A DNA stretch of 50,002 nt from Acidisoma sp. L85. GTDB taxonomy: Bacteria > Pseudomonadota > Alphaproteobacteria > Acetobacterales > Acetobacteraceae. The stretch's first letter is position 1. Each line of letters opens with the position of its first letter. The notes beneath the pieces are model-generated. The model saw nothing but the letters and a program-made list of their open reading frames with translations. It was not told where the DNA came from and searched no databases. Positions 1 to 50,002 of the stretch are shown here, piece by piece. The translations under genes and the position numbers were made by a program. The stretch spans positions 1-50,002 of the forward strand of contig NZ_LMUQ01000009.1 of NCBI RefSeq assembly GCF_009765865.1, read 5' to 3'.

Positions 1-1
1 C

Positions 2-73
2 GCAGACGACATCTTGGCGTCAATCCAGCGCTTCTGCCAAAGAACCGTCGACGTCCAGCAGAGATGTGGATAG
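2..73 (+). pseudogene. IS630-family transposase, C-terminal remnant
   Basis: Reading frame 2 from the window edge encodes 23 residues beginning ADDILASIQRFCQRT and ends at TAG (71-73). I recognise this as resembling the C-terminal tail of IS630-type transposases, where a tryptophan-containing segment leads into an A-D-x-I-L-x-x-I-x-R-F-C-like ending. The rest of the element would lie left of the window. The glycogen phosphorylase homology that follows starts only near base 90 and in a different frame, so this looks like the end of an insertion that removed the phosphorylase N-terminus. The call rests on a short stretch and on memory of the family, so it is tentative. Confidence 0.4.
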
Positions 74-1183
74 AAACTTCGGAATCAGGACACTAGCTGA
101 GATCTTCCCCGAGCGATTCAACAACAAGACCAATGGTGTAACGCCGAGGCGCTGGCTTTTGCTGGCAAATCCAGCGATTTCCAATGGCATTACGAAGGCC
201 ATCGGCGATGGTTGGATGACCAATCTCGACGAGTTGAGAAAATTGCGGCCGCTAGCGGGAGACTCAGCATTTCAGGATAGCTTTCAAAATGCCAAGCTCG
301 CGGCAAAAGCGCAATTCGCTAATTGGCTCAAAGCAACCTCCGATCAGACGGTTGATCCGGACACTATCTTCGACTGCCAGATCAAGCGTATTCACGAATA
401 CAAGCGACAAATGCTCAATGCTCTACGTGTCATCGTCTTGTACAACCGGCTGCGGGACAACCCCGATCTCGAGATGCTGCCGCGAACCTTCTTTTTCTCG
501 GGAAAGGCGGCACCAGCTTACCGGCAAGCCAAGCTCATCATCAAGTTCATCGGCAATCTTGCGCGAACCATCGACGGTGATCCGGTGGTCCGGGGTCGCC
601 TCAAGGTTGTCTTCTTGCCGGACTACCGCGTGTCACTCGCAGAGCGACTGATACCAGCCGCGGACGTGTCCAACCAAATCTCGACGGCAGGCTACGAGGC
701 CAGTGGCACCAGCAACATGAAATTCATGATGAATGGCGCGTTGACTCTAGGCACGCGGGACGGCGCGACCATCGAGATGGCCGAAGAGGCCGGGGAAGAG
801 AATTTCTTCATGTTTGGCCTCACGGCCGCTCAGGTCGAAAGCAGCCGTGGCTGGTACAATCCCCACTGGCACTATGAGAACGAGCCTGAGACCCGCGCTG
901 CCCTGGATTTGATATCCTCGGACTATTTTAGCCGCTACGAACCTGGTATTTTCACGCTTCTCAGAGACGAGCTCCTGACGCAGGGTGAGGAATACATGCA
1001 TCTGCGGATCTGAAAGATTATCTCGACGCGGATCATAGGATGGTCGGTCTCTACGCGGATGGAAAGCAATGGGCGCGCAAGGCGATCCTCAACATTGCGG
1101 GTGCGGGAAAGTTTTCAAGCGATCGCACGATCGGGGAATACGCAACTGATATTTGGAACGTGACGCCGTGCCCCATCGCATAG
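66..1183 (+). pseudogene. glgP: Glycogen phosphorylase, truncated and frameshifted
   Basis: This is the C-terminal part of a glycogen/starch phosphorylase, which releases glucose-1-phosphate from glycogen using pyridoxal phosphate. Visible family signatures are NNKTNGVTPRRWL near the start, QIKRIHEYKRQ in the middle, and the PLP-lysine region EASGTSNMKFMMNGALTLGT, followed by TIEMAEEAGEENFFMFG. About 315 residues are open, against roughly 800 or more in the intact family, so the N-terminal half is missing. Translation stops at 1011-1013, but the normal C-terminus (DLKDYLDADHR onward) continues in the next frame to TAG at 1181-1183, so one base has been lost near 1005. The pgm-like gene begins 14 bases later behind a GGAGGG ribosome site, the usual glycogen-operon order. 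Confidence 0.85.
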
Positions 1184-1197
1184 GAGGGTGACAGACA

Positions 1198-2847
1198 ATG
1201 GTCCTCTCGTCACTGGCCGGCAAACCGGCGCCAAAGGATATGCTGATCGATCCGGGGCAGCTCGAACAGGCCTATCTGTCGCGGCTTCCTAACCTCGATG
1301 ACCCTGGCCAGTTGGTAAGTTTTGGCACGAGCGGACATCGTGGTTCGTCTCTTCGGGGATCGTTCAACGAAGCCCATATTTTGGCGATCACCCAGGCGAT
1401 CTGTGACTATCGGCGCGCTCATGGCATCAGTGGCCCCATCTATATGGGCAAGGATACTCACGCGCTGTCGACGCCAGCCCAGAGGACGGCTCTAGAAGTT
1501 CTCGCGGCGAACGGACGTGGAGTCAATTGTCCAGCAAGGCGATGGCTTCACACCTACTCCCGTCATCTCGCATGCGATTCTTTCCCATAATCGCTTTCGC
1601 GAGACCTGGCTCGCCGATGGCATTGTTATAACACCCTCGCACAATCCGCCGCAGGACGGTGGATTAAAGTACAACCCGACAAATGGTGGACCCGCCGATA
1701 CAGACGTCACGCGCTGGATTGAAGCTCGTGCCAATGAACTCCTGCGAGGCAACATGAATGGTGTGCGTCGAATGACGTTCACAGCCGCCCTGAATGCGGA
1801 GTCAACTCATCAGGAAGATTTTGTGCTGCCTTATGTTGATGATCTCCGCAGTGTCATCGATATGGAAGCGGTTCGCGCTGCAGGCCTCAACCTCGCCGTT
1901 GATCCGCTTGGCGGGGCGGGGGTGCATTACTGGGAGCCGATCAATACCATTTACAAATTAAATATCGCGGTCGCAAATCCGGCAGTTGACCCGACCTTCT
2001 CTTTCATGACTTTGGACCATGACGGCGAGATCCGAATGGACTGCTCGAGCCCTTATGCGATGGCCGGGCTCGTCGGCCTCAAGGACAAATATCGAGTTTC
2101 CTTCGCCAACGATCCGGATGCCGATCGCCACGGCATCGTAACGCCATCGGTCGGTCTGATGAATCCGAACCATTACCTATCGGTCGCCGTTCAGTATTAC
2201 TCAATAATCGCGCCGGTTGCCCCGTCGAGGCGACAGTCGGGAAGACATTGGTGAGCAGCAGCATGATCGACCACGTTGTCCATAAGCTCCACCGTTGTTT
2301 GTCCGAAATGCCGGTCGGATTCAAATGGTTCGCGGCAGGGTTGCTTGATTGATCTTGTTGCTTCGGAGGGGAGGAGAGTGCCGGCGCGAGTTTCCTGCGG
2401 CTCGACGGTAGGGTCTGGACGACCGATAAGGACGGCCTGATTATGGATCTGCTTGCAGCGGAGATCACTGCTCGTACAGGAAGGGATCCGGGGGAGCTCT
2501 ACTCGGATCTGACGAAAGAGTTCGGTACCTCGTACTACACGCGTATCGATGCATCGGCGAGCCAAGAGCAGAAGGCCAGCCTGGCAATGCTGTCGCCAGA
2601 GGCAATCAAAGAGCCGGAGCTGGCAGGCGAGCCAATCGAAGCGAAACTGACGACTGCGCCCGCGAACGGCGCTCGGATTGGCGGGCTCAAAGTCGTTGCT
2701 CGCAACGGCTGGTTTGCAGCCCGGCCCTCAGGGACCGAGGCAATCTACAAGATCTACGCGGAAAGCTTCGTGAGCTAGACTCACCTGAATGTTATCGTAA
2801 ACGAAGCCCAGAAGATCGTGAACAGCGCGATTGGGAAGGCCGATTGA
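1198..2847 (+). pseudogene. pgm: Phosphoglucomutase (alpha-D-glucose-specific), multiple frameshifts
   Basis: Phosphoglucomutase interconverts glucose-1-phosphate and glucose-6-phosphate, the step after GlgP. All the family landmarks are present but spread over several frames: FGTSGHRG near the N-terminus, the active-site loop [11 protein letters not shown], the metal-binding loop DPDADRHG, the substrate loop [10 protein letters not shown], and the phosphate-binding [16 protein letters not shown]. Frame changes are needed near 1500, 2200 and 2340, and an in-frame TAG at 2776 precedes the expected tail, which reads on to TGA at 2847. The combined length (about 546 residues) fits the E. coli-type Pgm. 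The start at 1198 has a strong GGAGGG site about 10 bases upstream. This gene is inactive as written. Confidence 0.85.
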
Positions 2848-2954
2848 GGAAGACTATTGGGGGCGGTTCACTACAATTGATAAACGCGAATTCGCACAGA
2901 GAGCGCAGGCCTTGCTAAGACCCAGACGCCGAGGGTGTTAAGGTTTCTCCGGCG

Positions 2955-3416
2955 TTGGTTGCGGGCGGCAAGCACATTATGACGGACGTCTGGACCACTG
3001 GCGCCGTCCTCGTCGGCTTCGCCTTGATGCCGATTACGGGGTGGCTTCGCCTCGACCCGCTCGTTGCAGCCCTGGTAGCGGCCAATATTCTTTGGGCCCG
3101 CTACGGGCTGCTTCGGGAGTCGATCGGGGGCCTGATGGATAAAGTTGCAGACCCGGGGCAGTTGCGGCGTTGAAGTGCATCATTTCCAACAATGCCGCTG
3201 GAGCGATTGAGGCCCCATGGCTTGCGGACGCGGATCGCAGGCAGTGCCACCTTCGTGGAATTTCATCTTCTGGTGCCGGCCCGCATGGCGGTCGAGGGAT
3301 GCCCAAGCGATTTGCGACCGTATCGAACAAGCAATCCGTGACGAGGTCGGGAACGCGGTAATGAACATCCACCTCGAACCAGAAGGAAAGGCCAAACACC
3401 ACGGCATATTGCAGGT
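2955..3416 (+). pseudogene. Cation diffusion facilitator (CDF) transporter, fragment
   Basis: The open stretch GGKHIMTDVWTTGAVLVG followed by a membrane segment and LDPLVAALVAANILW matches transmembrane helices 4-6 of CDF divalent-metal exporters, including the HxxxD metal-site motif (HIMTD). The protein's first roughly 120 residues are missing. After a stop at 3171-3173 the cytoplasmic domain continues in other frames: a stretch resembling LRTRIAGSATFVEFHLLVP, then DAQAICDRIEQAIRDEV and the terminal MNIHLEPEGKAKHH. At least two frame changes are required. The fragment runs directly into fumarase sequence near 3416. Confidence 0.7.
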
Positions 3417-3640
3417 CGATTTCACTAACCGCCTCATTTATTATGTGGGCCGGTTCCTCCCACCAAGTCGGAGGTTGTCGGCCCCTCAGGCCCCACGACG
3501 GCCACGCGCATGGACAAGTTTACGCGCCAGATGCTGGAACGATCCGGCCAGATCGGCGTGACCGGCAAAGCAAACCGCGGGCCCGAAGGTATTGCTGTGA
3601 TGGATAAGTCACGACCATACTTAAGCTATTCATTGACGCG
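3417..3640 (+). pseudogene. Class I fumarate hydratase, internal fragment
   Basis: The sequence encodes NRLIYYVG and, after a one-base shift near 3453, SEVVGPSGPTTATRMDKF, then TRQMLERSGQIGVTGKANRG. This is the start of the C-terminal (tartrate-dehydratase beta-type) domain of class I 4Fe-4S fumarases, which hydrate fumarate to malate. Only about 70 residues remain: the large N-terminal iron-sulfur domain and most of the beta domain are absent. It is joined in frame to the tail of the CDF fragment, so this is a recombination scar, not a functional gene. Confidence 0.7.
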
Positions 3641-3654
3641 GCGTCTTCCGGCTA

Positions 3655-4288
3655 TCAGGGTGACTGATCCTGAAGAGCGTCTTCTAGCACGACGAAGTTG
3701 TCGATGTCGGATGTGACAGACGCGTTAATCTCGCCGCGAGCGGCCGCAAAGAAGAAAGGGTTGCTGTCGTCGCTGAAGCTGGTGACCACAACACCGTGTT
3801 CGTAAACGGCGTAGATCCCGAAATAAAACGCTTCGGTCGGCGGCTATGCCGGTCTTCGACCAACCCCATTGCTGTGATAACACCTGCTCGACTTCAGCGG
3901 ACGCACACGGCCGCTCTATGGAAAGCTTGGAGGGTTTCACAGTCATGAAGGCCAGGTAGCCACTTTCCCACAGATTTGGGTCGTTCCTGGCCACAGCGTT
4001 GCGTCGCCGTACTTCGGCCGGAGATACCTGCCATCCTCCTCCCGGAAGGCTGTGACCTTGGTCGTTGGGATCCATGAGCGAGCCAAGTATATGTCCTCGA
4101 AATTGGAAAATGATGTGAGCTGGGATGACGATTGGTCCTTTGCTGAAGAGCTCGTCCCAGTCCCCCGCGTCAAGCCTGGACGCACAAATCTCGACTGCGC
4201 CAGCGCGGGCGGAAGCTGCTCCACCCAGGATCGATAATATTGCGCTTGCTAAGCAGATTTTGCCCATCCTCAGAATGTTTCGTCTCAT
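3655..4288 (-). pseudogene. Secreted protein of unknown function, frameshifted
   Basis: Reading from the ATG at 4288, the protein begins MRRNILRMGKICLASAILS and continues through a small-residue run to ASARAGA, a typical Sec signal peptide with cleavage near residue 28. The mature part contains CASRLDAGDWDELFSKGP and a tryptophan-rich middle. One base is missing near 3843, because the frame switches from GIAADRSV to the better continuation PTEAFYFGIYAVYEHG, which then runs to TGA at 3655-3657. The restored length is about 210 residues. I do not recognise the family. It lies downstream of the stress genes on the same strand, consistent with an envelope role, but that is inference. A longer upstream start at 4489 lacks a signal peptide at its N-terminus and is less likely. 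Confidence 0.5.
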
Positions 4289-4747
4289 GACGGCCTTTGA
4301 AAATTTCTCACGGCTACTTGGTGCCGCTCCCGCTATGCGCCGCGCCGACCCCGGTCTCAGGACATCACATCTCAGGCATACGGCGCATTGAGGTAAGCTG
4401 GGAGGTTTGACGAAAGGCAGCAGCCAAGGTTGGACGGCCTTGAGCGTGGAGGGGCGAGCCCGAGAAGCGTGCGGCCGGCTCGGCGCCACCTCCTTCGCCT
4501 AACGGTTCCCGCGTTGCCATCCCTCATCTATGCCAGTCGTCCGAGACCCGGCTGATCGAAGGCGGTTAACATGCCGCCCCGCCCGCCGTGCCAGTACCTA
4601 GCCGACCCACGCCCCCTTGGCTGCCAAGCATGTTCATCAGCCGCCCCAAATGGGGAAGGCGCCCCTCCACTGCTCATGAGATCGCCAGCAAGCGAATTTA
4701 AAGAATTTCTACCGTGTGCTCCATTTCTGCTACTGCCGGCAACTGCT
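4289..4747. other. Intergenic stretch without recognisable gene
   Basis: The 459 bases between the secreted-protein start and the YeaQ-like stop contain only low-complexity, arginine- or proline-rich open frames on both strands. None has a credible ribosome site or family resemblance. No strong terminator was found. Confidence 0.5.
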
Positions 4748-5008
4748 TCACCGGAGCGCGCGACGCCCGACGATCGCGTGGTAAATGACCAATACGACAA
4801 TAGCCCCAATGACCGCGACGATCATGCTGTAGATATTGAGCCCAGTGACAGGCGCTGCACCGACCAGCGAGAACAAGAAGCCGCCGACGACGGCACCGAC
4901 AATGCCGAGCACGATATCCAAGATGACGCCCTCGCCACTTTTGTTGACAATCTTGCTCGCGATGAACCCGGCGATGAGTCCTAGGATGAGCCAACCAATT
5001 ATCGACAT
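4748..5008 (-). CDS. YeaQ/YmgE (GlsB) family membrane protein
   Basis: This 86-residue protein starts MSIIGWLILGLIAGFIASKIV and has three hydrophobic, glycine-rich segments. The conserved G-x-x-x-G helix pattern and the D-I-V-L-G-I-V-G-A motif are diagnostic of the transglycosylase-associated protein family (PF04226). These are small inner-membrane proteins linked to general stress and acid response; their biochemical role is unsettled. The start at 5008 is preceded by GGGAGG about 7 bases upstream, which is why I prefer it to the upstream alternative at 5047. It sits at the end of a run of stress-type genes transcribed the same way. Confidence 0.88.
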   Translation of the reverse strand: MSIIGWLILGLIAGFIASKIVNKSGEGVILDIVLGIVGAVVGGFLFSLVGAAPVTGLNIYSMIVAVIGAIVVLVIYHAIVGRRALR

Positions 5009-5034
5009 TGTATCGCCTCCCGAGAATGGATTGA

Positions 5035-5058
5035 CCGCCCGATACAAGGATCGGGCGG
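5035..5058. other. Perfect 9-bp hairpin between YsnF-like and YeaQ-like genes
   Basis: CCGCCCGAT and ATCGGGCGG flank a 6-base loop. No U-tract follows on either strand, so it is not a classical intrinsic terminator. Lying between two co-directional stress genes, it could stabilise or punctuate the transcript. Confidence 0.5.
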
Positions 5059-5111
5059 CTACGCGTTAGGCGACATTGCGAAAAAGCTTTATCGCCTCGG
5101 CTATCCTCACT

Positions 5112-5960
5112 TCAAATCTTTGGCGCGTGTGGATCGAGTGGGTGGATTTCGGTCCGTGCCGTTGTGGTCTCGCCAGGGATCTGCTCGATTTCGACTTCTT
5201 CCTTGCGAACGGTATCCCGCACCGTTTCGACGCGATCGGTGGCTTCCTTGCGAAGACTGACTTCTTCAACAACGCGTGCCTCCTTTGAGACGACGGCCTC
5301 TTCGCTGGATTCAGTCATCTCGATGGTCTTGTCGGTGAAATCCGCGTTCGCGACGGGACGGCCATCTGTCACCGGACGGCGATCCAGCGTAACCTTCTCA
5401 GCGTGGAGCGAGACGCTTTCTTCAACCGGGGTCGCGATCACGTAGCGGCGGATCCGTGTACCCCCGAGGTTGACGACCCGCTTGCCGACGGTAAGGCTTT
5501 CCTCCGCCAGTTGCATGGTCTCGCCAGCGGTCGCCGTCGCCGGAACGGCCGCTCCCACCTCCGGACGTGTCGGCGCCGCTGGCTCTCGCATCTCTGTGGT
5601 CTGCGTGAGGCCGTACTCCGCGGCCCGCGCGTCAATGTCGATCGGAAGATGGCCCTCGAGTATCTCCATCACCCGATCAACATGGCTCTCAGGGGTCCTC
5701 ACTGTGACAACCGTTGAACCACGTTCCAGGCTGCGGTCGTAGACGGCAGTGTCATGGTCCGGCTCGCTGCCGAAGAGGCTCGCCCAAAAACCCTGCTCAC
5801 GAACCGGCTCAATCGTTGTGGTCGTCGAGGCGCCGGATAGGGTTCCGCCATGTCGGCTAACGGCGCTCTCAGGCACCACGCCAGACGCAATGATATCCTG
5901 AATGGCAAGTTCAGCGTGGGCTGGCGTGTCGTAGACTGCAACGATGGTTTCGTCGTTCAT
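5112..5960 (-). CDS. YsnF/AvaK-type stress protein (N-terminal stress domain + DUF2382)
   Basis: From the ATG at 5960 the protein is 282 residues. The N-terminal part (MNDETIVAVYDTPAHAELA and on to about residue 105) resembles the small alpha/beta domain of general-stress protein 17M-like proteins, which bring a helix-strand pattern ending in a V-x-V-x-T strand. The C-terminal half (about 150-270) is a DUF2382/YsnF domain: a charged repeat with VGKRVVNLGGTRIRRYV, PVEESVSLHAEKV, and paired EEVSLRKEA / RKEEVEIE strands. GGACAAG lies 4-9 bases before the start. Family members are stress-induced in many bacteria, but their molecular role is unknown. It follows another DUF2382 gene with a 63-base gap. 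Confidence 0.85.
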   Translation of the reverse strand: MNDETIVAVYDTPAHAELAIQDIIASGVVPESAVSRHGGTLSGASTTTTIEPVREQGFWASLFGSEPDHDTAVYDRSLERGSTVVTVRTPESHVDRVMEILEGHLPIDIDARAAEYGLTQTTEMREPAAPTRPEVGAAVPATATAGETMQLAEESLTVGKRVVNLGGTRIRRYVIATPVEESVSLHAEKVTLDRRPVTDGRPVANADFTDKTIEMTESSEEAVVSKEARVVEEVSLRKEATDRVETVRDTVRKEEVEIEQIPGETTTARTEIHPLDPHAPKI

Positions 5961-6023
5961 GATACTTGTCCTTTGTACATTGTAACGAGGTTTCATCGGA
6001 GAAAAACGTGGCTGGTGCTCCCG

Positions 6024-6449
6024 TCAGTCCTGGCTGTCCGTTCGGCTAACTGTGACGGCCTGTTCTCGAAGCGTGACGCTTTCGACATGGCGTTCGGTGG
6101 TCTGAACCCGCCGGAGATGCACCTCCTCCTTGAGGACGAGGCGGCGTTCAACGACGACAATCTCTTCCACGACTGAGAGAATGGTCACGTCGCCCTCCTG
6201 ACGGAGGGGCGGCACGGCATCCACGATCCGTCCAACGGCGACCCGCTCCACGACCACGCGATCATGTCGGAGATCGGCCTCGACGACGGCGTCCCGGGTC
6301 GTCGTTGTCCGGGTGGCGCAGACCCGCGTCTTCCGGACGCGCTTGGAAACTGCGACATCCTCCTTGTGAAGTAGAAGCACCTGCACATCGGGGCCGGTAT
6401 TGTCCGTACTGCAAGAGGCGCCACGGTTGGAGGGCCCGCCACTCGACAT
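6024..6449 (-). CDS. DUF2382 domain protein
   Basis: The 141-residue product is essentially one DUF2382 domain: LLLHKEDVAVSKRVRKTRV, then charged strands ending in VVVERRLVLKEEVHLRRV and SVTLREQAVTV, the same repeat pattern as the C-terminal half of the downstream YsnF-like protein. The first 25 residues are polar and may not be translated; I see no clear ribosome site at 6449. It lies 9 bases after the CsbD gene, implying co-transcription. It may be a free-standing paralogue of the neighbouring C-terminal domain. Confidence 0.75.
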   Translation of the reverse strand: MSSGGPSNRGASCSTDNTGPDVQVLLLHKEDVAVSKRVRKTRVCATRTTTTRDAVVEADLRHDRVVVERVAVGRIVDAVPPLRQEGDVTILSVVEEIVVVERRLVLKEEVHLRRVQTTERHVESVTLREQAVTVSRTDSQD

Positions 6450-6458
6450 CCGCCTGAC

Positions 6459-6641
6459 CTATTTCTTCGCCGCGTCGCGAACGGTGTCCTTCACTTTACC
6501 AGCGGCGTTCTGCACCTTGCCGGCGGTCTTCTCGGCCGTCCCTTTGGCCTTGAGCTCCGTGTCGCCGGTCACTTTGCCGGCGGTCTCCTTGACGGATCCC
6601 GCTGCCTTCTTGCCGGTCCCCTTAATGCGGTCTTTGTCCAT
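6459..6641 (-). CDS. CsbD family stress protein
   Basis: This 60-residue, lysine/alanine-rich protein begins MDKDRIKGTGKKAAGSVKE and continues with the K-x-x-G-x-x-x-x-x-A-G-K-V pattern that defines CsbD-like proteins (PF05532). They are small, hydrophilic, probably helical or disordered general-stress proteins. The start at 6641 is chosen because the 11 residues upstream do not match the family; a purine-rich CGGAG lies about 9 bases before it. It is the first gene of the stress run and sits next to a 15-bp palindrome in the intergenic region. Confidence 0.9.
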   Translation of the reverse strand: MDKDRIKGTGKKAAGSVKETAGKVTGDTELKAKGTAEKTAGKVQNAAGKVKDTVRDAAKK

Positions 6642-6756
6642 CGACGATCTCCGTTTCTCAGATTGCGGCAACACTTACGCGTGCCGTGGCTGCACTCACG
6701 AAGAGAAGGGAGTTTCGTTCACTTATTCTAGTGACGAAGTTTCAGAGGTCGTTGCG

Positions 6757-6771
6757 AACACTAGTAGTGTT
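6757..6771. promoter_or_regulatory. 15-bp perfect palindrome upstream of csbD-like gene
   Basis: AACACTAGTAGTGTT consists of two 7-bp half sites around one central base. It lies 116 bases upstream of the CsbD start and 25 bases downstream of the stop of the PAS-LuxR regulator. It could be a binding site for a dimeric regulator, possibly the LuxR-type protein next door, or a short hairpin. There is no experimental link. Confidence 0.45.
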
Positions 6772-6795
6772 ATTTAACTGAGGTCATGGTAGCTT

Positions 6796-8358
6796 TTAAC
6801 TAGCCTTTATTTTGCGTCCGGATTTGCTCATCTTGCCAGGGGTTTGGGGAAGGGTTCCGAGGCCTCGTTCCCGGGCCCAAACAATAACGGCGCTCCGCCG
6901 ATGAACGCCGAGCTTGCCGTATACCGCACTAACGTGATTGCGCACCGTGTTCTGGGCTATGCCGAGCTTCTTAGCGATCTCACCGTCAGAGAGGCCTTGT
7001 GCCACAAAACCCAGCACCTCGACCGCTCTGGCCGGTAATGTCGTCAACTCGGGCTGCTTCGATGACGACCGTTTACCTCGGGTGACATTGGCTAGTTTCT
7101 CGACGATTTTCTGCCCGAGCCAGGACGTGTCCTGCATGACAGACTGCACCGCCGCCAAAAGCTCCGTCTCGGTCTGTTTGCGCTCGGTGATGTCCAGCAT
7201 GACGCTCAGCACACAGCGCTCGTGGTGAATTTCGACCATTTCAGCCGAAAGCAGGTAATCACAGCGGATGCCGTCCTTAGACCGCAGCTCGATCTCCACG
7301 CTGCGCACGTGACCTGTGTGCTTCATCTGGCGTTCGAGTTCATCGCGGTGCGCGCCTTGCCCCCAGAACTCGACCTCCGCCTCAGGTCGGCCCACGACCT
7401 CTTCCCTGCGCCATCCCGTTGCTGCAGTGAAGGCGTCGTTGACATCCAGGATACGCAGCCGATCCAAGGTGAGAATGGCCATTGGGCCAGGCGCCATGCG
7501 AAACGCTTTGGCGAACCGCTCCTCGCTTTGACGCAGGGCATCCTGCGCTTGCTGTCTCGGATGCAGATCGGCGAAGGTAAATAGCATGCAGGCGGCGTCG
7601 CCGATCTCCAGCGGCTGACCACCAAGTAGCACCGTCTTCTCCCGGCCGTCCGGCAAAAGAAGTGAGCCTTCCATCTGCGGGATCGTCTCGCGGTCATTCA
7701 GGCGCGCGATTGCCAGGTCACGCCTCTCGGCGCCCCGCAGCACGTCGATCTCGTGCATCGAATGCCCGATCAGGGCGTCGCGATGATAACCCGTCAGCTC
7801 CAGGAAGCCGTGATTGACCTTGACGTATCGCATGTCCGAGAGCCGAGCAATAATGGCAGGCGCTGGATTGGCGGCGAAAGCACGCTCGAAGCGCTCTTCG
7901 GCGTTGAACCTCTCCGTCTCATCGTTCAGGATCAACACTAAGCAATCGGGCTGCCCGGCAGGATCGTTGAGCACCATGGTTCGGATTTCATGAAACCAGC
8001 GCTTGCCATCGGAGCGGCGCTTAACCTCGACGAGGGCTTTGTCGATGGTTTCCCCCTTGAGGAGCCGTTGGATCGGGTACTCATCCGGGCGCAGCCGTGC
8101 CGCATTGCGGTAGGCCAACTGGTACCGCTCGGCAAAGCCGCCCGCGGTACCGCCGAGCTCCTTGAGGCTACGGACGCCGTGCAACCTAAGCGCCGTCTCA
8201 TCCGCCCAGGAAAACGAACCATTAGGATCGACGATGATCACCCCCTCTGTAAGGGCGGCGATGATCTGCTGCAGGTGGGTCGGGCCGGCCGCGTCCCGTA
8301 GGATAGATCCTGGGCCTTTTGATAGCACACTGCTCGTCTTCATCTTGGTGTTAGACAT
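6796..8358 (-). CDS. Triple-PAS sensor with C-terminal LuxR-type DNA-binding domain
   Basis: The 520-residue protein has no histidine kinase. PAS domains are visible at about 25-140 (HLQQIIAALTEGVIIVDPNG), 150-265 (RFERAFAANPAPAIIARLSD) and 280-395 (RFAKAFRMAPGPMAILTLD), each with the typical W/F-x-E-I or S-V-M-L-D-I-T-E-R-K ending. The C-terminus (about 435-500) is a LuxR helix-turn-helix: LPARAVEVLGFVAQGLSDGE, then IAKKLGIAQNTVRNHVSAVY. The architecture suggests a one-component regulator that senses a small ligand, redox state or light through PAS and binds DNA directly. I start at the ATG 8358; a TTG at 8373 and an ATG at 8343 are possible. It lies immediately upstream of the stress genes on the same strand, so it may control them. 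Confidence 0.85.
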   Translation of the reverse strand: MSNTKMKTSSVLSKGPGSILRDAAGPTHLQQIIAALTEGVIIVDPNGSFSWADETALRLHGVRSLKELGGTAGGFAERYQLAYRNAARLRPDEYPIQRLLKGETIDKALVEVKRRSDGKRWFHEIRTMVLNDPAGQPDCLVLILNDETERFNAEERFERAFAANPAPAIIARLSDMRYVKVNHGFLELTGYHRDALIGHSMHEIDVLRGAERRDLAIARLNDRETIPQMEGSLLLPDGREKTVLLGGQPLEIGDAACMLFTFADLHPRQQAQDALRQSEERFAKAFRMAPGPMAILTLDRLRILDVNDAFTAATGWRREEVVGRPEAEVEFWGQGAHRDELERQMKHTGHVRSVEIELRSKDGIRCDYLLSAEMVEIHHERCVLSVMLDITERKQTETELLAAVQSVMQDTSWLGQKIVEKLANVTRGKRSSSKQPELTTLPARAVEVLGFVAQGLSDGEIAKKLGIAQNTVRNHVSAVYGKLGVHRRSAVIVWARERGLGTLPQTPGKMSKSGRKIKAS

Positions 8359-8681
8359 CCATGCGGGAAGCAACGCTTCTAATCACTTACCGATTGCTTG
8401 GGAAACGCCCTTCGCAGTCGTTCTGTGGCGATCGCGCTCGCCCTGCTTGCTGATTACCTCGGTCCGGGGTGAACTGAACCCCGTTTTTGACCGGACACCG
8501 GCCATAGCCGGAAGGCCCAGGCATAGACCTGGTGTTATGCCTATGTCCGACACGTTCTCCCGCATGGAGATCATCACCGGGCCTCTGTTCCCAGCATTGA
8601 TCGGAGGCGCGCTTCCCGAAATGCAAGGGTTGCCCGCATGATGAGAAGCAACTCAAAGGCGAGCATGGCAGGCAGATACAT
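8359..8681. other. Intergenic stretch without recognisable gene
   Basis: Short overlapping open frames on both strands (for example 8383-8577 minus) have no ribosome site and no resemblance to a known family. Nothing further supported. Confidence 0.45.
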
Positions 8682-9018
8682 TTACGCGCGATTGAGCGCG
8701 AGCACGTAATCCTCCTGGCTCTTTATCAACGCCACGCTCGCATCAATGAGGCGTCTCGCAACTTCTATCCGTTCAACCGCCATTTTGTAACTCGACGCCG
8801 AGAGCCACACGCATCGCCGTCCACGCAAAGACCTTCGCCAGACCGATGGACGACGCAGTTCCACCGGTAATGAGGGCTAAGCGATCGCCGTCCGCCACGT
8901 TTAGACGCCAGTAGCAGACGCCAAAGTCGTCACGCTCGACCTTGGCCACCGCGGTCGCGCCGTTGCGCATAGGCATCTCGCAAAGTTCCACCGTCCGCCA
9001 GGGAGGCCCCACCGCCAT
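8682..9018 (-). pseudogene. Small conserved-looking hypothetical protein, frameshifted
   Basis: From ATG 9018 the frame reads MAVGPPWRTVELCEMPMRNG, then AKVERDDFGVCYWRLNVADG and LALITGGTASSIGLAKVFAW before ending prematurely at 8773-8775. A one-base shift near 8800 continues with SSYKMAVERIEVARRLIDAS to TAG at 8682. The restored protein is about 112 residues with a beta-rich front and a helical tail. I do not recognise a named family. Codon use and the smooth join argue that it was a real gene. Confidence 0.4.
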
Positions 9019-9722
9019 TATCTCTTTCCCAAACAGCTGCCGTTGTGCACTGCAGCATAATGGGGGCGCTTTAAGCAATAAACACTTTTGAGATCATGCA
9101 AAGCGAGCAGTCGGAGCGCTGGGCACCGCTTCGCGGCGCCAGGAGGCACGCCAGCGGCAAAAGACTAGGTATTCTCATTGTAGACACGCATCGTTTCGTC
9201 AAACGTCCTCCTTAGCCGCATTTTCGACGGTGGCCACCAGGCAGGCTATTAGGTCCGCGCGCACCCTTCGGCGGCGAAAGCCGACAGCCAACCATCTCTC
9301 TCGCCGCTTGCAATACTGATCACTGTAAGGAGGGTAGGGGTATCCTGGATATCACGACCGTCTGCACAAGCCGCCTGCCCCTCCAAAAAGAAGAAGTCCC
9401 CAGGAAGCATATGGATAGTTGCGGACATCTGCTTTTTAAGCGTCATCATGTACCCCGCAGCCCCGGCCTTGTGCGCCGTCACTTAGCCTCTGGTAACATT
9501 CGACTGAGCAGCGTTCGGGCTATCTTTTTAGCTCCTGCGCCCGATCCAAGCCGACGCTGCGATGCAATCTTGTCCCTGCTCGGACATCGGCGGGGCGAAT
9601 CTATGGCGGTTTCCTCATGACCCGCCCGCCTGACGGTGGCCCGGACAGTGATTGCAGTCTTGCCATTCAGCTGCAACATTCAGCCTCGGTGTTATCGCTC
9701 AATTAAAGGCTGAGGTATCTAT
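9019..9722. other. 704-base stretch without a supported gene
   Basis: Two minus-strand frames (9249-9482, 77 codons; 9479-9679, 66 codons) overlap by 4 bases but show no recognisable motif and no ribosome site. The right-hand end contains the ribosome site of the molybdoenzyme gene. I see no terminator or repeat. Confidence 0.4.
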
Positions 9723-12020
9723 TTGGACGACGGATTCAAGCCTCATAGCTCACACTGGGGTGTCTTCTCCGCTCGCTGGCAGAATAACGCGCTCGAGGTT
9801 CGTAGTGATGCGAATGATCCAGACCCTAATCTGATCGTCAATAATTTCCCGGGGGCGCTTCGCCACCAGGCCCGCATCGCCAAGCCTATGATCCGTCGAG
9901 GCTGGCTCGAACGCGGCGCCGGCGCCAGCTCTCGTCGCGGGCGGGACGGTTTTGTAGCGGTCGAGTGGGGCGAGGCCCTCGATCGCCTAGCCGCTGAATT
10001 GCTGCGAGTAAAGGACAGCCATGGACCCGGAGCAGTTTTCGGTGGATCCTATGGTTGGGCCAGTGCAGGGCGTTTTCACCACGCGCAGAGCCAGATACAT
10101 CGCTTCCTTAATCTTTCGATGGGCGGCTTCGTCCGCTCGGTCAATAGCTACAGCGCCGGCGCTTCCTCCGTCATTGTTCCGCATGTGCTGGGGAATTATC
10201 ACGGCCTGACGATGAACAATGTCACCTGGGAGCAATTGGCCGCGCATAGCGAGATCGTGCTTGCCTTCGGCGGCATGGCCCTGAAGAATTCGATGATTGC
10301 AGGCGGCGGCATCAGCCAGCATGTCGAGCGCGGCGCAATGCAGCGCGCGGCAGAACGCGGCTGTAAGTTCCTGCTCGTCGGACCTTTACGACAGGACCTA
10401 CCCGACGAAGCGGCTGCCGAGTGGATCAGCGCGATTCCTGGCACTGATACAGCGCTCATGCTGGCGCTCGTCCACACGCTAGTGACGGAAGGGCTTCACG
10501 ATCAAGCCTTCATTGAGCGCTATTGTGAGGGTTGGCCGGTCTTTCAGTCTTATCTTCTGGGTAAGGCTGATGGGCAGCCGAAAGACGCGGCTTGGGCGGC
10601 CCCGATCACCGGCTTGGCCGCCGAAGAGATCGCTGCGCTGGCCCGCCGCCTTCATGGCAAGCGCGTCTTGGTCACGGTCGCCCATTCACTCCAGCGTGCC
10701 GAGCATGGTGAGCAGCCGGTTTGGATGGGCGCTTTGCTCGCATCCGTTCTGGGGCAGATCGGCCTGCCGGGCGGCGGCTACGGCTATGCCTTGGGTGCGA
10801 TCGGCTATTACGGCAGGCGCAACAATGCAGTGCCTAGTCCGACCCTTTCCCAGGGGCACAACGGTGTCGCCGAATTCATCCCGGTCGCCCGCATCGCCGA
10901 TATGCTGCTCAATCCGCGGGGCCACTATCGCTATGACGGCGAGACACGTTCCTATCCCGATATCCGGTTGATCTACTGGGCTGGCGGCAACCCCTTCCAT
11001 CACCACCAAGATATCAACCGCCTGCGGCGGGCCTTTGCGCAGGTGGATACCGTCGTGGTCCATGAAATCGCCTGGACGGCTACGGCGCGCCATGCCGATT
11101 TCGTGCTGCCAGTGACGATGACGCTGGAACGGGAGGATATCGGATATAGTGCGAGCGACCCGCTGATGGTCGCTATGCACAGGATTGCCGAGCCGTTCGG
11201 AGAAGCGAAAGACGACTACGATGTCTTCTCCGGCCTCGCTCAGCGGCTCGGCAGCGGCGACCGCTTCACCGAAGGCCGCGACGCGCGCGAGTGGCTGGAA
11301 CATCTCTATGATCGCACGAGCAAGTCACTCGAACTTCAGGGCATACCCGCTCCGAGCTTTGAGGAATTCTGGGAGGCAGGGCGATTGACCCTGCCGCAGA
11401 AGCCCGACGACGGCGGCTTCCTACGTGCGTTTCGAGATGATCCGGTCGCTCATGGGCTCAAAACGCCAAGTGGCAAGATCGAAATCTTCTCTTCCACCAT
11501 CGCGAGTTTTGAGGATCCAGATTGCCCGGGCCATCCGACTTGGCTGGTGCCCACCGATGGGACGCGGCCTGGCGCGCCGTTGTTTCTTGTTGCCAATCAG
11601 CCGGCGACGCGGCTGCACAGCCAACTCGATTTCGGTAGCCATAGCGCGGACGCGAAGTGGCGGGGACGGGAGGTCGCCAGCATGCATCCCCACGATGCGG
11701 CGGCCCGGGGGCTAACGGATGGCGACATCATCCGCCTATTCAACGAGCGCGGCGCCTGTCTCGCAGCACTCCGTTTAACGACGGATATCCGGCTTGGCGT
11801 TGTTCAACTGCCGACAGGAGCCTGGTACGACCCAGTTGATCCCGAGGAAGAGAATCCACTTTGTGTCCACGGCAATCCGAATGTGCTGACCCGAGACGTG
11901 GGAACATCTGCACTTGCCCAAGGATGCACGGGCCAATTGACAGCTGTCGAAGTCGAAAAATTCGAGGGCAACCTTCCGCCAATCCGCGCCTTTATTCCAC
12001 CGTCCTCGGGACCCCCGTAA
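9723..12020 (+). CDS. bisC: Molybdopterin oxidoreductase of the BisC/TorA/DMSO-reductase family
   Basis: The 765-residue protein is a bis-MGD molybdoenzyme reducing S- or N-oxides. Visible landmarks: HWGVF at the N-terminus, YGWASAGRFHHAQSQIHRFL (110-129), NSYSAGA (141-147) in which Ser144 aligns with the molybdenum-ligand serine of TorA/DorA, NPFHHHQDINRL for cofactor binding, HADFVLPVTMTLEREDI, and a C-terminal dinucleotide-binding domain (FLVANQPATRLHSQLDFG to GCTGQL). There is no twin-arginine signal peptide and no N-terminal Fe-S cysteine motif, so a cytoplasmic BisC-like biotin- or methionine-sulfoxide reductase is most likely. The start is TTG, supported by GAGG about 7 bases upstream. 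No chaperone or partner subunit gene is adjacent. Confidence 0.88.
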   Translation: MDDGFKPHSSHWGVFSARWQNNALEVRSDANDPDPNLIVNNFPGALRHQARIAKPMIRRGWLERGAGASSRRGRDGFVAVEWGEALDRLAAELLRVKDSHGPGAVFGGSYGWASAGRFHHAQSQIHRFLNLSMGGFVRSVNSYSAGASSVIVPHVLGNYHGLTMNNVTWEQLAAHSEIVLAFGGMALKNSMIAGGGISQHVERGAMQRAAERGCKFLLVGPLRQDLPDEAAAEWISAIPGTDTALMLALVHTLVTEGLHDQAFIERYCEGWPVFQSYLLGKADGQPKDAAWAAPITGLAAEEIAALARRLHGKRVLVTVAHSLQRAEHGEQPVWMGALLASVLGQIGLPGGGYGYALGAIGYYGRRNNAVPSPTLSQGHNGVAEFIPVARIADMLLNPRGHYRYDGETRSYPDIRLIYWAGGNPFHHHQDINRLRRAFAQVDTVVVHEIAWTATARHADFVLPVTMTLEREDIGYSASDPLMVAMHRIAEPFGEAKDDYDVFSGLAQRLGSGDRFTEGRDAREWLEHLYDRTSKSLELQGIPAPSFEEFWEAGRLTLPQKPDDGGFLRAFRDDPVAHGLKTPSGKIEIFSSTIASFEDPDCPGHPTWLVPTDGTRPGAPLFLVANQPATRLHSQLDFGSHSADAKWRGREVASMHPHDAAARGLTDGDIIRLFNERGACLAALRLTTDIRLGVVQLPTGAWYDPVDPEEENPLCVHGNPNVLTRDVGTSALAQGCTGQLTAVEVEKFEGNLPPIRAFIPPSSGPP

Positions 12021-12099
12021 TCGAAACCTTCATCTTACCGGAGGTGGTTGCCTGTTCGGCGCTCAAGAAGGCAATTAAATGGATGTGCGGTAGGCTGCT

Positions 12100-12219
12100 C
12101 TATCGCAAATGCTCCACTATCACGCGGGTCGTCGCACCCGGCGTTAAGCTCTCTTGCTGGCAAGCGAAGGCGGGGTGCTCACCCGGCTTCCAGGCGATGA
12201 CGCGGCCGATCTCGAGTAG
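12100..12219 (-). pseudogene. SRPBCC/AHSA1-type domain, small remnant
   Basis: The minus strand encodes LLEIGRVIAWKPGEHPAFAC followed by QQESLTPGATTRVIVEH and a stop at 12100-12102. G-R-V-x-x-W-x-P-G followed by a strand and a V-x-V-E-H strand is the pattern of AHSA1/SRPBCC ligand-binding domains. Both ends are missing. It lies between the convergent molybdoenzyme and ThuA-like genes. Confidence 0.35.
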
Positions 12220-12224
12220 ACTAC

Positions 12225-12872
12225 TTAACCCGCTGCCCAGAGAAGGCCTCGGCGAAAGATCTCCCGCATCTCCGGGACTTTAAATTCGTCCGCTACGTGT
12301 CCTAGAGACGAATAGAATACGCGGCCCTGTCCATGCTTTCTCTTCCACACGACTGGCATGACGACACCTGCAATCCAGGCTGCATGATGGCCCGTGAAGG
12401 AGGTTGTGGCTAAGACCTCGTTGGAAGGATCAACATGCATGTAATACTGCTCAGACCGATATGAGAACCGCTCGGGGATCCCTGACATGATTGGGTCATC
12501 CGGCCGTGTGACATCAACGTCGTAGTCGATGATGTCTCCAGGATGAGCTACCCATTGGCCGCCGACGATGAACTGATATTCCGTGGATTCTCGGAACGCA
12601 TCTGCCATCCCACCGTGATAGCCTGCTAGTCCCACGCCACCCTCGACTGCCCGCGATAAGGCTTCTGCCTCATCCTTCTTGATTTGAGACATCGTATAGA
12701 TCGGCACGATTAAGGCTAAATCTGGAAGCGCGGAATCCTTGAAGGTGGCTGTCGAAGTTTCAACCCGAACGCGGAAACCTGCCTCTTCGAGCATGGTGGT
12801 GACTACCTTGGCGCCCTGCTCGGGCTCATGCCCTTCCCACCCACCCCAGACGATCAATGCGTCGCGCGACAT
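12225..12872 (-). CDS. ThuA-like domain protein (trehalose/sugar utilisation)
   Basis: This 215-residue protein starts MSRDALIVWGGWEGHEPEQG and shows the ThuA fold landmarks: W-G-G-x-x-x-H near the N-terminus, LIVPIYTM, GVGLAGYHGGMADAF, GGQWVAHPGD, H-x-x-x-D-E region RSEQYYMHVD, and a C-terminal KRKHGQGRVFYSSLGH. ThuA-like proteins have a class I glutamine-amidotransferase-like fold and in Sinorhizobium belong to the thu trehalose uptake and oxidation operon. An excellent GGAGG ribosome site precedes ATG 12872, so the much longer open frame (to 13172) is not used. The tail of an ABC sugar permease ends 17 bases upstream, suggesting the remains of a transport operon. Confidence 0.85.
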   Translation of the reverse strand: MSRDALIVWGGWEGHEPEQGAKVVTTMLEEAGFRVRVETSTATFKDSALPDLALIVPIYTMSQIKKDEAEALSRAVEGGVGLAGYHGGMADAFRESTEYQFIVGGQWVAHPGDIIDYDVDVTRPDDPIMSGIPERFSYRSEQYYMHVDPSNEVLATTSFTGHHAAWIAGVVMPVVWKRKHGQGRVFYSSLGHVADEFKVPEMREIFRRGLLWAAG

Positions 12873-12889
12873 GATACCTCCATATCTGG

Positions 12890-13032
12890 CTAACCTTTGA
12901 CTGAACCCATGGAAAAACCTGCCTGAAGCTGCCGCCTGAAAACCATATACAGGATCAAAATTGGCAGTGTCGCAATGGCAACGGCGGCAAATAGCAAGAG
13001 GGGCGTTGAGTTGACGAGCACGAAGGGCGCTT
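12890..13032 (-). pseudogene. ABC sugar permease (MalG/ThuG type), C-terminal remnant
   Basis: The minus strand encodes PFVLVNSTPLLFAAVAIATL, PILILYMVFRRQLQAGFSMG and SVKG, then TAG at 12890-12892. This is the characteristic end of MalG-type inner-membrane permeases: a last membrane helix, F-x-R-Q-x-x-x-G, then G-A/S-V-K-G. Only about 45 residues remain. The break coincides with the 5' end of the oppositely oriented MFS gene (ATG 13047). In the thu operon the permease ThuG lies shortly upstream of ThuA, so this is probably the same arrangement. Confidence 0.65.
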
Positions 13033-13046
13033 TGAGCCTGTCTTCG

Positions 13047-14209
13047 ATGGACGACGCGGTTCAGGCTCGAAACGGGCGCGCACTTTACTCGCTCATGCTG
13101 GCGAGCTTTGGCATCGGGACCGGCGAGTTCGTTATCGTCGGCCTTGTCCCGGGGCTCGCTGTCGATCTCCATGTATCAGTGCCTGCGGCCGGCCTGCTCA
13201 TTTCGGTCTACGCGCTCAGCGTCGCCTTTGGATCACCGTTCGTCGCTGCGCTGCTGTCGTCTGTGTCGCGGCGACGTGCCCTCGTGACTCTGATGGTCAT
13301 GTTCCTCGTGGGTGACGTGGCCTGCACGGTCGCACCCAACTTCCGCGTCCTGATGATCGCGCGGATCGTGACTGCGCTGGCGCACGGTGCCTTCTTCGGC
13401 ATCGCGTCCATCGTCGCGTCCGAGCTTGCGCCTCCGGGCAAGGCGGTGCGGGCGGTCGCTTTGCTCTTCACAGGCATGACGGTCGCTAATGTTGTGGGGG
13501 TCCTGCTCGGCACCTGGATCGGGCAGGCGGCCGGCTGGCGGACAACATTCGCACTCGTCGCGACCCTCGCGGCGGCTGCCCTGGCGGCCATGATCACCTG
13601 GGTGCCGCGTCGGCTCGGGGGCGGAGCTTACGGGATTCGGCGTGAACTCGCTTCTTTACGGGAGCCTCAGATCTGGCTCGCCATGCTCATCAGCACGCTC
13701 TCATCGGCGGCGCTATTCAGCGTCCTGACCTTTCTGACACCCTTGCTGGAACACGAGGCCGGGTTGACGCCGCACGAGGCCGCCTTAGCACTCTTCTTGT
13801 TCGGGGCCGGCCTCTCGGTGGGCGGCCTGGCTGGCGGTCGCCTAGCGGATCGCAACGCCTTGCTCGCGATCCGCGCGCTTCTGGTGGCCGACGTGATCGC
13901 GTTAGTCAGTTTTGGTCTCCGGTCCGCACCGGTCCGCTCGCCCTCGTCGCCGTTTTCGTCTGGGGTATTGCTGCATTCGCCCTCGTGCCGCCGTTGCAGC
14001 ACCGGGTCGTTCAGCAAGCGAAGGAGGCGCCTAATCTTGCATCAACGTTGAATCAGTCTGCGTTCAATCTTGGTGATGCACTCGGGGCCGCTCTGGGCGC
14101 GGCGGTGCTCGCGAATTTCTCGGGTTACATGTCGCTGCCACGGATCGCTGCGCTCGTTGTTTGCGTGGCCCTGTTGCCCGCGTTCCTGATCAGGAGCGCC
14201 TCGCGGTAG
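13047..14209 (+). pseudogene. MFS drug-efflux transporter (DHA1/AraJ-like), frameshifted
   Basis: From ATG 13047 the protein reads MDDAVQARNGRALYSLMLAS then FGIGTGEFVIVGLVPGLAVD, with the TGEF motif typical of AraJ/YdhP-type DHA1 transporters, and about twelve membrane helices. Near 13918 one base is missing. The original frame degenerates into serine/arginine-rich sequence, while the next frame continues with ALVAVFVWGIAAFALVPPLQ and STLNQSAFNLGDALGAALGA to TAG at 14209. Restored length is about 387 residues, normal for the family. As written the protein lacks its last three or four helices. Confidence 0.75.
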
Positions 14210-14637
14210 GATCTCGCACCTACATCCCCTAACGCATTGTACGCCAGAAAGGTTATAGGTACAAGTGCCGCCGGCGGGCCCCGACCTGGCGCCCTCCGTT
14301 TCTGCTCCCCCTCTACCTTCTGCTGAGTGCGTTCGGTGCCCGCGTTGTTCGTGGCGGTTTGCGCTCAGGTGAGCGTGGACATCCGGGGGGCGAGGTGAAC
14401 CTGTAACGGACTGCCAGGCTCAGGGTTATCGTCGTGCCAGCAATGGCGTGTAGGTGCCCAGGCATAATCGGTCGCCCCGCCCAGGTGAAACGGAATTCGT
14501 GGCTGGCAACTCGTCAGCTGCGGGACCAGTGAGAATACCCAATCCGAATCGGGGCCGTTGCAGAATTGCCGTGCGGTGCGCCAACAGCCGCGTGGGCATC
14601 GCCGCGGATCGGTGCCTCACGACCTCGGAAAGCCTCT
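14210..14637. other. Intergenic stretch without recognisable gene
   Basis: Both strands carry 71-codon open frames around 14426-14669 that mirror each other, as expected of GC-rich non-coding DNA. Neither has a ribosome site or motif. No terminator is evident between the MFS and SMR genes. Confidence 0.4.
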
Positions 14638-14982
14638 TCATTGCTCAATGGACTTTGAGAAGACGTTGACCACGATCACGCCCGCCAGGATGAGACCAAG
14701 GCCGATTAGAGCCGCAGCGTCAAGGCGTTGCTTGTAAAAGATCAGGCCGACAAACGAGATCAGCACGATGCCAAGTCCACTCCAGATCGCATAAGCGATG
14801 CCGATAGGCATCGTCTTGATCGGGATCGTTAGAAAATAGCAGGCCGCAAGATAGCTGATTGCCGTCAAAAACGTCGGCAATACCTTCGTGAACTGCTGCG
14901 TCTGTTTTAAAAACGAAGTTCCTAAGACCTCGAAAATAATTGCGACAGCCAGCGCGCCGTAGATTAGGAGATTACGGTTCAT
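14638..14982 (-). CDS. Small multidrug resistance (SMR/EmrE-like) transporter
   Basis: This 114-residue protein has four hydrophobic helices. Helix 1 contains the invariant glutamate in AVAIIFEVLGTSFLKQTQQF, the proton/substrate site of EmrE-like antiporters. IGIAYAIWSGLGIV in helix 3 is the family signature (A-Y-A-I/V-W-x-G-x-G). The size is standard for the family. Such proteins work as antiparallel dimers exporting quaternary cations or guanidinium-type compounds in exchange for protons. ATG 14982 is chosen; a TTG one codon upstream is also possible. Confidence 0.9.
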   Translation of the reverse strand: MNRNLLIYGALAVAIIFEVLGTSFLKQTQQFTKVLPTFLTAISYLAACYFLTIPIKTMPIGIAYAIWSGLGIVLISFVGLIFYKQRLDAAALIGLGLILAGVIVVNVFSKSIEQ

Positions 14983-15002
14983 CAAGCCATTCTGGGGGAC
15001 AA

Positions 15003-15317
15003 ATGGACGCCTTCATAGGCCCTCTTCCGGGAATGGAGACGTAGCGGATAGCCAACGAACTCCTCGCGGACGAGTCGCATGCGGCGGCGGAGGCTTGCGC
15101 TAGACGTGCGCTTCGCGAAGTTGACGCGGAGAACGGTAAGGTCACATCGGTCATTCCGAGCAAGCAGGATGGTAAGAGCATCATGGACGACCTCCGCCAC
15201 AAGTTCCGCGAATTGGACCACATCTGCGTTCCCCGCGACTTTTCAATCGTGCCTGGGCGTCGCGACCAAAAGAGGATGTTCAGCGCGCAGGGGGAACAAA
15301 CGGAGAGCAGAGCCTGA
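15003..15317 (+). pseudogene. Unrecognised ORF interrupted by an in-frame TAG
   Basis: An ATG at 15003 reads MDAFIGPLPGMET then TAG, and the same frame continues for 91 codons, including NELLADESHAAAEACARRAL, ENGKVTSVIPSKQDGKSIMD and DLRHKFRELDHICVPRDF, to TGA at 15315. The charge pattern and amphipathic helices look protein-like, more so than the arginine/serine-rich overlapping frame that extends into the channel gene. I do not recognise a family. It could be a decayed small gene or chance. Confidence 0.25.
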
Positions 15318-15372
15318 GCGGGAAGTCCTTTCGGCCTTGGAGTTCAGTCAAACTGCGTTAATCTGCTTGGTG

Positions 15373-16635
15373 ATGGGGGACTTCTCCCGGTTCGTTAGAG
15401 ACATTGAAGGAAGTGATCGGAGGGAAAAATTGAGTCAGCCATGGGCCGCCGCGATAGGGGCGTTCGCATTTGTGGCGATCGTTCTCGTTCTCCAGGACGC
15501 GTTCGAGGTGATGCTTCTGCCACGGCGCGTGCAGCGGCGGACGCGGTTCGCGGTGATCTATTTTCGCACCGTATGGCGGGCTTGCTCGAGTATCGCGACG
15601 GGGCTCGGACCTGGTCGCGGTCGGGAAGGCATGCTCAGCCATTTTGGGGCTCTGTCGATGCTTGGTCTCTTTGCATCCTGGGCCACTACTTTGATCGTGG
15701 GCTTTGGTGTGTTGGAATGGGCACAGGAGCCAGCCGCTAAGAACGGCGCCAGCTCCTCCCTATTCGATCAATTCTACATGAGTGGCGTGACCTTCTTTAC
15801 TTTGGGCTACGGCGACGTCGTACCGCATTCCGGCATTGCTCGGCTGACCGCTGTTATCGAAGCGGGCGTTGGGCTTGGCTTCATCGCGTTGGTCATTGGC
15901 TATTTGCCGCTCATCCACCAATTGTTTTCGGGAAGGGAAGTGCTGGTAATTCAGCTCGATAGCCGAGCAGGATCTCCGCCCACAGCTGCGGGATTGCTGT
16001 GCAAACACGCGACGGCTCTGAGGGAACTCGACGACTTCTTGCGGGCGTGGGAGCTGTGGGGAGCGCAGCTGCTGGAAGGTCATCTGTCTTATCCAATGCT
16101 GGCCTACTACCGCTCGCAGCATGAAAATCAGTCCTGGCTGGCCGCGCTGACGGCCGTCACAGATTGCTGCGCCCTCATCCTCGTAGGTGTAGGTGATGCA
16201 AAGCCCTTTCAGGCGCGCATGACTTTTGAAGTCATGCGGCAGGTCGCCGTCGAGATGGCACGGTCGTTCCGAATCGCGCCCTCTCGTTACGACGGCGACG
16301 ACAGGTTACCCCTCGAGGCATGCCTTCATCTGCAGGCTGTCCTGGCGAGGTCTGGACTTGATTGGCAGGTAGAAGGCGACGCTTTTCTCGCGCTGCGAGC
16401 ACTACGCGCGACCTACGAACCACTGCTGGACGGTCTCGCACAGTACCTGATGCTGCCACTCCCAGAGTGGCTCCCAAACGATGATGCGGCGGATCATTGG
16501 ACGCGCGGCCATCGAGGTTTGCTCGCTAAGCGGCTGATCGAGCAGTTGGCGAAGGCGCCTCAGGCGGGCGAAATAAGGGATGAAACTGGCCAGGTTAGTC
16601 CTTGGAGACGTTTGCGGACGTGGCTTCGCCAATGA
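15373..16635 (+). CDS. Two-helix potassium channel family protein with long C-terminal domain
   Basis: Starting from ATG 15373 the product is 420 residues. Helix 1 is at about 25-45 (AAAIGAFAFVAIVLVLQDAF), another at about 92-115, a pore helix and selectivity filter TLGYGDVVP at 143-151, and the inner helix GVGLGFIALVIGYLPLI at about 165-182. The filter is a T-x-G-Y-G-D variant of the K+ channel signature. The remaining 240 residues are soluble and helical, with no RCK/TrkA glycine motif that I can see. The annotated open frame extends upstream to 15079, but that part is low-complexity arginine/serine sequence. Function as a K+ channel is inferred; gating ligand unknown. Confidence 0.75.
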   Translation: MGDFSRFVRDIEGSDRREKLSQPWAAAIGAFAFVAIVLVLQDAFEVMLLPRRVQRRTRFAVIYFRTVWRACSSIATGLGPGRGREGMLSHFGALSMLGLFASWATTLIVGFGVLEWAQEPAAKNGASSSLFDQFYMSGVTFFTLGYGDVVPHSGIARLTAVIEAGVGLGFIALVIGYLPLIHQLFSGREVLVIQLDSRAGSPPTAAGLLCKHATALRELDDFLRAWELWGAQLLEGHLSYPMLAYYRSQHENQSWLAALTAVTDCCALILVGVGDAKPFQARMTFEVMRQVAVEMARSFRIAPSRYDGDDRLPLEACLHLQAVLARSGLDWQVEGDAFLALRALRATYEPLLDGLAQYLMLPLPEWLPNDDAADHWTRGHRGLLAKRLIEQLAKAPQAGEIRDETGQVSPWRRLRTWLRQ

Positions 16636-16998
16636 GGGAGGCCTCGATGATCCCCAGCCTTCCAACGAGGCATGACCAGATCGGCCTGATAAAAAAGGAC
16701 GGTACAGCCTGCCGGTGCTATGCGCGGTTTCCGAAGCGAGACGGTCTGCCTCGACGGCATCCGCCTGCACTGTGCGCCAATCGGCTGCGCCATCAATCTA
16801 ACTAACGCGCGCCGATCTCCTACTTTCGACGCAGCGGCCTCGTGGCGCTCAGAAGCGTACGCACCGACGATACCATGATGTCGGGCATCTCCGAATTGTC
16901 GAGCACCTCGAATCCGACCGCTTTTAGCGTCAGTGATCAAAGCAATGTTCCGATTCAGGCTTGAGCGCTTCCGTCACCAACCATGCATCTGCTTCATA
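16636..16998. other. Intergenic stretch without recognisable gene
   Basis: A 126-codon minus-strand frame (16560-16940) overlaps the channel gene's end and shows no motif or ribosome site. I treat it as chance. Confidence 0.4.
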
Positions 16999-18050
16999 CT
17001 ATAGAAGAGATAGGACAAGGTCGATTTGTGAAGCCGTATTGTAGAGGTGAAGTGCGACGCGGAGCGCCCATTACGGGTCGCGGCGACCACTCCTTTACGT
17101 CTCAGGCGGTCCTCTGAAGTCAAGTCGCTCGTAGCAATCGAGAAAATCGTTGAATCCCGCTCCGCACCGTGATCGAGAGCCTCTACACTAGCACTGCGCA
17201 GGCCGTTCCTCATCTGACGCGCCAACTCCAAATTGTTGGCGGCCACGCTTCTGAAGCCATCCCGCGGAGGGCGAGCAAGCCTTCGAGCGTCGCCGGCGCG
17301 ATCATCCATGCAAGCGACTGATCAAAGCGAGAGGCTGTTGCGGAAAGGTCCATGCTGGGGCCATAGAAGGCGTTCATCGGATCGGCAGCTGCCTTCCAAC
17401 CTGGTCCGACCGGAGTCATCACGTCGCGAAGATAAGGTGCAAAGTAGCCGAACCCCATTCCTCTGGCACCGAGTAGAAACTTATGCGCTGGTGCGGCTAG
17501 CGCGTCGATCTGCAACTCCTGGACGTCAAGAGCTAACGCGCCGCACAGCTGCGCACCGTCTGCGTAAAGCAAGGCGCCGGAAATGACTAGCGACTTCACG
17601 CAAAGCGGCTATGTCCACCCGATAGCCGGAGGCGGACTGAACCGCAGAGACCGCGATCCGGCGGGTGTGCTCATCCGCCGTTACCGCAAACTGATGGGCC
17701 TTGACGGCTCCATTTTGGAATGGAAGCAACCGGATCTCGAAGCCCTTTGACCTCAATTGCAGAAAAAAGAAAAGTGCAGACGTATATTCTTGAGCCCCTA
17801 TAACGATGTTGCCACGTCTAGGAACATCGCTCAGGTGAGCCGCTACCTGGCCCGCCACTGCGCTCGCGGAAGGGATGAGAGACACGCAATCGACCCGCGC
17901 ATTAATCAACTCGGCAAAAATGCAGCGAGCCTCTTCTCCGGCACGTTCGGCAGCAACAAAGTCGAAACGGCCTTCCGCCCAGGCTCCTGCCGCGTCGGCT
18001 AACGTTTTTCGCGAAGCTCGGCAAGCGACCCCAATTGATGCTGTATTCAT
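16999..18050 (-). pseudogene. Class V aminotransferase (cysteine desulfurase-like), multiple frameshifts
   Basis: The N-terminal piece (from ATG 18050) includes WAEGRFDFVAAERAGEEARC, LIPSASAVAGQVAAHLSDVP, GNIVIGAQEYTSALFFF and IAVSAVQSASGYRVDIAALR, the PLP-binding pattern of class V enzymes. The next frame holds LLYADGAQLCGALALDVQEL and APAHKFLLGARGMGFGY, where the lysine of H-K is the Schiff-base residue. Two further frame changes (near 17260 and 17060) are needed to reach DRLRRKGVVAATRNG, RVALHLYNTASQIDLV and the stop at 16999. At least three frameshifts make the gene inactive. Substrate cannot be assigned; isopenicillin-N-epimerase-like or cysteine-desulfurase-like are both possible. Confidence 0.7.
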
Positions 18051-18446
18051 ATAGATTGAATCGCCGAGATCCGGAAAGCAGAGAATCGATGCAAGACGCT
18101 GTCATAGCGGATCCCCTTTATACCTTACCGGCTACGCTACTGTGCAAAGCTCCTGCGACCCGAGTACGTTCATGAGACTCTTGACTTAAGAGGCTTACCC
18201 CGTGTTGGCGGGGACGTCCATTCCGGCAAGGCCATCCATTCAGCTACAGAGCACGCGGGTGATGCCCGGAGATCAGTTGTCCGGAATCCTTCCCAAAACC
18301 TCCAACGATTCCGTCACTGCCGGTCAACATAAGATAAGTGTCATTCGCGGGTTCAAGAACATGCCGTTAGGAGACTTGAAGAGGGCAACGCGGAACCTGC
18401 AGTGGGCTCCTCTTAGTGGAAATGCCAACGCCGCGGGTGTGCCGCG
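18051..18446. other. Intergenic stretch without recognisable gene
   Basis: A plus-strand frame (18202-18522) overlaps the hydrolase gene and has no motif. The left part should contain the promoter of the decayed aminotransferase. Nothing else supported. Confidence 0.4.
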
Positions 18447-19400
18447 TCAGAGGCGCCGACTGTGCTCAACCTCCCGCCGCAGCCTATGTCTGAGCCATAC
18501 CGCGGCCTCAGCTAGTATTTGATCTGCTGCGTTTAGATCTCGGGACATGCCGACACAGGCGTGTGTCAGTCCGCGCCAGAGCCGAAAGGTATGGGCCTCA
18601 TCAAAGGCCTGCAATCGCGAAAAGAGCCGCTCGCTGTCGCCGCAAAGCGGGTCGCATTCTGCTGCACCTACGTAGGTGACGGGCAGGTCCCGCAGGTCAG
18701 CATCAATCGGGGCCGCCAGTGTCGGAGGTGCAGCGTCCAATTCGCCCAGATACTGCCGCCAGAACCAATCGATGTCCCCCTTCGAAATTAGATATTCGCC
18801 CTGACCGTATTTTGCGTGTGACGCCGAGGTCATGGCCCTATCGTAACATCCGAAGATAAGGAACAGGGCCGTCGCCTGAGCATGCTGGCCGGCTCGAAGC
18901 CGCAGGGCCGTCGCCAATGCGAGGTTTGCGCCGGCGCTGTCTCCGGCCAGGCCGAACCTTGCTTCACCTATGCGAGCATGAACCCAGTGGGCGGCGGCGA
19001 CACAGTCATCCAGCGGTGCGGGATACTGGTTTTCAGGTGCAAGGCGATAGGCGATGCTAAAGACCTGCAGGCCGCTGAACAGGGCCAGCCGTCGCGCGAT
19101 GCCATCATGCGTGTCGAGGTCACCAAGCACGAAACCGCCGCCATGGTAGTAGATGATGCAGTCGGCGCAATCCGTGTCGGGATCGTAGCGGCGGATAGTA
19201 ATAGGTCCGTGCGGACCTTCGGCGACATGTTCGTCTATCCGTGCGATCCATGGCGGTTCGGCATTCCAGTAGCCGGTCCAGAGACGGCGAGTTCGCGCAC
19301 GCGCTTCCTTGAGCGTCATGTCCGGGTTGCGGCGTGGGTCGCCGACGATATTCGGCAGTCGCCGCAGGATGGCCGCCATCGGCGCTGTCAGATCGGACAT
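18447..19400 (-). CDS. Alpha/beta hydrolase, HSL-type esterase/lactonase-like
   Basis: The 317-residue protein carries the hormone-sensitive-lipase oxyanion motif HGGGF (86-90), the nucleophile elbow GDSAG with Ser155, and the likely acid and base D250 (AAECDPLCGDSE) and H280 (LTHACVG). The length is normal for the family, which hydrolyses carboxyl esters and sometimes lactones. ATG 19400 is preceded by GGAGATAAGC, a good ribosome site. It lies 41 bases downstream of the GntR gene on the same strand, so the two are probably co-transcribed and the enzyme likely serves the divergent sugar operon, for example in opening an ester or lactone. Confidence 0.88.
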   Translation of the reverse strand: MSDLTAPMAAILRRLPNIVGDPRRNPDMTLKEARARTRRLWTGYWNAEPPWIARIDEHVAEGPHGPITIRRYDPDTDCADCIIYYHGGGFVLGDLDTHDGIARRLALFSGLQVFSIAYRLAPENQYPAPLDDCVAAAHWVHARIGEARFGLAGDSAGANLALATALRLRAGQHAQATALFLIFGCYDRAMTSASHAKYGQGEYLISKGDIDWFWRQYLGELDAAPPTLAAPIDADLRDLPVTYVGAAECDPLCGDSERLFSRLQAFDEAHTFRLWRGLTHACVGMSRDLNAADQILAEAAVWLRHRLRREVEHSRRL

Positions 19401-19441
19401 GCTTATCTCCTCGGGAGTGGTGCCATTTGCTCCCGTTTCGC

Positions 19442-20155
19442 TTATCCGTCTTCGTATCGGCGCCAGAAAGAAACCCAGCCCTCTTCCAGGTGGGACCGCA
19501 TAGCCGCTTCCGCGGCATCGGGGTCGCGCTTCTTCAACGCCGCGAAGATGCGTGCATGCGCCTCATAGCTTCTTTGACCTTCACCAGGTTCCATAAGCGC
19601 GAACCGACGTTGCTCCAGCAACCAGGTCGACATGGCATCGTGCAGCGCAAGAAACGCGGGATTCCTCATCATGCCGGCGAGACAATAGTGAAACGCGACG
19701 TCTGATCTTATGAAGGCTACGGTATCGCCGACCGCCGTCCGATTGTTGTCGAGCGCCGCGGAAAGCACCGCCAACTCTTCATCGCTGGCATGGGCGGCGG
19801 CATGCCGGACCAGGCCAATTTCCATAAACAAACGTACTCCCTGGAGGTGACGTTGCCCCTCCGCGGTGCTCAGCATCTGCTGCACGGCCGGCACCATGCC
19901 TGACACTACGCCCTGCATCGTCGGCCGGGCCACGCGGGCTGGGGCGCCGTTACCAATTTCGATAAGCCCGGATCGCTGCAGCGTAATGAGTGCTTCGCGA
20001 ATGGCGGGCCGTCCCACGCCAAACTTCAGCTGCAAATCCCGCTCGGGCGGAAGACGGTCTCCCGGCTTGAGGGTTCCTTTCAGGATCTCTCGTTCCAGAT
20101 GCGTCGCCACCTGTTCGTAAAGTTTGCGTCGCTCGATTAAGATCGGCTCGTTCAT
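19442..20155 (-). CDS. GntR-family transcriptional regulator, FadR subfamily
   Basis: The 237-residue protein has an N-terminal winged helix (LYEQVATHLEREILKGTLKP, GDRLPPERDLQLKFGVGRPA, IREALITLQRSGLI) and an all-helical FCD effector domain at about 85-230 with the metal-site pattern D-x-x-x-H (SDVAFHYCLAG) and H near the end (YEAHARIFAALKKRD). FCD regulators typically bind sugar acids or carboxylates and are released from DNA by them. It is divergent from the seven-gene catabolic operon, with 115 bases between starts that contain repeated TATCAT elements. It is therefore the probable repressor of that operon. Confidence 0.9.
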   Translation of the reverse strand: MNEPILIERRKLYEQVATHLEREILKGTLKPGDRLPPERDLQLKFGVGRPAIREALITLQRSGLIEIGNGAPARVARPTMQGVVSGMVPAVQQMLSTAEGQRHLQGVRLFMEIGLVRHAAAHASDEELAVLSAALDNNRTAVGDTVAFIRSDVAFHYCLAGMMRNPAFLALHDAMSTWLLEQRRFALMEPGEGQRSYEAHARIFAALKKRDPDAAEAAMRSHLEEGWVSFWRRYEDG

Positions 20156-20158
20156 CGA

Positions 20159-20205
20159 CCTATCATACCATCATACTTGACACCTATCATGCCGAGACGA
20201 TAGCC
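20159..20205. promoter_or_regulatory. Divergent promoter/operator between GntR regulator and catabolic operon
   Basis: CCTATCAT occurs twice (20159-20166 and 20183-20190), 24 bases apart. The imperfect 15-bp palindrome TATCATACCATCATA covers 20161-20175. On the plus strand TTGACA (20177-20182) is followed after 16-17 bases by GATAGC/ATAGCC, a plausible promoter for the catabolic operon. On the minus strand TATGAT (20167-20162) lies 6 bases before the GntR start codon. The repeated elements overlapping both promoters suit autoregulation plus operon repression. Assignment is by pattern only. Confidence 0.5.
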
Positions 20206-20270
20206 TTTCCTCAAGCGCGAAACAAGTTATCGCCGAGCAGGTCGAAGACCGTATCGGGAGAGGAAGTCGA

Positions 20271-21209
20271 ATGAAGATTGCGGTCCTCGGGGGCGGCGGC
20301 GCCATGGGCGGGCTGTTCGGCGCATGGCTGGCCCGAAGCGGCAACGATGTGGCCCTGATCGACGTGTCCAAGGCGGCTATTGAGTCGATCAACGGGAACG
20401 GCGTGCGTATCGATGAGAAGAGTGGCGAAAGCTCTACGATTCCTGTGAAGGCGACCAACAGTCCCGAGGCAGTTGGACCCGTGGATGTCATCGTCAACTT
20501 CGTTAAATGCTATCACACCGAGGCGGCCGTTCGTTCCGCGCTACCGATGATTGGTCCGGAGACTACGGTGCTTTCGCTCCAGAACGGCTGGGGCAACGCC
20601 GATCGCATCGCCGAAGTCGTCGGTCGTAAACGTGTTCTTGTCGGCCTCACCTATCATTCGGCGACATTGCTGGCACCCGGACATGTCCGGCATCCCGGCA
20701 CAGGCATAACGTATCTTGGCGAACTGGGTGGCGAGACGACATCGCGCCTCCAGGCTGTTGCCGACGCGCTCAAGGGGGCAGGCTTCGAGGTCAGTGTTTC
20801 GACGCGCATTCTCGATGAGGTTTGGAAGAAACTGGCGCTCAACGTCTGCACCTTGCCGACCGCCGCGCTTCTCCGCTTCTCCGCGGATCAACTCAATCAG
20901 CACGATGGCACGCGTGCCATGATGCGCGGGTTATTGGGGGAAGTCGGTTCTGTCGCCCGCGCGCAAGGTATCCACCTGGACGAAGCCGAGAATTGGCAAG
21001 CCATCACGACTCTCCTCGACCGGGCCGTCGGGGCCAGGGGTTCGATGGTGCAGGATGTGGAGGCTGGGCGTCTGACGGAGATCGACGTGATCAATGGCGC
21101 GATCGTGGACGCAGGAACGCGGCACAATATCGCAACGCCGCTAAACAATTCGATGGTCTGGATGATCAAAAGCCTGCAGGAGCGCTACCTAAAAGACGCC
21201 AAGGCGTGA
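20271..21209 (+). CDS. Ketopantoate reductase family (ApbA/PanE-like) dehydrogenase
   Basis: The 312-residue protein starts MKIAVLGGGGAMGGLFGAWL, a Rossmann NADP-binding fingerprint, followed by VDVIVNFVKCYHTEAAV, SLQNGWGNADRI and, in the C-terminal helical domain, LDEVWKKLALNVCTLPTAAL with the catalytic lysine/asparagine pattern of PanE. True PanE reduces ketopantoate in pantothenate synthesis, but many paralogues in sugar operons are 2-hydroxyacid or keto-acid dehydrogenases of unknown substrate. A GAGAGGA site precedes ATG 20271. It is the first gene of the operon divergent from gntR, with the ABC ATPase starting 4 bases after its stop. Confidence 0.85.
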   Translation: MKIAVLGGGGAMGGLFGAWLARSGNDVALIDVSKAAIESINGNGVRIDEKSGESSTIPVKATNSPEAVGPVDVIVNFVKCYHTEAAVRSALPMIGPETTVLSLQNGWGNADRIAEVVGRKRVLVGLTYHSATLLAPGHVRHPGTGITYLGELGGETTSRLQAVADALKGAGFEVSVSTRILDEVWKKLALNVCTLPTAALLRFSADQLNQHDGTRAMMRGLLGEVGSVARAQGIHLDEAENWQAITTLLDRAVGARGSMVQDVEAGRLTEIDVINGAIVDAGTRHNIATPLNNSMVWMIKSLQERYLKDAKA

Positions 21210-21213
21210 GGCC

Positions 21214-22746
21214 GTGGCCGATCCGAATGACCCACCGGCGCGTCTCGCCGCGCATGAGATACAAAAATCCTTTCCGGGCGTTCTTGCCCTTAGAGGGGTG
21301 TCGTTTTCCGTCGAACCCGGTGAAATTCACGCGCTTTTGGGGGAGAATGGTGCCGGCAAATCGACGCTCGGCAAGGTCATCGGCGGCGTTTATCAAGCCG
21401 ATGCCGGCCAGATCGAGTTGGACGGTACACCGCTCGTCGCTATGGATGAGGCGCGCGCGGGCTCTCTCGGCATTGCCATCGTGCATCAGGAAGGCTCGCT
21501 GGTTCCGCAACTGTCCATAGCGGAAAATATTTTCGCGGGCCGACAACCGACCGGCCGGTTTGGCAATATCGACCGGGCTGAAATGCGCCGCCGCGCGTCC
21601 CGGCTGCTGGGTGATCTTGGCGTCTCCTTCGATCCTGGTGTTCTCGTGCGTAGCCTGTCGACTGCGCAGGCACAGGTCGTCGAAATCGCGAAAGCGCTCT
21701 CGCGCGATCTGAGGCTGCTCATACTGGACGAGCCAACATCGGCTTTGACGACGACGGAGACCGCGCGGCTGTTCCTGCTGGTTCGGCGGCTGAAGACGAA
21801 TGGCGTCTCAATCATCTATATCTCGCATCGCCTCACGGAAATCTTCGAGCTGTGCGACCGCGTGACGGTGCTGAAAGACGGGCAGGTGTCGGGAACCCGA
21901 ACGCTCGCTGAAACCAACGAAGACGAGCTTATCAGACTGATGGTAGGGCGCGAGGTGGTTTTCGCGCGGGAGGGCGCCGCACATCCCGGAGATTCGGTCT
22001 TGGAAGTGACCGACCTCGCCGCCCCGCCTTTCGTCAGGAACGCCAATTTGACAGTGAGGGCCGGTGAGATCGTCTGTTTGGCCGGCCTTGTCGGTTCGGG
22101 GAGGTCGGAGCTGTGTGAGGCGGTATTCGGTGCCCGGAGGCATATCCGCGGATCTATTCGCCTCAAAGGCCGGGCCGTGCGCTGGACCGGACCGTGGGAC
22201 GCCATGGCCGCGGGCATCGGCATGGTTCCGGAGGATCGTAAGGATGCGGGGCTTTTCCTTGATCAGTCCATCTCCGCGAATATCTGCGCGACCGTGCTGA
22301 AGAAGGTCTCACGTTCGGGCCTGATGTCGGAGGCGGCGGAGGTCGAACTCGCGGATGGCTATATACGAGAGCTCAGAATCGCGACACCTTCCTGCCGGCA
22401 ACTCGTCGGCAATCTTTCGGGAGGCAATCAGCAGAAGGTATTGTTGGCGAAGTGGCTCGCGCCAAAGCCGGACCTGCTTATTGTTGATGAACCAACCCGT
22501 GGCGTCGACGTCGGGGCGAGAGCCGAGATCTACCGTATTCTGCGCGATCTGAAGAGCCGCGGCCTCGCCTTGCTGTTGGTCTCCTCGGACCTTCCCGAAG
22601 TTCTAACCCTCGCCGACCGCATCATCGTCATGGCAGATGGCCGCACCGTCGGCGAATTGGACGGGGCGTCGGCCGACGAGGAAACAGTGCTGCGGCTTGC
22701 CACCCGCCATACCACGATCCAGCCGGAGGCGGTTGCTCATGGTTGA
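21214..22746 (+). CDS. Ribose-type sugar ABC transporter ATPase (tandem domains)
   Basis: The 510-residue protein contains two ABC domains, as in RbsA/XylG/MglA. Domain 1 has Walker A GENGAGKS (43-50), a degenerate signature LSTAQAQVVEIAKAL and Walker B LLILDEPTSAL. Domain 2 has a degenerate P-loop region (GLVGSGRSELCEAVFG), signature LSGGNQQKVLLAKWL and Walker B LLIVDEPTRGVDVG. This is the normal asymmetry of the family. The start is GTG with GTGAGG upstream. It overlaps the permease start (ATGGTTGA), so translation is coupled. Confidence 0.93.
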   Translation: MADPNDPPARLAAHEIQKSFPGVLALRGVSFSVEPGEIHALLGENGAGKSTLGKVIGGVYQADAGQIELDGTPLVAMDEARAGSLGIAIVHQEGSLVPQLSIAENIFAGRQPTGRFGNIDRAEMRRRASRLLGDLGVSFDPGVLVRSLSTAQAQVVEIAKALSRDLRLLILDEPTSALTTTETARLFLLVRRLKTNGVSIIYISHRLTEIFELCDRVTVLKDGQVSGTRTLAETNEDELIRLMVGREVVFAREGAAHPGDSVLEVTDLAAPPFVRNANLTVRAGEIVCLAGLVGSGRSELCEAVFGARRHIRGSIRLKGRAVRWTGPWDAMAAGIGMVPEDRKDAGLFLDQSISANICATVLKKVSRSGLMSEAAEVELADGYIRELRIATPSCRQLVGNLSGGNQQKVLLAKWLAPKPDLLIVDEPTRGVDVGARAEIYRILRDLKSRGLALLLVSSDLPEVLTLADRIIVMADGRTVGELDGASADEETVLRLATRHTTIQPEAVAHG

Positions 22747-23749
22747 CGCCCTGCTGCGCGCCCCGTCTCCAAAGGCAATACGGCATCGGGCGTTCGGGCC
22801 GAGCCGGCTGATCGGCTTTCTTGCCAACTCCCGTGAAGTGACTCTGATCGTGCTCATCGCGGCGCTGTCGGTGACGATGACTGTCGTCTATCCAGACAAC
22901 TTTGCCACTTGGTACAACTTTTCGGCCGTGATGCTGAACGCCGCGCAGACCGGAATTCTGGTCACGGGAATGATGCTTCTGATGATCGCCGGAATGTTCG
23001 ATCTTTCCATCGGATCGACCTTGGCCTTCTCGGGCGTCGTCGCGGGCGCCCTCGTCTCGTGGTGGGGTCTGCCGCCCGAGCTGGGTCTTCTGGGGGGGAT
23101 TGTCGCAGGCGCCGCTCTCGGCGCGCTTAACGGCTTCATTGTCACCCGCATTCGCATAAACGCGCTCATCGCGACCTTGGCGACCATGGCAATATACAGG
23201 GGGATTACCCAGCTCCTATCCGGCACAGGGATCACCCCGATCGGAGACGATTTCGCCACCTACGGCCAGTCGGTGTTTCTCGGGCTTCAGACTCCATTTT
23301 GGGTGATGCTTTTCATAGTCATTGCTGGCGGCTGGGCCGTAGCCCGCACGCGCTTTTTCAGGCAGTATTACTTTATCGGGGGCAATGCGCGCGCCGCCCA
23401 GCTATCCGGAATTCGGGTCCAGCGCCTTACCCTCATCGCCTTCGTGATCATGGGAGGTCTCGCCGGGCTGGCCGGAGTCCTGGGCGCCGCCCGGCTGAAC
23501 TCGGCTGTGGTCACGGCCGGGCTGGGGATTGAACTGGCCGTGATCACCGCGACAGTACTTGGCGGCGCCAGCCTCCGCGGGGGTGAGGGATCCGTCCTGG
23601 GAGGCGTCCTCGGCGTGCTTTTCATCGCACTCGTTCAGAATACGCTGATCATCAATGGCATCGGCGTGTTCTGGCAGAATATCATCATAGGCTCAGTACT
23701 GCTTTTGGCAGTCTCGCTGGACCGTTTCAAACAAGTGCATCGCGGATAG
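22739..23749 (+). CDS. Ribose-type sugar ABC transporter permease
   Basis: This 336-residue integral membrane protein has about ten hydrophobic segments and the RbsC-family landmarks MMLLMIAGMFDLSIGSTLAF, ALNGFIVTRIRINALIATLA, TMAIYRGITQLLSG, YFIGGNARAAQLSGIRV and LGGASLRGGEGSVLGGVLGV. It would form the homodimeric channel served by the preceding ATPase. ATG 22739 overlaps the ATPase stop by 8 bases. The longer open frame from 22637 would duplicate ATPase sequence in another frame and is not used. Confidence 0.93.
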   Translation: MVDALLRAPSPKAIRHRAFGPSRLIGFLANSREVTLIVLIAALSVTMTVVYPDNFATWYNFSAVMLNAAQTGILVTGMMLLMIAGMFDLSIGSTLAFSGVVAGALVSWWGLPPELGLLGGIVAGAALGALNGFIVTRIRINALIATLATMAIYRGITQLLSGTGITPIGDDFATYGQSVFLGLQTPFWVMLFIVIAGGWAVARTRFFRQYYFIGGNARAAQLSGIRVQRLTLIAFVIMGGLAGLAGVLGAARLNSAVVTAGLGIELAVITATVLGGASLRGGEGSVLGGVLGVLFIALVQNTLIINGIGVFWQNIIIGSVLLLAVSLDRFKQVHRG

Positions 23750-23780
23750 AACCGCAGAAATCAGGGAAAGAAACATCATC

Positions 23781-24773
23781 ATGGGATCCATCAAAGGATT
23801 AGCGCTCGCGGGAGCTATGCTTGCCGGCTCATTCGCAGCCGCGGAGGCGCAGACGGCTTTCGGGCCGGCCAACGCGAAAGAAACCTATTACTGGATTTCG
23901 CAGAACTCCACCCTCCCGCTTTTCGTGCGCTCCGACTACAGGGGCATGAAGAAGGTGGCTGACCAGCTCGGCGTCAAAATACGGATCGCAGGCCCCACCA
24001 GTATAGACCTGCAACAGTTCATTGCGACCATTGATCAGGTCTGCGCCCAGAAGCCAGCAGGCATCTCGGTGGTCGGGTGGGATCCGGCGCTGACGGCCTC
24101 GGTTAATAAATGCATCGCCATGCATGTGCCGACGGTCGTCGATGATGCAGACCTTCCCAATTCCAAACGCCTCGCCTTCATCGGCACCGATTGGCACACG
24201 ATAGGGGAAGAACAGGCGAAGGCCATCATAAAGGCGCTTCCGAACGGTGGGGAAATCGCTGCGCTTTCCATGGTCAACGCCGATAACATGAAGCAGGCGG
24301 TCTCGGGATTCACCGCAACCCTTAAAGCAGCTGGCCCGAGATATAAGATCGTCGCCTATCAAGATGATGCAGGCGACTCATCCACCGCGGCGAGTGTCGC
24401 GTCTTCGATCATGGCGGCTCATCAGAATATCGCGGCGATGGCCGGGTTCGATTCCGAGTCAGGCCCAGGTATCGTCGAGGCTGTTACCGAAGCCCATAAG
24501 CAGGGCAAGATCGTCGTTACCGCGATGGAGCAGACGCCTGAGTTCTTCAAGACCCTCACCACCGGGTCGACGACCGCGATCATCGTACAGAATCGCGAGC
24601 TTTTCACCTACTATGCGTTCAGGCTCCTCTACGACTTCAACCATAACGGCCTGAGCACGAACGGCCTGACAAGCTGGGAAGGCAAGCCAATCCCGGTGAA
24701 CGTAAACACGGGCGTGCTTGTGGTCACGAAGGACAATGTCGGCCCGATGCTCGCGAATACGCCGAAGTATTGA
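23781..24773 (+). CDS. Periplasmic sugar-binding protein (RbsB/LacI-like fold)
   Basis: This 330-residue protein begins with a Sec signal peptide (MGSIKGLALAGAMLAGSFAA, cleavage after AEA). The mature part has the type-I periplasmic binding fold: YYWISQNSTLPLFVRSDYRG, IDQVCAQKPAGISVVGWDPA, PTVVDDADLPNSKRLAFIGT, AGFDSESGPGIVEAV and a C-terminal LTSWEGKPIPVNVNTGVLVV. It would capture the substrate for the adjacent permease and ATPase. The gene starts 31 bases after the permease stop. The ligand cannot be deduced; the family binds pentoses, hexoses, deoxysugars and cyclitols. Confidence 0.9.
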   Translation: MGSIKGLALAGAMLAGSFAAAEAQTAFGPANAKETYYWISQNSTLPLFVRSDYRGMKKVADQLGVKIRIAGPTSIDLQQFIATIDQVCAQKPAGISVVGWDPALTASVNKCIAMHVPTVVDDADLPNSKRLAFIGTDWHTIGEEQAKAIIKALPNGGEIAALSMVNADNMKQAVSGFTATLKAAGPRYKIVAYQDDAGDSSTAASVASSIMAAHQNIAAMAGFDSESGPGIVEAVTEAHKQGKIVVTAMEQTPEFFKTLTTGSTTAIIVQNRELFTYYAFRLLYDFNHNGLSTNGLTSWEGKPIPVNVNTGVLVVTKDNVGPMLANTPKY

Positions 24774-24860
24774 TGCGAGGCCGGACGCTACCCGCTCGTT
24801 GATAGCAGGCGGCGTCCTTTCCTTTTCCGGCATGCCACATGCCCAACCGTGGAAATTTCC

Positions 24861-25670
24861 ATGCCTCTCTCCGACAAAACCAGCATCCGCTTTTTCGGCG
24901 TAGCGGCTTATGAGATCATCAACAGGCTTGGGCAGCGCATTCTGCTCGATCCGTTCATGAGCGAGAATCCCGCTTGCCCCGTTGCTTTTGACAGTTTCGA
25001 TCATGTCGACCTCGTAGTGGTTAGTCATGCTGCGTTCGATCATCTTGGTGATACCGAGGCATTGGCACGTCGTTATGGTTGCCCGGTGATCTGCGGCGGA
25101 GAGGTCAAAGCTTATCTGGTCGCCAAAGGTATCGACGCGGAGACGATCCGCGCCACGACCTGGGGCATCCGCGTCGAGGTAGCAGGCATCGAGGTGCAAC
25201 CGGTTGAGTGCCATCACTGGTCACAGATCAAGATGCCGGATGGAACATTCGCCTCAGGCGTGCCGATGGCCTTCATCGTTTATGCTGACGAAGGCGTCCG
25301 GTTCTACCACTACGGTGACACCGCCATATTTTCCGATCTCAAGCTTCAGGCTGAGCTTTATCAGCCCACGATCGGCTGCATCGGCATCGCCAATCCCCAA
25401 GAAATATTGCATCGCAATCCTATGCCGGGCCGGATGGTGACAGCCGAAATGTCGCCCTATGAGGGCGCTCTCGCAGCCCAATGGCTCGGCTTGGAAACCG
25501 TTCTGCCCTGCCACTATTGCAACCCAATGGATCCTGAAGTCGCAGAATTCGAGAAGCATTTAAAGGCGCTGGAAGCCAAGCGAATGCCGGTTCCCAGATC
25601 GATCGTGTTGAAGCCGGGCGACTGGATCGAGATCCCGGCCGGCGGCGGCGCTGTCCGCAACGCGGCTTGA
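24861..25670 (+). CDS. Metallo-beta-lactamase fold hydrolase, UlaG-like
   Basis: From ATG 24861 the protein is 269 residues with the MBL alpha/beta/beta/alpha fold: ILLDPFMSENPACP, VVSHAAFDHLGD, VECHHWSQ, FYHYGDTAIFSDL and VLPCHYCNP. The first metal motif is H56-x-A58-x-D60-H61, where most MBL enzymes have H-x-H-x-D-H, so one zinc ligand is replaced by alanine. The other ligands (H118 or H119, D153, H218) are present. UlaG-type enzymes open lactones of sugar acids, so a lactonase role in this operon is plausible. A GTG at 24849 is an alternative start. The dehydrogenase gene begins 8 bases after the stop. Confidence 0.8.
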   Translation: MPLSDKTSIRFFGVAAYEIINRLGQRILLDPFMSENPACPVAFDSFDHVDLVVVSHAAFDHLGDTEALARRYGCPVICGGEVKAYLVAKGIDAETIRATTWGIRVEVAGIEVQPVECHHWSQIKMPDGTFASGVPMAFIVYADEGVRFYHYGDTAIFSDLKLQAELYQPTIGCIGIANPQEILHRNPMPGRMVTAEMSPYEGALAAQWLGLETVLPCHYCNPMDPEVAEFEKHLKALEAKRMPVPRSIVLKPGDWIEIPAGGGAVRNAA

Positions 25671-25678
25671 TGTAGACG

Positions 25679-26698
25679 ATGGAAGCCGCTGTCTTTGACG
25701 CGCCATTCGCTCTGAGGCTCGAGGAACGGCCCACGCCGCTCCCGACGCGGGGAGAAGTCCAGGTCGCCGTCGATGCTGCTGGACTGTGCGCCGGTGACCT
25801 CTACATCTATCTCGGTAAGAATCCCTATGTGAGTTACCCGCGGATAGGCGGCCATGAGATTGCGGGCCGCGTTTCGGCTCTCGGCCCTGACACGATTGGG
25901 CCGGCGCTAGGCACCCCGGTGGTGGTGGAACCTTTCATCGGCTGTGGGCATTGCTTTCCCTGCAGGGTCCAGAAGCCGAACTGCTGTGCCAATCTCCAAA
26001 TCATTGGTGTGCATAGGGAAGGTGGCTTCGCGGAAAGCGTAACTGCTCCGGTCGACAGACTTCACGTCATTCCGGATGGGATGACGCCTTTTCTGGCAAG
26101 TTTCGTCGAACCCGTGGCGATCGGGGTGCAGGCCTGCCGGCGCGGGGAGGTAACGGCCGTGGATACGGTCCTGATCCTCGGAGCTGGGCCGATCGGCCTT
26201 GCCATCGCTGAGGTGGCACTCGCGCGAGGCGCTAAGGTCTATATTGCAGATATCGCGCGGGATCGTCTGGACATTGCGGCACAGCTTGGTGCGGTTCCGC
26301 TCGAGGCTGGTGGCGGCCTTCCGCAGGAGGTGATGCGTTTGACCGGCGGGGAGGGTATGCCCGTTGTCATCGAAGCGACTGGCAATGTGAAAGCGATGGA
26401 GCAGACGGCCGGTCTCGTCGCCGCGGGCGGCCGGATCGTGGTGGTGGGTCTTGTCGGGCAGGGCGTGCCGGTATCCTGGCCCGGCCTCGATCTGACGCGC
26501 AAGGAGATGACGATCCTCGGATCGCGTGCAAGTACTGGGTGCTTCCCGGAAAGTCTTGATCTCCTAGCAAGAGGCGCCATCCGATATCCGGATATCGCGA
26601 CCGGCTTTCGCCTGAGCGAGGCGCCTTCGGTCTTCGCGGATCTCGCACAAAACACATCCGCCTTGCACAAGGCTGTCTTTCTGAAAGAACTCGGATGA
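25679..26698 (+). CDS. Zinc-dependent medium-chain alcohol/sugar dehydrogenase
   Basis: The 339-residue protein is a medium-chain dehydrogenase. Catalytic zinc ligands are C37 (GLCAGD), H59 and E60 (GGHEIAGRV). Structural-zinc cysteines are C89, C92, C95 and C103 in GCGHCFPCRVQKPNCC. The NAD-binding fingerprint is LILGAGPIGLAIAEVALARG. Relatives include RspB, threonine dehydrogenase and L-galactonate/L-gulonate or sorbitol dehydrogenases. It probably oxidises a secondary hydroxyl of the sugar or sugar acid in this pathway using NAD. It overlaps the next gene by 4 bases (ATGA). Confidence 0.9.
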   Translation: MEAAVFDAPFALRLEERPTPLPTRGEVQVAVDAAGLCAGDLYIYLGKNPYVSYPRIGGHEIAGRVSALGPDTIGPALGTPVVVEPFIGCGHCFPCRVQKPNCCANLQIIGVHREGGFAESVTAPVDRLHVIPDGMTPFLASFVEPVAIGVQACRRGEVTAVDTVLILGAGPIGLAIAEVALARGAKVYIADIARDRLDIAAQLGAVPLEAGGGLPQEVMRLTGGEGMPVVIEATGNVKAMEQTAGLVAAGGRIVVVGLVGQGVPVSWPGLDLTRKEMTILGSRASTGCFPESLDLLARGAIRYPDIATGFRLSEAPSVFADLAQNTSALHKAVFLKELG

Positions 26699-27534
26699 AG
26701 CTTGTCACCTTTTCAATCGGTAGCGCTGCGCATGTCGGTTGTCTCGTGGGAGAGGTCGTCGTCGATCTGACAAGTGCCGCGCCCACCATGAAGACTTTAA
26801 TCGAGGGGGGAGCACCGCTCCTGGCGAAAGCAGGCGAGGTTCTCAAGTCCGCACCACGGTTTCCGCTGAACTCTATTCGGTTACTGGCACCGATTCCAAA
26901 TCCATCCAAGGTCCTATGCTGCGGCATCAATTACCGCAGTCACGCCGAGGAGAATCCGAATGCCGTAATGCCGAGCGAGCCTTTTTTCTTCGCAAAGCTT
27001 CCATCTAGCGTCATTGGTCCAGATGACCCGATCCCTTATCCGCCTCGAACCGCACAGCTGGACTACGAGGTTGAATTCGCCGCGGTGATCGGAAAGCAAC
27101 TTCGCCGGGCGCAAGAAGAGGATGTGATGTCGGCGGTGTTCGGATACACGCTCCTCAATGATGTTTCGGCGCGCGACGTCCAGTTCAAGGACAATCAAAT
27201 CACACTTGGCAAGAATTTTGATGGCTTTGCACCAATCGGGCCTTGCATAGTGACAACCGATGAACTGAGTCGCCCCGATGCCATAGGTCTGCGGACCCGG
27301 CTCAACGGGCGGCTGTTGCAAAATGGATCAACCTCTGACTGGCTGTTCTCCCTGCCTCGCATCATAGCCTCGCTCTCGCAGGTGATGACGCTGCAGCCTG
27401 GCGACATCGTCACCACAGGAACGCCAGCCGGTGTAGGTTTCTTTCAAAAGCCGCAAGTCTTTATGCATCCCGGTGACGTGATTGAGATTGAGGGGGATGT
27501 TATTGGCACTCTTCGTAACACCATCGCGGCGTGA
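26695..27534 (+). CDS. Fumarylacetoacetate hydrolase family protein
   Basis: The 279-residue protein has a short N-terminal domain and the FAH catalytic domain: KVLCCGINYRSHAEEN, QLDYEVEFAAVIGKQ carrying the metal-binding glutamates, GYTLLNDVSARDVQ, LGKNFDGFAPIGP and QPGDIVTTGTPAGVGFF. Family members cleave or decarboxylate diketo acids. In sugar pathways they hydrolyse 2,4-diketo-3-deoxy acids, as in L-fucose or L-rhamnose oxidation. It is the last gene of the operon and its placement after a dehydrogenase fits that role. Substrate not established. Confidence 0.9.
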   Translation: MKLVTFSIGSAAHVGCLVGEVVVDLTSAAPTMKTLIEGGAPLLAKAGEVLKSAPRFPLNSIRLLAPIPNPSKVLCCGINYRSHAEENPNAVMPSEPFFFAKLPSSVIGPDDPIPYPPRTAQLDYEVEFAAVIGKQLRRAQEEDVMSAVFGYTLLNDVSARDVQFKDNQITLGKNFDGFAPIGPCIVTTDELSRPDAIGLRTRLNGRLLQNGSTSDWLFSLPRIIASLSQVMTLQPGDIVTTGTPAGVGFFQKPQVFMHPGDVIEIEGDVIGTLRNTIAA

Positions 27535-27769
27535 ATTTCCGACATGGCAGATCACCGTAAGAGCCCCCGAGATCAGACGGGCGCGCGAGAGCACGCATCC
27601 GTTCTTCATCTCCGCGATGACTTCCACATGCACGTTGCATATGCAGCTCCGTATCAAGCTACATTAGATAGGCGACCGGCAACTCAATACGGTGTTGAGC
27701 ACCAAGACGGCGACCTCATGTATCCATGATACGCGGCCTCAGGCGGACTCGCCATCAACCTGAGCGGCC

Positions 27770-28090
27770 TTACACCTTGGGTTCAATTCCGCGTTCCCGG
27801 CGCCACTCCACCTCTGAGGCAAGCTCATCGGCGAACCGGGCTTTTGCTTGCCTCAGAGCATCCCCAATCGCAGCAGAAGCTTCAGTAGGGTCAAGCAGGC
27901 GCCGGAGCTCGGAGGCGCAATCGTCCGCCTTCTTCTGCCAATGAGCTTCGCGCTCACGCTCCCGGTCATGACGGAATGCCAGAACGTTCCACAAATAGAA
28001 CCGAAGCCGGATGAATGCTGTTCTGCGGGGGGCGTTGTATTCCTCGGAGGTGGAATGAGGAAATGAGTATCGGCCCGCGATATATGGCAT
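27770..28090 (-). CDS. Small hypothetical protein
   Basis: A 106-codon frame ends in a strongly helical, charged stretch: DREREREAHWQKKADDCASE, LRRLLDPTEASAAIGDALRQ and AKARFADELASEVEWRRERG. The heptad-like charge pattern looks like a real coiled-coil or helical protein. No family recognised and no clear ribosome site at 28090. It may be truncated at the N-terminus, since it sits beside IS relics. Confidence 0.35.
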   Translation of the reverse strand: MPYIAGRYSFPHSTSEEYNAPRRTAFIRLRFYLWNVLAFRHDREREREAHWQKKADDCASELRRLLDPTEASAAIGDALRQAKARFADELASEVEWRRERGIEPKV

Positions 28091-28454
28091 CCGCTACCCC
28101 CGTCGGGGCGAGCCTTGTAGCGGCGGCAGGCGTAAGCTCATTGGATTCGCCCAGGTTGGAGTTTGCGAGCCTGCTGTTAAAGCGGTGGCAGCAGCCTCGC
28201 ACAAGTGGCCCAACCCAACGGGCAACCGATAGCAGATTCGAAGAAGAATTTGGTACCCGAGGGCGGCTCAGTGGTCAGATGACCATCTCGGTTTTTTTTC
28301 GCCCATGGCAGGTTCGCGTTGGGCACCTGCGATGCCCAAGGGTGTAGTTCTTCGGTCGCGCTGCATCCGCCGAACTCCGCAATTCGCCGATACCGAGATT
28401 CGGGCGTGTGGGCCTCCGCCTGCGCCAGGGTCCTGCCAACCTCCAAGCCCGGCA
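28091..28454. other. Stretch without supported gene beside IS3 relic
   Basis: A minus-strand frame (28177-28479) includes LEVGRTLAQAEAHTPESRYR but I cannot assign it, and it overlaps the transposase remnant on the other strand. It could be decayed IS sequence or a host gene remnant. Confidence 0.35.
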
Positions 28455-28542
28455 CGCCGAACGTGCCAGGCGCCTGCACTCGGCGCTCGGTTATCGATCG
28501 CCAGACGGTTTCGAAACCCGACTCGCCGAGAGGGTAGCTTAG
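28455..28542 (+). pseudogene. IS3-family transposase C-terminus, remnant (copy 1)
   Basis: The plus strand encodes [20 protein letters not shown] then AERVA and TAG at 28540-28542. R-L-H-S-A-L-G-Y-x-x-P is the hallmark end of IS3-family OrfB transposases. Only about 28 codons remain. It faces the better preserved copy 2 on the opposite strand, whose end reads [20 protein letters not shown]. The stop codon lies within the first units of an AGCTT repeat. Confidence 0.75.
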
Positions 28543-28580
28543 CTTAGCTTAGCTTAGCTTAGCTTAGCTTAGCTTAGCTT
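28536..28580. repeat. (AGCTT)9 pentanucleotide microsatellite
   Basis: Nine uninterrupted AGCTT units span 45 bases, beginning at the last codons of the copy 1 transposase. Between transposase stop and terminal repeat, copy 1 has 49 bases and copy 2 has 14. The 35-base difference equals exactly seven pentamers, so the tract probably arose by slippage from a short AGCTTAG-like seed at the stop codon. Confidence 0.95.
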
Positions 28581-28591
28581 CTCCTTCCCCA

Positions 28592-28701
28592 GTCCAGCCG
28601 GAGGGGTTCACTCCATCCCCGGGTCACATCTCAACGGAAATCCACACCCAGGTTGAAGCGCTCGATGGATCGCCGATTGGAGTGAACCCCTGCGGCTGGA
28701 C
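28592..28701. repeat. Inverted terminal repeats of two convergent IS3-type relics
   Basis: The 23 bases at 28592-28614 match the reverse complement of 28679-28701 at 22 of 23 positions. Each follows the stop codon of an IS3-type transposase relic (28542 plus strand, 28716 minus strand), so they are best read as the right-hand terminal repeats of two related elements placed tail to tail. The 64 bases between them are then host DNA or scar. Confidence 0.7.
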
Positions 28702-28715
28702 ACCCTGGGTCAGAA

Positions 28716-29192
28716 CTAAGCGACATGCGGGACCAGTTGGCGTTCAAACTCGTCGGGTGGGCGGTAGCCAAGCGCCGAGTGCAAGCGCTTGGCGTTGTAA
28801 ACGTCCTCGATGAACCGCGGCAAACGCTGCGCGACATCTTGGAACGTCTCATAGCCATCGATGTAGATGTCCTCGACCTTCAGCGTCTTCATGAAACTCT
28901 CTGCCTGGGCATTGTGGTATGGGTTACCGACAGAACTCATCGAGCCGAGCAGACTTGCCTCGGTTAGGGCCCGACGGTAGGCCTCACTCGCATACTGCCC
29001 TCCACGGTCGGTATGGAAGATGCATCCAGCGGGAGGATGGCGGGTCGCCAATGCCGATTTCAGGGCAGCCAGTGCCAGATTGGTATCGATCGTGCGCGAG
29101 ATGGCATAGCCGACCACCTTGCGGCTGCACGCGTCTAGGATAGCAGCCAAGTAGCAGAACCCTATTGGACCTAAGCGGGTCGGGGGCAACAT
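28716..29192 (-). pseudogene. IS3-family transposase OrfB, N-terminally truncated (copy 2)
   Basis: The 158-codon frame contains the rve/DDE integrase core: [37 protein letters not shown] with the second catalytic aspartate, and [20 protein letters not shown] with the catalytic glutamate in A-E-S-F. It ends [18 protein letters not shown]. The first catalytic aspartate (normally in a T-D-I-T-Y motif just before F-x-Y-L-A) and the whole OrfA/N-terminal region are absent, so the element is dead. Intact OrfB is nearer 280 residues. Confidence 0.85.
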
Positions 29193-29414
29193 TCCAGCTC
29201 AGTCACCCGCAGATAGGATGCGTTGTGCCAGTATCCGCCAACGTGGTGAAATTGCCAAGTAGATACGCGCGTTATGGCTTATATCCACCGATGGGCCATT
29301 ACGCTACGTCCCGAATGATGCCTATGGTCCAAGTGCTGAACTTAATCGACAGACATCTCGGGGCTAGTCTCGCGGCCCACGGTTCTTGAGGGGCAGCAGG
29401 TGCATACGGACTAA

Positions 29415-30190
29415 GTGGTGATTCAACTTGGCGACCGCCGATACCGGATCATGCTCGACGGCGCGCGCGCGAAGCTCGCGCAGTCGGCGCTCGCGCTCCA
29501 GGCGATGAAGGACGACTATCGGCGCATGCTGAAGGACGTCGAGACGACCAAGGCGAAAGTCGTTGGCGATCAGGCATGGTTTACTTCGGTTCAGGAGCGG
29601 TCGATCACACAGCTCGCGCGCCCCGGTGGCAATGACGATGCCCGTCAAGCAGATGCCGGTCTAAGGATGTCCAGGCAGTATCGCGAGAGGGGCAGCGTAA
29701 GCTCAGCCACGCGGTCTTGGGCGCCCTTGAACGGCATCGTGACGAATGTCGAGGGCCTGCAGCGCGGTCAGTGTCTTGCCGCCTCTGCTCACGTCTTTGA
29801 CCTCGTCTCGACCAGCGATGTGTTCGTCACAGCAGAGCCGAAGGAGACGCAGCTGACCAATGTCTTGCCGGGCTCTTCGGTGACGATCACTGTAGGTATC
29901 AATCTAGGCCAAGCGTGGAAGAATCAGCTGGAGAGCATCGCGCCCGCATTGGTCGCAATTTTCCTTGCTGCCGGCCGGAACTCCTCGGCAACTGGGTGAA
30001 GGTCTGCAGCGCATGCCGATCCGCGCGAAGATCACAGGCGGGACCTCTGAAGATCCGCCGCGGGCCGACATGAGCGTCGTCGGCAACATCGACCAATACA
30101 AAAGGGTAGCACATCGCTACCTCAGCCAGCGTCCGATCTGGATTGGCCACGTCAAATTTTCTATCGCGTGGTTGGGCCACACCCGAGGAA
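29415..30190 (+). pseudogene. emrA: EmrA/HlyD-type membrane fusion protein, truncated and frameshifted
   Basis: The open part begins IQLGDRRYRIMLDGARAKLA, the end of the first lipoyl half-motif and the start of the coiled-coil hairpin of a membrane fusion protein. It continues with SWAPLNGIVTNVEGLQRGQC, the second lipoyl half, and KETQLTNVLPGSSVTITV, the beta-barrel domain. The N-terminal membrane anchor is missing. Near 29990 the frame breaks: GNWVKV continues in another frame as LQRMPIRAKI, normal for the family, through ADMSVVGNID to about 30190. It precedes emrB in the usual order, so the pump probably lacks its periplasmic adaptor. Confidence 0.75.
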
Positions 30191-30197
30191 AAAAGCT

Positions 30198-31733
30198 ATG
30201 CCTGCGAAACAAGCGCCAGATGGCACGAACCGGGCAGCGATTACTGTCTGCGTAATCCTCGCCACCCTCATGCAGGCGCTTGACACGACCATCGCCAACG
30301 TGGCGCTGCCCTACATGCAGGGAAGTGTCTCGGCAAGCCAGGACCAGATCGACTGGGTGCTGACTTCGTATATCGTCGCCGCCGCCATCATGACGCCGCC
30401 TACCGGGTTTCTTGCCGGACGCTTCGGACTTAAGCGTCTTTTCCTCGTCTCCGTCGTCGGCTTCACCATCGCCTCGATGCTATGCGGGATGGCGCAATCC
30501 CTGGTGCAGATCGTGCTGTTCCGCGTGCTGCAAGGCTTGTTCGGGGCTGCTCTCGTCCCACTTTCACAAACCGTACTGCTCAACATCAATCCTCCGGAGC
30601 GGCAGGGCTCTGCGATGGCGCTCTGGGGCGTCGCGGTGATGGCCGGTCCCGTCCTCGGACCGGTGCTCGGTGGCTGGCTGACCGAAGCCTATACTTGGCG
30701 CTACGTCTTCTACATCAACCTGCCGATCGGCATCCTCGCCTTCCTCGGCATGACCATCTTTCTGACCGAGACCCCCCGAAACACTGTAACAAAGCTGGAC
30801 TGGTTCGGTTTCACGACGCTGAGCCTTTCCATCGGCGCCATGCAGGTGGCGTTGGATCGCGGCGAGCAGCTTGATTGGTTCAGCTCGCGCGAGATCATCA
30901 TTGAGACGGTCACGGCCTCCGTCGCCTTCTATCTGTTCCTCGTCCATACCTTCACGGCGAAGGCGCCCTTCGTGAGGCCGTCACTGTTCAGGGATCGCAA
31001 CTTCACGGCCGGTACGCTTTTCGTGGCGATCGTTGGCCTCACCTATTACGCCTCGCTGGCGCTTCAGCCGCCCTATCTGCAGGATCTCATGAACTACCCG
31101 ATCGTCAGCGCCGGCCTTGTGATGGGACCACGTGGCGTCGGCACGATGGGTGCCATGCTGGTCGTCGGGCGGCTGATCGGCCGTGTCGACACCCGTTACC
31201 TGCTCGCCCTCGGGCTTGGGCTCACAGCCTGGTCCTTCTACGTGATGACCGGCTGGACGCCGGACATCTCACAGACGACGATCATCCTCATCGGTGTGAT
31301 CCAGGGCATCGGCCTTGGCTTCCTCTTCGTGCCCCTCAGCGCCGCGAGCCTGGCGACGCTATCTGTGGACCGGCGGGCCGAGGGCGCCGGCATCTTCAGC
31401 CTCGCGCGCAACATCGGCTCCAGCGTCGGCATTTCGGTAGTAAACAGCCTTCTGACACAGAATACGCAGCTGAACCACGCTGAGATTGCGGAACACGTAA
31501 CGGCCTTCAACCATGCCTTCGCAAACCTGGCGATCGCCCATTTCTGGGACCCGGTCACGGGCGCCGGCCAAGCCGCACTCGATGCCGTCGTCACACGCCA
31601 AGCCCAGATCATCGCCTATATCGACGACTACAAGCTGCTGATGATCGCCACGCTCGCGGTGATTCCGCTTTTGATTGTCTTCAAGAAGCCAGCCAGAGGT
31701 GTCGCAGCAGATGCCCACGTTGTTATGGACTGA
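30198..31733 (+). CDS. emrB: EmrB/QacA-type MFS multidrug transporter (DHA2, 14 helices)
   Basis: From ATG 30198 the protein is 511 residues. Signatures: LMQALDTTIANVALPYMQGS (motif D1), a motif-A loop GFLAGRFGLKRLFLV, RVLQGLFGAALVPLSQ (motif B), and GVAVMAGPVLGPVLGGWLTE (motif C, typical of exporters). About fourteen hydrophobic helices are seen. GAGGA 8-12 bases upstream supports this start over the open frame at 30168. It would export drugs or hydrophobic compounds by proton antiport, normally with EmrA, which is broken here. Confidence 0.92.
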   Translation: MPAKQAPDGTNRAAITVCVILATLMQALDTTIANVALPYMQGSVSASQDQIDWVLTSYIVAAAIMTPPTGFLAGRFGLKRLFLVSVVGFTIASMLCGMAQSLVQIVLFRVLQGLFGAALVPLSQTVLLNINPPERQGSAMALWGVAVMAGPVLGPVLGGWLTEAYTWRYVFYINLPIGILAFLGMTIFLTETPRNTVTKLDWFGFTTLSLSIGAMQVALDRGEQLDWFSSREIIIETVTASVAFYLFLVHTFTAKAPFVRPSLFRDRNFTAGTLFVAIVGLTYYASLALQPPYLQDLMNYPIVSAGLVMGPRGVGTMGAMLVVGRLIGRVDTRYLLALGLGLTAWSFYVMTGWTPDISQTTIILIGVIQGIGLGFLFVPLSAASLATLSVDRRAEGAGIFSLARNIGSSVGISVVNSLLTQNTQLNHAEIAEHVTAFNHAFANLAIAHFWDPVTGAGQAALDAVVTRQAQIIAYIDDYKLLMIATLAVIPLLIVFKKPARGVAADAHVVMD

Positions 31734-32269
31734 GTCAGGTATCGTCCGCTATGCGCCGCCAAGTGCCGACGCAGGATACAAGGGCGGAGGTCATCGTAAA
31801 GGGTTGATGGTTCTGTAATCGGACCGCAGCCGTGAGTATGGTGAGCTCCGCGATCTACTCCGCCCTCGCCGTCGTCACAGTCAGATCATCTCAGCCGCTC
31901 TCCGCCGTTCCCGCTTCGTCAAAGGTGTCAGAATTGGGCTCAACATCATGCAGGCCATTTCGAAGGTCAGCCACTTTCAGCAAGTATGTATTTCGTGACG
32001 GAGTGCTGACAGAAGCCATACGATCGAGGCAGACTGGAGGACCCGCTCCAGCACCGTGGTATCTGCGCTCCAACTGTCACGGGCCAGCCGGCAGCTAGGC
32101 AAGGCGAGACGCGGACGTCTGATCTGACAATAACCCGCCCCAAGGTAGTCACGAAGTTAAGCACATTGTGCGGCGGACGCACTGCCAAGGGCCCTGTCCA
32201 GTACGGTTGACGAGCGCGACACGCTCAATCCGGATTAGGATGACGATTCTTAGATAGACCATTGGCAAT
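31734..32269. other. Intergenic stretch without recognisable gene
   Basis: Only short frames on both strands (for example 31967-32188 minus, 73 codons) without ribosome sites or motifs. No clear terminator after emrB. Confidence 0.4.
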
Positions 32270-32731
32270 CTACAAGAGATGTTGTGACGCAGGATGGTGG
32301 AACGGCATGAGACCTTTCTTTCTAAATGTTGCTCCTAGCCGCACGAGTATTGCCGCAACAATGAGCATAGGTTCCGTGCAAGGACGATTGTCTGCCTGAG
32401 CGAGCAATAGGGTGGCAGATTCCACGAGAGACTCTGCCAATGGCTTAACGCTGCCATTCGGCAATCGCGCACCGATAGGCATCATCATCGTGATCCACCT
32501 GTCAGAGAGATCCTGCAGTGTAGCGCCCGAGCCGCGGAGCTTTGTCCAAACAGTCATTTCACTTTGTCGCGACAGAGCCGGTAGAAGTGTCTGTGGCTCT
32601 CGTTCGCCTCGGACCAATATATCATGCGAACATTTTACTTCTCGCTCTCTCTGTGCCGTTCGAGCTTGTCGAGCACCGATGGTAGCCTGATTGGTGTTGA
32701 GCATCCTCTCGGCGCCGGCTGCTTCTGACAT
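32270..32731 (-). CDS. Hypothetical protein
   Basis: From ATG 32731 a 153-codon frame reads MSEAAGAERMLNTNQATIGA and continues with TLQDLSDRWITMMMPIGARL, PLAESLVESATLLLAQADNR and MLIVAAILVRLGATFRKKGL. The amphipathic helices in the C-terminal half look protein-like. I do not recognise a family. The longer frame up to 32968 is low-complexity and probably not translated. Confidence 0.35.
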   Translation of the reverse strand: MSEAAGAERMLNTNQATIGARQARTAQREREVKCSHDILVRGEREPQTLLPALSRQSEMTVWTKLRGSGATLQDLSDRWITMMMPIGARLPNGSVKPLAESLVESATLLLAQADNRPCTEPMLIVAAILVRLGATFRKKGLMPFHHPASQHLL

Positions 32732-33090
32732 ATATTTAAGGGATCGTCGACGTCCCGAACCTGTTAACCTTGCCCTTGTTGCGCGGGCGACAAAGTCGAG
32801 TCTAAAAGTACCGGTGTTGCACCGCACTTTTGCGCGCCTTGACCCGACGCGCATGCCGTGGCCTTCGTACTCAAGTGCTCGACATACGTTCCAAAACGAG
32901 GCGAGGTCGTCAACGGTAGCGCGTTCGGGCAAACTCCCGCTCGCGGCGGAAGGTGACGACGAGCACATATCGGAAGGACGGCCGCGAAAGCCCTGGCGGC
33001 CTAGCGTTTCGGTCCCTGCCAGTTGATGGGCAGAGCGCGCTTGCTCGGTCCATTTCGGAATTCGAACGGACGTGACCGCAGGTCATGCCG
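32732..33090. other. Intergenic stretch without recognisable gene
   Basis: Between the hypothetical protein and the end of the Bcr/CflA pump. It has arginine/serine-rich frames only; no motif, repeat or terminator seen. Confidence 0.4.
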
Positions 33091-34269
33091 TCATTCACCA
33101 GAACGCCGGCTCGCAATCCAAAAGGCGAACTGGCTGACAATTCCAGCGCCAGTCAGCACTAGAGCCGCTGAAAGTGCGGGATCATCCCCGACACCAGCGA
33201 GGCTCGTGCAAAGTGCTCCGACGGCCATCTGGACGAAGCCATATAAACCTGAGGCAGAACCAACCACCTGAGGATTGACGCTGATGGCCTGGGTCAATGC
33301 CATTGGAGCCGCCGTCCCGACACCCACCGAAAAAATGAAGACCGTTGAGACCGCGAGCCACAGCGAGAGATGACCCGCAAGTATGCCGACAAGTAATACA
33401 GCTACCGCGGCAACGCTTATACAATTAGTTCCTATGAGAAGCGGCACCATTGGAAGTCGGTGAATAAGCCGGCTAGCCAACATGCTACCAATCCAGATAC
33501 CGGCGATCAGAATTGCTAGATAAATACCGACTTCATTGGTCGGGCGATGTAGCTCATTAACGAAAACGAAGGGTGCGACAGCAATGAAGGCATAGACAGA
33601 TGTCGTTGCGCAACCTCCGCCAACCGAGTAGCCGATAAAGCGCGCCGAAACGAGTAGCGAGCAGTAATTGCGAGCCAGAATGGCAAGGTTGGGGCTTGTC
33701 CGCGCGCCCGTCTCAGGCAGGCGTGTGGTGGTTAGGATGAAGTTAACCAGCCCGAGCAAACACAGAAAAATGAAGATCGATCGCCAGCCAAGGGAATAGG
33801 CCATCAGGTTGCCTAAGACCGGCGCGAGACCGGGGCCTAGCGTTACCATGAGGTTCATCAGAGCCAGACGTCGCGCAGTATCCTTCGGCGCCGACGTATC
33901 ACGCACGATCGCGCGGGCGATCACAAGGCCTGCACACCCACCCAAAGCTTGAAAGAGACGCGCGCAGATCAGGAAGTGGATACTGGGTGCAAATGCCCCT
34001 GCGAAGCCAGAAAGCGTATAAATCACCAGACCCGCCATCAGCACGCTGCGGCGCCCAAACCGGTCGGATAGCGGTCCGTAGAAGAGCTGTCCTACGGCAA
34101 GGCCTAGAATGTAGAGGCTTACCGTCATCTGAACCGAGGATATGCTTGCATGTAGGTCTACGGCGACGATCGGCAGCGCGGGCACAAAGATGTGCATCGC
34201 GAAGGTGCCGCTGAAGGTGATGAGAGCCAGCAACCAGAGCGGCGGAGCATTGTGGTTTAGTTTCGCCAT
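33091..34269 (-). CDS. Bcr/CflA family MFS drug transporter
   Basis: From ATG 34269 the product is 392 residues with about twelve membrane helices. It begins MAKLNHNAPPLWLLALITFS and has FVPALPIVAVDLHASISSVQ, motif A GPLSDRFGRRSVLM, RLFQALGGCAGLVIARAIVR (motif B), and LMVTLGPGLAPVLGNLM (motif C). This matches the bicyclomycin/chloramphenicol-resistance subfamily. Upstream residues in the open frame (to 34347) are cysteine/arginine-rich and unlikely. It is a single gene without regulatory neighbour on the same strand. Confidence 0.88.
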   Translation of the reverse strand: MAKLNHNAPPLWLLALITFSGTFAMHIFVPALPIVAVDLHASISSVQMTVSLYILGLAVGQLFYGPLSDRFGRRSVLMAGLVIYTLSGFAGAFAPSIHFLICARLFQALGGCAGLVIARAIVRDTSAPKDTARRLALMNLMVTLGPGLAPVLGNLMAYSLGWRSIFIFLCLLGLVNFILTTTRLPETGARTSPNLAILARNYCSLLVSARFIGYSVGGGCATTSVYAFIAVAPFVFVNELHRPTNEVGIYLAILIAGIWIGSMLASRLIHRLPMVPLLIGTNCISVAAVAVLLVGILAGHLSLWLAVSTVFIFSVGVGTAAPMALTQAISVNPQVVGSASGLYGFVQMAVGALCTSLAGVGDDPALSAALVLTGAGIVSQFAFWIASRRSGE

Positions 34270-34744
34270 CGCCAATCTACCCACTGCCGTCGCCACCTGT
34301 TCGCCTCGTCTGACTTGCCTTATGCAGGCGCGACATGCGAGGATCAAGGGCTTGACGCTGGGCCGGTCACGGACGGTGCGCGACTTCTAGCCACTTGCTT
34401 TTGATGCCCGGCTAGACCCAGACACTATATGGGTCGGCTCATCACCTGCGTGCTCATGGCAATGCCCAAGAATGTAGAAGCCTAAGCGGGCGTTCAACGA
34501 AGCCTGCTCAGAGTTGTTGAGAAGCCGACACTCGGAAGAGACGGCTTGAGGCTACAACGGAACCGCCCTCAGGGTCTGGCCTCACGGCTTGACGCATCGG
34601 ACCTGGCGCTAGCTGGCAGACGCTGACGGCCGAGGGCGTGCGTCTGGTGGCACAAGAGACCGCGGGTGCCACGCAGCGAACTGCTAAGCCTTTGAGGACG
34701 GCTCTACACAACTGCCACTTGTCGTCTCTCGTGCTCGTTCCGCT
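34270..34744. other. Intergenic stretch without recognisable gene
   Basis: Contains the upstream region of the Bcr/CflA gene on the minus strand and the 3' flank of the HlyD gene. Only short arginine-rich frames. No terminator recognised. Confidence 0.4.
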
Positions 34745-35629
34745 CTATGATTCGGGACGTGCCGCGCGTGGTTGAATGTAGACCGTAGCGGTCAAGCCCA
34801 CGACCAGATTGGCAGCTGAGGGAACGTGCGCCAGCGCGATGAGCACCGGGACACGCTGCGCCAGTTGCACCCAAGTAAAGGTTGGATTGATGTTTGCGAG
34901 GAGCCCGGCGCTGGATGTCCGCTCCTGATCAGCAATGCCGCCCGCAATGCTCGACACTTTTCCCTCCAACGCGTCCTGTTGACCCATGATGTGGATCACG
35001 GCGCTATCCCCGACACGGATACGAGACAGCTTTGTCTCCTCGAAATAGCCTTCCACACGTATTGAATCGGTGTCGATGAGGGCCATTACGGGATTACCCG
35101 TGGAAACGTAGTCGCCGGGCTGAAGCGAGAGGTTCGTGATGACACCATCGACCGAGGCTCTCACATTGGACCGCGCTAGATCCAGCTTAGCCAGATCGAG
35201 TGCGGCCAAAGCTTCCTGGTAGTCCGACAGGGCCCTGACGACCGAGGTTCCGTTTTGCTCCACGCTCTGGCGGGCTTCAAAGTTGCCAAGATTCTGGGAA
35301 CGCTGGAAGTCCCGATGCGCCTGGTCGAGGGCGGACTTGCGGCCAAGCGCAACGGCTTCTGCCTGCTGAAGCGCAATCTGAAAGCGCCCACGGTCAATCT
35401 GGAATAGGATGTCACCGTGATGAACGACGGTGTTGTCTTGGACGAGAACTTTATCGACGAGTCCCGAGACGTCCGGTGCGATGCCGACGACATCCGCCCT
35501 GACATGGGCATCCCGCGTCCATGGCTCGACCATGTAGTAGTCCCAAATCCCCCTTCCGACAAAGATTGCCGCAATGACCACGGCGAGGGTGACGGCAACG
35601 CGGGCGGCGGTGGCGAACGATCGGGTCAT
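34745..35629 (-). CDS. HlyD/AaeA-type membrane fusion protein
   Basis: The 294-residue protein begins with one membrane anchor (VAVTLAVVIAAIFVGRGIWD), then YYMVEPWTRDAHVRADVVGI, the classic start of AaeA/EmrA-like adaptors. A coiled-coil hairpin spans about 75-140 between lipoyl halves (SGLVDKVLVQDNTVVHHGDI and VDGVITNLSLQPGDYVS), followed by the barrel domain. It links the FUSC pump to the periplasm or outer membrane. It is last in a marR-FUSC-DUF1656-hlyD operon and overlaps the DUF1656 gene by 4 bases. Confidence 0.92.
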   Translation of the reverse strand: MTRSFATAARVAVTLAVVIAAIFVGRGIWDYYMVEPWTRDAHVRADVVGIAPDVSGLVDKVLVQDNTVVHHGDILFQIDRGRFQIALQQAEAVALGRKSALDQAHRDFQRSQNLGNFEARQSVEQNGTSVVRALSDYQEALAALDLAKLDLARSNVRASVDGVITNLSLQPGDYVSTGNPVMALIDTDSIRVEGYFEETKLSRIRVGDSAVIHIMGQQDALEGKVSSIAGGIADQERTSSAGLLANINPTFTWVQLAQRVPVLIALAHVPSAANLVVGLTATVYIQPRAARPES

Positions 35630-35835
35630 GTCGGGAGCTTTTGGGTGATGGCGACAAGCGCGCCGAGAATGAGAACATAAAGGGCAACATTAAAAAGCGA
35701 GCGATGCCAAACAAGCCTGTATCCGCCAACTCGGGTGAGAATCACGCGGATCACAGACACGATGAGATAGGCAATCACCATGAGCCCGGCCAGGCTTGGT
35801 ATGAGGATTCCGTAGATATCGAGTTGGGCTGGCAC
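35626..35835 (-). CDS. DUF1656 (AaeX-like) small membrane protein
   Basis: This 69-residue protein has two hydrophobic helices (GILIPSLAGLMVIAYLIVSV and SLFNVALYVLILGALVAITQ) separated by a short basic loop with V-W-H-x-x-L-F, the DUF1656 pattern. Such genes lie between the FUSC pump and HlyD adaptor in Aae-type operons; their role in the pump is unclear. The start lies 6 bases after the FUSC stop and the end overlaps the adaptor start. Confidence 0.9.
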   Translation of the reverse strand: MPAQLDIYGILIPSLAGLMVIAYLIVSVIRVILTRVGGYRLVWHRSLFNVALYVLILGALVAITQKLPT

Positions 35836-35841
35836 GTCTCG

Positions 35842-37926
35842 CTACGCCGCCGCTGCTGGAAATCTAGTAAGCTCGTCATAGGTGTCGGGTATTGTGGCGC
35901 GCTCGCTAGGAGGTGGTGCATCCGGAAATAGGGCCCGCCGAATTCCGACCAAGGCGTCTGTGGCGTCTACGGCCGCTTTCTTCGGCCAGGAATCGATAAC
36001 GGCCGCGAACGCATCGTCGATGTCCTTGAGCAGAGTGACGGGAGGGGCGGCTTCCATGCCTGCGCTCACGCGCTGACCGAAGAATCCGGCAACGCCCTGG
36101 AGGACCGCATCGATGCGGTCCTTGGGACGCCCCTGCAAAGCGCGTCTGTCACGCTGCAGGGATATCAGGTTGAACCCGATCCGGAGCTCGGCCAGCCCAT
36201 CGACAGAGCTAGGGCTGAGACTGGGATCGGCCGAGAGTCTCGGCATGATCTGGGCAAGCCGGTCGAGGGTAACACCGATGAGAGCCGCATGGTCCCCCGG
36301 GTGCGACCCGGCCGCGAGACGAGAGAGATCGAACCACCCGGCGCGAACGAGGCGCCGGACGGCGACCTCGGCACCGAACGGCTTCACAATCAAGGTCCAA
36401 ATGGTTGAGAAAAACAGTCCAGCGATAATTGATACGCCACCATTGGCGTAGGTGATAAAATCCGCGGCGTAGCGGCTATCGAGGCCCAGATCGCCAGCGG
36501 TGTTCGCGGCCAGCAAGAGGGTGATCAGGGAAAGTTCGGGACGCGGGACAAACGCCCCAATGAGGAGAAACGGCGGTGCGAGCGCGAGGACGAGCATCGC
36601 GAACGTATCAACGCGAGGCAGGATGGCAAAGATGTAAACACCCGCTCCCACGTAGGCGATGGTGGTCCAGATGAGCATGATGCGCATGGGGACTGCAGGC
36701 CGGTCCAGGCTTCCAAAAAAGCAGCAGGCGATGGCGACAAAGGCCGTGAAGTTCGCCCCGTATGTCCAGCCACTCCAAATCCAGATAAGGCCCGCCACGA
36801 ATGTCGCGAGGACCGCGGAACCCGCCGAGAAGAGCATCATCCCATAGTCATAATGCTGCTTGCGCGCGATGACGGTGTGGTATTGCAGGACGGGCTTGAT
36901 ACGAGAGGCCGCGCTACCGGGATCGATCCGCTCTTGGAGCGCAAGGCAATCTTGCCAAAGCGCGATGAACTCTGCGAGCCGCGCTATCAGGCTTGAATGC
37001 AACAGGGCGTTCCACCGTCCTTTCCCCATCAGTTTCGGCTCGAGCTTATCGAGCCCCTGACGCAGTCTTTTCGACGCCTCAAGTGACTCGGTGCCGGGAG
37101 GCACCTTGATCCAGGCCGCGATCTGCGCGGTCAGGGTGGCCATCTCCGGTGAAAGACTCTGCGTTTCTATCTTCAGAGCGTGAAGGCGATCCGAAATCGA
37201 GGAGAGAAGCGGTAAGAGCAAAAGCAGGCGCCCCCTTAGCTCTTGGGCAAATCGTCCGATATCGTGCGCCCCAGCGTCATGCGGCATCTGGCGTAGAAGG
37301 ACGTTGATTGGCCCGATGTCGCCCGCCAGCTTTTGCCGGGCTGCGGGCGTCTTTGACGTTTGGCCGTCTCCGAGGAAGATCTCGTCGGCCCATGAAGCCG
37401 CGTCGCGAAGCCAGCTCGCGATGCGGGTATTCAGGATAGGGCCAATACTCACCGGGAAAAGAACGGTTCCGACGATGCTCATCGTCACAATCCCGAGGAT
37501 GATTTCCTCGCTCCGGGCCACGGCGACGTCAAAAATCGTGCCAGGCGCGTCGACGTTCGGCAATGCGAGCAGCGGAAAGGTGTATCCCGCAAGCAAGAAG
37601 ACATAGTTGCGCGGAGTGCGATCGTGCAGAGCGATGAACAACAGGGTGCCGGTCCAAAAGGCGACCGCCAACATCAGGAGCTCTGGCGCGTTAACTAGCG
37701 GCGGCACGAGGACTACGGCTCCCGCTGCACCCAAGACCGTGCCGAACATGCGGTCGAAGGCTTTCGAGACCGTCGCGCCCATAAGGGGATTGGCCACAAC
37801 GTAGACCGCGGTCATGGCCCAGTAAGGTCTGGGCATCCCAAACTTCAAAGCGATGCCCAGCGCCAGCATAGCGGCAATGAACGCCTTGAGGGAAAACAGC
37901 CAGTCGCGCCAAGCCGGGAAGGTCAT
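35842..37926 (-). CDS. FUSC family (AaeB-like) aromatic-acid efflux pump
   Basis: The 694-residue protein has the FUSC layout: an N-terminal membrane block (about 10-170, beginning LFSLKAFIAAMLALGIALKF then GMPRPYWAMTAVYVVANPLM), a long soluble domain, a second membrane block (about 350-500, including FWSGWTYGANFTAF-like sequence), and a C-terminal soluble domain. The PYWAM-x-x-V-Y-V-V motif is typical of AaeB-type exporters of hydroxybenzoates and other weak acids. It overlaps the marR stop by 4 bases and is followed closely by the DUF1656 and HlyD genes. Confidence 0.92.
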   Translation of the reverse strand: MTFPAWRDWLFSLKAFIAAMLALGIALKFGMPRPYWAMTAVYVVANPLMGATVSKAFDRMFGTVLGAAGAVVLVPPLVNAPELLMLAVAFWTGTLLFIALHDRTPRNYVFLLAGYTFPLLALPNVDAPGTIFDVAVARSEEIILGIVTMSIVGTVLFPVSIGPILNTRIASWLRDAASWADEIFLGDGQTSKTPAARQKLAGDIGPINVLLRQMPHDAGAHDIGRFAQELRGRLLLLLPLLSSISDRLHALKIETQSLSPEMATLTAQIAAWIKVPPGTESLEASKRLRQGLDKLEPKLMGKGRWNALLHSSLIARLAEFIALWQDCLALQERIDPGSAASRIKPVLQYHTVIARKQHYDYGMMLFSAGSAVLATFVAGLIWIWSGWTYGANFTAFVAIACCFFGSLDRPAVPMRIMLIWTTIAYVGAGVYIFAILPRVDTFAMLVLALAPPFLLIGAFVPRPELSLITLLLAANTAGDLGLDSRYAADFITYANGGVSIIAGLFFSTIWTLIVKPFGAEVAVRRLVRAGWFDLSRLAAGSHPGDHAALIGVTLDRLAQIMPRLSADPSLSPSSVDGLAELRIGFNLISLQRDRRALQGRPKDRIDAVLQGVAGFFGQRVSAGMEAAPPVTLLKDIDDAFAAVIDSWPKKAAVDATDALVGIRRALFPDAPPPSERATIPDTYDELTRFPAAAA

Positions 37927-38399
37927 GGAACAGTTTCCCCGCGAGGACCGTCCGGCGGGTCGCGCAGGTCGGCCGCAGCACGGTCAAGCGCTTCAAAGAC
38001 ACGTAATGTCGCAGCCACGTCGTCATCGCTTAGGTGGCCAAGGACAGCGATCCTGAGTTCCGTGAGAGCCGATTCAATCCGATCGGCGAGCCGCTCGCCT
38101 TCCGCCGTCAGCCAAATGGCATTGGCCCGCCGATCACCAGGATCATCGCGGCGTTCCAACAGCCCCAGCGAACTCAGATTATCGAGAAGTCGCACAATCG
38201 ATTGGACTTCAATACCGACGTAATGGGCCAGGGTGACCTGGCGAACCCCGCCCCCGAGACGCCGAACCCACAACAACGCCGCCGCGCGGGCTTCGGAAAT
38301 GTCTTCCGCAGCTAAGACCTCCTGCGCAAGACGCCGCCACTGCCGCCCGGCCAGCAGCAACGTTGTGGTCAGCCTAACCCTGGCGCCTTGATCCGACAT
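37923..38399 (-). CDS. MarR-family transcriptional regulator
   Basis: The 158-residue protein has a MarR winged helix: ISEARAAALLWVRRLGGGVR, QVTLAHYVGIEVQSIVRLLD (recognition helix), NLSSLGLLERRDDPGDRRAN (wing) and AIWLTAEGERLADRIE. MarR proteins control efflux operons and are released by phenolic acids. It is the first gene of the Aae-type efflux operon and overlaps the pump gene. Its start codon is immediately preceded by a palindromic operator and a consensus -10 box, so it is almost certainly autoregulated. Confidence 0.93.
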   Translation of the reverse strand: MSDQGARVRLTTTLLLAGRQWRRLAQEVLAAEDISEARAAALLWVRRLGGGVRQVTLAHYVGIEVQSIVRLLDNLSSLGLLERRDDPGDRRANAIWLTAEGERLADRIESALTELRIAVLGHLSDDDVAATLRVFEALDRAAADLRDPPDGPRGETVP

Positions 38400-38435
38400 T
38401 TGCGTATTATACGCTTAAATATGATACGCAAGCAA
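38400..38435 (-). promoter_or_regulatory. marR promoter with overlapping MarR operator; probable leaderless start
   Basis: On the minus strand a consensus TATAAT (38411-38406) ends 6 bases before the marR ATG (38399), with TTGCTT 18 bases upstream of it (38435-38430). Transcription should begin at or next to the start codon, giving a leaderless message. The -10 box sits inside a palindrome of GCGTAT, one base, ATACGC (38402-38414). The outer repeat TTGCGTAT (38400-38407) recurs inverted as ATACGCAA (38424-38431). These half sites overlap the promoter as expected for autorepression. Confidence 0.7.
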
Positions 38436-38807
38436 TGTATATAGCGCCCGGCTGTCGCCCGTCAGTATGGTCAACACGCGATCATAAAGGTTCTCGCGTA
38501 TTGATCTGTGGATTTCGAATCGTCCCCTCCTCCAGCAGAAGTTCGGCCTAAGGCATTGTATTCGCATGGAGTCCGGAAGGCGGATCATATGATCCCCTAG
38601 TTTGTCCCTTAGTCAGACGTGCGGTCATCGCCGAACGGGCGCGAACGACGGGGGACAAATAGACCAAGCAGAGAGTGAGTTGCGGCGAGGCGAACCGCAT
38701 CCCCTGCCAGCGGGCGGGCTCCTACGCTGCGAGACGGCCGGGGAAGAAGTCTGCCGCGAGCAGTCCCCCAAACTGACCTCGAGTGTGGAGGCCACGCTTT
38801 GATGGTC
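38436..38807. other. Intergenic stretch without recognisable gene
   Basis: A 74-codon minus-strand frame (38609-38833) lacks a motif and overlaps the next gene's end. Nothing else supported. Confidence 0.4.
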
Positions 38808-39056
38808 TTAGTTTGCGGACGCTTTCTCAACAAGCTCGGCCAGCCGCTTCAGGTGCGAGGCGAGTTCATAGGCTCGTTGCGTTCCTAATGTCAGGTAGAG
38901 GGGCGAAGCGCTCGTATCCGTCGGCCATAGCGTCAGGACGATGTTTTGCTGTCCCGAAACGAACGAGTAGTGTGTGGCTTCTTTCATCTGCGCGAGCCTT
39001 CCAATGTCGCCCGCTGACCGTGACTTATACGGCGGGTCTGTAGCTACTGCGGGCAT
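38808..39056 (-). CDS. Small hypothetical protein
   Basis: From ATG 39056 the 82-residue product reads MPAVATDPPYKSRSAGDIGR, then EATHYSFVSGQQNIVLTLWP and LTLGTQRAYELASHLKRLAE. It has a beta-strand-rich front and an amphipathic helix at the end. No family recognised. It abuts the IS110 element, so its 5' end may have been altered by the insertion. Confidence 0.4.
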   Translation of the reverse strand: MPAVATDPPYKSRSAGDIGRLAQMKEATHYSFVSGQQNIVLTLWPTDTSASPLYLTLGTQRAYELASHLKRLAELVEKASAN

Positions 39057-39084
39057 CTTGTTGAATTGGATGCGCGACCGCCGG

Positions 39085-40219
39085 TCACACTCGCGGTTGT
39101 GACCGGAGGGGCAGGGCAACCTCCAGAATCCTTCCCGGTTCGCGATCGCTCGAGCTTTCGGCCTCCAGCGCACCGCATCGTTTCGCCGGGTCGGTTTGGT
39201 GCGCAAAGATTTCGCGGGCGACGTAGCGTTTGAGGCAGCGAATAATCTCGGGCTTGCTCTTTCCCTCCGCCGTGCGGCGTTGCACGTAGTCGACCGTTGG
39301 CTGATGGCCTCGCATGCGCGTCACGACAACCCTGTAGAGTGCCGCGTTAGCCTGTCGGTTACCGCCACGGTTTAATCTGTGCCGTTGGGTCTTCCCGCTG
39401 GATGCGGAGATCGGGCATACTCCGCACAGTTTGGCGAATGCCGCTTCCGAGCGGATACGATCATGGTTATCACCAACGAGAAGGAGCATCTCTGCTGCGG
39501 TGCCGCTCCCGATCCCATGCACCTCGACCAGGTCAGGAGCACGCGCGGGTGAGCGCCTCTAGATGAGCTTGATGGACCTTGATTTCGTCGTCGAGCGCAA
39601 GCCAACGCTGGGCGAGCGCCCGCAGGCCGGCCTTGGCCGAGGCGACAGTCGAGACGATCGGTCCTGGCCGCAAGGCGGCGAGATGTCGGATGAGCATCAT
39701 CTTGCCGCGCAGGAGTTCAAGCCGCTCACGCAAGGCAGACGGGATGCCGACAATCAGGGCCTTGATTGCCAGCATGCTCTGGCTCCGTGCCTTGACCGCG
39801 GTATCACGGGCCACCTTGAGATGGCGGATCATCTCCACCGTGCTCGTGCCCGATTTAGGAAGACCGGTCGCCTGGCCGCCGAGGACCGCCCGAGCGGCCG
39901 CCTCGGCATCGATCGGATCACTCTTACCCCTCTGATGTCGCAGTTGCCGGTCGGAACGGTTGACCTCGATCACGGTATGTTCCTGCACGCGCAGGAACCG
40001 CGCGAGGGCCGCTCCGTACGATCCAGTGCCCTCGATGCCGAAGGCCCTGATGTTGCCGAACGAGCAGGCCCAAGCCGCGAGATCCCGATAGCCTTTTGCG
40101 TTTGTTGGAATGGTGATGGTGCCCAGGCGCATGCCGAGTGGGCTGACCGCCGCGGCAACATGGATGTGCTTATGAGTATCGACGCCGACGACAACCTCGG
40201 CAGCAGCAGTCTGGTTCAT
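39085..40219 (-). pseudogene. IS110-family transposase, frameshifted
   Basis: From ATG 40219 the N-terminal RuvC-like DEDD domain is clear: GVDTHKHIHVAAAV with D14, IEGTGSYG with E63, KSDPIDAEAAARA with D101 and D104. The first frame ends at 39533. The C-terminal Tnp domain resumes in another frame with LVEVHGIGSGTAAEMLLLVG, CGVCPISASSGKTQRHRLNR (catalytic serine region) and GGNRQANAALYRVVV, ending at 39085. One frame change near 39535 separates them, so the recombinase is inactive as written. IS110 elements insert without terminal repeats using a bridge RNA from the non-coding end. Confidence 0.85.
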
Positions 40220-40440
40220 GGCAGGAGACTCCGAGTGGGTTGCGGAGCCTGACGGTCGAACGAGCGGACAGGACTGTGATGGGACCAAAGCTTCAAGCTC
40301 CTATGAGGTCACGTCTCGCCCGACCGACAGGCGCTGTCTGGAAGACCGACAAATCATCCCTAAGACACGAGGTCAGTCTCATTCAGGGTCAGGCAAACCA
40401 GGCAGCCCATACAAACTCACAGTCTCATTCAACTGTGTAG
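40220..40440 (-). ncRNA. Putative IS110 left non-coding end (bridge-RNA region)
   Basis: In IS110-group elements the bridge RNA that guides target and donor choice is encoded in the non-coding end upstream of the transposase. The 221 bases upstream of ATG 40219 have no convincing ORF and show repeated motifs (GTCTCATTCA-type segments at about 40375-40386 and 40421-40431). Exact ends and fold were not determined. The assignment is by position relative to the transposase only. Confidence 0.35.
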
Positions 40441-40742
40441 CGGAGGAACCGTGACGCGCCGATTCGTGAGTGGCCCGCCAACAAGACAACGCCGATTGTC
40501 GAGACTTGGGTGAGCAACCCCGATGGGGATTAGCGCTATGCCGGCCGCTCTGTTGGGTTTGACTGTTATTTCCACGACAACTGCCAAGAAATTACAAGAG
40601 AAAAGAAAACCATCCGCGGGCGACGATTGCCCTAGGCAAAGGTAGTGCCGGGAGTCATCCGCTCCTAATGACGCGGCTGGACCGCCGGCGCAGCCGACGA
40701 TAACGTCGCTCCTCAACTATACCAACCGTTGCGATTTAAGGG
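40441..40742. other. Intergenic stretch between IS110 and PhyH gene
   Basis: A 95-codon minus-strand frame (40429-40716) has no ribosome site or motif. This stretch would contain the 3' flank of the PhyH operon. No clear terminator. Confidence 0.4.
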
Positions 40743-41618
40743 TCAGGTGATATCAAGGAAATAGCGATCTACCTCGGTCATCCGCTCAAAGAGAGCGCGA
40801 GTTAAGTAGGCGCGCTGATTGAGCTGCTGCGGCATATCGCGTCGCGTGTGGCTCAGGTGCAGCTGCCGCCTTCGAGCACTGGAGTTTTTGGTGGTGCCGC
40901 TGTGCCACATATGCGCATTGCAAACGACCACGGAGCGTGCGGGCACGGTGACTTTTATCTCGCCTTGATAGGGCGCAAAAGGATCCGCTGGCATTTTATC
41001 CGCATCGCCAGTCACCGGTGAGACCGCGCTGTGTGCGGTGACATCGGCCCCCTCAGTTGCCCATTTATGCGGTGCGGTTCGTGGCGCGGCGCCCATCCCC
41101 ATCGCGTTCTCGCCTGGTACGTTCAGGGGTGCCCATTTATGTGATCCAGGGACAATGCGAGTCGGTCCATTCTCAAGCGTCATCGGGTCGAACGTGATCA
41201 GAGAGTTCACCAGACACCACCGACCGTCTGGAAGCTTTACCGAATCAGAATGCAGAGGTTGACGTCCGTACCCAGTGTGGGGCTCACGCATGTTTGCCCC
41301 ATGAACCTTGAAATCTCCGAGCAGGTAGTATGCCGCTGCTAGCATGGGCTTGATATTTAGCAGGCTATCAAAGGCGTCAGTTTTGTTGAACACGTTGGAG
41401 ATGCGGGTTGCGCCACTCTCGAGGCTCACTTCACTTCCGGCCAGATCGCCTTCTTCAGCAACGATTCGGTCTACTTCTGCAGCCATACGTTGACATTCGT
41501 TCTCGGAGAACGCTTCCTTGATCACGAAATAACCGTCGCGATCAAGACATTCGCGTTGCTCCTTTGTGATGCTCTCAGCCGTAACGCCTAGCTGTTGAAG
41601 GGCCTCGAGAGAGTTCAT
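40743..41618 (-). CDS. PhyH (phytanoyl-CoA dioxygenase) family Fe(II)/2-oxoglutarate dioxygenase
   Basis: The 291-residue protein has the double-stranded beta-helix of PhyH enzymes. Iron ligands are visible as H-S-D in RQPLHSDSVKLPDGRW and the distal histidine in CNAHMWHSGTTKNSS; the downstream R-R-R-Q-L-H may supply the 2-oxoglutarate-binding arginine. NGPTRIVPGSHKW is a typical family motif. Enzymes of this class hydroxylate or oxidatively demethylate substrates. It is the last gene of the minus-strand sugar operon, 62 bases after the ATPase stop. A role in removing an O- or N-methyl group from a cyclitol-like substrate is inference. Confidence 0.88.
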   Translation of the reverse strand: MNSLEALQQLGVTAESITKEQRECLDRDGYFVIKEAFSENECQRMAAEVDRIVAEEGDLAGSEVSLESGATRISNVFNKTDAFDSLLNIKPMLAAAYYLLGDFKVHGANMREPHTGYGRQPLHSDSVKLPDGRWCLVNSLITFDPMTLENGPTRIVPGSHKWAPLNVPGENAMGMGAAPRTAPHKWATEGADVTAHSAVSPVTGDADKMPADPFAPYQGEIKVTVPARSVVVCNAHMWHSGTTKNSSARRRQLHLSHTRRDMPQQLNQRAYLTRALFERMTEVDRYFLDIT

Positions 41619-41680
41619 CTATACCTCCATTATGGCAGTGCTCGGTGGCATTCGTGGTGACTGTTATCCGCTGTCTGTCG

Positions 41681-42454
41681 TTACGGACTTCGCGCCGTCT
41701 TACCCATGATCATGGATATGATTTCATGCTCGTTAGTGTCCGCGGTCAACACCTCGGCCGCCTTCCGCCCACGATGCAGCACTACGATGCGATCCGTCAC
41801 CTCGACGACATCAAGGATATTATGGGTGATATAGATCACTGCGACCCCGTCCGAGGCAAGTTGACGTGCTAAAGCCAGCACCTTCTTTTGCTCCGGGACA
41901 CTGAGAGCAGCGGTTGGCTCATCCATGATGACGAGGTTGGCCTTCCAATGCGTTGCTCGGGCAATTGCGACAGCCTGCTTCTGGCCCCCGGACAACTCGT
42001 CGACCGCAACCTTGACTGACGGTATATGAATGTCCAGCTTTTTTAGCGTCTCTATGACTTCCTTCTCCATTTTGTGCCGTTGAAGAAGGCCCAGCAACCC
42101 ATTCCTCGATAGCATAGTCATCTCGCGGCCTAGGAAGAAGTTTGAGGCAACACTGAGATTGGGTATGAGTGCCAGATCCTGGAATACAGTCTCGATGCCA
42201 AACCCTCTTGCGATTTCGGGAGAGGATAGAAAGACCTCTTTTCCATTGCATCGAACGGACCCAGCGCTTGCCACGACGACACCAGCGATAGTCTTTATCA
42301 ATGTTGACTTGCCGGCGCCATTGTCGCCAAGCAGCCCTAGAACTTGTCCACGATGAATATCCAGATCGACGTCCATCAACGCTTGCACCGCGCCGTAATG
42401 CTTTGAAACGCCGCGGAGCTCAAGAAATGGCGTGGTCGCTAGGCGCGAGCTCAT
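41681..42454 (-). CDS. Sugar ABC transporter ATPase (single domain, FrcA-like)
   Basis: The 257-residue protein carries Walker A GDNGAGKS, the Q-loop region VFQDLALIPNLSVASNFFLG, signature LSGGQKQAVAIARA and Walker B LVIMDEPTAALSV, then an H-loop ITHNILDVVEV. It has one ABC domain, as in FrcA-type systems, rather than the tandem form at 21214. It works with the permease and binding protein further upstream. The start overlaps the isomerase stop by 4 bases. Confidence 0.92.
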   Translation of the reverse strand: MSSRLATTPFLELRGVSKHYGAVQALMDVDLDIHRGQVLGLLGDNGAGKSTLIKTIAGVVVASAGSVRCNGKEVFLSSPEIARGFGIETVFQDLALIPNLSVASNFFLGREMTMLSRNGLLGLLQRHKMEKEVIETLKKLDIHIPSVKVAVDELSGGQKQAVAIARATHWKANLVIMDEPTAALSVPEQKKVLALARQLASDGVAVIYITHNILDVVEVTDRIVVLHRGRKAAEVLTADTNEHEIISMIMGKTARSP

Positions 42455-43284
42455 TTTGAAACCCAGCGACCCAGTCTTTCGAGATACTCTCGACTTGCCT
42501 TCAGAATCTCTTGCTCATCGTCGGTGTAACCAAAAACATTTGCTTCATACTCGACCGATATTGTTCCTTTATATCCCTTCTCCACCAGTTGACTAAGGAG
42601 CGCGTCAAAATTGATCACACCATCGCCAAGTGGCGGAAACATAAAATCAGGATAGCGGCCGGCGCCGTCCTTGAGATGCACATGAACGATTGTTGACGAC
42701 AGACGTTCGACCAGATCCGCAGGCGTCTCCCCTTGCACGACGAGGTGGCTTGGATCGAAGTTTACTTTGAAGGGCACATCGGGGAGATCGTGCGCGAGGC
42801 GTTCATAGTCTGATATCCTGTGAAATAGGTGGCCAGCGATTGCTTCGATTGCAAGAGCCACTCCCACTGCCTGCGCGTGCCGCACTGTTTCAGCGACCGC
42901 TTCTCGAAACCAGCGCCAGGCCTCCTCCGGATCGGCGCCCTGAGGAAGAGCCCCGGATAAGATATGGGACACTGGAGCGCCCACGTCAGCCGCCAGGTCA
43001 GTGCAGCCGTTGACATAAGCTATCGCGCCTTGGCGTGTGGACCTGCCCACCTCCACCATCGGGATGTGCGCCGATATCGCACTAATCGAGAGACCCGCGG
43101 CGGCGCAGCGGTGGCGTATTCCCTTCCGTCGCTCAGCATCCAATTCGGGCGTTACATGCGGCTCTGCCCACGGGAGGGTCTCCGCGTTAAGTTCTATTGC
43201 CCCGAAGCCTGCCGCTGCAACGAGGTCGATAGCCTGTTCGACGGAACGGTTGTGCAAAGCGACGCTGTGGAAGCCCATGATCAT
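42451..43284 (-). CDS. Sugar phosphate isomerase/epimerase-like TIM barrel (IolE/IolI/MocC-like)
   Basis: The 277-residue protein is an AP-endonuclease-2/xylose-isomerase-like TIM barrel. Metal-binding residues are seen in LAIEAIAGHLFHR, KVNFDPSHLVVQG, VHVHLKDG and SVEYEANVFG, the standard E-D-H-E set. Relatives include IolE (inosose dehydratase), IolI, IolH and rhizobial MocC. With a Gfo/Idh/MocA dehydrogenase just upstream, it probably dehydrates or isomerises the keto product. It overlaps the ATPase start (ATGA). Confidence 0.9.
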   Translation of the reverse strand: MIMGFHSVALHNRSVEQAIDLVAAAGFGAIELNAETLPWAEPHVTPELDAERRKGIRHRCAAAGLSISAISAHIPMVEVGRSTRQGAIAYVNGCTDLAADVGAPVSHILSGALPQGADPEEAWRWFREAVAETVRHAQAVGVALAIEAIAGHLFHRISDYERLAHDLPDVPFKVNFDPSHLVVQGETPADLVERLSSTIVHVHLKDGAGRYPDFMFPPLGDGVINFDALLSQLVEKGYKGTISVEYEANVFGYTDDEQEILKASREYLERLGRWVSK

Positions 43285-43296
43285 TTTGTTCGCTCG

Positions 43297-44430
43297 TCAA
43301 TAGGAAGGAACGACAAAAGCTGCATCCCTTGGGAGAGGCAACTCGACCCAGCAGCCATCACGCACGGACAGATATGATGCCTGCACCACTTCCTGCGCTT
43401 TGAGGCCGTCGAAGCCGGTCACTAGCGCGGGCAGGCCATTTCTAATGCTACTACAGAATGCAGCTAGCTGCGCCAAGTATGGACTGCGGCGTGGAGGTTT
43501 AACGCTGATCCAACCCCCGTCGAATTCCTTCCACCAGGCATCGGGATAGTGGGCCTCCCGCAATACCTCAGGAAGGTCCGATGCCTTGCTTTCAGTATAG
43601 ATGGCAAGCGGAACAGCTTGGAATGGGTTTAAGGTCTCGGTTGCAATGTGGATTGTGCCCCTTTCCCCGTAGAGGGTGGTTCCATCGGCAATAGCCGGCG
43701 AGTAGCGGTTCGACGTAAGCACGCCCCGCGCGCCACTGGCGAACCGGGTCAACACGTGTACGTTGTCATCAACCCGTTGTGGCAAGACGTGGTGACTCAG
43801 ATCGGCGAAGACCGCGGTCATTTCGCCCACGAGATGCCGCAACAGATCGATCCGGTGAATCGTCAAATCGATGATGGTGGCGCCCCCTGAGCGAGCGAGA
43901 TCGTAGCGGTAGGTCGTCGCTGCAGGATAAGCGGTCCATTTCTCCCCATAGTTCGAATGCGCGGCGTGTATAGGACCGATCACGCCCGCGTCGATCACTG
44001 CCTTCGCGATCTGAACCTGCGACCAAAAGCGTTGGTTAAAGCCGACCTGCAGGAGGACGCCGGCCGTCTCGCAGGCGTCGATCATCCTTCTCGCACCGGC
44101 AACGTCCAGAGAAAGAGGCTTCTCGCAAAATACGTGCTTTCCTGCGGCGGCGGCCGCTACGACCGCCGCCTCGTGCAAGTTGTTGGGCGATGCGACGATG
44201 ACGGCGTCGATGTCACTAGCGAGAAGCGTTTCTAGTTTGGTGGTGTGAAGCGCGGCGCCAAACTCTCCCGCTAATGCTTCCGCACGAGCGCCATCCGGAT
44301 CGAAGACTCCTGAGAGTCTTGCATCAGGCGACTTACTCACCGTGGGTCCGTGTGACAGGCGCATAATCGCCCCGGCACCCACAAGGCCAATGCGTACGGG
44401 GCGTTGCTCTGGTTCGGCCATCATTTGCAT
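43297..44430 (-). CDS. Gfo/Idh/MocA family oxidoreductase
   Basis: The 377-residue protein has an N-terminal NAD(P) Rossmann domain (VRIGLVGAGAIMRLSHGPTV) and the family motif KHVFCEKPLSLDVAGARRMI, whose E-K-P contains the catalytic lysine. The C-terminal domain has GGATIIDLTIHRIDLLRHLV with the conserved D-x-x-x-H. Family members include inositol dehydrogenase IolG and rhizopine MocA. It probably oxidises a hydroxyl of the transported sugar or cyclitol. ATG 44430 is used; ATGs at 44424 and 44421 are equally possible. The permease stop lies 6 bases upstream. Confidence 0.92.
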   Translation of the reverse strand: MQMMAEPEQRPVRIGLVGAGAIMRLSHGPTVSKSPDARLSGVFDPDGARAEALAGEFGAALHTTKLETLLASDIDAVIVASPNNLHEAAVVAAAAAGKHVFCEKPLSLDVAGARRMIDACETAGVLLQVGFNQRFWSQVQIAKAVIDAGVIGPIHAAHSNYGEKWTAYPAATTYRYDLARSGGATIIDLTIHRIDLLRHLVGEMTAVFADLSHHVLPQRVDDNVHVLTRFASGARGVLTSNRYSPAIADGTTLYGERGTIHIATETLNPFQAVPLAIYTESKASDLPEVLREAHYPDAWWKEFDGGWISVKPPRRSPYLAQLAAFCSSIRNGLPALVTGFDGLKAQEVVQASYLSVRDGCWVELPLPRDAAFVVPSY

Positions 44431-44436
44431 CCGTTT

Positions 44437-45420
44437 CTACTTGATGACGCGCAGCTTGTCGCGCTGGATGGACAGGAGAACGGCAACAACAAGCACGACG
44501 CCAGTTAGGACGGTCTGTACGTTCGTTGAGATGCCGAGGATAATCATGCCGTTGGCTAGAATACTAATGACGAGGCTGCCGACGATCGTGCCGAGGATCG
44601 AGCCCATTCCACCTGTGAGGGGAGTTCCGCCGATGACCACCGCTGATATAGCAAGTAGTTCGAAGCCGATACCCGATGTGGGACTTCCCGAGCCAAGCTG
44701 CGACGTGAGGACGCCCCCACCGAGACCCGCCATCAGACCGGAGAGCATAAAAATCAGTATTTTTAGCTTCTTTACCGGGAGACCCAGAACTCTCGCTCTG
44801 TCTTCGGCGCCGCCGATAGCAAGCGCGTATTCGCCGAATCGAGTCTGTGTGAGGATGGCGCCAAACATAAGCGCAAAAACGATTACGATAATGAACGGGA
44901 TCGGGGGAGTTCCGACACTGTAGAATGAGCTATCGAGAGGTATTGCAACTGGGGCGCCCCCTGTGACGATCACGGTTAGTCCTCGTGCCACGGAAAGCAT
45001 GCCAAGCGTCGCAACGAAAGAGGGGATTTTTCCGAAGACGAACATCGCGCCGTTTGCTAGACCAAACAAGGCGCCAACGGTCGGCGCTATCAAAAACGCG
45101 AGCCATCCCAAAGACGGCGTGGCCATGGCAGCAATTACGCCTGACACCGCCATGACTGATCCGACCGAGAGGTCGATACTGCCAACAATGATCACGAAGG
45201 TCATGCCTACGGAAACAAGACAAAGCACAGCGCTATTCTGTAAAATCGTGCTGAGATTGCCCCATGAGAGAAATAGGCCGGGGGCAAGGGCGCCGAAAAT
45301 GATGACCAGTGCAACGAGGGCAATGTAGGCAATATATCGTCCGGCTAGCTCGTTCAAAGAACGACGCCGCGCCCGTGGTTGCCGATGTGTGGTTACTGAC
45401 AGGATCGTCTCCAATTCCAC
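44437..45420 (-). CDS. Ribose-type sugar ABC transporter permease
   Basis: The 327-residue protein has about ten membrane helices. RbsC-family landmarks: SVGMTFVIIVGSIDLSVGSV, ALFGLANGAMFVFGKIPSFV, ATLGMLSVARGLTVIV, YALAIGGAEDRARVLG and IGGTPLTGGMGSILGTIVG. It forms the channel used with the ATPase at 41681 and the binding protein at 45489. A GC-rich hairpin lies between the binding-protein stop and this start. Confidence 0.93.
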   Translation of the reverse strand: MELETILSVTTHRQPRARRRSLNELAGRYIAYIALVALVIIFGALAPGLFLSWGNLSTILQNSAVLCLVSVGMTFVIIVGSIDLSVGSVMAVSGVIAAMATPSLGWLAFLIAPTVGALFGLANGAMFVFGKIPSFVATLGMLSVARGLTVIVTGGAPVAIPLDSSFYSVGTPPIPFIIVIVFALMFGAILTQTRFGEYALAIGGAEDRARVLGLPVKKLKILIFMLSGLMAGLGGGVLTSQLGSGSPTSGIGFELLAISAVVIGGTPLTGGMGSILGTIVGSLVISILANGMIILGISTNVQTVLTGVVLVVAVLLSIQRDKLRVIK

Positions 45421-45447
45421 AAGCGGAGTGCTTTCGCCGTGGCGAGC

Positions 45448-45476
45448 AGCACCGGGCCTTTGCAGGCCTCGGTGCT
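45448..45476 (-). promoter_or_regulatory. Intercistronic hairpin between binding-protein and permease genes
   Basis: AGCACCGGGCCT and AGGCCTCGGTGCT pair over 12 base pairs with a single bulged base and a 4-base loop. No U-tract follows on the minus strand. Hairpins at this position are common in ABC operons and protect the upstream binding-protein message, so more binding protein than permease is made. That function is inferred from position. Confidence 0.6.
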
Positions 45477-45488
45477 GGCCAGCCTCAA

Positions 45489-46550
45489 CTACTTCACCTG
45501 GAGTGGGAACACCTGTGACTTTGTCGCTGGGTTATTGGTGATAGTGTAGTCTTTCACGTTGAAGGGGGGCGGGTTATCAATATACTCATGCTTGAATTGC
45601 TGGAAGTTTTTTGAATCGACTCCCAAAAGCGGAAGTCGAATATCGGTCTGCAGCGGCTGATGTCCATGCAACTTATCGTAGGCGATCATCACCCCGAAGC
45701 CGAGCTGCAGCCAATGTCCACCTGTCGAGAAAATGAAGTTTGTGTGTTTATCGATTAGATCGAGGGCCTGCGGGGTAAGATCCATACCACCGAGGAGAAC
45801 CTGCTTGCTGCGTCCCGATTGTCTGACTGCGTTGAACGCTCCGATGCATAGTGCGTCATTGTAGCACCAGACGCCGTCAATTGTGCCGGCAGGATGAGCT
45901 GAGAGAAAATTCTCCATCGTCTGATAGCCGTTCGTCTCCGTCTCACCCGCCCCGACGTACTGGACAAGCTTGACATTACTATTCGCGGCGATGGCCTCCA
46001 TAAGGCCTTTCTGCCGGCCTTCCGCAACTGAGGACCCAGGAGTGCCACCAATGGCCACAAGCTTGGTCGCACCGTGATTGATCAGAAACGTTGCAATGCT
46101 ATCACCGGCTCGCACGTCATCCGGCCCAATAAAAGCAACGTAAGGCGCCTGTTGATTGGTTGCGGGGAATCCTGGGTAACGATCAACTACAACAATCGGC
46201 TTGCCGGCTCGATCCGCAAGTCGGATGAGTCCGGGAGCGCTCGCCGTCGACTGCGGCGTCACAACAAGAGCATCAACACCTCGAGAGAGCAGAGATTGGA
46301 CATCGTTTAGTTGCTTTTGTTCCTGATTCGCGGCCCCGACCACAATTAGATTGATCCCCAGATCGCTTGCGGCGTGCTTTGCAAAGTCGACAGCGCGAAC
46401 CCAAAAAGGATTGTCAAGCGTGGGGATCGAGACGCCGATCGTCTCCGTGGCCGCGCTGGCGGCCGACGCGGCAGTAGTAGCGGTGAGAGCCAGCATTGCT
46501 AGCCCAACCACGGTCCTCCGTACGAACGCTCTCCGAGCAGAGCATCTCAT
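45489..46550 (-). CDS. Periplasmic sugar-binding protein (type-I, RbsB/MocB-like)
   Basis: From ATG 46550 the protein is 353 residues. It begins with a Sec signal peptide (MRCSARRAFVRRTVVGLAML, cleavage in the ASAASAATE region). The mature part shows TIGVSIPTLDNPFWVRAVDF, VVGAANQEQKQLNDVQSLLS, IVVVDRYPGFPATNQQAPYV and DGVWCYNDALCIGAFNAVRQ, the ribose/galactose-binding fold. GGGGAG lies about 10 bases upstream, which is why I prefer this start to 46595. It is the first gene of the minus-strand operon, divergent from the IclR regulator. Confidence 0.9.
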   Translation of the reverse strand: MRCSARRAFVRRTVVGLAMLALTATTAASAASAATETIGVSIPTLDNPFWVRAVDFAKHAASDLGINLIVVGAANQEQKQLNDVQSLLSRGVDALVVTPQSTASAPGLIRLADRAGKPIVVVDRYPGFPATNQQAPYVAFIGPDDVRAGDSIATFLINHGATKLVAIGGTPGSSVAEGRQKGLMEAIAANSNVKLVQYVGAGETETNGYQTMENFLSAHPAGTIDGVWCYNDALCIGAFNAVRQSGRSKQVLLGGMDLTPQALDLIDKHTNFIFSTGGHWLQLGFGVMIAYDKLHGHQPLQTDIRLPLLGVDSKNFQQFKHEYIDNPPPFNVKDYTITNNPATKSQVFPLQVK

Positions 46551-46750
46551 ATTTGTCGCGCTCCCCTGAAGTGCGGTCATTGACGCGCCGCACATATGTT
46601 AACGCCGAGTTTCTCCGGCTGAGAAAAAGTGGCATCACAGACAACTGCTGTCAACACTGTTGCGGAGCAGGCGACGGGCATGGGTCCAACGCTCGAAATT
46701 CTCCGTTCTATGGTGAGATCTGCAGATTAGTGGCCTATGGTGGCTGAGGA
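46551..46750. promoter_or_regulatory. Divergent promoter region with candidate IclR operators
   Basis: The 200 bases between the binding-protein and iclR starts hold a perfect 11-bp palindrome CAACACTGTTG (46652-46662), overlapping a minus-strand TTGACA (46654-46649). They also hold a direct repeat CTATGGTG at 46708-46715 and 46735-46742. The palindrome overlapping a likely -35 box for the catabolic operon suits regulator binding. No good -10 box was identified on either strand. Confidence 0.45.
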
Positions 46751-47626
46751 GTGACGTCTTACATCACTGTGCGCAACGCTGTTGACCGGACTTTGTCTGG
46801 CGGTCTAAGGTTGGTAGCGAGAACAGTTGTGAGGGAGCGCACGTCGTTGGAGATACAGTCTGTCCAGAAAGCGCTGAGATTGCTGGATCTGATCGCGGAG
46901 CGGCGGGAGCCGCAGGGTGTTTCGGAGCTCGCCAGACTAGCGGATTTGGACAAGAGCTCCGTTTCACGTCTGCTGCGGACCTTAGAGGGCGCACAGCTTG
47001 TAGCCCAGAATGAGAGCACTCGCGCCTATAGTCTTGGACTGCGCCTGGTCCATCTTGGCCAGCGAACACTACAGCGCCTGGATTTTCGCGACATATCCCG
47101 AGCCGGCCTGAGACGGTTGGCGCATGCGACTGGCGAATGCGCTCATGCTGCAGTACTAGCCGGAGAGCGGGCCCTCTACATATCACAAGAGACGCCGGGT
47201 GTCGGAGTGGTGGTCGACGCCCCCGTCGGATCCCTTGCTCCACTGCATTGCACTGCCTTAGGCAAGGTTCTCGTGGCCGGGCAGTCTGCGACGAAGCGAG
47301 AGGCGCTCATCGAGAAGATGCAATTTGAGCGCCATACTCGGAGGACCATTGGCGATCCGGAGCAATTGCGCCGAAGCGTAGAGCGCATCCGGATCGACAA
47401 CATTGCCTACGATGACGAGGAATTCAGTGTTGGTGTACGCTGCGTGGCCGCACCTGTTTGGGGTAGCGAAGGTGTGCTCGTCGGAGCGATTGGCATTTCT
47501 GGTCCCAGCCCCCGGGTCACCGATGAAAGGATAACCCTTTGGGAGCCGCTTCTTCGTCACGAGGCGGAGACGCTTTCCAAAGATCTCGGATGGGAACCCG
47601 ACCTTGGGACGCAGGGTCTGGAATAG
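46751..47626 (+). CDS. IclR-family transcriptional regulator
   Basis: The product is up to 291 residues. The winged helix is at about 35-90: EIQSVQKALRLLDLIAERRE, PQGVSELARLADLDKSSVSR, LLRTLEGAQLVAQNE. The effector domain has the IclR signature around LHCTALGKVLVAGQS and VRCVAAPVWGSEGVLVGAIG. The GTG start at 46751 immediately follows GAGGA, too close for ideal spacing, so an internal GTG near 46829 may be used instead. It is divergent from the transport/catabolic operon and followed by the ThDP enzyme gene, and likely controls both. Confidence 0.88.
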   Translation: MTSYITVRNAVDRTLSGGLRLVARTVVRERTSLEIQSVQKALRLLDLIAERREPQGVSELARLADLDKSSVSRLLRTLEGAQLVAQNESTRAYSLGLRLVHLGQRTLQRLDFRDISRAGLRRLAHATGECAHAAVLAGERALYISQETPGVGVVVDAPVGSLAPLHCTALGKVLVAGQSATKREALIEKMQFERHTRRTIGDPEQLRRSVERIRIDNIAYDDEEFSVGVRCVAAPVWGSEGVLVGAIGISGPSPRVTDERITLWEPLLRHEAETLSKDLGWEPDLGTQGLE

Positions 47627-47727
47627 CCTTCGGAGCGGAGAAAGTGACGGGCCGGGCGGCACAGCGGTCCCGTCAGACACTAGATGCCGCCGTGCCTGAT
47701 CGGCAGCAAGTCAGAGAGAACGTCAGT

Positions 47728-49608
47728 ATGGGCCACGAGGAAGAGGTTAGACAGCGCGCGCGCGCAATCGCGTCAAGCGGCGGAATTGTGCCGGCGCTCG
47801 AAGCCGGGACCTTGCCTGCGGAAGTCAGCGTATCCGTGTCCGAAGGAATAGTCCTTGGACTACTTCGGCAAGATGTCCGGAAGTATTTCGTCATCCTTGG
47901 TCACGGAAATACGTCGCTCGGCGAGATTCTCCGCATCTATGCGGAAGAGAAGGTGGTCCGAGTATATCAATGCCGAAATGAAGTCGCAATGGCCCATGCG
48001 GCGACCGCCTTGCGCTGGATCTTTGGCGAATCATCAGTCGTCGTTGCGTCGATAGGGCCGGGCGCCCTGCAAGCTCTAGCTGGATCACTCGCCTGCGCCT
48101 CGAACGGGATCGGCGTGTATCATATCTACGGAGATGAAACGACACACGGTGAAGGATACAATATGCAGCAAGTGCCAAAGCGCCAGCAAAACGCTTTTGC
48201 ACGCATGGCAGATATCCTCGGCGAGGCCTACACGCTACATACACCCGGGTCGCTTCGCGACATGCTGCGACGCGGCACGCTTTGCGTCCATCGGTCCGTT
48301 GGCGCCGGCCCTTTCTACATGCTTCTCCCTATAAATGTGCAGCCGAAGATCATCGCCGGACTCAATCTTGCGGCGTTGCCATCAAGGTTTCAGCCAACGC
48401 CTGCCGCTCCGGTGTCACTGACGGATTATGATCGCGCGTGCGAGCTCATCGAATCACATGACAAAATCGTTATCAAAGCGGGGGGAGGCACGCGCAACTT
48501 TCCACTAGAGCTACGTGCTCTTGCCGCTGCGACGGGGGGCGTCGTCGTGTTGAGTCCGGGTTCGCTGGGGGTCATTGCTAATGATGATCCCGCAAATATG
48601 CATGTCGGCGGATCGAAAGGAACAATCAGTGGCAACTTTGCAATGGAAAATGCCAGCCTTGCGATCATCGTAGGATCAAGGGCAGTCTGCCAGGCCGATT
48701 GTTCCGGCACGGGGTATCTAAACGCGGGAGCGGTGTTGAACATCAATGCTGAAACTTCTGATGCAAACCATTACAACAAGACAGTTGCTCTAACTGGTGA
48801 TATCGGCGCGGTCCTTCGCAAGTTGCTCCTTCGGCTGGATGAGCGCGGTTTGGTTGACTTGAAGGCTTCGACAAACTGGCGTGCTCAATGTACCCTTCAA
48901 AAGGAGCATTGGTCTGAACTGCTTCGCGAGCGTACAGCAACAGTCCCCGTGAGGGACCCTGCTTTCAACACGGCAACGTTGACGCAACCGGCCGCCATTC
49001 GGATCGCGGCCGAATTCGCGAAATCTGTCGGTGCCGTTAAGATCTTTGACGCAGGCGATGTCCAGGCCAACGGCTTTCAGATTGTCCGAGATGAGGAACC
49101 GAGCGAAACTATCACCGAGAGCGGCTCGTCCTATATGGGGTTTGCGGTGTCCTCCCTACTCGCTGGCGCGGTAGCGGATCGCAGCCGCTACATGATTGCG
49201 TTTACCGGAGACGGCTCTTTCCTGATGAATCCGCAGATTCTTGTTGACGGCATCGTCCATGGTGCGCATGCCATGATTGTTCTCTTCGACAATCGCCGCA
49301 TGGCCGCGATTTCTGGCCTCCAGATCGCCCAATACGGGCGGGACTTCGCAACGAACGATGACGTGCAGATAGACTTCGTTCGGTTCGCCACATCATTCCC
49401 TGGAGTACACGCCATAGCAGCGGGAGCGTCGGAACAGAGCTTAAATTCGGCTCTCGCCAGCGCCTATGAACATGACGGGCTAAGTGTGGTCCATGTCCCT
49501 GTCTATTGGGGCGAAGAAGAGAAAAATAGCCTCGGGGCCTACGGACGGTGGAACGTTGGACCGTGGGTCGAAGACGTTGAAGAGCTATACAGAGCACAAG
49601 TTCTATAA
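47728..49608 (+). CDS. ThDP-dependent enzyme, IolD-like (trihydroxycyclohexanedione hydrolase family)
   Basis: From ATG 47728 the protein is 626 residues, the size of IolD. The N-terminal PYR domain has FVILGHGNTSLGEILRIYAE and QCRNEVAMAHAATALRW, with the activating glutamate at about residue 85. A central domain has KIVIKAGGGTRNF. The C-terminal PP domain has the ThDP/Mg motif GDGSFLMNPQILVDGIVHG followed by D-N after about 27 residues. IolD opens the ring of 3D-trihydroxycyclohexane-1,2-dione in myo-inositol catabolism. This homologue beside a MocA-like dehydrogenase and IolE-like isomerase suggests ring cleavage of a related cyclitol. A GTG at 47644 is an alternative start with GGAG upstream. 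Confidence 0.88.
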   Translation: MGHEEEVRQRARAIASSGGIVPALEAGTLPAEVSVSVSEGIVLGLLRQDVRKYFVILGHGNTSLGEILRIYAEEKVVRVYQCRNEVAMAHAATALRWIFGESSVVVASIGPGALQALAGSLACASNGIGVYHIYGDETTHGEGYNMQQVPKRQQNAFARMADILGEAYTLHTPGSLRDMLRRGTLCVHRSVGAGPFYMLLPINVQPKIIAGLNLAALPSRFQPTPAAPVSLTDYDRACELIESHDKIVIKAGGGTRNFPLELRALAAATGGVVVLSPGSLGVIANDDPANMHVGGSKGTISGNFAMENASLAIIVGSRAVCQADCSGTGYLNAGAVLNINAETSDANHYNKTVALTGDIGAVLRKLLLRLDERGLVDLKASTNWRAQCTLQKEHWSELLRERTATVPVRDPAFNTATLTQPAAIRIAAEFAKSVGAVKIFDAGDVQANGFQIVRDEEPSETITESGSSYMGFAVSSLLAGAVADRSRYMIAFTGDGSFLMNPQILVDGIVHGAHAMIVLFDNRRMAAISGLQIAQYGRDFATNDDVQIDFVRFATSFPGVHAIAAGASEQSLNSALASAYEHDGLSVVHVPVYWGEEEKNSLGAYGRWNVGPWVEDVEELYRAQVL

Positions 49609-49699
49609 CCCAAGAGTAAGAAGCAGGACAAACGCTCACAGCGCGCCCTTCGCTCAATCAAGACGCGCTCAAGCACGACTAGCGTAGGGGACCAAGGAC

Positions 49700-50002
49700 A
49701 TGGCCGACGACGCCAAGCCGCGGGGATTGCGCCGCGGTCTCACCAACTACGGCGATTTCGGCTTCAGCGGGTATCTGCGGCGGTCTTTCGCAAGTTCCAT
49801 GGGCTACAGCCGGGAGATGCTGGAGCGGCCGATCGTCGGCATCTGCCACTCCGAGAGCGGCTTCAACAACTGCCACCGCGCAATGCCGGAACTCGTCGAA
49901 GCCGTAAAGCGTGGCGTTCTGGCGGCGGGGGCGCTGCCGATCGAATTTCCCACGGTTTCTCTCGGCGAGGTCTTCCTGGTGCCGACCAGCCTGAAGTTTC
50001 GG
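49700..50002 (+). CDS. IlvD/Edd family dehydratase, 5' part (runs off the window)
   Basis: The first 101 residues read MADDAKPRGLRRGLTNYGDF, then GYLRRSFASSMGYSREMLER, PIVGICHSESGFNNCHRAMP and EFPTVSLGEVFLVPTS. This is the N-terminus of Fe-S dehydratases such as dihydroxy-acid, L-arabinonate, D-xylonate and gluconate dehydratases; the cysteine in G-I-C-H and N-N-C-H are candidate cluster ligands. AAGGAC precedes ATG 49700. It follows the ThDP enzyme by 91 bases on the same strand, so it may belong to the same pathway. The sugar-acid dehydratase subgroup fits the context better than valine/isoleucine synthesis. Confidence 0.88.
   Translation, partial: MADDAKPRGLRRGLTNYGDFGFSGYLRRSFASSMGYSREMLERPIVGICHSESGFNNCHRAMPELVEAVKRGVLAAGALPIEFPTVSLGEVFLVPTSLKFR

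Follow-up and report, generated by a model that had tools for sequence, protein, structure and literature searches.

Gene content of the locus

The window (the whole 50,002-nucleotide stretch of DNA analysed here) ends in a locus of eight complete genes and the start of a ninth:

40743..41618, minus strand: PhyH-family Fe(II)/2-oxoglutarate dioxygenase (PF05721, 70.6 bits, cut-off 22); last gene of the probable operon
41681..42454, minus strand: ABC importer ATPase, RbsA/YtfR-like (PF00005; YtfR 197 and RbsA 186 bits, both below cut-off)
42451..43284, minus strand: xylose-isomerase-like TIM barrel (AP_endonuc_2; PF01261, 134.5 bits)
43297..44430, minus strand: Gfo/Idh/MocA dehydrogenase, IolG-related (IolG model 165.9 bits, cut-off 355)
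44437..45420, minus strand: ABC permease, ribose (CUT2) type (PF02653, 136 bits; ribose permease model 199.9, cut-off 398)
45489..46595, minus strand: periplasmic sugar-binding protein, RbsB-like (PF13407, 152 bits; RbsB 122.6, cut-off 337)
46751..47626, plus strand: IclR-family regulator (PF01614, 136.5 bits, and PF09339, 54.2 bits; BhcR-like 170.9, cut-off 350)
47728..49608, plus strand: ThDP enzyme of a family that appears to be sister to IolD (TIGR04377, 146.8 bits, cut-off 715; ATG at 47728)
49700..50002, plus strand: IlvD/Edd-type sugar-acid dehydratase, N-terminal 101 codons (79% identity to the IlvD of related locus L030, residues 29-127)

The minus-strand genes are transcribed in the order binding protein, permease, Gfo/Idh/MocA dehydrogenase, TIM barrel, ATPase and PhyH protein, with successive gaps of 68, 6 and 12 bp, a 4-bp overlap and a gap of 62 bp, and this close spacing makes it likely that all six form one operon. 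The IclR, ThDP and IlvD/Edd genes are divergent from this importer/PhyH operon, IlvD lying directly after the ThDP gene. Open frames and Pfam matches bear out the gene list of the original prediction, every named gene being present, and each of the eight complete proteins scores above the cut-off of its own Pfam family. The dehydratase is also where it was predicted, although as a fragment of 101 codons rather than a complete gene because contig C26 stops at position 50002. The last 318 bp of this contig share 95% DNA identity with a second IlvD gene on contig C59, and this near-identical copy may have broken the assembly. No aldehyde dehydrogenase gene is visible at the window's locus; paralogues are present elsewhere in the same genome. 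Megablast searches of the locus and of window positions 14001-38999 against plasmids gave no match.

The ATPase is a single ABC domain of 257 aa, and the sugar-importer models that match it best are 492-513 positions long. Import of ribose or another common sugar was considered and rejected: the binding protein matches RbsB better than any other NCBIfam model, yet it scores below the RbsB cut-off. Moreover, E192 and G217/E218 replace R141 and F164, which we take to be ribose-contacting positions, and the same is seen in 3/3 kind-A binding proteins compared (see below); these changes argue against ribose or a common sugar as ligand, although they are suggestive only. In the Gfo/Idh/MocA protein, which does not reach the IolG (TIGR04380) cut-off, EKP, D188 and H192 are kept in 7/7 rows. 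E147, D177, H203 and E245 are likewise invariant in 7/7 rows of the TIM barrel, whose predicted model has a pLDDT of 90.4. The IolE/MocC label given to it in the original prediction is weak, as the protein scores 42.9 bits with IolE (TIGR04379, cut-off 290) and higher with the hydroxypyruvate isomerase and L-ribulose-5-phosphate 3-epimerase models; UlaE and Art22 are the nearest folds, and IolE comes at rank 10. The protein is probably an isomerase/epimerase or a dehydratase that acts on a keto product. Trees of the Gfo and TIM proteins are weak, with long branches and open forks, and for seven rows of the TIM tree the longest open frame at the locus was taken as it stood.

The ThDP enzyme and its relatives

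The IolD model (TIGR04377) is the top NCBIfam model for 3/3 members of the ThDP family that were scanned (window 146.8, HIMB114 158.6 and Salipiger 168.8 bits), and by the curated threshold of 715 bits the window enzyme is not IolD. It contains the three TPP domains PF02775, PF00205 and PF02776, as expected for the POX/ALS fold. In addition, E86, presumably the catalytic Glu, and GDGS495-498 and N523, presumably the GDGS...N motif of ThDP enzymes, are invariant in 34 rows (numbering starts at the codon before the ATG). Positions common to the family and IolD comprise GHG, NE(M), GD, QQ, GSM, GDGS and W, while the family loop YGDETTHGEGYNMQQ is unlike that of IolD. We know of no characterised member of this family.

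In the ThDP tree, 12 family rows and 6 IolD rows each stand alone on one side of a branch (100/100), so that the window enzyme falls outside the IolD clade. Family and IolD group together (100/99), apart from IlvG, five ThDP paralogues of the same genome and a haloarchaeal ThDP enzyme. The stems are long, at 3.56 (family) and 1.58 (IolD) changes per column, and the tree tool warned that the join may be false; this warning prompted a repeat in which five long rows were left out and four alternative groupings were tested. The grouping of family and IolD was kept without the longest rows (100/98), and AU tests, although subject to the same model pull between long branches as the tree, reject placing the family with acetolactate synthase (p 0.001), the haloarchaeal protein (0.005), C37 (0.003) or C75 (0.011). 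Both IlvG and the genome's own C2 fall outside family plus IolD (100/99), and a single clade of the family with both is rejected (p-AU 0.001). These sequence comparisons suggest that the family is the sister of IolD and is neither IolD nor acetolactate synthase, which we state with caution because both stems are long. The earlier description of the enzyme as IolD-like therefore holds, and the grouping with acetolactate synthases that had been named as the outcome to count against it did not occur. The Salipiger member scores 80 bits with the Xsc model (cut-off 676), and the ThDP tree contained no Xsc sequence. A fold search with the ThDP model matched acetolactate synthases, pyruvate oxidases, lyases and glyoxylate carboligase alike and hence does not separate IolD chemistry from that of acetolactate synthase. 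A haloarchaeal ThDP locus beside MMSDH, aldolase and enolase-type dehydratase genes was considered as a parallel and dropped, its ThDP enzyme lying outside the group of IolD and the family. Judged by its sequence, the window enzyme probably cleaves a C-C bond.

Family members occur in records named Alpha-, Beta- and Gammaproteobacteria, Pelagibacteraceae and SAR324, including HIMB114 (a SAR11 relative with a genome of ~1.2 Mb), in which a run of 11 open frames extends from IclR to IlvD. Seven plasmid records hold a member with >50% identity, of which five give only the label "thiamine pyrophosphate-dependent enzyme" and two have no gene there. Of 97 related loci, 52 carry genes for both an SSADH/KGSADH-type aldehyde dehydrogenase and an IlvD dehydratase close to the ThDP gene, including the nearest kind-A relatives L030 (Paraburkholderia), L031 and L034; neither gene is found in 33 loci, 20 of which have at least 5 kb after the ThDP gene. 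Importer and dehydrogenase come in four kinds, of which the window represents kind A, as does Paraburkholderia metrosideri. Kind B has one recognised dehydrogenase before the ThDP enzyme, which leaves unexplained how a 1,2-dione of the type used by IolD would arise there. Kind C combines a molybdenum hydroxylase, a tripartite tricarboxylate (Tct) transporter and a threonine-dehydrogenase-like Zn-ADH; Phaeobacter carries an operon of this kind on a plasmid. Kind D, seen at 1/97 loci, has an HIBADH-type gene resembling tartronate-semialdehyde reductase and threonate dehydrogenase, a heme-binding gene (presumably GlcG-like), a TIM barrel and a TRAP importer. These upstream kinds track the ThDP tree, requiring 5 changes against a shuffled mean of 31.7 when 85 of the 97 loci and the window are included (6 kindless loci were omitted, as were 6 rows that were short or duplicated). 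In the aldehyde dehydrogenases, R161 and R279 are kept in 58/58 rows (57 distinct loci) and align with arginines of KGSADH chain 5x5t; we assume that such arginines bind the substrate carboxylate, and their conservation fits a semialdehyde acid as the product of the ThDP enzyme. C59, C127 and C200 of IlvD are kept in rows from 58 loci.

Proposed route and alternatives

A cyclitol is a plausible substrate, and we give an even chance to the reading in which the locus represents kind A of a modular system for catabolism, centred on an IolD-sister ThDP enzyme that opens a cyclitol-like substrate. The substrate and reactions that we infer are as follows. The ribose-type ABC importer, recognised by homology, would import a polyol-like compound, for which a cyclitol or close relative is the likeliest candidate, and the Gfo/Idh/MocA enzyme would oxidise one hydroxyl to a ketone, giving a cyclic or alpha-hydroxy ketone that the TIM barrel might epimerise or dehydrate to suit the ThDP enzyme. 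The latter, like IolD, would cut the C-C bond beside the carbonyl to leave a chain that has one aldehyde end and is a carboxylate (or second aldehyde) at its opposite end, a prediction based on the sister-group relation to IolD and the shared catalytic positions. An SSADH/KGSADH-type aldehyde dehydrogenase, encoded by an adjacent gene in the nearest relatives, could then convert the product to a diacid, and IlvD would dehydrate a polyhydroxy acid to a 2-keto-3-deoxy acid that other aldolases could split. If the ThDP product were 5-deoxyglucuronate, aldehyde dehydrogenase and IlvD would yield 4-hydroxy-2-oxoadipate, from which an HpaI-type aldolase could release pyruvate and malonate semialdehyde without phosphorylation by IolC. 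The IclR protein would regulate the locus, and PhyH would be an optional extra that, if the substrate is decorated, may strip off a substituent. IolD also occurs with an SSADH-type aldehyde dehydrogenase, as an independent instance, on contig C77 of the same genome, where true IolG (396.6 bits), IolE (387) and IolD (814) genes stand together with an aldehyde dehydrogenase (46% identity to that of L030), an HpaI/GarL-like aldolase and MMSDH; no IlvD was recognised at that locus.

We hold a broader version to be possible but rather doubtful: a widespread kinase-free cyclitol route, running from ring opening by the IolD sister through an aldehyde dehydrogenase diacid and IlvD to aldolase cleavage into pyruvate and a semialdehyde, in which exchangeable importer/dehydrogenase modules feed different cyclitols from rhizobia to HIMB114 and PhyH adds a decorated cyclitol. 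The gene sets of kinds C and D would fit an acid no less well than a cyclitol. An acyclic keto-acid route, in which ThDP-dependent cleavage of a 3-keto sugar acid would give glyoxylate and a shorter aldose that aldehyde dehydrogenase and IlvD would process, draws on these loci, with the threonate-dehydrogenase-like gene, heme-binding gene, TIM barrel and TRAP importer of kind D and the ADH and Tct transporter of kind C. We nevertheless regard it as unlikely, given that both SSADH/KGSADH arginines in all 58 rows point to a carboxylated aldehyde and not a neutral aldose, that the ThDP enzyme groups with ring-opening IolD, and that kind D is a single locus among the 97.

On the original prediction, the locus would degrade a cyclitol that carries a methyl or amino group (rhizopine, pinitol or ononitol), with PhyH in place of the demethylating oxygenase. 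This special case of cyclitol opening would account for the position of PhyH as the gene that follows the ATPase, at a distance of 62 bp, in what is probably one operon, and for its plausible iron site, H123-x-D125 and H236/H239 matching the usual positions of what we take to be its Fe ligands. Elsewhere in the genome, contig C57 has a PhyH gene adjoining those for a Gfo protein and a TIM barrel, and C15 has one beside a ribose-type ABC importer. The best PDB matches of PhyH, which are weak, include MysH, which heads the list at 37 bits, and EctD (31 bits). MysH acts on mycosporine-type sunscreens, and mycosporine breakdown was rejected, with no other support, the literature search included. 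Among the components of one root exudate that has been measured, pinitol has the highest concentration (PMC5789663). Against this, a survey of co-occurrence found a relative of the window's PhyH at none of the 97 loci with a ThDP relative, within the sequence covered at those loci, not even at the 6 with Gfo and TIM barrel genes of the window's type; the nearest PhyH relatives (45-48% identity) are located in other settings. PhyH therefore looks like a local addition, which counts against a demethylating role. Moreover, the binding protein reaches 39.4 of the 420 bits set for the rhizopine SBP model NF052284, and Pfam finds neither an oxygenase other than PhyH nor a mocDEF-type domain among the eight proteins, so that a rhizopine (moc) identity is not borne out. 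Taken together, we consider this special case distinctly unlikely.

Very unlikely, in our view, is a route for 3-keto-sugars or anhydrosugars (levoglucosan, glycosides) that pairs a Gfo 3-dehydrogenase with a TIM-barrel hydratase/lyase and sets the ThDP enzyme on a 3-ketose. The Gfo protein does have levoglucosan dehydrogenase as its second-best NCBIfam match, and folds close to the TIM barrel include AtHYD, a 2-hydroxy-3-keto-glucal hydratase, but the former score (114.8 bits) is far under the cut-off of 650, the locus genes include no second Gfo gene and no glycosidase, and the ThDP enzyme is related to IolD. Finally, it is highly improbable that the locus is one more ordinary pathway for myo-, scyllo- or chiro-inositol whose IolG, IolE and IolD have diverged: the Gfo, TIM barrel and ThDP proteins do each match the model for one of these first three enzymes of the known pathway, but all far under cut-off (165.9/355, 42.9/290 and 146.8/715), IlvD occupies the locus instead of IolB or IolC, and the genome already has three true IolE genes and, elsewhere, two true IolD genes (923 and 814 bits), from which it follows that the locus is not its ordinary inositol pathway. 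True IolD likewise accompanies a family member in 8 of 15 genomes or records, one of the 15 being a plasmid record only.

If the model of cyclitol opening by an IolD sister is true, the locus represents a second route by which cyclitol-like rings are opened and burnt, a kinase-free branch is predicted, and small-genome marine bacteria such as HIMB114 gain a class of carbon sources. A literature search found no publication describing this gene set, in agreement with the earlier statement that no described pathway has exactly this combination.

Comparison with known systems

The non-phosphorylating pentose route employs L-arabinonate dehydratase and KGSADH. It resembles the proposed system in that the L030 IlvD scores 654 bits with the L-arabinonate dehydratase model (cut-off 882) and the L030 aldehyde dehydrogenase is near KGSADH 5x5t; it differs in that no pentose dehydrogenase, lactonase or KDP dehydratase is recognised in the window's locus, which has a ThDP enzyme instead. 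The inositol route of Thermotoga uses IolM (NF041097), with which the kind-C Zn-ADH scores ~200 bits, near its threonine dehydrogenase score of 203-222 but under the cut-off of 450.

MocA is a Gfo-type enzyme and MocC a TIM-barrel enzyme of rhizopine catabolism. Passages of PMC6668481 and PMC5789663 name the genes of this system as mocCABRDEF. The window shares with it a binding protein and Gfo/MocA-type and TIM-barrel enzymes, whereas it fails the rhizopine SBP model, is without mocDEF, and has a ThDP gene and IlvD.

Azoarcus cyclohexane-1,2-dione hydrolase is a ThDP enzyme that opens its ring to a semialdehyde acid, which is then oxidised. We liken it to the proposed ThDP step purely as a functional analogy; it is not among the PDB matches listed for the window enzyme (the best 50 of 480 in the fold search). 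Among the closest known systems is also that of IolD itself (3D-(3,5/4)-trihydroxycyclohexane-1,2-dione hydrolase). The window enzyme differs from IolD in its score of 146.8 against 715 bits, its long separating stem and the loop given above, and its family often stands with both aldehyde dehydrogenase and IlvD, while neither iolB nor iolC is found among the proteins of the window's locus, which is thus not a canonical inositol cluster. The likeness lies in the apparent sister clades and in kind A, which, like the inositol system, also has a Gfo enzyme and a TIM barrel.

Gene content and distribution of the locus

The locus is real and coherent, is undescribed in the literature searched, and represents a variant of IolD-type pathways, with a cyclitol as our leading guess for its substrate. 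Gene calls and domain searches bore out the six-gene operon and divergent three-gene unit of the original prediction. Successive operon genes, from the binding protein onward, are separated by 68, 6 and 12 bp, then overlap by 4 bp, and are finally 62 bp apart, so that the PhyH gene is probably co-transcribed. Because the contig ends at 50002, only 101 codons of the dehydratase are visible; a second IlvD gene elsewhere in the host genome matches the last 318 bp of the window, and this copy is a possible reason for the assembly break. No ThDP or ALDH match was found within the 19.9 kb examined around the second copy.

Features near the ends of the locus
Window 39533-40288: IS110-type transposase frame, beyond the PhyH end of the operon
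L185 (host contig C59) 9769-11475: second IlvD gene, 95% DNA identity to the window end

A further cluster in the window (20271-26698) carries ketopantoate-reductase-like, tandem ABC ATPase, binding protein and Zn-ADH genes.

A literature search, mostly without subscription papers, yielded no recognised description of this gene set, and every NCBIfam match listed for the proteins of the locus falls below its cut-off. The ThDP enzyme scores 146.8 bits against the IolD model (cut-off 715), the Gfo protein 165.9 against IolG (355), the TIM barrel 42.9 against IolE (290), and the binding protein 122.6 against RbsB (337). The rhizopine-like identity proposed for the locus finds no support, the binding protein reaching 39.4 bits of the 420 set for the rhizopine binding protein model.

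No orthologue was seen in 99 other relatives of the host, four of them from the same genus, the best match among those listed having 27% identity. A search for six peptide patterns, with each species represented by one genome, gave 84 loci, a lower bound, of which the best 80 (50-63% identity) were kept. Samples of two families, both including the genomes on which they were centred, contained matches at E ≤ 1e-80 in 5 of 398 and 17 of 394 genomes. On this distribution, the host appears to carry the locus as an accessory element.

Neighbourhoods of related loci and the PhyH gene

We compared 97 loci (80 from the peptide-pattern scan, three annotated plasmids and 14 from further genomes; 96 are distinct, one being a duplicate), which do not form a random sample because the ThDP enzyme served as query, and some of which are truncated by early contig ends.

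Kinds of importer and dehydrogenase sets among the 97 loci, assigned by BLAST to reference proteins (matches below 33% identity would escape)
Kind A: 6 loci; Gfo and TIM barrel of the window type, with a ribose-type importer in 3 of 6
Kind B: 51 loci; a different Gfo, often with a maltose-type importer
Kind C: 32 loci; any of Zn-ADH, molybdenum hydroxylase and tripartite tricarboxylate transporter
Kinds B and C together: 1 locus
Kind D: 1 locus (Salipiger); HIBADH-like protein, heme-binding protein, TIM barrel and TRAP transporter
No kind: 6 loci

On a quick tree these kinds track the ThDP enzyme, with 5 changes versus 31.7 when labels are shuffled; kind A requires 3. In 52 loci the ThDP gene has an SSADH-type ALDH as well as an IlvD gene nearby, and in 12 it has one of the two; 33 have neither, 20 of which extend at least 5 kb beyond the ThDP gene. 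At one locus (L057, 4078-6968) the molybdenum hydroxylase is oddly split, its 2Fe-2S domains being joined in one gene with the first half of the Mo-binding subunit and the second half forming its own gene; Phaeobacter (L128) likewise has two such genes, with PntAB and XdhC downstream.

The window PhyH protein is a PF05721 member in which the HxD motif is kept. Its proposed role as a replacement demethylase is unsupported, since no relative occurs in the DNA examined at any of the 97 loci. At E ≤ 1e-35, relatives (45-48% identity over the whole protein) were found in five genomes besides the host among 385 of the class; four, from one genus, adjoin LacI-type regulator and SDR genes (labelled by eye), the fifth lies elsewhere, and none has a neighbour that matches our Gfo, TIM barrel or ThDP references. 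A Bradyrhizobium plasmid relative (47.6%) adjoins tenA, with IS elements nearby. The host has five PhyH genes, one of which, on contig C15, adjoins a ribose-type importer, and another of which lies in the following group:

L027 (host contig C57) 7089-10174: TIM barrel, Gfo and PhyH side by side, a second such association in this genome

A PhyH role in sugar-like loci is therefore possible.

Predicted chemistry and the host's inositol genes

In the explanation we prefer, the dehydrogenase would form a ketone, the TIM barrel adjust it, the ThDP enzyme cleave a C-C bond, the ALDH oxidise the product and IlvD dehydrate; our confidence in this scheme overlaps with that in the original prediction because the latter is a special case of it. 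The closest solved structures to the ALDH of a Paraburkholderia kind-A locus (L030) are, in order, 9zh8 (titled only aldehyde dehydrogenase), KGSADH 5x5t and SSADH 3jz4. Its R161 and R279 are kept in 58 of 58 rows, and such arginines hold the substrate carboxylate in KGSADH and SSADH. The best IlvD models are the PRK06131 subfamily (above cut-off) and L-arabinonate dehydratase (below cut-off), and residues C59, C127 and C200 are kept in all rows. These sequence features of the ALDH and IlvD fit a ThDP product with both an aldehyde and a carboxylate group, as from IolD.

The metal-ligand-type residues E147, D177, H203 and E245 of the TIM barrel are kept in 7 of 7 rows. Among the folds listed, those nearest to its model (pLDDT 90.4) are UlaE epimerase and Art22 isomerase, with Brucella IolE at rank 10 (TM-score 0.68). 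Because kind-B loci lack the TIM barrel, the enzyme is, in our view, more likely an epimerase or isomerase with an adapting role than an essential dehydratase.

One account describes the ordinary myo-inositol route as running via inosose dehydratase and 5-deoxyglucuronate (PMC9007349). That the locus encodes this route is not likely, since true genes for it lie elsewhere in the host genome (all over cut-off: two for IolD, at 923 and 814 bits, and three for IolE, at 386.6, 386.3 and 379.6 bits) and a true IolD accompanies the family in 8 of 15 searchable genomes or records, one record being a plasmid only. One of the host loci is non-canonical:

L171 (host contig C77, 17000-33000) 5969-15999: true IolE, IolD and IolG

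Its neighbours encode an SSADH-type ALDH, an HpaI/GarL-like aldolase, a D-2-hydroxyacid dehydrogenase, a levoglucosan-dehydrogenase-like Gfo and MMSDH. This gene set offers an independent hint that such an ALDH can oxidise an IolD product. In the 16 kb examined of the 35-kb contig no IolB or IolC was recognised; nor was an IlvD, which weakens the hint.

Relationship of the ThDP enzyme to IolD

The AlphaFold2 model of the ThDP enzyme (pLDDT 85.7) matches ThDP enzymes of many activities without singling one out. Our tree of 25 sequences comprised 12 family and 6 IolD rows, IlvG, five other ThDP paralogues of the host and a haloarchaeal protein, with Xsc absent. Family and IolD rows each form one group, and the two stand together apart from all others with support of 100/99, as expected for the IolD-like enzyme originally predicted. 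The stems joining them are long (3.56 and 1.58) and were flagged by the tree tool; the join persists at 100/98 after removal of five long rows. The grouping with acetolactate synthase that the original prediction named as a refuting outcome did not occur, being rejected by the AU test (p 0.001), as was placement of the family with the haloarchaeal protein (p 0.005) or with host paralogues C37 (p 0.003) or C75 (p 0.011). Because the stems stay long in the reduced tree, the join is well supported but not beyond doubt.

On a Haloarcula plasmid (L198), genes for IclR, a ThDP enzyme, alcohol dehydrogenase, glucose 1-dehydrogenase, MMSDH, an aldolase and an enolase-type enzyme are grouped; this ThDP enzyme falls outside the IolD and family group in the tree and AU test.

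The family has the same GHG, NE(M), GD, QQ, GSM and GDGS positions as IolD, but differs from it in the loop YGDETTHGEGYNMQQ, which is not alike in the two.
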